Below, piece after piece: positions 1 to 33,914 of a DNA stretch of 33,914 nt. A program made the position numbers and the translations under genes. Location: contig JAEUPW010000050.1 of the NCBI GenBank assembly GCA_016790045.1, positions 1 through 33,914 of the forward strand, given 5' to 3'. Under the pieces are notes generated by a model. The model did no database searches. It saw nothing but the letters and a program-made list of their open reading frames with translations, and was not told the origin of the DNA. Each line of letters begins with the position of its first letter. Position 1 is the stretch's first letter. Origin of the DNA: Candidatus Competibacteraceae bacterium. Lineage in GTDB: Bacteria > Pseudomonadota > Gammaproteobacteria > Competibacterales > Competibacteraceae.

Positions 1-1703
<1,703 letters not shown>

Positions 1704-1775
1704 GGGTTGTTATCGGTTGCTCGGACTCGGACGGGCGCGCGGGCGGGCGCGATGCGGATTGCGTGACCGGCGACC

Positions 1776-1781
1776 AGTATA
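1776..1781 (-). promoter_or_regulatory. Possible -10 element for valS
   Basis: On the minus strand the purK-valS gap carries TATACT, one mismatch from the sigma70 -10 consensus, about 73 bases before the valS ATG. No convincing -35 lies 16-18 bases upstream, so this is only a candidate. Confidence 0.25.
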
Positions 1782-1793
1782 ACGCAGCTTGTT

Positions 1794-2902
1794 TCAAGCG
1801 ATTGGGCCGAACTCGTCGGGCGCATAGCCGACCAGCGGCAACAAGCGTTCGATTCCGGTTTGGAGCGCGCCATCATCGGCGGCCCGCAGCGTGATGTGGC
1901 CGACCTTGCGGCCGGGGCGCGACGCCTTGCCGTAAGCGTGATAGTGCGCGCCCGGCACGGCCAGCACCGCCGCTCGCTCCGGCATCGAACCGACGCAGTT
2001 CAGCATCGCGCATGGCCCCAGCGCGGCGGCCGAACCGAGCGGCAAGCCGGCGATGGCCCGCAAATGATTTTCGAACTGGCTGGTTTCCGCGCCCTCGATG
2101 GTCCAGTGCCCGGAGTTGTGGACGCGCGGGGCCATTTCGTTGGCGATCAACCGGCCTCGATGCACGAAGAATTCGATCGCCAGCAAGCCGACGTAATGCA
2201 ACCGCTCCAGCAGCCGCCGGGCGTAATCCCAACCTTCGCGCTCCAGTTCCGGCAGCGGACAGGACGCGCGCGAGAGCCGCAAAATGCCCTCGCGGTGGTA
2301 GTTTTCCACCAGCGGATAAAACGCGATCTCGCCGTCGCGCCCGCGCGCCGCCAGCGCCGAGACTTCGCGCTCGAACGGGACGAAACCTTCGAGAATCAGC
2401 GGCGCTCCACCCAGTTCGCGCCACGCGGGCTCGATGTCCTCCGGCGCCCGCAACACCCGCTGGCCCTTGCCGTCATAGCCCAAACGGCGGGTTTTCAGCA
2501 CCGCCGGCAACGACACTTTGTCTGCGGCATCCCGCAATTCCTCCAGGCTGTCGACCGTGGCGAAAGCGGGAACCGGAATATCCGACTCCCAGAACAGCCC
2601 CTTCTCGCACAAGCGGTCCTGCGCCAGGGCCAGCGCGCCGGGCGGCGGGAAGACTTCCACCGTTTTCTTCAACGCGCGGGCGGCGGAAGCCGGCACGTTT
2701 TCAAAATCGAACGTGACCACATCCGCCCAATCCGCCAGCGCGTCGAGTTGGGTTTCATCGTCATACTCGCCCCGAACGAGGGTGGCGACCTGACCGGCGC
2801 ACGCATCGGCGGCGGGATCGAGAATCCGAAATTCGAAGCCCAAGGGATAACCGGCCAAGGCCAGCATCCGCGCCAACTGGCCGCCGCCGACGATGCCGAT
2901 TT

Positions 2903-2906
<4 letters not shown>
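1794..2906 (-). CDS. purK: 5-(carboxyamino)imidazole ribonucleotide synthase PurK
   Basis: ATP-grasp enzyme of purine synthesis. It uses ATP and bicarbonate to convert AIR into N5-CAIR, the substrate of the neighbouring PurE. The 370-residue length is normal for the family. The N-terminus [19 protein letters not shown] is the PurK dinucleotide-fold signature, followed by DFENVP near residue 70 and the ATP-grasp core with [13 protein letters not shown] around residues 135-150. [18 protein letters not shown] near residue 250 is the PurK/PurT-type metal and substrate region. Its ATG overlaps the purE stop by 4 bases (2903-2906), so the two are translationally coupled. Nothing unusual is seen. 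Confidence 0.97.
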
Positions 2907-3400
<494 letters not shown>

Positions 3401-3539
3401 GCCCGTCGCGCCCGTGCAGAGTGAGGATGCTCGTGGTGGATTCGCGTAGCTTAACCCCCGCCCAACGCTTCGGAAAGCTTGCGCCAGACGTCGGGAGAGA
3501 GTAAATCCTGAATCGGGTCATCCGAGCGAGACTGTCAAT

Positions 3540-4112
3540 ATGTCCGAGGTCGCCACCGAACGAAAAACGCCATATCAACGCTTGCGGGAATTGCCGGAAA
3601 ACATGGTGGGTCAACTCATCGACGGCCAGCTTTACATCCAGCCACGACCGGCAGGGCCTCACGCATTGGCTTGCGCGTCCTTGGAAATTGACATTGGATC
3701 GGCCTACCACAAAGGCCGAGGGGGGCCTGGTGGTTGGTGGATTATTGTCGAACCGGAAATTCATTTTGTCCGGGATCGCGAAGTGTTGGTACCCGACCTT
3801 GCTGGCTGGCGTCGAGAGCGGCTTCCCAAGGCACCTCGCGATCACCGTTTCGAGGTGGTTCCCGATTGGGTTTGCGAAATTCTCTCGCCTTCGACCGCGC
3901 GGGAAGATCGGTTGATCAAAATGCCCGTTTACGCCCGTTACGGCGCGCCCTATTTGTGGCTGGTCGATCCGCTCGCACGCTCCCTGGAAGCTTTCGCGCT
4001 GGAGCGTGATCGTTGGGTCGTCATCGGCTTGTACGGCGATCAGCAGACGGCGAAAATCCCGCCGTTTGAAGCGATCGATCTGCAACTGGCCGAGCTGTGG
4101 GCGGAGGTTTGA
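3540..4112 (+). CDS. Uma2 family (DUF820) putative endonuclease
   Basis: A 190-residue protein of the Uma2 family, a PD-(D/E)XK nuclease fold found in many copies in some bacteria and of unproven cellular role. Family landmarks are VLVPDLAGWRRERLP around residues 82-96 (PD motif), VCEILSPST around residues 111-120 (acidic ExLSPST motif), and KMPVYARYGAPYLWLVDP around residues 127-145, where the conserved lysine and YWxVDP strand are expected. The start is the ATG at 3540, which begins MSEVATERKTPYQRL. It stands alone in front of a restriction-modification pair on the same strand, with 59 bases between. It could be a stray mobile gene rather than part of that system. Confidence 0.88.
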   Translation: MSEVATERKTPYQRLRELPENMVGQLIDGQLYIQPRPAGPHALACASLEIDIGSAYHKGRGGPGGWWIIVEPEIHFVRDREVLVPDLAGWRRERLPKAPRDHRFEVVPDWVCEILSPSTAREDRLIKMPVYARYGAPYLWLVDPLARSLEAFALERDRWVVIGLYGDQQTAKIPPFEAIDLQLAELWAEV

Positions 4113-4171
4113 GCCACACCCGCTCATGTCCGCCCGATCGAGCATGAAATCCGTTTTGGAGAACTAGCGCC

Positions 4172-5455
4172 TTGACCCTCAGACCTATCGGCATCGACCT
4201 GTTCGCTGGCGCGGGCGGTTTGTCGCTCGGTTTCGAACAAGCCGGTTTCGACGTTGCGGCGGCGGTCGAGATCGACCCGATTCATTGCGCGGTCCACCAC
4301 TTCAATTTCCCCCATTCGGCGACCCTTTGCGCCAGCGTCGTCGATCTGACCGGCGACGCCATCCGCCATCGAGCGGGTATCGGCGATCAAACCGTGGATG
4401 TGGTTTTCGGCGGTGCGCCTTGCCAGGGTTTTTCAATGATCGGCAAACGGGCCTTGGACGACCCTCGAAATCAGTTGGTGTTCCATTACGTCCGGCTCGT
4501 CCGCGAACTCCAGCCGAGCTATTGCGTTTTCGAGAACGTCAAAGGGTTGACGGTCGGCCCGCACCGGCGATTCTTGCACGAGTTGATCGGCGCGTTTCAA
4601 GAGGCCGGTTACGAGGTGCGGCTGCCTTATCGGGTGCTCAACGCCGCCGATTTCTCCGTCCCGCAAGATCGCCGGCGACTCTTTCTGATCGGCGCGAAAC
4701 GCGGCTTGCCGTTACCGGCCTACCCGCAACCGTCCGACAAGACGAACGTCGCGGACGCCATCGACGATCTGCCGGACGCCGACCGCTTCGACGGGTTGCT
4801 CGCTTCCGATTCGGTCGCCGTCGATTTTGAAACCGTCCCTCTTTACGCTCGCCGGCTCAGAGGGTTGGACGAAGATCCGACGGATTATTCTTATCCGCGC
4901 GCGTTCGACTCCCGCCGGCTCACGGCCAGCTTGCGCACCGCGCACACCGAACTGTCGCGCCGGCGTTTTGCCGCAACGCCGCCAGGGAAAGTGGAGCCGG
5001 TCAGCCGTTTCCACAGGCTCGCTCCGCACGGCTTGTGCAACACCCTGCGGGCCGGAACGGACAGCGCGCGCGGGGCCTTCACCTCGCCGCGCCCCATCCA
5101 TCACCGGCTAGCTCGCGTCATCACGGTGCGCGAAGCCGCGAGGCTGCACTCTTACCCCGACTGGTTCCGCTTCCACGTCACCAAGTGGCACGGGTTCCGG
5201 CAGATCGGCAACAGCGTTCCGCCGCTGCTCGGCCGCGCCGTGGCGGGCGAAATCGTCAAAGCGCTCGGATACATCCCGGAAAAACCGGCACAGGCAGGAC
5301 CGTCCCGCCAGAATAACGAAAACTTGCTGAAATTCGACATGAGCGAGGCGGCCGCATATTTCGGAGTGCCGGCCGACACCATCGCCCAACGCACCCGAAA
5401 CAGCGCGCCGCAAGCAACGCCGGAGAATCGGCAAATGGAGCTGCCCGTTGGTTAA
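4172..5455 (+). CDS. DNA (cytosine-5-)-methyltransferase, type II modification enzyme
   Basis: Transfers a methyl group from SAM to carbon 5 of cytosine in a specific DNA site. All main m5C motifs are visible: I FAGAGGLSLGF (residues 11-21), IV GGAPCQGFS with catalytic Cys84, VI ENV (121-123), VIII QDRRR (165-169), IX REAARLHSYPDWF near 320-335 and X QIGNSVPPLLGRA near 345-355. The variable target-recognition region is roughly residues 185-310, and the site cannot be read from it. At 427 residues it is slightly long, with a tail of about 60 residues after motif X containing MSEAAAYFGVPADTIA. The start is TTG at 4172, with GGAG at 4158-4161 and a 10-base spacer. Its end overlaps the start of the next gene by 8 bases, as in many compact restriction-modification operons. 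Confidence 0.95.
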   Translation: MTLRPIGIDLFAGAGGLSLGFEQAGFDVAAAVEIDPIHCAVHHFNFPHSATLCASVVDLTGDAIRHRAGIGDQTVDVVFGGAPCQGFSMIGKRALDDPRNQLVFHYVRLVRELQPSYCVFENVKGLTVGPHRRFLHELIGAFQEAGYEVRLPYRVLNAADFSVPQDRRRLFLIGAKRGLPLPAYPQPSDKTNVADAIDDLPDADRFDGLLASDSVAVDFETVPLYARRLRGLDEDPTDYSYPRAFDSRRLTASLRTAHTELSRRRFAATPPGKVEPVSRFHRLAPHGLCNTLRAGTDSARGAFTSPRPIHHRLARVITVREAARLHSYPDWFRFHVTKWHGFRQIGNSVPPLLGRAVAGEIVKALGYIPEKPAQAGPSRQNNENLLKFDMSEAAAYFGVPADTIAQRTRNSAPQATPENRQMELPVG

Positions 5456-6254
5456 AAAACCCGGCTCCGATCGCTATAGCGCCATCATCGACAGAGTGTT
5501 TTCCGAACACTTCGCGCCTGGTTGCAAGGAATTTGAATTCACCCGGGAAGAGTTTGAACGCACTGCGGAACAGCTTTCGATCAAACTGCCCAAAAATCTT
5601 GGAGACGTGCTTTATTCGTTTCGCTACCGTAAAAATTTGCCGGAATCCATCCGGCTGACCGCCGCCAAAGGGTTTGAATGGGTCATTGAAGGGGCGGGCA
5701 GATCCCGCTACCGGTTCCGGCAAACCAGAACCAGCCGCATTGTTCCGCGAGACGATTTGGTGACCGTTAAAATTCCCGACGCCACGCCGGAAATCATCGC
5801 CGCCTACGCCCAGACCGACGAGCAGGCGCTGCTCGCGAAAATCCGCTGCAACCGTTTGATCGACATCTTTCTCGGCATCACTGCCTACTCGTTGCAAAAT
5901 CATCTTCGGACCACCGTTGCCAGCATCGGGCAAATTGAAGTGGATGAAATCTATGTGGGAATCGACCGCTACGGGCGCCAGTTCGTCATTCCGGTGCAAG
6001 CCAAGGGCGGAAACGACCAACACGCCGCCGTTCAGACCTATCAAGACCTGGCCTGTTGCAAGGCGAAATTTCCGACTCTGATTTGCCGTCCGATTTCCGC
6101 CCAATTCATGTCGGGAACGCGGATCGCGCTGTTTGAGTTAGCCGTCGAAGACGACGAGATCAAAATTGTGGAAGAGCGCCATTATCGGCTCGTGCCGGCC
6201 GCCGAGATTTCGCCCGACGACTTGCGCGCCTACGGCAATCGCGTCAAACCATAA
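5448..6254 (+). CDS. Putative type II restriction endonuclease, partner of the upstream m5C methyltransferase
   Basis: A 268-residue protein that starts inside the end of the methyltransferase gene, at TTG 5448 with GGAG at 5437-5440. Position and coupling are the main evidence that it is the cognate restriction enzyme. The central part contains SLQNHLRTTV, then IGQIEVDEIYVGIDRYG followed by FVIPVQAKGG. This acidic strand followed by a Q-x-K (in place of E-x-K) resembles a PD-(D/E)XK nuclease core, with candidate metal ligands in EVDE and Lys in QAK. A further conserved-looking stretch is FPTLICRPISAQFM. I recall similar proteins beside DNA methyltransferases annotated only as endonuclease, but cannot name a characterised relative. 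GC is low in places: bases 5581-5640 count to 24 of 60, unlike the surrounding chromosome, which fits recent transfer. Confidence 0.7.
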   Translation: MVKKPGSDRYSAIIDRVFSEHFAPGCKEFEFTREEFERTAEQLSIKLPKNLGDVLYSFRYRKNLPESIRLTAAKGFEWVIEGAGRSRYRFRQTRTSRIVPRDDLVTVKIPDATPEIIAAYAQTDEQALLAKIRCNRLIDIFLGITAYSLQNHLRTTVASIGQIEVDEIYVGIDRYGRQFVIPVQAKGGNDQHAAVQTYQDLACCKAKFPTLICRPISAQFMSGTRIALFELAVEDDEIKIVEERHYRLVPAAEISPDDLRAYGNRVKP

Positions 6255-6331
6255 GCGCGGCCGCCCATGCTCCCGATCACTTTACCGTTTGCTCTGCGCG
6301 CCAAGTCGTCTTACCGCGCAAGATAGCCCGC

Positions 6332-7084
6332 ATGGCGAACCCGTCGCGATACCCGGCCAATATCCGCCAAGTGGCCGCCGCGCTCGCGGCCCGCTACGCC
6401 GATTTCGACCATCACAACCTCAAAGACCCGCTGGACGAATTGCTGTTTATCATTTGCAGCACCAAGACCGCCGAAACCGGCTATCGCGCCACCTTCGACA
6501 AGCTCAAGCGATCGTTTCCGACCCCGCGCGATCTGGCCGAAGCGCCGGCGGAGTATATCGCCAAACCCATCGCCAGCGGCGGGCTGTCCGGCCAAAAATC
6601 CAGAGCCATCCGCGCTATTCTCGATGCCGTCAACGACCGGTTTGGCGCGCCCACCCTGGAGCCGCTGCGGGGCATGAGCGACCGAGACGCCGAAGCCTTT
6701 CTGACCGCGCTGCCCAACGTCGGCAAAAAAGTGGCGCGCTGCGTGTTGCTGTACGCTTTTGGCAGGCGCGTTTTTCCGGTGGACACTCACTGCTGGAGGA
6801 TCGCCCGCCGGCTGGGCTGGGTGCGTCGCACCCAAAAGGACGGTCACTGCGCGCCGCGCGACGCGGATCGGCTCCAAGCCAAAATCCCGCCCGAACTGCG
6901 GTTTTCGCTGCACGTCAACTTCATTTCGCTCGGCCGGGAAATTTGCGCGGCGGGCAAACCGAATTGCGCCGCTTGCCCGCTGACCGCCTGGTGTCGGCGA
7001 GTGGGCGTGAATCCTCGCGCATCGCGAGGGAGCCCCCCTGTGCGGCAACCGCAGCCCGGCAAGCGAGACGCCCGCGATGGATAG
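6332..7084 (+). CDS. Endonuclease III-like HhH-GPD DNA glycosylase with Fe-S cluster
   Basis: A base-excision DNA glycosylase of the Nth/MutY/Mig superfamily, 250 residues. The helix-hairpin-helix is LPNVGKKVA (residues 127-135). Lys133 aligns with the catalytic Lys120 of E. coli Nth, and Asp151 in PVDTHCW aligns with Asp138. The [4Fe-4S] motif C-x6-C-x2-C-x5-C is intact (Cys205, 212, 215, 221). The substrate-pocket helix differs from Nth: the usual SAQATD stretch reads STKTAE (residues 43-48), so the intercalating Gln appears replaced by Lys. The last 25 residues are a basic, low-complexity tail. It lies 77 bases after the restriction enzyme on the same strand and overlaps the next gene by 8 bases. 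The motifs make the family sure; the substrate is unknown. A thymine/mismatch activity linked to m5C deamination is an inference from context. Confidence 0.87.
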   Translation: MANPSRYPANIRQVAAALAARYADFDHHNLKDPLDELLFIICSTKTAETGYRATFDKLKRSFPTPRDLAEAPAEYIAKPIASGGLSGQKSRAIRAILDAVNDRFGAPTLEPLRGMSDRDAEAFLTALPNVGKKVARCVLLYAFGRRVFPVDTHCWRIARRLGWVRRTQKDGHCAPRDADRLQAKIPPELRFSLHVNFISLGREICAAGKPNCAACPLTAWCRRVGVNPRASRGSPPVRQPQPGKRDARDG

Positions 7085-8213
7085 ATCCTCCACCGTGCAT
7101 CGCGCCGTCAAAGCCCATTACGAAAAGCACGTCTATCCGCGTTTCCCGCTGCTGACATCGCTCAGGCTGTGCGACACCTACGCGCTCAATCTCGATGCCT
7201 TGTGGGCCCGTTTCAACGGAGAACGGCTCGACCGCCACGATAAAAAGATTCTGCTGGCGGGCTGCGGCAGCTTCTCGCCTTATCCGACCGCGCTCGCCAA
7301 CCCCAAGGCCCAAATCACCGCCCTGGATTTATCGAAAGCCAATCTTGATCGGGCCAAGCTGCATACTTGGCTGCATCGCCGCTTCAACGTGGATTTTGTC
7401 GAAGGCGATCTGCTTGGCGCAAAGGCGCTGCTAGGCGAACGGCGCTTTCATTTCATCGACTGCTACGGCGTGCTGCACCATATTCCCGACGCCGGCGCGG
7501 CCTTGCAAACCCTGCACTCGCTGCTGGATCGGGGCGCCATTCTCAGGCTCATGGTCTATAGCGCGCCGGCGCGGCGCTCCGTGCAAGCGGCCCGCACGGC
7601 GCTGCGAATCCTGGGCATCGCCGACGTGGCCCAAATCAAAGCGCTCTATAAAAAGGCCAAGGACAGCAGCCGCTTTCGGGGCTGCATCGAATCGGCTTAC
7701 GAAGCTCGATTCGATTGGGGGCTCGCCGATCTGTTTCTGCATCCTTACGCCAAAACCTACACGCTGCACGAGCTGTTGGAAGCGCTCCAGCAGGCGCGGC
7801 TCGAACCGATTCAGTTTATTCACCCCGGCGCGCTCCCGGATGTCGATGCAGAAATCCAGCGGCTCGAACGGCTGGAAGCGAACAATGCATTGGCCAGCAA
7901 TTTCATGTTGTTCGCCGGCCGGGCGGAGGATTCGCAGAAACGCCTGCATTGGCGGCAAGAAAAAAAGGATCAAGACACCCTGATCGCTTTGAATCCGGCC
8001 ATCCAAAAATCGCTGCCCTTGCTGCCCTTCATCCCTCTGAAACCCGGCCCCAAGCTCGGCTTTGAAAATCCGGTCATCGGCTTTAAGGCCAATCGCCTGC
8101 TTGCGCGCTTCAAGCGGCCGCTCAGAAAATCGGCTCTCGGCCCCGACCGATGGACCGCGATTCAACCCTATCTCCACGCTCTGTTTCTGACGGAAACCTC
8201 GGCGCCACCCTGA
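7077..8213 (+). CDS. Class I SAM-dependent methyltransferase of unknown substrate
   Basis: A 378-residue protein whose N-terminal 180 residues form a Rossmann-type methyltransferase. Motif I is KILLAGCGSFSPYP near residues 57-70, an acidic strand end ALDLSKANLD follows near 86, and CYGVLHHIPD near residue 130 is the typical post-motif of type 11/12 methyltransferases. The C-terminal 200 residues contain FLHPYAKTYTLHELLEALQQA and then a region without an obvious known domain, ending in a proline-rich and basic stretch. The ATG at 7077 lies inside the last codons of the glycosylase gene (8-base overlap), so the two are probably co-translated. It ends 85 bases before prfC. Nothing in the sequence shows whether the substrate is DNA, protein, tRNA or a small molecule. 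Confidence 0.8.
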   Translation: MDRSSTVHRAVKAHYEKHVYPRFPLLTSLRLCDTYALNLDALWARFNGERLDRHDKKILLAGCGSFSPYPTALANPKAQITALDLSKANLDRAKLHTWLHRRFNVDFVEGDLLGAKALLGERRFHFIDCYGVLHHIPDAGAALQTLHSLLDRGAILRLMVYSAPARRSVQAARTALRILGIADVAQIKALYKKAKDSSRFRGCIESAYEARFDWGLADLFLHPYAKTYTLHELLEALQQARLEPIQFIHPGALPDVDAEIQRLERLEANNALASNFMLFAGRAEDSQKRLHWRQEKKDQDTLIALNPAIQKSLPLLPFIPLKPGPKLGFENPVIGFKANRLLARFKRPLRKSALGPDRWTAIQPYLHALFLTETSAPP

Positions 8214-8254
8214 CTGGGCCGCCATCTTCAAGCCCGACGATCTCGGACTTCGGG

Positions 8255-8260
8255 TAGAAT
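8255..8260 (+). promoter_or_regulatory. Possible -10 element for prfC
   Basis: TAGAAT sits 38 bases before the prfC ATG in the 85-base gap after the methyltransferase gene. It matches the sigma70 -10 well, but no good -35 is present at 16-18 bases upstream, so confidence is low. Confidence 0.3.
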
Positions 8261-8298
8261 CCGCGCATTGATCAATAGCGGCCCGACCCGATTGTCCG

Positions 8299-9891
8299 AT
8301 GACCACCTTTCTCGACGAACTCAGCCGGCGGCGCACCTTCGCCATCATCTCTCACCCCGACGCCGGCAAAACCACTCTCACCGAAAAGCTGCTGCTATTC
8401 GGCGGCGCGATCCAGTTGGCCGGCACGGTGAAAGGGCGCAAGGCCGCCCGCCACGCCACCAGCGACTGGATGGAACTGGAGCAGCAGCGCGGGATTTCGG
8501 TCACCTCCTCGGTCATGCAGTTTCCCTACCGCGACCGCATCATCAACCTGCTCGATACCCCCGGCCACGAAGATTTTTCCGAAGATACCTACCGCACGCT
8601 GACCGCCGTCGATTCGGCGCTGATGGTGATCGACTGCGCGCGCGGCGTCGAGGAGCGCACCATCAAGCTGATGGAAGTTTGCCGGCTGCGCGACACGCCG
8701 ATATTCACCTTCATCAACAAGCTGGATCGGGACGGCCGCGAGCCCATCGACTTGCTGGATGAAGTGGAAGACATCCTGAAAATCCGCTGCGCGCCGGTCA
8801 CCTGGCCCATCGGCATGGGCCGGGAACTCAAAGGCGTCTATCATCTCGACCGAGATTTCATCCATCTTTACGATCCCGCGCGCGACGGCCGCATCAACAC
8901 CGGCCGCACCATTCGGGGTCTCGACAGCCCCGAAGCCGAGCAGGCCCTGGGCGCGGAGCGGGTGGCGGCGCTGCGCGAGGAAATCGAGCTGGTGCGCGGC
9001 GCGAGCCACGCCTTCGATCCCGACGACTATTTGGCCGGCCGCTTGACACCGGTCTATTTCGGTTCGGCGCTGACCAACTTCGGGGTGCAGGAAATGCTGG
9101 ACGGCTTCGTCGAAAACGCGCCGCCGCCGCGACCCTGCGCCGCCGCCAGCCGCGAGGTGGAGCCGGCGGAAGACCCCTTCAGCGGTTTCGTCTTCAAAAT
9201 CCAGGCGAACATGGACCCGCAGCACCGCGACCGCATCGCCTTTTTGCGCATCTGTTCCGGCCGCTATCAGCCGGGCATGAAAGCCCGCCACGTCCGGCTC
9301 GGCCGCGACATCAAAATCCCCGACGCGCTGACGTTCATGGCCGCCGAGCGCGAGCACGCCGAGGCGGCTTATCCGGGCGACATCATCGGCCTGCACAACC
9401 ACGGCACCATCCGCATCGGCGACACCTTCACCCAGGGCGAGGAATTGCGCTTCACCGGCGTGCCCGATTTCGCCCCGGAGCTGTTTCGCCGCGCTCGCTT
9501 GCGCGATCCCTTAAAAATGAAGGCCCTGCAAAAAGGTTTGGAGCAGTTGTGCGAGGAAGGCGCGACCCAACTGTTTCGGCCGCTCAACAGCAACGACCTG
9601 ATTCTGGGCGCGGTCGGCGTGCTGCAATTCGACGTGGCCAGTTTCCGGCTGCGCAGCGAATACAGCGTCGATTGCGGCTTCGAGAACGTCAATGTCACCA
9701 CCGCGCGCTGGGTCAGTTGCCCCGATGCCAAGCGTTTCGAGGAATTCAAAACCAAGCTGCGCGACAATCTGGCGCTCGACCATCACGGCGAACTGGTCTA
9801 CATCGCCTCCAGCCGGGTCAATTTGCAACTGACCCAGGAGCGCTGGCCCGAAGTGCGCTTCGCCGCGACCCGCGAACACGGGCTGCATTGA
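8299..9891 (+). CDS. prfC: Peptide chain release factor 3 (RF3)
   Basis: Translational GTPase that removes RF1/RF2 from the ribosome after termination. The 530-residue length matches E. coli RF3 (529). The G1 loop is SHPDAGKTT near residue 18-26, G2 follows the [10 protein letters not shown] stretch near residue 65, G3 is [14 protein letters not shown] near 87-100, and G4 is NKLD near 141-144. RATARH-like [23 protein letters not shown] is the usual RF3 switch region. The ATG at 8299 gives [26 protein letters not shown], as expected. Only 3 bases separate its stop from the following acyltransferase gene, so the two likely form one transcript, although their functions are unrelated. Confidence 0.97.
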
Positions 9892-9894
9892 ATC

Positions 9895-12111
9895 ATGCGC
9901 CGAGCGCTGCAATGGCTGGCCCGATTCCTGTTCCAGCATCTGTTCCGGGTGGAATTGCGCGGCTGGGAGCACTACCCGCGCGACGAGGCCCGGCTGCTGA
10001 TCGTCGCCAATCATGTGTCCTACCTGGACGGGGCGCTGCTGGCCGCATTCCTGCCGGAGATGCCGGTTTTCGTGGTCAACACCCACATGGCCCGCCACTG
10101 GTGGGTCAAGCCGTTCATCGCCATCCCCCGCCACATCAGCATCGACCCCACCAATTCGCATTATTTGAAAACTTTGATCCAGCATCTTAAAGCCGGCGAA
10201 CGGGTGGCGGTTTTTCCGGAAGGCCAGATCGGCGTCACCGGCGCGTTGATGAAGGTTTACGAAGGCTCGGCGCTGGCCGCCAACAAAGCCGACGCCGCGT
10301 TGCTGCCCGTGCACATCGAAGGCCCGCAATACAGTTTCCTGTCCCGGCTGCGCGGGGTCGCGCGCCGCCGCCGGCTGCTGCCGCGCATCCGCCTGACCAT
10401 GTTGCCGCCGCGCCGGCTGACGGCGGCCGCCAACGGCGGCAGCAACCAAGAACGCCGCCAACAGCTCGCCCGGCAGTTGAACGAGCTGATGATCGAACTG
10501 ATTTACGCCGGCGCAAACATCGATCAATCGCTGGTGTCGGCGATGCTGGAAGCCTGGGAACGGCGCGGCGCGCGGCGCGCGATTTTGCAAGACGCCCAGC
10601 AACGGCGGCTCACTTGGCGTTCGCTGTTCGCGGGAGCCTTCATCCTGGGCGATCTGTTGGAGCGTTCCGCGCCGTCGCCCGCCGCGCCGGGCAACCGGAT
10701 CGGCCTGATGCTGCCCAACAGCGCCGCGATGGTGGTGGCTTTCCTGGCTCTGCACCTGCGCGGGCGCGTCCCGGTCATCCTCAATTTCAGCGCCGGAAGC
10801 GCGGAACTCGTCGGGGCCTGCGACACCGCGCAAGTCCGCACCGTCTGCACCTCGCGCGCGTTTGTTTCCGCCACCAAGCTGGAAGGGCAAATCGCCGCCC
10901 TGAGCGAACGGGTCGCGGTGGTTTTTTTGGAAGACTTTCAGCCGCATATCACCCTGCCGCTGCGCTTGCGCGGGCTGGGCCGAGCGCTGCTGCTGGCGCG
11001 GGGTTTTCGCGCGCTGGCCGCCCCGGCCAAAGCCGACGATCCGGCGGTCATTTTATTCACGTCCGGTTCCGAGCGCGCGCCCAAGGGCGTGGTGCTGACC
11101 CATCGCAATCTGCTGGCCAACGTCGCCCAAGCTCACGCGGTGTTCGATCTCACGCCGTCCGATGTGATCTTGAACGCTTTGCCGATGTTTCACGCCTTCG
11201 GCTTGACCACCGCCACCCTGACGCCGTTGCTGCTGGGGGCGCGGGTCCTGCTTTATCCTTCGCCGCTGCATTACAACGTCATTCCGGAACTGGCGTACGA
11301 GCATCGCGCCACGGTGCTGTTCGGCACGAACACCTTCCTCGTGGGCTACGGCCGCAATGCCGACCCTTATGACTTTTTCAGCGTGCGGGGCGTCGTCATG
11401 GGCGCCGAGGCGTTGCGCGAGGAAACCCGGCGGCTGTGGATGGAGAAATTCGGCATCAGGATCTACGAGGGTTATGGCTTGACTGAAACCAGTCCGGTGC
11501 TCGCCGCCAACAGCCGCCGCTACCATCGCAACGGCACGGTCGGCAAATTGTTCCCCGGCATCGACCACTATTTGGAGCCGGTGGAAATGATCGGCGATGG
11601 CGGCCTGCTGTGCGTGCGCGGGGCGAATATCATGGCGGGCTATCTGTTGCCCGAGCGGCCGGATCGGGTGGTTCCACCGCACACCGAGCGCGGGCCGGGC
11701 TGGCACAACACCGGCGATATCGTTCGCTTCGACGAAGACGGGTTTATCACCATCCTCGGCCGGGCCAAGCGTTTCGCCAAGCTGGGCGGCGAGATGATCT
11801 CGCTGGCGGCGGTCGAACGGCTCGCCGCCGGGTGTTGGCCAGACCATCAGCACGCCGCGCTCACTTTGCCGGATGCCCTCAAAGGCGAACAGATCGTGCT
11901 CTTGACCACCCGCCGCGCCGCCGATCGGGGCGAGCTCGTCAGCGCCGCGCGCCAGCAAGATTTGAGCGAGCGTTACATCCCCCGCCGGGTGGTCGTCGTG
12001 GATGCAATTCCCTTGCTGGGGTCCGGCAAGCCCGATTATCCGGGCATTCGCCGGCTGGCGGAGAACATGTTGCAGCCAGCTCCTTCGGATGTCTGCGCTT
12101 CAGTCCAATAG
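9895..12111 (+). CDS. aas: Aas-like bifunctional lysophospholipid acyltransferase / acyl-ACP synthetase
   Basis: Fusion of a PlsC-type acyltransferase and an AMP-forming acyl ligase, 738 residues (E. coli Aas has 719). Aas recycles lyso-phosphatidylethanolamine at the inner membrane by activating fatty acids onto bound ACP and transferring them to the lysolipid. The N-terminal domain shows NHVSYLDG (NHx4D, residues 39-46) and FPEGQIG near residue 108. The ligase half shows the P-loop LFTSGSERAPKGV near residue 385, YGLTETSPV near residue 527, and the A8 hinge TGDIVRFDEDGFITILGR near residue 610. No MFS-type lysolipid flippase (LplT) adjoins it or is fused to it. Substrate range is inferred from the family; nearby polyene genes are not an obvious partner. 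Confidence 0.88.
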   Translation: MRRALQWLARFLFQHLFRVELRGWEHYPRDEARLLIVANHVSYLDGALLAAFLPEMPVFVVNTHMARHWWVKPFIAIPRHISIDPTNSHYLKTLIQHLKAGERVAVFPEGQIGVTGALMKVYEGSALAANKADAALLPVHIEGPQYSFLSRLRGVARRRRLLPRIRLTMLPPRRLTAAANGGSNQERRQQLARQLNELMIELIYAGANIDQSLVSAMLEAWERRGARRAILQDAQQRRLTWRSLFAGAFILGDLLERSAPSPAAPGNRIGLMLPNSAAMVVAFLALHLRGRVPVILNFSAGSAELVGACDTAQVRTVCTSRAFVSATKLEGQIAALSERVAVVFLEDFQPHITLPLRLRGLGRALLLARGFRALAAPAKADDPAVILFTSGSERAPKGVVLTHRNLLANVAQAHAVFDLTPSDVILNALPMFHAFGLTTATLTPLLLGARVLLYPSPLHYNVIPELAYEHRATVLFGTNTFLVGYGRNADPYDFFSVRGVVMGAEALREETRRLWMEKFGIRIYEGYGLTETSPVLAANSRRYHRNGTVGKLFPGIDHYLEPVEMIGDGGLLCVRGANIMAGYLLPERPDRVVPPHTERGPGWHNTGDIVRFDEDGFITILGRAKRFAKLGGEMISLAAVERLAAGCWPDHQHAALTLPDALKGEQIVLLTTRRAADRGELVSAARQQDLSERYIPRRVVVVDAIPLLGSGKPDYPGIRRLAENMLQPAPSDVCASVQ

Positions 12112-12208
12112 TTCGCCACCGATTGCGAACGGGCGTTTTCACTGACGGGCGAGACGGTTTTTCCTTCATTGCCGCGCGCCGGATAAACGGCCGCGATCGG
12201 GCTCCACC

Positions 12209-13645
12209 ATGAATCCGAATACCGCTTCATTTTTCGGAGCCGAGCCTCCCGGTCCGCGAGGTTGGCCGCTGATCGGTTCTCTGCCCGCTTTTTCCCGCGA
12301 TCCCATCGGGTTCTGGATGCGCCTCGCCCTTCGCCACGGCGGCGTCGCGAAATACCGGATGGGGCCGGAGCGGCATTTCCTGATCAGCGATCCCGTCTTG
12401 ATCGGGCAGGTCTTGCATCACGATGTCGTCCGCTACTATCGAGGCAAATATCACGAATTGTTGAAACCCGCTTTCGGCGAGGGTTTGCTGACCGCGAACG
12501 GCGACGAATGGCGACGGCAGCGACAGTTCCTCCAGCCGGCTTTCAGCAAGCAACGGATCGCGAGTTGGCTGGATATCGTGGTGGAAGGCACCGAAGCCCG
12601 CATGGCCGCTTGGAGCGCAAGGCCGCGATCTTCTCCGATCGGCATGGCGGGCGAAATGGCGGGGTTGATTCAGGACATCAACGCGAAAATTTTGTTCGGC
12701 CGGAATTTGCCGTATCGCGCTAACGCGGCCATGCTGGAAGCCGTCAACGCCATTAACGATTCCCTTTTACGGCAAGTCAAACGAGCCATGATCGGGGATG
12801 GATGGTTAAACCGGCTGCCATTGGCCGACGTGCGGCGTTTTCGCGGGGCGGTCAGCCTGCTGCATCAAACCGTGGATCACTTGATCGAACATCAGCGCGC
12901 TCAGGAAGAAAACGGAGGAGGTTTGTGCGCCTTGCTGACGCGCGCGGCGATAGAAGCCTCGCCCGAGGCGCTGCATCCGCGCGACCAGCTCATCACCCTG
13001 TTTCTGTCCGGACACGAGACGACCGCCGTGGCGCTGGCCTGGATTTTTTATTTTCTTACCGAGCATCCCGACTGGGCGGAGCGCCTGAGCGACGAAGCGG
13101 TCACGGTGCTGGCGGACCGCCCGCCCGCCGTCGAAGACCTGCCCCGACTTTCGCAAACCCGCCGCGCGGTCGATGAATCGCTGCGGCTGAGACCTCCCGT
13201 TTACGGCATCGGCCGGCGCGCCCGCATCGAGCACACCCTGGGAACATGGCGCATTCCCGCCGAGTCGCCGGTACTGATAAGCCCTTACGTCATGCACCAT
13301 CACCCGGACTATTGGGAGAACCCCGACCGGTTCGACCCTGACCGCTTTGTTCCCGAGCAAGCTCGTTCTCGACCCTCTTTCAGCTATTTCCCGTTCGGGG
13401 GCGGACCCCATACCTGTCTCGGCCGCCACCTGGCGATGATGGAGCTGCTGACCATCGTCGCGCTGGTCGCGCGAGCCTTTCGTTTATCGGCCCCCAAAGG
13501 ACGGCGGGTCGCGCTTCAACCTTGGCTGACGTTGCGGCCGAAGCCGGAAGTCCTCGTGTCGGTCGCCCGGCGGATGAATATTTCAATAAAATCAAGCATT
13601 CATCGTCAGAGGCCGGGACATGGTGCTGAAATTCCCCACATCTGA
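12209..13645 (+). CDS. Cytochrome P450
   Basis: Haem-thiolate monooxygenase, 478 residues, soluble in appearance with no N-terminal membrane anchor. The proline-rich start PPGPRGWPLIGSLPAF (13-28) is typical. The oxygen-activation motif of the I helix is SGHETT (267-272), the K-helix ExxR is ESLR (323-326), the PERF-like region is DPDRFVPE (377-383), and the haem loop is FPFGGGPHTCLG with ligand Cys403. The overall arrangement resembles bacterial P450s close to the CYP4/CYP102 clade. No ferredoxin or reductase gene is next to it, so electrons must come from partners elsewhere. It is separated by 97 bases from the Aas-like gene and is convergent with the amidohydrolase. The substrate is unknown; lipid or polyene oxidation is only speculation. 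A hydrophilic tail of about 20 residues follows the P450 fold. Confidence 0.95.
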   Translation: MNPNTASFFGAEPPGPRGWPLIGSLPAFSRDPIGFWMRLALRHGGVAKYRMGPERHFLISDPVLIGQVLHHDVVRYYRGKYHELLKPAFGEGLLTANGDEWRRQRQFLQPAFSKQRIASWLDIVVEGTEARMAAWSARPRSSPIGMAGEMAGLIQDINAKILFGRNLPYRANAAMLEAVNAINDSLLRQVKRAMIGDGWLNRLPLADVRRFRGAVSLLHQTVDHLIEHQRAQEENGGGLCALLTRAAIEASPEALHPRDQLITLFLSGHETTAVALAWIFYFLTEHPDWAERLSDEAVTVLADRPPAVEDLPRLSQTRRAVDESLRLRPPVYGIGRRARIEHTLGTWRIPAESPVLISPYVMHHHPDYWENPDRFDPDRFVPEQARSRPSFSYFPFGGGPHTCLGRHLAMMELLTIVALVARAFRLSAPKGRRVALQPWLTLRPKPEVLVSVARRMNISIKSSIHRQRPGHGAEIPHI

Positions 13646-13683
13646 AGGTGGAGCCTTGCGCAGCAACCCGCGCGCGCACAAAG

Positions 13684-14844
13684 TCAGACCGCTGCAAAAA
13701 AGGGCCGGGTCTGAAACACGGAAACCGGAAAAGCACGCCCTTGCCAAGCCAGCAAGCGCTTCAGCGTGAAATCGAACAGCAAGGGATTATGCTCGCGCAG
13801 CGACGCCAAATCGGCCACGGCGTCGGCGGGAACCAACCCATTGCGCGCCAAAGCCGAAAGCGAAGTCAGCGGCACGATGCCGGGCAACGGATAATCCGAC
13901 CCTTGCAGCAAGCGGTCGTGAAGGTCGTCGCGCTCCAACAGCGCGCGAATCACCGCGATCTTGCGGTTGCGTTGGGCGATGGCGGAAATGTCGCCGTACA
14001 AACAACCTTTGGCGCGCGCTTCGCCAAACAGCCGCAGCAACAACTCGAAACTGGCGCGGCGCGGCCCGTGTTCGCCTTGATCCAGATCCACATCCTCGCC
14101 GAGCGTGGCGCAGTGCGCCACGATCACCCGCACCCCGGCATCCAGGGCGCGGCGCAGCCGCAACGGATTGCCCAAATGATGCGTGCCGCCGCCTTCAACC
14201 GCTTTTTCGTCCCCACAATGGACGATCAGGGGCACACGCCGCGCGGCCAAAACCCGATAAAAGGCGTCGCAACGCGAGGACGCGGGGTCCATGCCCATCG
14301 CCGCCGGCAACCATTTGACCGCCCGCGCCCCGTCCGCCAAGCTCGCGAGGAGCGCATCGGCCGCATCGGCGCGATAGGGGTGAACCGACGCCACCCACTC
14401 GAAACGCGCCGGAAACTCGCGCGCCAGCCGCGCCGCCCACGCGTTGGGGACGTAAAAAGAGGTTCGTTCTCGATGGGCTTGACCACCCTCGTCATGAAAG
14501 CGCTCGAAAGCGAACAGCAGCGCCTTGAAGCCGGCGGGCATGGCGTCGCACAGGTTCAGCAAGCGCGCGGCATAGGCCGCATCGACCAGCCCCGGCGCGT
14601 GCTGCGCGCAACTGGCGTTCAGATAGAACAGGCGTTGCGCGTAGCGTAGCGGATGGCGGAGCGACGACAGTTGCGGCCCCACTTCGATGCCGCTGCCGCC
14701 GTCCCCCAGGCCCGCGAGATGAACGTGACAATCCCAGACTTGGGCCGGATCGACGCCGCTCCAGGCGCGCCGCACCCACGGGCTGTCGAGCAGCGCGACC
14801 GGAATCGCAATCCGGCAAGGGTTGAACGCCGCCCTGGCGATCAT
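13684..14844 (-). CDS. Amidohydrolase-family (amidohydrolase 2 type) metal-dependent hydrolase
   Basis: A 386-residue TIM-barrel hydrolase or decarboxylase. Expected metal and catalytic residues are visible: the HxH motif in DCHVHLAG (residues 38-45), VKWLPAAMGMDP near 180, the barrel histidine in IVHCGDE near 211, AHCATLGED near 245, and the final aspartate in QGSDYPLPG near 320. The ATG at 14844 is preceded on the minus strand by GGAGG with a 5-base spacer, so it has its own strong ribosome site. It lies 59 bases behind the lipoprotein gene at the end of the polyene operon and may be its last member or independent. The substrate is unknown; members of this superfamily act on many C-N, C-C and ester bonds. 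Confidence 0.85.
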   Translation of the reverse strand: MIARAAFNPCRIAIPVALLDSPWVRRAWSGVDPAQVWDCHVHLAGLGDGGSGIEVGPQLSSLRHPLRYAQRLFYLNASCAQHAPGLVDAAYAARLLNLCDAMPAGFKALLFAFERFHDEGGQAHRERTSFYVPNAWAARLAREFPARFEWVASVHPYRADAADALLASLADGARAVKWLPAAMGMDPASSRCDAFYRVLAARRVPLIVHCGDEKAVEGGGTHHLGNPLRLRRALDAGVRVIVAHCATLGEDVDLDQGEHGPRRASFELLLRLFGEARAKGCLYGDISAIAQRNRKIAVIRALLERDDLHDRLLQGSDYPLPGIVPLTSLSALARNGLVPADAVADLASLREHNPLLFDFTLKRLLAWQGRAFPVSVFQTRPFFAAV

Positions 14845-14903
14845 GTCCCCTCCGTCAGCCCGACTGACCCAAGATCAGCGCCTCGAAACTCGAACATCCG
14901 GCC

Positions 14904-15293
14904 TTAAAGCTGACTGAGCCGGGTGTTGATTTCCCGCGTCAGATTTTGGACCCAGCCGTTGTAGTTGCTGTGGATGTTGGCGCCATCGTAATTGAGGTTA
15001 TCGCTGTCCCGATACAGAATGCTGTAGGTGTGGCGATCGTAGGGAATTTCCACTTTCGCCATGTGCTCGCGCACGCGCAGCGTAGCGATGATCAGACCGG
15101 GTCTGGCGATGCTCATTTGCCAACCGAGAGACGCCCCCGCCTGCAAAATAGCCCCGCGCACATCGCCCAGCGAATAGTTGCGCGTGCTGGTGGTCACCGG
15201 CGCGCCCGAAATCGTGTACACCGGATTGCTCCGACAAGCGCCCAACACCAAGCCCAGCGCCACCACGGCGGGAATCCACAGTTTCAGATTCAT
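14904..15293 (-). CDS. Small predicted outer-membrane or periplasmic lipoprotein
   Basis: A 129-residue protein with a clear lipoprotein signal: positive MNLK, hydrophobic stretch LWIPAVVALGLVLG and lipobox LGAC with Cys20. The residue after Cys is Arg rather than Asp, so outer-membrane sorting by the Lol pathway is expected. The mature part contains paired strands such as YDRHTYSILYRDSDNLNYDG and ends in a short helix with EINTRLSQL. No domain is recognised by name. Its ATG overlaps the glycosyltransferase stop by 4 bases (15290-15293), which ties it to the polyene operon. Lipoproteins of unknown role are common in aryl-polyene loci, where they could help anchor or insert the pigment; that is inference. 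Confidence 0.82.
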   Translation of the reverse strand: MNLKLWIPAVVALGLVLGACRSNPVYTISGAPVTTSTRNYSLGDVRGAILQAGASLGWQMSIARPGLIIATLRVREHMAKVEIPYDRHTYSILYRDSDNLNYDGANIHSNYNGWVQNLTREINTRLSQL

Positions 15294-16075
15294 GATCTGC
15301 CCTCGCTATCTTTCTGTTTAATTGGAATTTCACCGGCAATCGCGGGTAATGGTAGCAGCCGCAGGGAACGCAACAAGCCCACCGGATAAAAGCCGCGCCG
15401 CAGCAGCGACCCTCCCACCCATTGCACGATCAGCCAGGTGTCCGACCACGGCCGGTAATGGCTGGGGCGGTTTTGCGCGTGATAGATCGTCTCGATCGGC
15501 ACCGCCGCCGGATAGCGCCCCAAGCGGCCCGCCTGGATCAAGACATCGCTTTCAAAAACGAAACCTTGTCGGCGATCTTGGCCGGGCCCGCGCGCTTGGC
15601 GCAGAAACGCGCCGGGATAAAGGCGAAAGCCGGATTGAGTGTCGGCGATCGGGCAGCCGGCCGCCCAGGACACCCAGAAATCGGCCATGCCGTTGGCGAA
15701 GCGCCGCAGGCCGGGCGCGCGGTCGCGATGGGTCAGGCGCGCGGCGACGATCAGGCGCGCGGGATCGCGCCGGTGCGCGGCCAGCAGCTTGGGAATATCT
15801 TCCGGGCGATGCTGGCCGTCCGCGTCCAGCGTGACGATCGCTTCCGCGCCCCGCTCGACCGCGTATTGCATCCCGCGCCACAGGCTCGCGCCCTTGCCCC
15901 GGTTCTCGCTCTGGCGCAACACCGTCGCGCCCGCCGCTTCCGCCCGCGCGGCGCTGTCATCGCGGGAACCGTCGTCCACCACCACCACCCAATCGACCTG
16001 CTGGCGAGCGCGCCGGACGATAGCGGCGACGGTGGCGGCTTCGTTGTAAGCCGGGATCACGACGGCGACGGCCAT
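15290..16075 (-). CDS. Glycosyltransferase family 2
   Basis: A 261-residue GT-A fold enzyme of the dolichyl-phosphate mannosyltransferase-like type. The start chosen is the ATG at 16075-16073 giving MAVAVVIPAYNEAATV; the frame is open further upstream but would run through the ketoreductase gene. Motifs are VVVDDGSRDDS (31-41) for the nucleotide sugar and LDADGQH with the metal-binding DAD at residues 84-86; DTQSGFRLY near residue 165 is the usual acceptor-side motif. No clear membrane helices follow except a weak hydrophobic stretch near WLIVQWVGGSLLRRGF. It begins 5 bases after the ketoreductase stop and overlaps the lipoprotein start by 4 bases. GT2 genes are common in aryl-polyene loci and probably add a sugar to the head group or the lipid anchor; donor and acceptor are unknown. 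Confidence 0.9.
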   Translation of the reverse strand: MAVAVVIPAYNEAATVAAIVRRARQQVDWVVVVDDGSRDDSAARAEAAGATVLRQSENRGKGASLWRGMQYAVERGAEAIVTLDADGQHRPEDIPKLLAAHRRDPARLIVAARLTHRDRAPGLRRFANGMADFWVSWAAGCPIADTQSGFRLYPGAFLRQARGPGQDRRQGFVFESDVLIQAGRLGRYPAAVPIETIYHAQNRPSHYRPWSDTWLIVQWVGGSLLRRGFYPVGLLRSLRLLPLPAIAGEIPIKQKDSEGRS

Positions 16076-16080
16076 GCCGG

Positions 16081-16800
16081 TCAGACGACGCCGCCGTTGA
16101 GGCCGATGATCTGCCCGGTCAAATACGCCGCCGCGTCCGAGGCCAGAAATCCGACCAAGGCCGCGACTTCGGCCGGCGTTCCCGCGCGCTGCGCCGGCAC
16201 CAGCCGCTTGATGGCCGCCCGGTCGAACGCGGCGTCGCTGGCCTGTCCGGCGATGATGCCCGGCGCGACGGCGTTGACCGTGATCCCGCGCGAGGCCAGC
16301 TCCAGCGCCAGCGCCTTGGTCGCGCCGTGCAGGCCGGCCTTGGCGGCGGCGTAGTTGCTTTGGCCGCGATTGCCGGCCACGCCGGCCAGCGAAGAGATGT
16401 TGATGACGCGGCCCCAGCGCGCCCCGATCATCGGCAACAGCAAGGGCTGGGTGACGTTGAAAAAGCCGTGCAGGCACACGTCGATCACCCGATGCCACTG
16501 CGCCGACGACATTCCGGCCAGCGGGGCGTCATCGTGAAAGCCGGCGTTGTTGACCACCACTTGAATCGGCCCCTTTTCCAGCAGCTCGACCAGCAGGCGG
16601 CGGGTCTGATCCGCGTCGGCGACATCGAAGATCGCCACCTCCGCCGAGCCGCCGACCGCCTGGATGGCGTTGACCACTTCCGCCGCGCGCTCGGGATGCC
16701 GATAGGCGTGGACGATGACCTCCAGGCCATCGTTGGCCAGCCGCTGGCAGATGGCCCGGCCGATGTCGCCGCTGCCCCCCGTCACCAGCGCCCGCTTCAT
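16081..16800 (-). CDS. 3-oxoacyl-ACP reductase (FabG-like short-chain dehydrogenase)
   Basis: NADPH-dependent ketoreductase that reduces the beta-keto group after each elongation round of the polyene. At 239 residues it has the normal FabG size. The start is the ATG at 16800-16798 (MKRALVTGGSGDIGRA). The cofactor loop is TGGSGDIG (7-14), followed by NNAG (84-87), NISS with catalytic Ser137 and the YxxxK pair Tyr150/Lys154. The C-terminal end YLTGQIIGLNGGVV is typical of FabG. It overlaps the preceding chain-length-factor-like gene by 4 bases (16797-16800). In described aryl-polyene systems a single dedicated ketoreductase is encoded beside the ketosynthase pair, as here. Confidence 0.93.
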   Translation of the reverse strand: MKRALVTGGSGDIGRAICQRLANDGLEVIVHAYRHPERAAEVVNAIQAVGGSAEVAIFDVADADQTRRLLVELLEKGPIQVVVNNAGFHDDAPLAGMSSAQWHRVIDVCLHGFFNVTQPLLLPMIGARWGRVINISSLAGVAGNRGQSNYAAAKAGLHGATKALALELASRGITVNAVAPGIIAGQASDAAFDRAAIKRLVPAQRAGTPAEVAALVGFLASDAAAYLTGQIIGLNGGVV

Positions 16801-17600
16801 GCCGGCTCGACCTCCACCCGCAAGCCGCCGCCCCGCCCCGCCAACAGGATCGATTCCGCCCTGCGGCGCGCGATGGCGCACAGCAGCGGCAAGCCGCGCG
16901 CGGCGGGATTGCCGGAGCGCAGGCGCTCCAGTTCCGGGTCCGCCAATGGGGTCGCCGTCGACGGTGCCGCCGGTTCGAGCCGCAGCGTCGCCAGGCCGCG
17001 CGCCGGATTCGGATTCAGCAGCAGCGCGAGCGCGAACGGGGCGACGATGCGGCGGCGATCCGACAACGGAAACGGCGGCGGGAGATCGTAAGCCACCAGC
17101 AGCACCCGCGTCGCCTCGGCCCACGCCAGCGCCGCCGTTTCCATCAACCCGCCGCCAAAGCTGCCGTCGTAGGCGGACAGGCTCGATGAGGGATGGCGGC
17201 AACCGGTGGCGATGGACCAGTAGCCGGAAGGCGTGTTGTGCACCGATTGATGGAAATGCACCGGAGATACCGCGCGGTCGGGCAAGGCCAGCGCCGCGCA
17301 AATGTTATCCAGCACCTCGCTATCGCCGCCGGAGGAGGCGAACACCGTCGGCAGCGCCGCCGCGAGCTTCCCGTCCGGCGTGGCGGACGCCGAGCCGACC
17401 GCCTCTTGGGCGGCGTGCAGCGCCAGCTTGATGGTGGCGGTCACGCGCCGCCGCTCGTTGGCCGGCAGCAGCGACGCCGCGATCGCCGGCAGCGGTTCGG
17501 GCGCATACGCGCGCTCGCCGGCCAGCGCCGCCCGCCCGGCAGCCCAACTCGGCAATCCCGGCGCGCACAGGCCGACGCTTTCGACGGTGAGCGCCTTCAT
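16797..17600 (-). CDS. Beta-ketoacyl synthase-like chain-length factor 1 (Ketoacyl-synt_2 type)
   Basis: A 267-residue half-size ketosynthase relative matching the N-terminal-like thiolase family (PF13723 type) found in all aryl-polyene loci. It keeps landmarks such as GLCAPGLPSW (10-19), HQSVHNTPSGYWSIATG around residue 116-132, LSAYDGSFGGGLMETA near 140, and RLRSGNPAARGLPLL near 230. The position of the usual active-site Cys has no Cys, and the C-terminal half with the two catalytic histidines is absent, so it should act as a non-catalytic partner that sets chain length in a heterodimer with the full ketosynthase directly upstream. It overlaps that ketosynthase gene by 4 bases (17597-17600) and the ketoreductase by 4 bases. 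A paralogue sits at 22153-22944. Confidence 0.88.
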   Translation of the reverse strand: MKALTVESVGLCAPGLPSWAAGRAALAGERAYAPEPLPAIAASLLPANERRRVTATIKLALHAAQEAVGSASATPDGKLAAALPTVFASSGGDSEVLDNICAALALPDRAVSPVHFHQSVHNTPSGYWSIATGCRHPSSSLSAYDGSFGGGLMETAALAWAEATRVLLVAYDLPPPFPLSDRRRIVAPFALALLLNPNPARGLATLRLEPAAPSTATPLADPELERLRSGNPAARGLPLLCAIARRRAESILLAGRGGGLRVEVEPA

Positions 17601-18793
17601 CCGGCGTTCCGCCCGAACAGCAGGCTACAGTTGGTGCCGCCGAAACCGAAAGAGTTGCTGAGCGCCAACGCCAGCGGGCGCTCCCGATTGTCCAGCACCA
17701 CGCCCGCGCCCAGCTCCGGATCGCGCTGGCGGGTGTTGAGGGTAGCGGGAATCAAGCCCCGCTCCAAACACAGCGAGACGAAAATCGCTTCGGTGATGCC
17801 GGCCGCGCCCAGCGTGTGGCCGGTCCAGCCCTTGGTGGAACTGCACGGCGTGTCCGGGCCGAACACCCGCAGCACCGCCCGATCTTCGGCGGCGTCGTTC
17901 AGCGGCGTGGCGGTGCCGTGCAAGTTGATGTAATCGACCTGTTCCGGCCTGGCATCCGCCCGCGCCAGCGCCTGCTCCATCGCCAGCGCCGCGCCCGCGC
18001 CTTCGGGGTGGGCGGCGGTCATGTGATGGGCGTCGCTGCTTTCGCCGTAGCCCCGCAGCAGCACCCGCCAGTCTTCCGGCTCGGCCCATTCCAGCAGCGC
18101 GAATCCCGCCGCCTCGCCGACGTTGAGGCCGTCGCGCTCGATGTCCCACGGCCGGCACGGTCGCGGCGAGGCCAGCCCCAGGGCGTTAAATCCGTACAGC
18201 GTCGTCAGGCACAGGCTATCGACTCCGCCGACCACGGCGGCGTCGCAAAATCCGGCGCTCATCTGCCGCCACGCCGAGGCGAACGCCTTGGCGCTGGAGG
18301 AGCAGGCGGTGGAAAGGGCGAGCGCCACCCCGCTCAAACCGAGCCAGCTTCGGATAAAATCCGCCGCCGAAAAGACGTTGTGAGTGTGCTGGTAATCGAA
18401 ATTTTCCGGCAGCGCGCCAGTGGCCGGATCGCGCTGCCGGTAAGCCTGTTCGGTCGCGCCGATGCCGGAGGTGCTGGTGCCGACGAACACGCCGATGCGG
18501 TCGGGCCCGTAGCGCGCCGCCGCCGCCGCCGCCGCCGCCGCAAAATCGTCCTGCTCCAACGCCAGCCGCGCCAGGCGGTTGTTGCGACAGTCGAAAGCGG
18601 CAAAGTCCCCGCGCAAGGGCTCGTCCTCCAAACCGGCCACCCGGCCGATCCATGTCGCCAGCGCGGCATCCTCGAAATCGCAAGGCCGCAACCCGCTTTC
18701 GCCGCACCGCAGCGCCGATAACGACGCATCCAGGCCCCGCCCCAAAGCGTTGGTGACGGTGCGGGCGGTCAAGGCAAGGGGTTTGATGGCCAT
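17597..18793 (-). CDS. Beta-ketoacyl-ACP synthase (catalytic KS of the polyene synthase)
   Basis: A 398-residue KAS I/II-type condensing enzyme that extends the aryl starter with malonyl-ACP. The catalytic triad is complete: Cys164 in STACSSSAKA, His292 in NLHGTATPLND and His326 in GWTGHTLGAAG. The C-terminal SNSFGFGGTNCSLLFGR is the usual glycine-rich end. The ATG at 18793 gives MAIKPLALTARTVTNALGRG. It sits 3 bases after the exporter gene and is coupled to the chain-length-factor-like gene, as expected for a KS-CLF pair. A run of nine alanines (residues 85-93) is encoded by a GCC repeat and falls in a helix before GPDRIGVFVGTSTSG. It is the only full-length ketosynthase in the window, so it may serve both first and later condensations. 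Confidence 0.94.
   Translation of the reverse strand: MAIKPLALTARTVTNALGRGLDASLSALRCGESGLRPCDFEDAALATWIGRVAGLEDEPLRGDFAAFDCRNNRLARLALEQDDFAAAAAAAAARYGPDRIGVFVGTSTSGIGATEQAYRQRDPATGALPENFDYQHTHNVFSAADFIRSWLGLSGVALALSTACSSSAKAFASAWRQMSAGFCDAAVVGGVDSLCLTTLYGFNALGLASPRPCRPWDIERDGLNVGEAAGFALLEWAEPEDWRVLLRGYGESSDAHHMTAAHPEGAGAALAMEQALARADARPEQVDYINLHGTATPLNDAAEDRAVLRVFGPDTPCSSTKGWTGHTLGAAGITEAIFVSLCLERGLIPATLNTRQRDPELGAGVVLDNRERPLALALSNSFGFGGTNCSLLFGRNAG
18516..18541. repeat. GCC trinucleotide repeat inside the ketosynthase gene
   Basis: Eight perfect GCC units in tandem (plus two bases of a ninth) on the plus strand, reading as poly-alanine on the coding minus strand. Replication slippage here would add or remove alanines without a frameshift. 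Confidence 0.85.
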
Positions 18794-18796
18794 CGC

Positions 18797-21142
18797 TCAA
18801 TCCAGTCGGTTCAATAGAGGCCGCGCCACGATCAGAGCGGCGATGAAACTGGCGGCCGCGCCCAGGCTCACGGTCAACCCGATGGCCCGAAGCGCCGGCA
18901 GCGCCGACGTTGAAAGCATAGCAAACACGATCAGCGCCGAGGCGCAACACACCATCAAGGCGTGCAGGGTGCGGCGGCGCAAATCCGCGTCCGCGGCGGG
19001 CCGGCTGAAAAACAGCCCGTAATCGACGCCGATGCCCAACACCAGCAGCAGCGACACCAGATGGAACAGCGACAGCCGCTCGCCCAGGGCCAACAGCGTC
19101 GCCACGGTGAACAGCAGCGCCAGCAGCACCGGCAACAGCGCGGCCACGGCCGGCCTCCAGGCGCGCAAACCCCAGCCCACCACCGCCACGATCAGCGCGC
19201 TGCCCCAGGCCAGCCGCCACAGGGCCGCCGCGCGGAATTCCGCCACCAGCCGGTTGGTCTCGGCGCGCAAGTCCAGATAATAGGCCCGCGCGTTATCCGG
19301 TTGCGGCAACCCCGCCGCCAGGGCTCGCGCGTCCCGCACCCCGCTCAAAGGCAACAGCGCGGTCCAGCCGCGCGCTCCGACCGACAGCAGGGAGCGGACC
19401 CGGACGCCCAGCACGCTCTCGCCCACCTCCTCCAATCGCAGCGGCGAGGCGGCGCGCGCGGCGGCGATGGCATCGAGAAACGGCGCGAACAAACCGGGCT
19501 TGAACGGCAACCCTTCCAGCGCGATATCGAGGTTCGCGGCCAAGGTTTCCGCCTCCGGCAACGCCGCTTGCCGCTGGCGCTGGGTCGCGAGGCTCGGCAA
19601 ATAGCGCATGGCCCCATCGTAACCGGCCAGCATCCCCGCCTGCCGCTGACGCTCCAGATAAGCCCCGACGCTTTCGCTGGCCCGCAGCGCGGTTTCGGCG
19701 TCGGGCGCGGTGATGGCGATCAGATGGCCGACTTCCGGCGCGCCCAGCGCGCCGCGCAACGCCTGATCGACTCGCAACAGCTCGCGCGGCACCGGGCTGA
19801 GCGCGGCCAGATCGTTTTCCCACAGCGGCGGCGCTTTGGCGAGCAAGCCGATCAGCAGCAGAACCCCGAGACCGCCGAACGCCAGCGCCAGGCGCGGCCG
19901 GGGCCGCAACAGCTTGTCGGCCCAATCGCCGACCACGGTCGGGCGCGGCGGCCGCCAGTGCGGCGGGACCAGCACCGGCAACAGCCAGCGGGTCGTCGCC
20001 ATGGCGGCGATGACCCCGGCGACGGTGAACACCCCCAATTGGCCCAAACCCGGAAAGCCGGAATCCAGCATCGCCAGACAGCCGAGCGCGGTGGTGGCGG
20101 CGCACAGCCGCAGCGTCGGCCACAACTGCCGCAGCGTCTCTTCCACGGTTTCGCCGGCGCGCCGGTGGCTGAACAGATAGGTGGGGTAATCCAGCGTTTC
20201 GCCGAGCAGCGTCACGCTGAACGCCAGCGTGATCAGATAAAGCTGGCCGAACAGCAAACCGACCGCCGCCGCGCCGGCCAGCAGCGCCGAGAGCATCGGC
20301 AGCGCGCCGAGCCAAAGCGTGCGCGCCGAGCCGTAGACCGCCAGCAACAGCAGCGCGACCGCCGCCAGGGACAGCCCGCTCAGCCATTCCGCCTGCGCGC
20401 GCACCCGATCCTCGGATAGCGTCGCCAGCACGCCGGGGCCGCTCAAGGTCAGGCTGACCCCGGTGGCGGCCCCCGCTCCCGCAAAGGCTTGACGGATCGC
20501 GGCGACCACCGCGCGCTGGGCTTTGAGATCGTAGCCGGAGGCGCGCGTCTCGACCAGCAGCAAAGCGCGCGCGCCATCGGGAGAGAACCAGACCCCCAAA
20601 CGCTTGGCCGGCTCGCGCAAGCCGCCTTGCAACAGCCGCAACAGGCTCAACAGCTCGCCGGTCGGGTCCTCGGCCAACCAGCGTTTCTGAAAGACCCCCA
20701 GCGGCGATTGCAGCTCCGCCAGCCGCTGTTGCAAGGCGGCGCGCAAGCCGCCCGCCGTGAAGCGCTCCGGCGCGACGGCGGGACTGAGCCAATAGCGCTG
20801 GGCGAGCAAGGCTTGCAAATCGGCGTCGGGCAGCGTTTCCGCGCCGTTGACCACCCGCGCGAACGCGGGATCGGGCCGCAACCGCTCCGCCAACCGGCGG
20901 CTGGCGGCGGCGCGATCGGCCTCGGAACCGCCGTCCAATCCCAGCAGAATCAACCGCGTGGTCGGGCCGCTGCGCAACTGTTCCAGCAGCAATTCGGCGG
21001 CCGGATCGGCGCGCGGCGCGAACAGGGTCAGATCGGCGACCACCGGCGTGGTCCAGGCGATCCAGCCACTCGCCAGCACGGCCAGCAACCACAGCAGCGG
21101 AATCCACCGGCGAGGCGCGAAATTCAAGCGGCGTCTCTCCAA
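18797..21142 (-). CDS. MMPL/RND-family exporter of the aryl-polyene locus
   Basis: A 781-residue inner-membrane transporter of the RND superfamily, comparable in size to MMPL-like proteins of other aryl-polyene and lipid export loci. There is one helix near residues 13-31 (WIPLLWLLAVLASGWIAWT), a periplasmic domain of about 220 residues, a helix cluster at about 255-390 containing GETLDYPTYLFSHR, another helix near 418-435, a second periplasmic domain, and a final cluster at about 645-780 with VLGIGVDYGLFFSR. The paired GxxxDY motifs are the proton-relay signature of the family. It begins 10 bases after the LolA-like gene and ends 3 bases before the ketosynthase. It probably hands the lipid-linked polyene to the LolA-like carrier. 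Confidence 0.92.
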   Translation of the reverse strand: MERRRLNFAPRRWIPLLWLLAVLASGWIAWTTPVVADLTLFAPRADPAAELLLEQLRSGPTTRLILLGLDGGSEADRAAASRRLAERLRPDPAFARVVNGAETLPDADLQALLAQRYWLSPAVAPERFTAGGLRAALQQRLAELQSPLGVFQKRWLAEDPTGELLSLLRLLQGGLREPAKRLGVWFSPDGARALLLVETRASGYDLKAQRAVVAAIRQAFAGAGAATGVSLTLSGPGVLATLSEDRVRAQAEWLSGLSLAAVALLLLAVYGSARTLWLGALPMLSALLAGAAAVGLLFGQLYLITLAFSVTLLGETLDYPTYLFSHRRAGETVEETLRQLWPTLRLCAATTALGCLAMLDSGFPGLGQLGVFTVAGVIAAMATTRWLLPVLVPPHWRPPRPTVVGDWADKLLRPRPRLALAFGGLGVLLLIGLLAKAPPLWENDLAALSPVPRELLRVDQALRGALGAPEVGHLIAITAPDAETALRASESVGAYLERQRQAGMLAGYDGAMRYLPSLATQRQRQAALPEAETLAANLDIALEGLPFKPGLFAPFLDAIAAARAASPLRLEEVGESVLGVRVRSLLSVGARGWTALLPLSGVRDARALAAGLPQPDNARAYYLDLRAETNRLVAEFRAAALWRLAWGSALIVAVVGWGLRAWRPAVAALLPVLLALLFTVATLLALGERLSLFHLVSLLLVLGIGVDYGLFFSRPAADADLRRRTLHALMVCCASALIVFAMLSTSALPALRAIGLTVSLGAAASFIAALIVARPLLNRLD

Positions 21143-21152
21143 TTTCGCCGGC

Positions 21153-21710
21153 CTAACGGGGCGTCAGCGTCAGCACGCCACGGTCGCCGCCGGCTTCCAA
21201 AGTCTCCACGCTCGCGATCCGCGCCTCCTGCCCGCGCAGCACGATCGCGGTCACGTAGCGGGCGGCTTCCGGGGCCAGCGGCGTCAGGCGCAAGCTCCAG
21301 GACGCGGGCGCGCCCTCGAACTCCAGGCGGTAAAAGCGCTCCAGCGTCTTGCGGTCGCCGGCTTGGGTGGCGCGGATCGCCTCCACCAGCGGCCGCAGTT
21401 GCGGATAACCGTTCAGATCGAACTGGCGGCGACCGGCGGCCGGCGTTTCCACGGTCAGCCAATCGCCGTCGGCCTCGTAATCCTCCGCTTGGGGAAACAG
21501 CGTTTGCTTGCGCAAAAAGCCCGGCGCGCGGTAATACAGCCGCCCGGTCGCGACCAGCGGCTCTCGCAGCGCCGCGAGGTGCTTTTCTTCCCGAAAATCG
21601 CCTTCCACCGCCGGCACCGCCGCCAGCAGCCGCATGACCTGATCCAAGCTCTCCTGACCGAAACCGGCCAGCGGCCCGCACAGCAACAGCGCCGCGAGCC
21701 AGCGCTTCAT
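21153..21710 (-). CDS. LolA-like periplasmic lipid carrier
   Basis: A 185-residue exported protein related to the outer-membrane lipoprotein carrier LolA. The start chosen is the ATG at 21710-21708 (MKRWLAALLLCGPLAGFGQ), which gives a clean Sec signal peptide with cleavage likely near residue 19; a longer frame would run back through the dehydratase gene. The mature protein has LolA-like features: ESLDQVMRLLAAVPAVEGDFREEKHLAAL, then a beta-rich stretch with GRLYYRAPGFLRKQ. LolA-like proteins are a standard member of aryl-polyene loci and are thought to shuttle the hydrophobic product across the periplasm. It overlaps the dehydratase stop by 4 bases (21707-21710) and precedes the MMPL exporter by 10 bases. 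Confidence 0.88.
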   Translation of the reverse strand: MKRWLAALLLCGPLAGFGQESLDQVMRLLAAVPAVEGDFREEKHLAALREPLVATGRLYYRAPGFLRKQTLFPQAEDYEADGDWLTVETPAAGRRQFDLNGYPQLRPLVEAIRATQAGDRKTLERFYRLEFEGAPASWSLRLTPLAPEAARYVTAIVLRGQEARIASVETLEAGGDRGVLTLTPR

Positions 21711-22156
21711 CGGTCGGCGCTTCCGGCGCTCGGGCGCGGGGCGATAGTCACGCGCGCCTCGGCCAACAGGCGACCGGCGGCGCTGACCGCAATCGCGTAA
21801 ATGCATTGCGCGCCCTCGCCCAACAGCAGCCGCGCCTCGACCTCCAACGGCGCGGCGTCGGCGTCCAGCTCATCGGCGAACCAACGCAGATCGCGCAGCG
21901 CGGCCAAATAGCCGGGCGGCGCGGTTTGGCCCTCCTTGCGGGCGCGCAACGCGCCGTGAATCGCCGCCGCCTGACCGCCGTACTCCACCGCGTGCGCGGC
22001 GCAAAGCCGCCCCTCCCGGCGCAGCGGGTTGGCCGGGTCGCGGTGGGTTTCGGTCAAACAGCGAATGCTGTGCGCGTCCCAAGCCGCGACCTTCTCCAGC
22101 AGGCACATGGTCCCGCTGTGAGGGATCAGGCTTCGAATTTCAATGTTGTCGATCAT
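21707..22156 (-). CDS. Hotdog-fold 3-hydroxyacyl-ACP dehydratase 1 (ApeP-type)
   Basis: A 149-residue single-hotdog dehydratase predicted to remove water from the 3-hydroxyacyl-ACP to leave a conjugated double bond. The N-terminal SLIPHSGTMCLLEKV (residues 9-23) carries the conserved His, and CAAHAVEYGGQAAAIHGAL near residues 52-70 is the long hotdog helix with the acidic residue. This pattern differs from classical FabZ (HFP..P...G) but is typical of aryl-polyene loci. It overlaps chain-length-factor-like gene 2 by 4 bases and the LolA-like gene by 4 bases. A second, FabZ-like hotdog is encoded at 28507-28815. Confidence 0.88.
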   Translation of the reverse strand: MIDNIEIRSLIPHSGTMCLLEKVAAWDAHSIRCLTETHRDPANPLRREGRLCAAHAVEYGGQAAAIHGALRARKEGQTAPPGYLAALRDLRWFADELDADAAPLEVEARLLLGEGAQCIYAIAVSAAGRLLAEARVTIAPRPSAGSADR

Positions 22157-22944
22157 CGGACCTGCACGTTCAGTTCGAGGCGGGCCGCCGGCAGATAGGG
22201 CAACGCGAGCGCCGCCGATCCGCCGATCGCGAGCCGCCGCAACAGCGGCAGCGCGCGCGCGGCGGGATTGCTCAAGCGCAGGCGCTCCAACCGTTCATCC
22301 GGCAGCGAATCGGCCGCGCCGGGCCGGATCCGCAAATCGCGGAGGGTGGCGATACTACCGGGAAGCGGCTCCGGCGTCAGCAGCAACGCCAGGCCAAACG
22401 GGGCGCCGACCGCCCGAAACGGTCGCAAGGCCAGCGGCGGCGGGGTGTCGTAAGCCACCAGCAGCACCGGCCGCCACTCCAGCCGCGCCAGCGCGACGGC
22501 TTCCAGCAGGCCGGCGGCGAAAGTGGCGTCAAACGCGCCGACGCTGACCGCCGGACGCATCGAACCGGTCGCGATGCTCCAATAGCCGAGCGGGGCGTTG
22601 TGCACCGAGTGGTTGAACTGGCCGGGCGAAAGCGCGCGTTCGGGTTCGAGCAACGCCTGGCACAGCGCGTCCAGGGCTTCGGTGTTGCCGCCGGCGCAGG
22701 CGAACACCGCCCCGCAACGCCCGGCGTCCAGCCCGGCGGCGTCCAGCGCCTCGCCCGCCGCCTGCAAGGCCAACCGGACGGTCAGCGTCGCCCGGCGCGC
22801 TTCGTTGCGCGGCAGCCGCACCCGATCGAAGCGCAAAGCCGCCTCTGGGCCGTAGGGCCGCGATCCCGCCAGCACCGGGCGCCCGCTCGGCCAGTCCGGC
22901 AGACCGGGCGCGCACACGCCCACGCCGCTGACCCACGCGCTCAT
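22153..22944 (-). CDS. Beta-ketoacyl synthase-like chain-length factor 2 (Ketoacyl-synt_2 type)
   Basis: A 263-residue paralogue of the protein at 16797-17600. Start at the ATG 22944-22942 (MSAWVSGVGVCAPGLPDW); the frame upstream overlaps the DUF218 gene and is not used. It shares VGVCAPGLPDW, NEARRATLTVRLALQAA, SVHNAPLGYWSIATG and RLSNPAARALPLL with its paralogue, about the same spacing throughout. The nucleophile-elbow region reads GAFDATFAAG with no Cys, and the histidine half of ketosynthases is missing, so it should be non-catalytic. It is coupled by 4-base overlaps to the DUF218 gene upstream and the dehydratase downstream, away from the catalytic ketosynthase. Whether it replaces or joins paralogue 1 in the heterodimer cannot be told from sequence. 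Confidence 0.87.
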   Translation of the reverse strand: MSAWVSGVGVCAPGLPDWPSGRPVLAGSRPYGPEAALRFDRVRLPRNEARRATLTVRLALQAAGEALDAAGLDAGRCGAVFACAGGNTEALDALCQALLEPERALSPGQFNHSVHNAPLGYWSIATGSMRPAVSVGAFDATFAAGLLEAVALARLEWRPVLLVAYDTPPPLALRPFRAVGAPFGLALLLTPEPLPGSIATLRDLRIRPGAADSLPDERLERLRLSNPAARALPLLRRLAIGGSAALALPYLPAARLELNVQVR

Positions 22945-23633
22945 GAGATGCGCGTCAGGTTCCGGCGGTTTCCGGTCCAGCGCGACCACGCCTTGCCGAC
23001 GCGATACCAGTGCAGATAGTACGCCTCCCGGCCGAGCCGCCAGACGGTCAGCGGGTTGAGGTCGAGACGATCCTCGGCGGCGCACAGCCTGGGGTGCAGC
23101 GCCAGACCGCGCGCCAGCGCTTCGCTGCGGGCCAGATGGTGCCGGCTGGTCACCAGGACGAAAGGGCGGTCGCGCAACTCCGCCCGCAACCGGCGGGCGT
23201 GGCGCAAGTTGTCGAGCGTGTTCAGCGATTGATCCTCGACGAACAGCGCCGGCGCCGGGATGCCGGACGCTCGCAGAAATTCTCGGCCGCATTCGGCTTC
23301 GCTGATCGCGCCGCCGGTGGGACCGCCGACCAGCAGCACGCGCCGCCGGGGATCGGCCCGATACAGCGCGGCGGCGCGCCGCAGGCGGCGGGCATAGCCA
23401 GGCCCTACCGCATCGCCGATCAGGCGCGCGCCCAGCACCACGATCCACTCCCCCTCGATCCCGGAAACCGGCGTGCCGCGCGCGATCCGCCAGACCCGAT
23501 AATAGAGCCAAACCCCGCTCAAACCGGCCGTCGCCAGCAGCACCAAATTGGACAAAACCAGCATCGCCGCGCCGTTCCAGCCGATGCCGCGCTGGCGGGC
23601 GAACCATCGTTCGGGAGCCAATCCGGGTTTCAA
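22941..23633 (-). CDS. DUF218/YdcF-SanA-like membrane protein in the polyene operon
   Basis: A protein of about 230 residues with one N-terminal hydrophobic helix (AAMLVLSNLVLLATAGLSGV) and a DUF218 domain as in YdcF, SanA and ElyC. Family landmarks are WIVVLGARLIGD, RVLLVGGPTGGAISEAE, FVEDQSLNTLDNLRHAR and VLVTSRHHLARSEAL. The start is taken as TTG 23633-23631: it overlaps the acyltransferase TGA as TTGA and has GAGGA 6 bases before it. A TTG 13 codons further up also keeps the frame open but has no such site. DUF218 proteins affect envelope polysaccharide or undecaprenyl-linked processes, though the biochemical activity is unproven. Its place inside the operon suggests a role in processing or exporting the polyene; that is inference. 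Confidence 0.83.
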   Translation of the reverse strand: MKPGLAPERWFARQRGIGWNGAAMLVLSNLVLLATAGLSGVWLYYRVWRIARGTPVSGIEGEWIVVLGARLIGDAVGPGYARRLRRAAALYRADPRRRVLLVGGPTGGAISEAECGREFLRASGIPAPALFVEDQSLNTLDNLRHARRLRAELRDRPFVLVTSRHHLARSEALARGLALHPRLCAAEDRLDLNPLTVWRLGREAYYLHWYRVGKAWSRWTGNRRNLTRIS

Positions 23634-24535
23634 CTCGATTCCTCGGCCCAGTAATCGTAGAAATTGAACCAATTATAAGGCGCGAGCCGGGCGTAATGCT
23701 CCAGGCGCTCGGCATAGCGCTGGACCCAAACGCCCAACTGCTCCTGGCGGCGGCGCGGCTCCAGCGCGATCCGCTCGGCCAGCTTTTCGAAATGCACGTC
23801 GTAGCGATCGCCGCCCCGATATAAACCGAAACACAGAATCACCGGACACTCCATCAGCGCCGCCAGCAGGATCGGCCCGATGGGAAACCGGGTTTCCTGG
23901 CCGAAAAACCGGCAGCATACCGTCTTGTCGTCCTGCGCCACCCGGTCGCCCAGCGCGCCGATCAAACAGCCTCGCGCCACGCTTTCTTGCACCGCCAGCA
24001 GCGTTTCGGGCCGACCGATGGGAATGATGGCTCGCGCCAGTTCCGGATTTAGCGCCTCGAACAACCGGGTCAGGGCTCGATTGTGTTCGACGTTCATCAA
24101 AATCTTGATCGGAAAGGGGCGCAGGGTCGAGCCGACCCCCCGCAAGGCGTCAAAGCTGCCCAAATGCGAGCCCAACAAAATGCAGCCCCGGCCCGAGGCC
24201 ACCTGATCCAAAATCGTCTGGCCGCCGAAAATCTCGATGCGGAAATAATCCAGCCGGCCGGTCAGAAAATAGACCCGATCCAGGACGGTGGCCGCAAAAC
24301 AGTGGATGTGGTGAAACAGCTCCCGCCAGCGCGGCTCCCGGCCCGACACCCGGCGCAGATAAAGCCGGGAACCCTGGCGGGCGGCGGCGGCGGTGATCAG
24401 AAAATACAGGGTGATGGGATACAGCAAAGCGCGGGCGGCGGGGCGGCCGAGATACAGCGCGATCGCGCGGATCAGCCAAAGCGCCAGCGGCGAGCCCCGC
24501 TCCGGCAACCGCGCCCAGTTCCGGCTTCGGCTCAC
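23630..24535 (-). CDS. LpxL/HtrB-type lysophospholipid-like acyltransferase (LPLAT)
   Basis: A 301-residue membrane-associated acyltransferase related to the late lipid A acyltransferases. The catalytic HxxxxD appears as GSHLGSFD, His124 and Asp129, followed by ILMNVEHNRALTRLFEALNP. An N-terminal hydrophobic stretch (LALWLIRAIALYLGRP and LYPITLYFLITAAAARQ) precedes it. LGDRVAQDDKTVCCRFFGQE near 195-215 is the usual second block. The start is GTG at 24535 with GGAGA 9 bases upstream on the minus strand, 30 bases after the ACP stop. Acyltransferases of this type are a regular part of aryl-polyene loci, where they are thought to move the finished polyene from ACP onto a lipid anchor. The acceptor is not shown by the sequence. 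Confidence 0.9.
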   Translation of the reverse strand: MSRSRNWARLPERGSPLALWLIRAIALYLGRPAARALLYPITLYFLITAAAARQGSRLYLRRVSGREPRWRELFHHIHCFAATVLDRVYFLTGRLDYFRIEIFGGQTILDQVASGRGCILLGSHLGSFDALRGVGSTLRPFPIKILMNVEHNRALTRLFEALNPELARAIIPIGRPETLLAVQESVARGCLIGALGDRVAQDDKTVCCRFFGQETRFPIGPILLAALMECPVILCFGLYRGGDRYDVHFEKLAERIALEPRRRQEQLGVWVQRYAERLEHYARLAPYNWFNFYDYWAEESS

Positions 24536-24565
24536 GGGCTGGCGTCTCCGCTGGCGAGCGCGCCG

Positions 24566-24835
24566 TCAGCGGGCGCGCTGCTGTTCGATATGCTGGCTCA
24601 AGGCCCGCAGCGAGGCGAACACGCGCCGGTTTTCCTTGTCGTCCGAACGCAGTTGAAAACCGTAAGTCTTCGAAACCGCCAGCGCCAATTCCAGCGCGTC
24701 GATGGAATCCAAACCCAGGCCCTCGCCGAACAGCGGCTCTTCCGGAGCGATTTCTTCCGGCTTGACATCTTCCAGATGCAGGGTCTCGACCAACAGTCGA
24801 GCCACCTCCAGCTCGAACGGTGAAAGCGGTTGCAT
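24566..24835 (-). CDS. Acyl carrier protein of the polyene synthase
   Basis: An 89-residue carrier with the phosphopantetheine site Ser44 in GEGLGLDSIDALEL. It starts MQPLSPFELEVARLLVETLH and is acidic with some extra charged residues near the C-terminus. The ATG at 24835 has GAGG at 24842-24845 (minus strand), 6 bases upstream. It is the first gene of the long operon, 30 bases ahead of the acyltransferase. Described aryl-polyene loci of the E. coli type often carry two ACPs; only this one is visible here. Confidence 0.93.
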   Translation of the reverse strand: MQPLSPFELEVARLLVETLHLEDVKPEEIAPEEPLFGEGLGLDSIDALELALAVSKTYGFQLRSDDKENRRVFASLRALSQHIEQQRAR

Positions 24836-25050
24836 TGATGACCTCGCGGGAGTGTATTGTGATCTCGGTAACCGTTTTGAGTCGTGGTGCTATCACGGTT
24901 CGCACATGCGTTGATAGACTATATCATGCCCGTTAAAAATAACCTTTACCCGCTCGGATCGACGCTGTCGAAAGCCCTGCCCCCCCCTTGTGATCGCCGT
25001 GGAGCGCCGGGCTTGGAGGTCGGGGGCCGCGCCCGCCCACCCGGCCCGAC
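24836..25050. promoter_or_regulatory. Divergent promoter/operator region between the polyene operon and the chorismatase gene
   Basis: A 215-base gap between two divergently read blocks, more AT-rich than its surroundings between 24840 and 24960. Two inverted repeats stand out: AACCGT (24870-24875) with ACGGTT (24895-24900), and TGATA gacta TATCA around 24912-24926. Either could be an operator, and the second lies in an AT-rich stretch suited to a -10. No full sigma70 promoter with good spacing could be picked by eye. No regulator gene is adjacent. Confidence 0.4.
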
Positions 25051-26037
25051 ATGAGCCTGTTCACCGTTTTCTATGGCGACGCCGCCGACTGCCGCGACCG
25101 CTTGCGCGACGACCGTCTGCTGGCGCTGGTCCGTTTCGCTCATCCCCCCGCCACGGAAGCGGACGGACGGATTTGCACCGTCGATCTCGAAGCGTTGGGC
25201 TCCGGCGCGACCGCCGAAATCTGGCTGGGCGCGCGCCCGGCGCGCGTTGCGGTGAGCGAAGGCATCTACCACGCCGATGACGGCGAGGTGCTGTTCCTGC
25301 ACGCCCGCTCAGACGAATACGCGCCGGATGCGCTGCAACCGCTGACCGCCGTGCTTTACCGGCGGCTGTTCGCCAAGGCCCGCGCCCTGGGCTACCCGCA
25401 CGTTCTGCGCGTCTGGAATTACTTTTCCCGGATCAACCAGGAATGCGGCGGCCTGGAACGCTACCGGGCCTTTTGCGCGGGCCGGCATCAGGCGCTGGCG
25501 GCGGAACTGGCCGAATTCGAAACTCGCCTGCCCGCCGCCTCGGCCATCGGCACCCGCGCCGCCGGCTTGCAAGTCTGCGCGCTGGCCGCTCGCGAGCCGG
25601 GCGCGCAGATCGAAAACCCGCGCCAGGTCAGCGCTTTTCGTTATCCCCGCCAATACGGCCGGCGCAGCCCTTCCTTTTCGCGCGCCATCTTGAAATCCTG
25701 GGGCGAGGGCCGCGAACACCTGTATATTTCCGGCACCGCCAGCATCGTCGGCCACGCGAGCAGGCATGACGATTTGTCCGGCCAGTTGGAGGAAACCCTC
25801 GCCAATCTGGACGCCTTGCTGGCCGAAGCGGAGCGACGGGCGGAAAACCCGCTCGCGCTGGCGCTGCTGAAAATCTACGTCCGGCCCGAACTGGACCCCG
25901 CGCCCTTGCGCGAGCGCATCGCGCGGACCTTCGGCGAGCGGACGCCGCTGCTGTTCTTGCGCGCCGACATCTGCCGGCGAGAGCTGCTGCTCGAAATCGA
26001 AGGGCTGGCGACCGCGCCCGCCGCCCGCCACCTTTAG
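25051..26037 (+). CDS. Chorismatase, FkbO/Hyg5/XanB2 family
   Basis: Converts chorismate to a hydroxybenzoate (or dihydroxycyclohexadiene acid) plus pyruvate. In Xanthomonas, XanB2 gives 3- and 4-hydroxybenzoate for the pigment xanthomonadin and for ubiquinone. The 328-residue length fits the family. Diagnostic stretches are VWNYFSRINQECGGLERY (121-138), ENPRQVSAFRYPRQYGR (188-204), SPSFSRA (206-212) and YISGTASIVGHAS (225-237). Older annotations call these pteridine-dependent deoxygenases. The ATG at 25051 lacks a strong ribosome site. It is read divergently from the ACP operon and is followed after 11 bases by a methyltransferase. Which hydroxybenzoate isomer it makes cannot be decided by eye. 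Confidence 0.92.
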   Translation: MSLFTVFYGDAADCRDRLRDDRLLALVRFAHPPATEADGRICTVDLEALGSGATAEIWLGARPARVAVSEGIYHADDGEVLFLHARSDEYAPDALQPLTAVLYRRLFAKARALGYPHVLRVWNYFSRINQECGGLERYRAFCAGRHQALAAELAEFETRLPAASAIGTRAAGLQVCALAAREPGAQIENPRQVSAFRYPRQYGRRSPSFSRAILKSWGEGREHLYISGTASIVGHASRHDDLSGQLEETLANLDALLAEAERRAENPLALALLKIYVRPELDPAPLRERIARTFGERTPLLFLRADICRRELLLEIEGLATAPAARHL

Positions 26038-26048
26038 GATCGCGCCCC

Positions 26049-26807
26049 TTGAAACCGGAAAAACCGCTCGAACCGCATCCGGCGTTGCCGGACTATTATC
26101 CCGACCTGGCGCAACGGCCCGCGTTCGTGCGCGGGCTGTTCGACCGCACCGCCCGCCACTACGACCGGATCTGCCAGCTAATGTCCTTCGGGTCGGGCAA
26201 CTGGTACCGCCGCCGGGCGCTGGAACGCGCCGGCCTGCGCCCCGGCATGACGGTGCTGGATGTCGCCACCGGCACCGGGCTGGTCGCCCGGCAGGCCCTG
26301 GCGATCACCGGCGACCCGCGAGCGGTGATCGGCCTGGACGTGAGCGCGGGGATGCTGGCCGAGGTGAAACGGCTTTTGAACATCCCGCTGATGCAAGGCT
26401 TGATGGAGCGGTTGCCGGTCGCGGATGGCTGCTGCGACATGATCAGCATGGGCTACGCCCTGCGGCACGTCGCCGATCTCAACGCGACCTTCCGAGAATT
26501 CCATCGCGCGCTGCGGCCGGGCGGCGTGTTGCTGATCCTGGAAATCGCCCGGCCCGCCACGCCCTTGAAGCGAGGTATCATCAAATTCTATATGGGGCGG
26601 GTGATCCCGCTGCTCAGCCGCCTGACCACCGGCCAGCAAGACGCCCAAACGCTGATGCGCTATTACTGGGACACCATCGAAAATTGCGTCGCGCCCGACA
26701 CCATCGTGCAGGCGATCCGCGACGCCGGTTTCGCCGAAGCGGGCTGCGATGCGGAATTCGATCTGTTCCGGGCCTATTTCGGGCGCAAGGGCGGCGGCGG
26801 GACTTGA
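26049..26807 (+). CDS. UbiE/COQ5-like SAM methyltransferase
   Basis: A 252-residue class I methyltransferase. It resembles UbiE in RTARHYDRICQLMSFGSGNWYRRRAL near residues 33-58, the SAM motif VLDVATGTGLVARQA near 75-90, GYALRHVADLNATFREFHRALRPGGVL near 135-160 and MRYYWDTIENC near 205-215. The start is TTG at 26049, with AGGA at 26036-26039 overlapping the chorismatase stop, spacing 9. True UbiE ends its motif II with R.FKPGG and works on ubiquinone; here the linkage to the chorismatase suggests methylation of the aryl ring of the polyene or its hydroxybenzoate starter. That substrate is inference. It ends 26 bases from the convergent GFA gene. Confidence 0.87.
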   Translation: MKPEKPLEPHPALPDYYPDLAQRPAFVRGLFDRTARHYDRICQLMSFGSGNWYRRRALERAGLRPGMTVLDVATGTGLVARQALAITGDPRAVIGLDVSAGMLAEVKRLLNIPLMQGLMERLPVADGCCDMISMGYALRHVADLNATFREFHRALRPGGVLLILEIARPATPLKRGIIKFYMGRVIPLLSRLTTGQQDAQTLMRYYWDTIENCVAPDTIVQAIRDAGFAEAGCDAEFDLFRAYFGRKGGGGT

Positions 26808-26833
26808 GCGATCAGCGCAACAGCGTTTATCGC

Positions 26834-27193
26834 CTACAACAGGTGCTTGCCATCGAAAACGTCCGCTTCGAGCGCGAGCGGATCGACGCCGTCGACGCAC
26901 CCCAGATTGACCCGGAAGTGTCCCGGCTTCCTGATGGTTTGGTGGAAGGTGTAGATGCCGCAGCGCTTGCAGAAATAATGCTTGGCGATGCTGGAGCCGA
27001 ACTGGTAAAGCCCCAGCGCGTCTTCGCCGGCTTCGATCCTGAAGTTCTCCGGGGCGATGATCTCCGCCGACATCATCGCCCCCTTGCGGATGCAAAGCGA
27101 GCAATTGCAGCGCAAGCCTCTCTCGATCGCCTCGCCCCGATACGAAAAACGGACCGCGCCGCAATGGCAGGAACCCCGGTAAGACTGGCTCAT
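26834..27193 (-). CDS. GFA/CENP-V domain zinc protein
   Basis: A 119-residue protein of the glutathione-dependent formaldehyde-activating (GFA)/CENP-V fold. The start is the ATG at 27193-27191 (MSQSYRGSCHCGAVRF). Zinc ligands are Cys9 and Cys11 in SCHCGAV, Cys29/31/34 in CNCSLC, and Cys76/79 in FCKRCG, a complete set. The domain is often annotated S-(hydroxymethyl)glutathione synthase or just GFA protein, and most members have no proven activity. It is last in the second minus block, 58 bases behind the O-methyltransferase-like gene, and may simply be a passenger. A link to the polyene pathway is not supported by anything but position. Confidence 0.88.
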   Translation of the reverse strand: MSQSYRGSCHCGAVRFSYRGEAIERGLRCNCSLCIRKGAMMSAEIIAPENFRIEAGEDALGLYQFGSSIAKHYFCKRCGIYTFHQTIRKPGHFRVNLGCVDGVDPLALEADVFDGKHLL

Positions 27194-27251
27194 CAATCGC
27201 TCCTCACAGTTGTGGAACCCGGACGCTTTGCGGCTTGCCGCCGCCAAACCC

Positions 27252-28436
27252 CTAAGGCTTGACCGCGCCCACGGCGGCCGCGACCAAGGCGGGATAGCGC
27301 TCGCGAATCCGGGGAATATCCGGCCAGACGAACGGCTCGGCGAAACCCGCCGCACGAAACGCCGCCAGCCACTGTTCGGGCGTCAGAAAGCCCCCGTTTG
27401 GCCGCCACTGCGGCTGCAAAACCGGAGCGCGGAACGAGTCGAGCAGCGCGAAGACGAATTCGACGTAAACCGTCCGACCGGGAAACGGCCGCACGCATTC
27501 GGAGGCGATCAAGCATCCGCCCGGCGCGAGCGCGGCGCGGATTTCCGCCAGCGTAAACGCCAGATCGCGCGCCACATGCAAAGTGTTGACCCCGTACACC
27601 ACCGACAGGCTGCCCGGCTCCACGCCCGCCTTGGCAAACGGCCGGTCGATGTCGAGCAGGCCGCAACTGAGCCGGCCCGGCGCGTCGGGCCGGGCCATCA
27701 ACGCCCGCTGGCCGCGCCGCAAAAACAGCGGCGATAGCTCGGTGAACCGATAGGCTTCAATGCGCTCCGTCGCGCCCGCCGCCGCGAAGCCGTCGAGCAA
27801 AGCCATCGCGCCGCTCCCGGCCCCGCCGCCGATTTCGAGAACGGTTCCGCGCGGATGCGGGAAGCGCGCCAAAACCGCCCTGGACCCGATTTGATTGCTG
27901 ATCGCGTAGAGCGGATTTTGATTTGAAAAATAGTCGGACCAAGCCGAAATGCGGTCGGCGGAGAACAAAACCGCCTCTCCGGTCGCCGCACCGCGCATGA
28001 CCTGCGGGTAGCCTTCCGCCGCGAGGGCCGCCAGGCGATACGACGGCAGCGCGGCGGGATCGTGCGCGGCCTGCGCCCGCTCGATCTCCGCCGGATCGAG
28101 GTCCGGCAGAGGCCCGAGCGCCTGAAAGCGGCCCGGTTCGCCACCGTTTCGCGCGACCGCGCCCCGTTCGACCAAAAGGCGCAACAGCCAATCGACCAGG
28201 GGCGGTCCGGGCGCCGCATCCAGGCCCGCGCGCGAGGCGATGTCCGCCGCCGCGCCGCCGCGCGCGAGCGCCTCCTCCAGACCGGCGTCGCGCGCGACCT
28301 TGAGCGCCAACCGGAAGACATACTCTTCGATCAGATCGCACGACGCGATGAAGCGATCGTCGAACAGCGGCAACAGCGCGACGGGCAGCAGGGCGGAGCG
28401 CAGGTCGGAACCGGTGGCGACGGGGCGGACAGGCAT
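27252..28436 (-). CDS. O-methyltransferase-like SAM-dependent methyltransferase
   Basis: A 394-residue protein. The start is the ATG at 28436-28434 (MPVRPVATGSDLRSALL); the frame further up has no matching content. Residues 30-105 look like the dimerisation/winged-helix domain of plant-type O-methyltransferases. The SAM domain has VLEIGGGAGSGAM near residues 200-212, VVYGVNTLHVARDL near 283-296 and LAPGGCLIASECVRPFPGR near 310-330. It lies 70 bases after the FabZ-like gene in the block begun by the aryl ligase. Aryl polyenes commonly carry methyl or O-methyl groups on the ring, so modification of the head group is a reasonable inference; the acceptor atom is not known. Confidence 0.8.
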   Translation of the reverse strand: MPVRPVATGSDLRSALLPVALLPLFDDRFIASCDLIEEYVFRLALKVARDAGLEEALARGGAAADIASRAGLDAAPGPPLVDWLLRLLVERGAVARNGGEPGRFQALGPLPDLDPAEIERAQAAHDPAALPSYRLAALAAEGYPQVMRGAATGEAVLFSADRISAWSDYFSNQNPLYAISNQIGSRAVLARFPHPRGTVLEIGGGAGSGAMALLDGFAAAGATERIEAYRFTELSPLFLRRGQRALMARPDAPGRLSCGLLDIDRPFAKAGVEPGSLSVVYGVNTLHVARDLAFTLAEIRAALAPGGCLIASECVRPFPGRTVYVEFVFALLDSFRAPVLQPQWRPNGGFLTPEQWLAAFRAAGFAEPFVWPDIPRIRERYPALVAAAVGAVKP

Positions 28437-28506
28437 TAAAACCACCCCTCGACGCGCCCGACTTCCGGCGATAGGATCATTGCGCGACCGCGACGTCCCA
28501 TGCCGG

Positions 28507-28815
28507 TCAACGCTTCGCCTCAACCCAACGCAACTGGCCTTGCGCCAGCATCTGGCCGTCCTCGCGGACGCACTCGAAACGCAGCTTGCCGGCGGTTGCA
28601 CCCAGAAAACGGACGATGCACGTTTGTTCCGGCCGCAACGGCGCCAAGAATTTCACCACCGGCATCCCGCTCGCGTTCCGGTCCGGATATTGGGCCGCAA
28701 ACGCTTGCAGCACCTCGTCCAAAATCACCGCGCCGGGCACGATGGGATTGCCGGGGAAATGCCCGGCCAGGCTGGGATGGTCGGCGGCGATGGAAAAAGA
28801 TCGTTCAACGGTCAT
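28507..28815 (-). CDS. FabZ/FabA-like hotdog dehydratase 2 (ApeI-type)
   Basis: A 102-residue hotdog protein, shorter than FabZ (about 150). It has the FabZ signature HFPGNPIVPGAVILDEV (His19, Glu34). The start is the ATG at 28815-28813; 11 bases overlap the end of the aryl ligase gene (28805-28815). Aryl-polyene loci usually contain two different hotdog proteins, one of this short kind and one of the kind at 21707-22156. Roles proposed are dehydration or product release; here both should act on ACP-bound intermediates. Confidence 0.88.
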   Translation of the reverse strand: MTVERSFSIAADHPSLAGHFPGNPIVPGAVILDEVLQAFAAQYPDRNASGMPVVKFLAPLRPEQTCIVRFLGATAGKLRFECVREDGQMLAQGQLRWVEAKR

Positions 28816-30139
28816 GCGGGAGCGTCGCGGCGGGATGCAGTCTGGCCAACAGCGCCAACAGCGCTTCCCGCGTCGGCTTGCCGGTTTCGTTGCGCGGCAG
28901 GGCATCGACCTTGACCAGCGGGCGCGGCAAAAACACCGGATCGAGCCGTTGGGCCAGGGCGGCGAGCAGTTGACGCTTGCTCAAGCCGGGCGCAACCACC
29001 AGCGCCGCCAGTCGCGCGACCTCGCCCTCTCCTGATTCCGGCGACAGAAAAACGCCCTCGACCACGCCGTCGATGTCGTTGAGCTGGTGGTTGAGATAGC
29101 CGAGCGAGGTCCGTTTGCCGGCGATGTTGACCACATCCTCCAGCCGGCCCAGCAGCTTGAATTCCGACGGCCCGCACGGCTCGACGATATCGTTCAACGG
29201 CACCGGTTCGGGCAAGTGCGCGCCGGAGAGCCGGCCGTCGCGCAGCTCGAAACCGTCGTACAGCCGCCAGCGGTCGCCGTCCAGGGTGCGGCGGCTGGCG
29301 ATGGAGCCGGCTTCGGTGCAACCGTAGATTTCCAAAACCGGCGCGCCGAAAGCGGCTTCGGCCTGGGCCGCCAGCTCCGCCGACAATGGGGCGGTCGCCG
29401 AAATCAAAAACGCCGGTCGCGGCCACGTCAAGCCAGCCTGGACGCAGGCTTGCAGGTGAACGGGCGTGGTGACCAGCACGCGCGGTGCGGGTACGGCGGC
29501 CAGCGCCGCGCGCACGTCGCCCGGAAAAAACGGCCGCCCGCCGTGGACCCGTGCGCCGCTGGCCAAGGGCGCCATGATCGAGGTTTCCAGACCGTACATG
29601 TGCTGGGGCGGCACGGTCGCCACGATAGCGGTGGTCGGGTCAAAGCCGAAACGCTGTCGCGCCTGGCGCGCGCCGCCGATCAGTTCGCCCCAGGTTTTGA
29701 CGTTCGGTTTGGCCTGCCCGGTGCTGCCGGAGGTGAAAGCCACCGCCATCACCTGATCGGCCGGCAGTTCGGGCACGGCGCGCGCGGTGTCGTCGCCAAA
29801 GTCCGCGTCCAGCCACGCTTCGATGTCGTCGTCCGCAATCGTGCCGCTGTCGGGATAATCCTCGGCCACGCGCCGCAAATGCAGGGCGGCGCGGCTGGAG
29901 GGCAGCAGATTGCTTTGGCCGTTCGCGCCCACGGCGGCGAACGCGACCAGAAAGCGGTAACGATCCTCGCAGAGGTTGATGATGAAACGGACCGGCAGCA
30001 ACCGGCGGGCGACCCGCTCGACATGCGCCAGAAAAAGATCGCGCCGGATCGGCTGCGACCGCCGCCAGGCGATCAACTGATCCGGGGAAGCCATTGACAG
30101 CAAGGGAAATTTGGCGAGCATCGTGGAAGATCGGCGCAT
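28805..30139 (-). CDS. Aryl/acyl AMP-dependent ligase loading the polyene ACP (XanA2-like)
   Basis: An adenylate-forming enzyme that activates a hydroxybenzoate with ATP and moves it to the carrier protein. About 444 residues from the ATG at 30139-30137 (MRRSSTMLAK); ATGs at 30121 and 30094 are also possible, and none has a clear ribosome site. Motifs: P-loop VAFTSGSTGQAKPN, aryl-pocket and A5 EIYGCTEAGSIASR, hinge GRLEDVVNIAGKR, and C-terminal catalytic lysine in PRNETGKPTRE. The frame stays open upstream to 30268 but that stretch overlaps the divergent DUF2970 gene and has no family match. Being in a block with a dehydratase and methyltransferase, and with a chorismatase nearby, it is very probably the starter-loading ligase, equivalent to Xanthomonas XanA2. 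Confidence 0.9.
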   Translation of the reverse strand: MRRSSTMLAKFPLLSMASPDQLIAWRRSQPIRRDLFLAHVERVARRLLPVRFIINLCEDRYRFLVAFAAVGANGQSNLLPSSRAALHLRRVAEDYPDSGTIADDDIEAWLDADFGDDTARAVPELPADQVMAVAFTSGSTGQAKPNVKTWGELIGGARQARQRFGFDPTTAIVATVPPQHMYGLETSIMAPLASGARVHGGRPFFPGDVRAALAAVPAPRVLVTTPVHLQACVQAGLTWPRPAFLISATAPLSAELAAQAEAAFGAPVLEIYGCTEAGSIASRRTLDGDRWRLYDGFELRDGRLSGAHLPEPVPLNDIVEPCGPSEFKLLGRLEDVVNIAGKRTSLGYLNHQLNDIDGVVEGVFLSPESGEGEVARLAALVVAPGLSKRQLLAALAQRLDPVFLPRPLVKVDALPRNETGKPTREALLALLARLHPAATLPHDR

Positions 30140-30243
30140 TGATGGTTTAATGTAGCAAAATTCAGCGGTCCTGCGCCCGTCTGTTGGGCCGGCGACTTCA
30201 AAAGACCCCACCTTTTCGATCCCTTGAACCGACGCTAAAGCCG

Positions 30244-30489
30244 ATGACTCGTCCCCCCGATACTCCACCGCCCGATCCCAAGGATTCCCACCGACAACCC
30301 GGCGCGCTGGACGTGGTGTTTAGCGTGCTCGCGTCCTTTTTCGGCGTGCAAAGCGCGCGCAATCAGGAGCGGGATTTCCGCCACGGCCGCGCGGCCCATT
30401 TCATCATCGTCGGCCTCGGTTTGACCTTGCTGCTGATTTTCGGCATTTGGCTGGCGGTCAAATTGGCCTTGCGCGCCGCCGGCGCTTAG
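30244..30489 (+). CDS. DUF2970 family small membrane protein
   Basis: An 81-residue protein with a proline-rich N-terminus, the DUF2970 core LDVVFSVLASFFGVQSARNQERDF near residues 22-45, and one transmembrane helix near residues 54-75 (IIVGLGLTLLLIFGIWLAVKLAL). The start is the ATG at 30244; a GTG 60 bases earlier only adds sequence unlike the family. DUF2970 proteins are widespread in gamma- and betaproteobacteria and have no known role. It stands alone between the aryl ligase (divergent) and the peptidoglycan-binding gene. Confidence 0.85.
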   Translation: MTRPPDTPPPDPKDSHRQPGALDVVFSVLASFFGVQSARNQERDFRHGRAAHFIIVGLGLTLLLIFGIWLAVKLALRAAGA

Positions 30490-30534
30490 CTCGCAAGCCT
30501 TCTTTTTTAACCCCCGGCCCAGTGGATTTTAGCG

Positions 30535-31326
30535 ATGAGCCGCATCGTTCTCACCGAAGAATTGGAGGCCGAGTACGGTCGTCTGTTCGCCGATTGCACG
30601 GCTCGCCCGGAACGGGACGCCGAGGTCGATGCGCTGGCGGACGCCCTTTTGGCTGATCGGGGCCGCTATCACGCGGTCGGCGCACGGTTGGGGATACCGT
30701 GGTTCGTGACGGCGGTGCTGCATTACGCCGATACCGGCCGCGATTTTGAAGTCCACCTGCATAACGGCGACCCGCTGACCGACCGCACCCAGCATTTGCC
30801 GGATGGCAGGCCGCCGGAAGGCGAGCCGCCGTTCGCCTGGGAAGATAGCGCCGCCGATGCGTTGCGCCTGCGCCATATCGATCAGTGGGATGACTGGAGC
30901 ATCGCCGGGGTTCTGTTTTTGCTGGAAGCGCGCGGCGGCTGGAGCTACCGCCTGCACCATCCCGAAGTGCTATCGCCTTATTTGTGGAATTATTCGACCC
31001 ACTACCGTCAGGGCAAGTACATCGCCGACGACACCTGGAACGAAACCGCCGTCGCCCAGCGCTGCGGCGCGGCGGTGCTGTTGCGGCGGCTGGCGGAACG
31101 CGGCGTCATCGATTTTGCCGGAGAGCGCCCGCCCCGGCCTTTGGTCCGCTACGACCGCGGCGAACCCGCGCCGGCGGTGGAAGCGCTGCAACGATTTTTG
31201 AACACGCTGCCCGGTATTTTCGTCAAGGTGGATGGCGTGGCCGGCCCCAGAACCTCGGAAGCGTTCCACAAACTCTGCGGGCGGTATCTGCTGGGCGACC
31301 CGCGCGACTCCGAACCGCCAGGCTAA
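30535..31326 (+). CDS. Lysozyme-like protein with peptidoglycan-binding domain
   Basis: A 263-residue protein without an evident signal peptide. Residues 5-190 resemble a lysozyme-like domain family also known from cyanobacteria: GRYHAVGARLGIPWFVTAVLHYADTG, the HLHNGDPLTDRTQHLPDGRPP stretch, WEDSAADALRL, DWSIAGVLFLLEARGGWSYR and QRCGAAVLLRRLAERG. Residues 205-250 (PAVEALQRFLNTLPGIFVKVDGVAGPRTSEAFHK) form a peptidoglycan-binding type 1 repeat. Glu residues early in the domain could be catalytic but are not proven. No holin or other phage gene is nearby. It ends 164 bases before the kinase gene; the two could be one unit, but there is no overlap. Confidence 0.82.
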   Translation: MSRIVLTEELEAEYGRLFADCTARPERDAEVDALADALLADRGRYHAVGARLGIPWFVTAVLHYADTGRDFEVHLHNGDPLTDRTQHLPDGRPPEGEPPFAWEDSAADALRLRHIDQWDDWSIAGVLFLLEARGGWSYRLHHPEVLSPYLWNYSTHYRQGKYIADDTWNETAVAQRCGAAVLLRRLAERGVIDFAGERPPRPLVRYDRGEPAPAVEALQRFLNTLPGIFVKVDGVAGPRTSEAFHKLCGRYLLGDPRDSEPPG

Positions 31327-31486
31327 AATCCCGATTCTATCTCAGCCCTTTAGCTTGATCGTCAGATCCAATTTCCGAATCGCCCGTAGCAGTCATTCCT
31401 CCGACTTAATAGGGCGCTCATCGCTGATTGATGGCGCGCTCCGTGCATCCCCCCAGCATTTTGCAATCAATCGGAAATCGGGATTT
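31326..31486. repeat. Widely spaced 11-base inverted repeat upstream of the kinase gene
   Basis: AAATCCCGATT at 31326-31336 and its exact reverse complement AATCGGGATTT at 31476-31486. The first arm starts at the stop of the preceding gene; the second ends 4 bases before the proposed kinase start. The 139-base spacer holds nothing else recognised. It may be chance, a long-range hairpin or a scar. Confidence 0.5.
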
Positions 31487-31490
31487 GCGG

Positions 31491-33818
31491 ATGACACAGC
31501 TTAAATGTATGGGGTGCATGACCGATCGGGGAGCCGAAACTGTTTGTTCGCACTGCGGGTTTTCAGAATCCGATCAACCCGCCTCGCGGCAGCATTTGCC
31601 ATTACGGACCGCATTGCAAGCCCGCTATACCGTCGGGCGCGTGCTCGGCGAAGGCGGCTTCGGAATCACTTATCTGGGTTGGGATGATACCTTGGCGCTG
31701 CGGGTCGCCATCAAGGAATTTCTGCCGCGCACCCTGGCCGGGCGAAGCGGTGATGGCCTATCGGTGCAAGTTTATCAGGGCAAATCGGCCCAAGAATTCG
31801 CTTACGGCCTAGAACAATTCCTGGATGAGGCGCGGAGGCTAGCGCGCTTCGCCAACCATCCCGGCATCGCGACGGTACGCGACTTTTTCGCCGCCAATCA
31901 GACCGGATACTTGGTCATGAACTATCTCGACGGCGTGACCTTGCAAGATTATTTGCTCCGCCAAGGCAATCGTATTTCCGTAGATCAAGCCCTTGATATC
32001 TTGCTGCCGGTCATGGACACCTTGCGAGATATTCACGCTTCGGGCCTTCTGCATCGCGACATCAGTCCCGACAATCTTTTTGTGCCGGATGGCAAACCGA
32101 CCAAACTGATCGATTTCGGGGCGGCACGCACCGCCCTAAGCCAGCACAGTTGCAGTTTGTCGGTGGTGGTCAAACCGGGCTTCGCCCCCGAAGAACAATA
32201 TCGCACGCGAGGAGAGCAAGGCCCGTGGACGGATGTTTATGCGCTCGGTGCAACTTTGTACTGGGCGTTGACCGGCGAACGTCCGCCGCCCGCTCCAGAT
32301 CGCGCTTATCAAGACACACTGTTGCCACCCACGGTTTTGGGCGCAATTTTGCCCGCGCCGGCGGAGGACGCCTTGCTAAAGGCGCTGGCGGTGCGATCCG
32401 AACAACGCTTTCAGACTGTAGAAGAATTTCAAACCGCCTTATTGCAAGGCATCGGCAAGGCGGACATTTTTCACGGCACACCGCGCGTAACCGTTTCACG
32501 GCCCGCGCCGCCAGCGACCGTTGTTAACCTCAAGAAAGCCGAGCCCGCTTCTAATAAACTGCTGAGAGGACGGTATTGGCTATCCGAAAAACTCGGCGAA
32601 AGCGAAGGAGTATCGACCTACTTGGCAATTGATCATCACACCCATCAACGTTGCTTGATCAAACAATTTTTCTTGGAAAAGGCGAACGATTGGAAAAGCG
32701 TTGAACTGTTCGAACGCGAAATTAAAACCCTTAAAAATCTGAATCACCCACATGTTCCTGATTACCTAGATAGTTTCTTCAACGAAGAGGGCCATCGTCA
32801 GGATTTATTTTTGGTGCGGGAATATCTACCTGGAAAAACTCTCATCCAGCATATGGCCGAGGGACGTCGCTTTACCGAGCAAGAAGCGCGATCAATAGCC
32901 CTCGTTTTGGCCGAGTTGCTATGCTATCTCCATCGCTTCTCACCACCGCTAATCCATCGAGACATCAAACCCGGCAGTTTATTGTTGAGCGAAGAAGAGA
33001 AAATCTATCTCATCGATTTTGCTGAAGTGCAAGACGCCCTCAAATTGAGCTGGGGATCTACCGTAGCGGGAACGTTCGATTATCAACCCCCAGAACAGAA
33101 ACGGGGGAAACCGGTCCCCGCTTCCGATATCTACTCGCTAGGCGCTACCTTGATCCATCTTTTATCGGGGCTCCGTCCCTCGCGCTTGCTCGCCAAAGAC
33201 CAACGACTCCTGTTCCGCGCTCATGTCAATGTGTCTGAAGAATTCAGAAATATCCTAGAAAAAATGGTGGAACCAAAGCTGGATCGGCGCTATCGGACTG
33301 CGGCTCGGCTCTTGGAAGATTTACAAAATCTGAATGTGGCTTTGCCGGAATCCCGGCCTTTTAGAATCGATAAACGGCTCTGGCTGGCCGGCGGCTTGAC
33401 GGTGCTTGTGGGCCTTGCCGGATTAATCGGCTTTATGGGATGGCCGGGAAGTTTGGTCTCGTTATCTATGGGACCCGCGATTCAGGAAGCTTTGGAGCGG
33501 AGCAGCGCTGTCAGAACTAATGTAACAGAGTATTTCATCACGAGCGGCAAGCTACCAAACAGCAACGCTGACCTTAAGCTACCCCAGCCCAGCGCTTACC
33601 GATCATCGCTGGTAGAATCGATTAGTATTTTACCTAACGGTTTCATTGAGACCAAATTAAATCGAAATGCCATTAACTCAGGAGGAACCATTTATTTTAA
33701 ACCCCTTGTCAACTTTGAAACTTACTTTATTGAATGGAAATGTCTTTCTCCTGACATCAAACAAATTGCCAAAATCGCGCAAATATGTACTTATGAGCCT
33801 GGATTTTCATTAAAATAG
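31491..33818 (+). CDS. Transmembrane Ser/Thr protein kinase with tandem kinase domains and pilin-like C-terminus
   Basis: Start at ATG 31491 (MTQLKCMGCM), 775 residues; a start at 31428 would add 21 residues before the zinc ribbon. Layout: zinc ribbon with CxxC pairs (Cys6/9, Cys19/22); kinase 1 at about 46-320 with glycine loop GEGGFG, Lys75, HRD 188-190, Asn195, DFG 208-210 and APEEQY 232-237, so it looks active; kinase 2 at about 360-615 with a weak glycine loop, Lys391, HRD 489-491, but Ser496 in place of the Mg-binding Asn and DFA in place of DFG; a membrane helix near 630-650; then about 115 residues resembling the type IV pilin headgroup, with NVTEYFITSGKLPNSN (677-692) and Cys751/Cys766 placed like the pilin D-loop pair. 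It is probably an inner-membrane receptor with a periplasmic pilin-like sensor. The signal and substrates are unknown. Confidence 0.92.
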   Translation: MTQLKCMGCMTDRGAETVCSHCGFSESDQPASRQHLPLRTALQARYTVGRVLGEGGFGITYLGWDDTLALRVAIKEFLPRTLAGRSGDGLSVQVYQGKSAQEFAYGLEQFLDEARRLARFANHPGIATVRDFFAANQTGYLVMNYLDGVTLQDYLLRQGNRISVDQALDILLPVMDTLRDIHASGLLHRDISPDNLFVPDGKPTKLIDFGAARTALSQHSCSLSVVVKPGFAPEEQYRTRGEQGPWTDVYALGATLYWALTGERPPPAPDRAYQDTLLPPTVLGAILPAPAEDALLKALAVRSEQRFQTVEEFQTALLQGIGKADIFHGTPRVTVSRPAPPATVVNLKKAEPASNKLLRGRYWLSEKLGESEGVSTYLAIDHHTHQRCLIKQFFLEKANDWKSVELFEREIKTLKNLNHPHVPDYLDSFFNEEGHRQDLFLVREYLPGKTLIQHMAEGRRFTEQEARSIALVLAELLCYLHRFSPPLIHRDIKPGSLLLSEEEKIYLIDFAEVQDALKLSWGSTVAGTFDYQPPEQKRGKPVPASDIYSLGATLIHLLSGLRPSRLLAKDQRLLFRAHVNVSEEFRNILEKMVEPKLDRRYRTAARLLEDLQNLNVALPESRPFRIDKRLWLAGGLTVLVGLAGLIGFMGWPGSLVSLSMGPAIQEALERSSAVRTNVTEYFITSGKLPNSNADLKLPQPSAYRSSLVESISILPNGFIETKLNRNAINSGGTIYFKPLVNFETYFIEWKCLSPDIKQIAKIAQICTYEPGFSLK

Positions 33819-33914
33819 ATGGAAAAACTATTATTGACGTGTTGTTGATTTTGTCGAAGGTTCCAAGCATCCGTTATTTTGATATTGAATTCTAATCCTG
33901 TCAGGAACATCAAA
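33819..33914. other. AT-rich end of window without a recognised gene
   Basis: The 96 bases after the kinase stop are AT-rich and hold only very short frames. No terminator hairpin, repeat or RNA gene could be recognised before the window ends. Confidence 0.5.

Follow-up and report, generated by a model that had tools for sequence, protein, structure and literature searches.

A receptor-like tandem kinase with a C-terminal type IV pilin headgroup in a Competibacteraceae bacterium

Results

The kinase gene and its surroundings

The window, that is, the whole stretch of DNA that was analysed, is contig C153 (33,914 bases) of an assembly with 179 contigs and 76% completeness. A gene for a receptor-like tandem kinase with a pilin head lies at its right-hand end, with the stop 96 bp from the end of the contig, and its features are collected in Table 1. 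The ORF translation is intact from the ATG to the stop. An in-frame TTG is listed upstream, at 31428; the ATG was favoured because the relatives likewise start just ahead of the zinc ribbon. The final 96 bases of the contig (33819-33914) have 33% GC, compared to 65% in the window. Upstream on the same strand, a 263-aa protein (30535-31326, +) has a sub-threshold peptidoglycan-binding match at its C-terminus, and further upstream (15290-30268, -) ketoacyl synthases, an MMPL transporter, a glycosyltransferase, a methyltransferase and an AMP-binding enzyme follow in a row, which is probably an aryl polyene-type biosynthetic cluster. Neither pilus genes nor T6SS genes were found among the window genes scanned.

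Table 1. Features of the kinase gene, in positions of the window
Feature	Position	Strand	Basis
Receptor-like tandem kinase with pilin head, 775 aa	31491..33818	+	ORF; start matches relatives
Zinc ribbon CxxC-x9-CxxC (C6, C9, C19, C22), cytoplasmic	31506..31559	+	Sequence; conserved in G020/G029 relatives
Kinase domain 1, residues about 45-318	31623..32444	+	PF00069; nearest solved structure PpkA kinase 5hnv
Kinase domain 2, residues 357-615, degenerate	32559..33335	+	PF00069 best stretch 364-602; PknA alignment
Single membrane helix, about residues 629-651	33375..33443	+	Hydropathy; similar helix in G020/G029 relatives
Periplasmic type IV pilin headgroup, residues 661-775	33471..33815	+	PF00114, PDB profile search, AF2 and fold search

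The cytoplasmic part and the membrane helix

A sequence-only reading of this DNA had described a receptor kinase with a cytoplasmic zinc ribbon, one kinase domain and a lone membrane helix at about residues 630-650. The zinc ribbon was recovered as C6-x2-C9-x9-C19-x2-C22 and is conserved in the relatives from genomes G020 and G029. The single kinase domain was not borne out, and Pfam together with the alignment to PknA resolves two, the second of which is degenerate. Kinase 1 has the complete catalytic set of a Hanks-type Ser/Thr kinase (Lys, Glu, HRD, Asn and DFG), namely K75, E113, HRD188-190, N195 and DFG208-210; among solved structures it comes closest to the kinase domain of PpkA (5hnv, E 2e-54), and the HRDIS catalytic loop is common to both. 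In the alignment to PknA, kinase 2 still has the lysine, the glutamate of helix alpha-C, the HRD motif and the Asp in DFG; the catalytic Asn is replaced by Ser (HRDIKPGS instead of HRDxKxxN), the DFG motif reads DFA, and the glycine loop (GESEGVS) is poor. Judging from these residues, kinase 2 is probably regulatory or weakly active, and it may be decaying.

The membrane helix was found where it had been placed, at about residues 630-656, with the highest 19-residue hydropathy (2.03) at residue 630, and the basic stretch RPFRIDKR is located on its N-terminal side. The topology predicted from these two features, one pass through the membrane and then an extracytoplasmic domain, is that of a receptor kinase; with the helix in the likely N-in orientation, the pilin head would be periplasmic.

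The C-terminal tail is homologous to type IV pilin headgroups

The likeness of the C-terminal tail to a pilin head had been proposed by eye, and it withstood both the profile search and the fold comparison. In the full protein, the Pfam Pilin family PF00114 matches residues 665-757 with 28.7 bits, and the tail alone scores 33.2 bits (E 1.1e-7), both above the gathering cut-off of 22 bits. When the single tail was compared to the PDB by phmmer, all 6 matches were type IV pilins (best E 0.0057). A profile made solely from fused heads (A2), from which true PilA was excluded, matched PilE/PilA of Neisseria (N. meningitidis and gonococcal) with E values of 2.3e-14 to 1e-12; for the P. aeruginosa pilin, E was about 8e-8 to 9e-8. 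The headgroup consists of the alpha1-C half, the alpha-beta loop, four strands and the C751-C766 loop. The two cysteines noted in the earlier reading are indeed 15 apart, C751 in WKC and C766 in QIC, and the WxC motif with a second cysteine is also present in other heads.

The single-sequence AlphaFold2 model is of low confidence (pLDDT 56, pTM 0.51), and at that confidence it predicts a helix at 662-685 and strands at 708-713, 719-723, 732-741 and 746-752. With this low-confidence model, type IV pilins occupy Foldseek ranks 1-6 (each with probability 1.00; rmsd 2.1-7.1, at or below 3.4 for five), and VIA ranks 1-23 consist of type IV pilins and chimeras of pilins (Z from 9.6 down to 5.6), followed by a T2SS pseudopilin at rank 24 (Z 4.7) and an unrelated PI3K at rank 25 (Z 4.6). 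Sequence comparison and predicted fold thus agree that the tail is a homologous type IV pilin headgroup.

On the other hand, the sequence ahead of the head contains neither the prepilin signal G|FxxxE nor the hydrophobic alpha1-N of a type IV pilin fibre subunit. The absence of the signal points to a tethered head rather than a fibre subunit, and pilin-type processing and polymerisation should not occur.

Kinase relatives and the C-terminal slot

Closest to this protein are kinases from G020 and G029, with 66-68% identity across residues 3 to 380-392. They run on into RYWLAEK, which resembles the start of kinase 2 (RYWLSEKLGE), and the rest of kinase 2 is missing. A similar membrane helix follows in both (1 of 1000 shuffles scored as high in the G020 relative; 44 of 1000 in the G029 relative, where the match is weak), and both end in an LprI-like periplasmic domain just below the Pfam cut-off. 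In more distant relatives, the same C-terminal slot holds an FGE-sulfatase domain (G019) or DUF4384 (G017). Since the relatives keep the kinase 2 stub and a similar membrane helix and differ in the C-terminal domain, this kinase family appears to have a swappable periplasmic sensor slot, which here would be filled by the pilin head; the retained stub and helix also suggest that the tandem kinase layout probably predates the head. Among the related genomes G001-G036, many Hanks-type kinases per genome were seen (up to 17 matches), and several kinases have FGE-sulfatase-like domains at the periplasmic position.

Along the gene, the GC content is 0.57 in kinase 1, 0.48 in kinase 2 and 0.42 in the head, in a window of 0.65; its second half may be foreign in origin.

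Rarity of the fusion

The architecture had been called unusual, and the survey agrees. No second kinase-pilin protein was found in the order (PF00114 over 40 genomes, with long frames examined), and no kinase was present among the listed long-frame matches to the tail or the fused-head profile in 369 genomes of the class, where one listing gave the best matches and weaker ones could have escaped notice. Apart from the window's own, no orthologue of kinase 2 plus tail was found in 398 genomes of the phylum, where BLAST gave three kinase matches (E 3e-23 to 7e-23), none reaching the tail. For kinase 2, no relative was found at E 1e-30 in 58 other genomes, and a DNA search with the second half of the gene across the order gave nothing. 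The tail found no relative in the viral contigs and genome contigs scanned, and kinase 2 plus tail gave a single weak kinase match there. In tblastn against plasmids, matches spanned as much as 78% of the query, none with the tail, and the high coverage apparently comes from one kinase matching both kinase domains. The head alignment was dropped as a source for pattern scans because it was too divergent. Full-text literature searches returned no description of a kinase-pilin fusion. As no orthologue with this tail was found, there is no conservation showing that the fusion is maintained.

Pilin heads on other membrane proteins

Pilin heads are joined to a range of other partners, whose names, where Pfam support is lacking, were assigned by eye. 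These include ankyrin repeats (L065, L109, L110, L111), DUF2628 (L068, L069, L112, L137), M48-type proteases (L129, L136, L138), a zinc ribbon with a membrane helix (L117, L132), a DUF805-like protein (L115), a GYF-like domain (L072), Lcl_C (L067), a 640-residue lipoprotein-like protein (L062-L064, L135) and a DUF4124-like secreted protein (L139). The ankyrin proteins, which come from several families of the class, have the order membrane helix, pilin head, ankyrin repeat; the M48-type membrane proteases terminate in a pilin helix and head, for example IGILAAIAIPAYQDY.

A poorly resolved tree built from 85 heads (110 columns) requires 8-10 switches between the fused and the pilin state, which suggests that fused heads arose from several origins. 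The window head clusters with ankyrin-type heads (97/85), a grouping to be read with long-branch caution. Taken together, these wider fusions suggest that the headgroup can be reused as a periplasmic module.

Pilus genes in the genome

Type IV pilus genes had been suggested as something to look for in the same genome, and this expectation held in part. PilB (859 bits against a cut-off of 676), a PilC-like protein (PilC is its best NCBIfam match, under the strict cut-off of that model) and three PilT/PilU-family ATPases over cut-off are encoded; the assembly, which is 76% complete, yielded neither PilA (PF00114) nor PilQ and, for PilM, only a sub-threshold match, so that these genes may lie in the missing part. 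The proteins found to have an N-methylation motif cluster on contig C43, and the one that was scanned is the type II secretion protein GspJ. A DotB/TraJ-like ATPase under the DotB cut-off is also present in this genome (L060:1132-2271, +).

Discussion

Proposed mode of action

Based on the results presented above, we consider with a probability of about 0.6 that the protein is a single-pass Hanks-type receptor Ser/Thr kinase, in which the pilin head serves as the ligand-binding or dimerisation input. The control of Ser/Thr kinases by a periplasmic domain has precedents in PpkA (PMC6082577) and PknS (PMC13147305). The head would be held at the periplasmic side of the inner membrane, with its alpha1-C helix continuing from the membrane helix, much like that of a membrane-parked pilin. 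It might then bind a partner, most likely another pilin-fold subunit from the pool that serves a pilus or pseudopilus, or else a second head. Partner binding would alter dimerisation and thereby release trans-autophosphorylation by kinase 1, and kinase 2 might serve as a brake or scaffold, in the manner of a pseudokinase.

Sensing of pilins or of retraction by the head is plausible; as a specific claim, a pilin as its ligand is tentative and leans to the doubtful side. A pilin-headed kinase may let the cell read the state of pili or of other pilin-fold proteins, and a built-in head would link such proteins directly to phosphorylation. A more elaborate version, in which the kinase mimics a membrane-parked pilin and its head replaces a subunit in pilin-pilin or pilin-platform contacts, so that the pilin pool or retraction is read, is rather unlikely; if true, the kinase would be one case among pilin-headed membrane proteins plugged into the pilus machinery.

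Alternative explanations

It may instead be that membrane proteins have repeatedly borrowed the head as a general module for protein binding or dimerisation in the periplasm, unlinked to pili and with some other ligand. The heads found in related genomes on ankyrin repeats, DUF2628, M48-type proteases, Lcl_C, a zinc ribbon and a DUF4124-like secreted protein speak in this direction, as do the several origins read from the 8-10 label changes and the grouping of the window head with ankyrin-type heads, subject to the long-branch caution. However, the head retains the elements used in pilin packing (alpha1-C helix, beta sheet and cysteine loop), and the other fused-head proteins could likewise contact the pilus machinery, so that we place this alternative a little short of even odds. 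The stepwise GC drop, the lack of a close relative of kinase 2 in the 58 other genomes and its lost consensus catalytic residues would also fit a recent and poorly maintained gene, in which a foreign AT-rich kinase 2 and head were stitched onto a resident kinase and do little or nothing. Such a gene is distinctly unlikely: its 775 codons are open, the cysteine pair and core motif of the head are preserved, and the kinase 2 stub and similar membrane helix in the relatives imply that the tandem layout is probably older.

Finally, kinase and pilin might have been joined from separate molecules during assembly, a concern raised by the position of the gene at a contig end in a fragmented assembly and by the GC shift at the head. 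This is highly improbable, because the reading frame is unbroken, the GC shift starts already at kinase 2, and the head comes after a membrane helix resembling that of the kinase relatives. Moreover, the head begins at alpha1-C, with neither the hydrophobic helix nor the signal of a pilin, and no close stand-alone gene for it was found.

Comparison with known systems

The proteins joined to ankyrin repeats, DUF2628, M48, DUF805, GYF and zinc ribbons resemble the receptor kinase proposed here in that the pilin head is likewise appended after a membrane helix, and none of those seen has a kinase domain. With the type IVa major pilins PilA and PilE (PF00114), the kinase shares the headgroup sequence and fold and the C-terminal cysteine pair; in contrast to them, its head has no prepilin peptidase signal or hydrophobic alpha1-N and is placed on the C-terminus of a kinase. 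PpkA of the T6SS threonine phosphorylation pathway has the same layout of kinase, membrane helix and periplasmic input domain, to which the present protein adds the zinc ribbon, the degenerate second kinase domain and the pilin head. The main known routes from pilus state or surface contact to cytoplasmic signalling are PilS and PilY1-PilJ in Pseudomonas and PilA-PleC in Caulobacter. The likeness to PilS, which binds PilA directly (PMC6058289), is limited to the proposed role of a kinase that reads the membrane pilin pool: PilS is a six-helix histidine kinase, whereas here a Ser/Thr-type kinase bears a pilin head of its own.

Follow-up and report, generated by a model that had tools for sequence, protein, structure and literature searches.

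A two-kinase protein with a pilin-like C-terminal domain in a Candidatus Competibacteraceae genome: kinase domains of apparently different source and a GC staircase across the gene

Does a fall in GC content in the middle of a kinase gene mark the seam at which a second half was recently joined on, or does it belong to a gene that is AT-rich from end to end? The question is raised by a stretch of 33,914 nucleotides (the window), which makes up the whole of contig C153 in an incomplete assembly of 2.76 Mb and 179 contigs (completeness 75.8, contamination 3.4). An earlier note had described a sharp change of composition in the linker between two kinase domains and had taken it to suggest that the second half of the protein was joined from a different source or is a fast-changing module. 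The reading that we regard as moderately probable is that an AT-rich, lineage-specific site harbours the gene for an accessory receptor-type Ser/Thr kinase, that the C-terminal half of this kinase has been repeatedly remodelled, and that its second kinase domain is probably regulatory.

The kinase gene (31,491–33,818, plus strand) likely starts at the ATG at 31,491, near which its kin also begin, and lies in a frame open from a TTG at 31,428 (31,428–33,818, plus strand), so that the protein comprises 775 or 796 residues depending on the start. The protein opens with a CxxC/CxxC ribbon, which precedes kinase 1 and kinase 2, and ends, after a single transmembrane (TM) helix, in a C-terminal domain of the Pfam Pilin type; the Pfam scan returned two protein kinase stretches and the Pilin domain. 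The CxxC/CxxC motif, a probable zinc ribbon (31,506–31,556; residues 27–43 of the 796-residue frame), is conserved upstream of kinase 1 across seven aligned kin. It is followed on the same strand by kinase 1 (31,623–32,441; residues 66–338; Pfam Pkinase), a linker (32,442–32,570), kinase 2 (32,571–33,326; residues 382–633), a single hydrophobic TM segment (33,375–33,440; approximately residues 650–671) and the Pilin-like domain PF00114 (33,483–33,761; residues 686–778; 28.6 bits at a cut-off of 22), the ribbon motif and the TM segment both being read from the letters by eye. An AT-rich 3' flank (33,819–33,914) runs on to the contig end. Among the kinase loci examined by coordinates, two separate kinase domains were found only in the window protein (copies L039, L051 and L105), and the scan of genome contigs gave four loci only. 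Other apparent tandem kinases were mostly, by their coordinates, one kinase matched by two overlapping models.

The five hand counts of GC in the earlier note were all exact (38, 29, 23, 21 and 21 of 60), and its picture of GC-rich surroundings was borne out by a GC content of 0.646 for the window and a mean of 0.638 (sd 0.042) for 130 genes sampled from the same assembly, a sample in which 5 of the 18 stretches read as N. However, kinase 1 does not lie at the chromosomal level: among 913 in-gene windows of equal length, no more than 0.66% are as low as its 0.58; it contains one 200-base stretch at 0.515, and the line at 31,621 that served for the hand count is among its richer lines. The whole gene has a GC content of 0.520, equally low in 0.8% of the 130 sampled genes, which divides into 0.542 for the N-terminus, 0.580 for kinase 1, 0.592 for the linker, 0.482 for kinase 2, 0.547 for the TM segment and 0.416 for the tail, with 0.333 in the 3' flank. 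Values as low as that of kinase 2 occurred in none of 981 in-gene windows of the same assembly, and values as low as that of the tail in 0.2% of 1514. When GC cuts were placed by likelihood segmentation, the strongest cut of the whole window fell at 31,324 (0.658 to 0.511; logLR 107.5), where the preceding gene has its stop codon, and the next at 33,613, inside the pilin-like tail. With the tail left out, a cut was placed at 32,549, at the end of the linker and the start of kinase 2 (logLR 10.2), and none of the 300 codon shuffles was as strong. The sharp change that had been claimed for the linker is thus a real step, but it is the weakest of three. At fourfold sites, GC was found in 129 of 174 positions in kinase 1 against 67 of 112 in kinase 2 (Fisher p=0.013, a modest difference), and the latter in turn exceeded the 20 of 51 in the tail (p=0.018). 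The GC profile is a staircase across an entire AT-rich gene and not a single break.

The end of synteny and the strongest GC cut coincide (31,319–31,326), and the main border is the upstream edge of the kinase gene, where synteny stops. The last gene shared with relatives is a conserved neighbour gene of 263 residues (30,535–31,326, plus strand), for which the Pfam scan gave no family above its cut-off; counting the window's own, 20 of the 39 family genomes contain relatives of this gene. The sister species G001 is collinear with the window from 13,681 to 31,319 (85.4% over 17.7 kb), where the match ends, and in none of the 19 other neighbour-gene loci examined does DNA similarity extend beyond 31,320; its end falls within 31,265–31,320 in 16 of the 19. 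In G001 the next gene past the end of synteny encodes a DDE-superfamily transposase (L132:46-1080), which marks the site as variable; the transposase was seen only in this sister species. The intergenic stretch (31,326–31,486) carries at its two ends the arms of a perfect 11-base inverted repeat (31,326–31,336 and 31,476–31,486). A synteny break with atypical composition, as expected of a horizontally acquired island, is thus present on the left side of the kinase gene, which is the last gene on its contig; the right side, with the right border of the site, lies beyond the contig end, and a search of the same assembly for a continuation of that end found none.

A border of this kind would also be expected if the whole gene had recently been imported in one piece from an AT-richer relative or a mobile element and had inherited its staircase from the donor, an explanation that we consider rather unlikely. 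Synteny ends at the gene edge, kinase 1 is itself shifted towards AT (fourfold GC of 0.73–0.74 versus 0.91–0.96 in two related kinases that the genome also encodes) and had no match of at least 60% identity in the five other congeners searched, and in G020 and G047 the gene is located elsewhere in the chromosome than in the window (L059:8579-10288 and L151:833-2518, respectively). However, kinase 1 is about 76–77% identical to the kinase of G020 (74–76% across G020 and G047), to which it is sister in the tree (support 100/99) inside a small group of the same family, and an identity of 76% is close to the 73% measured to G020 for the vertically kept neighbour gene, as common descent predicts. 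In addition, no donor was found, and up to the contig end neither mobility genes nor a right border were seen. The kinase 1 gene is adjoined by a diaminopimelate epimerase gene in G020 and by a 1936-residue open reading frame in G047.

A different picture emerged for kinase 2. A tree of 37 domains placed it in one clade with all seven cyanobacterial kinases (100/99) and next to two of these (98/91), and the AU test rejected its placement in one clade with ten family kinases (delta lnL 91.9, p-AU 0.00016). The separate trees of kinase 1 and kinase 2 therefore disagree, and the domains of the protein do not follow a single phylogeny, in agreement with the suggestion that the second half is of different source; judged by these trees, the two halves of the kinase protein do differ in source. 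The trees and the AU test together reject an origin of kinase 2 by duplication of kinase 1 or of a native family kinase. Because the cyanobacterial rows of the kinase 2 tree are all plasmid-borne, in a tree with other phyla thinly sampled, we describe kinase 2 as cyanobacterial-type without naming a donor. Among plasmid matches, 24 of the best 25 listed were cyanobacterial, with an identity of 36.5% at most, and the genome and plasmid searches found no relative above 40% identity. Only the window's own genome passed in searches of 369 genomes of the class (E 1e-28) and 398 of the phylum (E 1e-25), and the 39 family genomes gave one other weak match (2.9e-26). The lateral recruitment of additional domains by cyanobacterial Hanks-type kinases is described in a survey (PMC2176072). 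Kinase 2 resembles such proteins in that it groups with plasmid-borne examples; however, the examples examined have one kinase per protein where the window protein has two, their identity to kinase 2 is 38% at most, and kinase 2 lacks canonical residues.

The full residue set of Hanks-type Ser/Thr kinases is complete in kinase 1, with the catalytic Lys, the C-helix Glu, the HRD Asp and Asn, DFG and APE all present, and incomplete in kinase 2. The latter keeps the Lys, the C-helix Glu, the HRD Asp, the DFG Asp and most core residues; its nucleotide loop is degenerate, with Ser in place of the second glycine and Val in place of the third, the catalytic-loop Asn is replaced by Ser (Asn in 56 of 58 domains compared), and the DFG Gly by Ala, giving DFA (Gly in 57 of 58). 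Such lost motifs might point to kinase 2 and the tail decaying under relaxed selection, with AT-biased mutation lowering their GC content, and this would also fit the shrinkage of kinase 2 to a stub in G020 and G047 and the nearly equal GC of the tail at all three codon positions. We nevertheless consider decay improbable, since the frame of 796 codons contains no stop, and kinase 2 retains both the coding pattern of GC by codon position and most of its core residues.

The age of the join can be approached through the relatives. Past kinase 1, the G020 orthologue continues with a linker and a short match to the start of kinase 2 (32,556–32,666 on the plus strand; residues 377–413), after which come a TM segment and, at 18.3 bits (below the cut-off of 22), an LprI-like domain, and the same order of stub, TM segment and LprI-like domain, with a shorter stub, was found in G047, a second species of the genus of G020. 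When the region after kinase 1 was compared with kinase 2 taken without the linker, none of 1000 shuffles reached the score of G020 and none that of G047, whereas for eight other kin between 100 and 895 of the 1000 did. Both stubs scored highest with the window's kinase 2, and the next-best row was cyanobacterial in both, with the qualification that not every one of the five cyanobacterial rows precedes every family row. The join is not recent, since G020 and G047 both have their kinase 2 stub at the same position: these matches indicate that it predates the split of the two genera's genes, or else that the gene was shared between them, and that kinase 2 has since shrunk to a stub in the genus of G020 and G047. 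The kinases of this genus thus have the ribbon motif, kinase 1, the linker, the start of kinase 2 and the TM segment in common with the window protein, whereas they keep only a stub of kinase 2 and carry the LprI-like domain (below cut-off) where the window protein has its Pilin domain. More generally, what follows kinase 1 is different in almost every relative, as would be expected of the fast-changing module that had been proposed: it is LprI-like in G020 and G047, an FGE-sulfatase domain in G019 (in others by eye) and DUF4384 in G017, and G022 gave a weak DnaJ-like match below the cut-off. In kin from a Bacillota metagenome-assembled genome, reading of the sequence suggested an FHA-like region after the kinase.

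A fall in GC after the kinase is likewise found in relatives. At fourfold sites GC drops from the kinase to the rest of the protein by 0.16 in the window, 0.23 in G020, 0.27 in G047 and 0.36 in G019, and orthologues that have no kinase 2 also lose GC downstream of the kinase. In 47 other kinases the mean fall was 0.092 (sd 0.062). The four orthologues differed from these (p=0.00015, for a grouping that was chosen after an earlier look and includes two congeners), whereas all nine kin taken together did not (p=0.13), and in the G017 kin GC rises after the kinase instead of falling. The count leaves out duplicate entries of a gene, loci that are plasmid-borne or truncated (L004, L008, L009; L088, L091) and proteins with fewer than 40 fourfold sites after the kinase; several of the rows that it includes are cut at the locus end. 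Because falls were measured both in the orthologues and in the 47 other kinases, a fall in GC outside the kinase domain is common here, and that of the window is not extreme. The full architecture with the same GC gradient did not recur in orthologues; the gradient alone did.

These comparisons bear directly on the possibility that kinase 2 and the head were recently spliced onto kinase 1 from an AT-rich source, with the GC step in the linker as the seam, to which we assign only a slim chance. The divergent phylogeny of kinase 2, its AT-rich kin (GC of 0.39–0.42 in five cyanobacterial kinases) and the position of the GC cut at the start of the kinase 2 domain would all agree with such an event. 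A recent donor, however, should have left a relative of kinase 2 above 40% identity, the head has no known cyanobacterial match here, the stubs occupy the same place in two species of another genus, and the GC fall is also seen where kinase 2 is missing. As a main cause, a recent linker splice is rejected because of the stubs and because orthologues that lack kinase 2 show the GC fall as well, and composition is not supported as a sign of a recent join. The inference of the earlier note holds in part, on grounds other than composition. The staircase would instead reflect the AT-rich site of the gene combined with poorer third-position GC in changeable C-terminal modules, and would not be the product of a recent splice in the linker, although the kinase 2 stub of G020, with its high GC content, shows no AT-rich legacy.

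The composition of the assembly was considered as well. The similarity of the window to G001 is 85.4%, which agrees with the 84.8–88.2% measured between six other stretches of its own assembly and the sampled parts of G001 (two short matches to G001 are lower, one of them between paralogous kinases), and the window contig therefore appears native. Contig C72 of the same assembly (G000; L176, 1-17388) is 98.5% like G001 and at the same time a second copy, at 85.4%, of window positions 13,847–31,226, and it is C72 that is likely a foreign contig in the assembly. The idea of the window contig as a binning error was rejected, given that its similarity to G001 matches that of the assembly's own stretches and that C72 is the likely foreign one. 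A chimeric contig end or a mis-binned contig is hardly credible as the cause of the staircase, for although the kinase gene is last on its contig and the assembly does contain the likely foreign C72, the similarity of the window to G001 fits the six own stretches, the order of kinase 1, linker and kinase 2 start recurs in G020 and G047, and the single stop-free frame of 796 codons crosses every domain join.

For an accessory receptor-type kinase as favoured above, we propose that kinase 1 is the working enzyme and that the membrane-proximal kinase 2 acts as a pseudokinase-like domain, weak or regulatory, which would relay to kinase 1 a signal arriving through the single TM helix. In the periplasm the pilin-like head would receive this signal, possibly by binding an envelope protein, perhaps a pilin. 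Active and degenerate kinases are combined in one chain in the JAK-type tandems of animals; in comparison with these, order, partners and origin differ, and regulation in the window protein is only inferred. The role proposed for the head is drawn by analogy from PASTA kinases, in which outer domains bind a ligand and dimerise the kinase (PMC6213207). The PASTA-type receptor kinases PknB and PrkC likewise have a cytoplasmic kinase, one TM segment and an outer C-terminal domain (PMC6213207). In contrast to them, the window protein has two kinase domains and a Pilin-like head, and the PASTA family was absent from the Pfam scan of the protein.

The head itself gave a weak match to PilE in a PDB search of the tail (E 0.0018), and a single-sequence fold model of the tail reached a mean pLDDT of 43. 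Reading of the kinase protein revealed no cleavage site for a prepilin peptidase. Because its Pilin domain is C-terminal in a 796-residue protein and no prepilin site was seen, we regard the head as something other than a type IV pilin, although it belongs to the pilin sequence family. A Pilin domain after a hydrophobic segment, then followed by ankyrin repeats, was found in L053 (G039) and L083 (G390), from other genera. These TM-anchored ankyrin proteins share with the window protein the placement of PF00114 after a hydrophobic segment in a non-pilin protein, but have ankyrin repeats, placed after the Pilin domain, instead of kinases. Since the same arrangement of the Pilin domain occurs in two ankyrin proteins, the comparison supports its interpretation as a portable outer module. 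That the head binds pilins or the pilus machine in the periplasm, and that a borrowed cyanobacterial-type pseudokinase at the membrane gates a native kinase, is a doubtful proposition in this specific form. Two further loci, L088 (G108) and L091 (G237), contain a pilin-like gene of approximately 260 residues with several hydrophobic segments, in the neighbourhood of a Ser/Thr kinase gene and of a gene that looks EAL-like by eye.

Bacterial kinases with extra domains are already known, and the exact architecture of two kinases and a pilin-like domain appears to be new; a literature search, based on listings and the beginnings of abstracts, did not find it. If kinase 2 regulates kinase 1, the protein would offer a testable bacterial case of control by a pseudokinase. 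It provides a lead to a ribbon-kinase with exchangeable C-terminal halves, in which fusion, shrinkage and replacement are visible across genera of one family, and also to a tandem in which a degenerate kinase of another lineage is joined to a pilin-like head. It equally serves as a warning, since the drop of GC in mid-gene resembled a splice, the stronger border lay at the gene edge, and the splice proved old once the stubs were found.

Elsewhere in the window, a GC-rich stretch (15,580–23,498; GC 0.71) contains ketosynthases, an MMPL transporter, a glycosyltransferase and an acyltransferase, and is followed by genes for an FkbO/Hyg5-like chorismatase, a methyltransferase and an AMP-binding protein (25,051–30,268), which together with it resemble an aryl-polyene-type cluster. 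A gene for a C-5 cytosine DNA methylase is located at 4,172–5,455.
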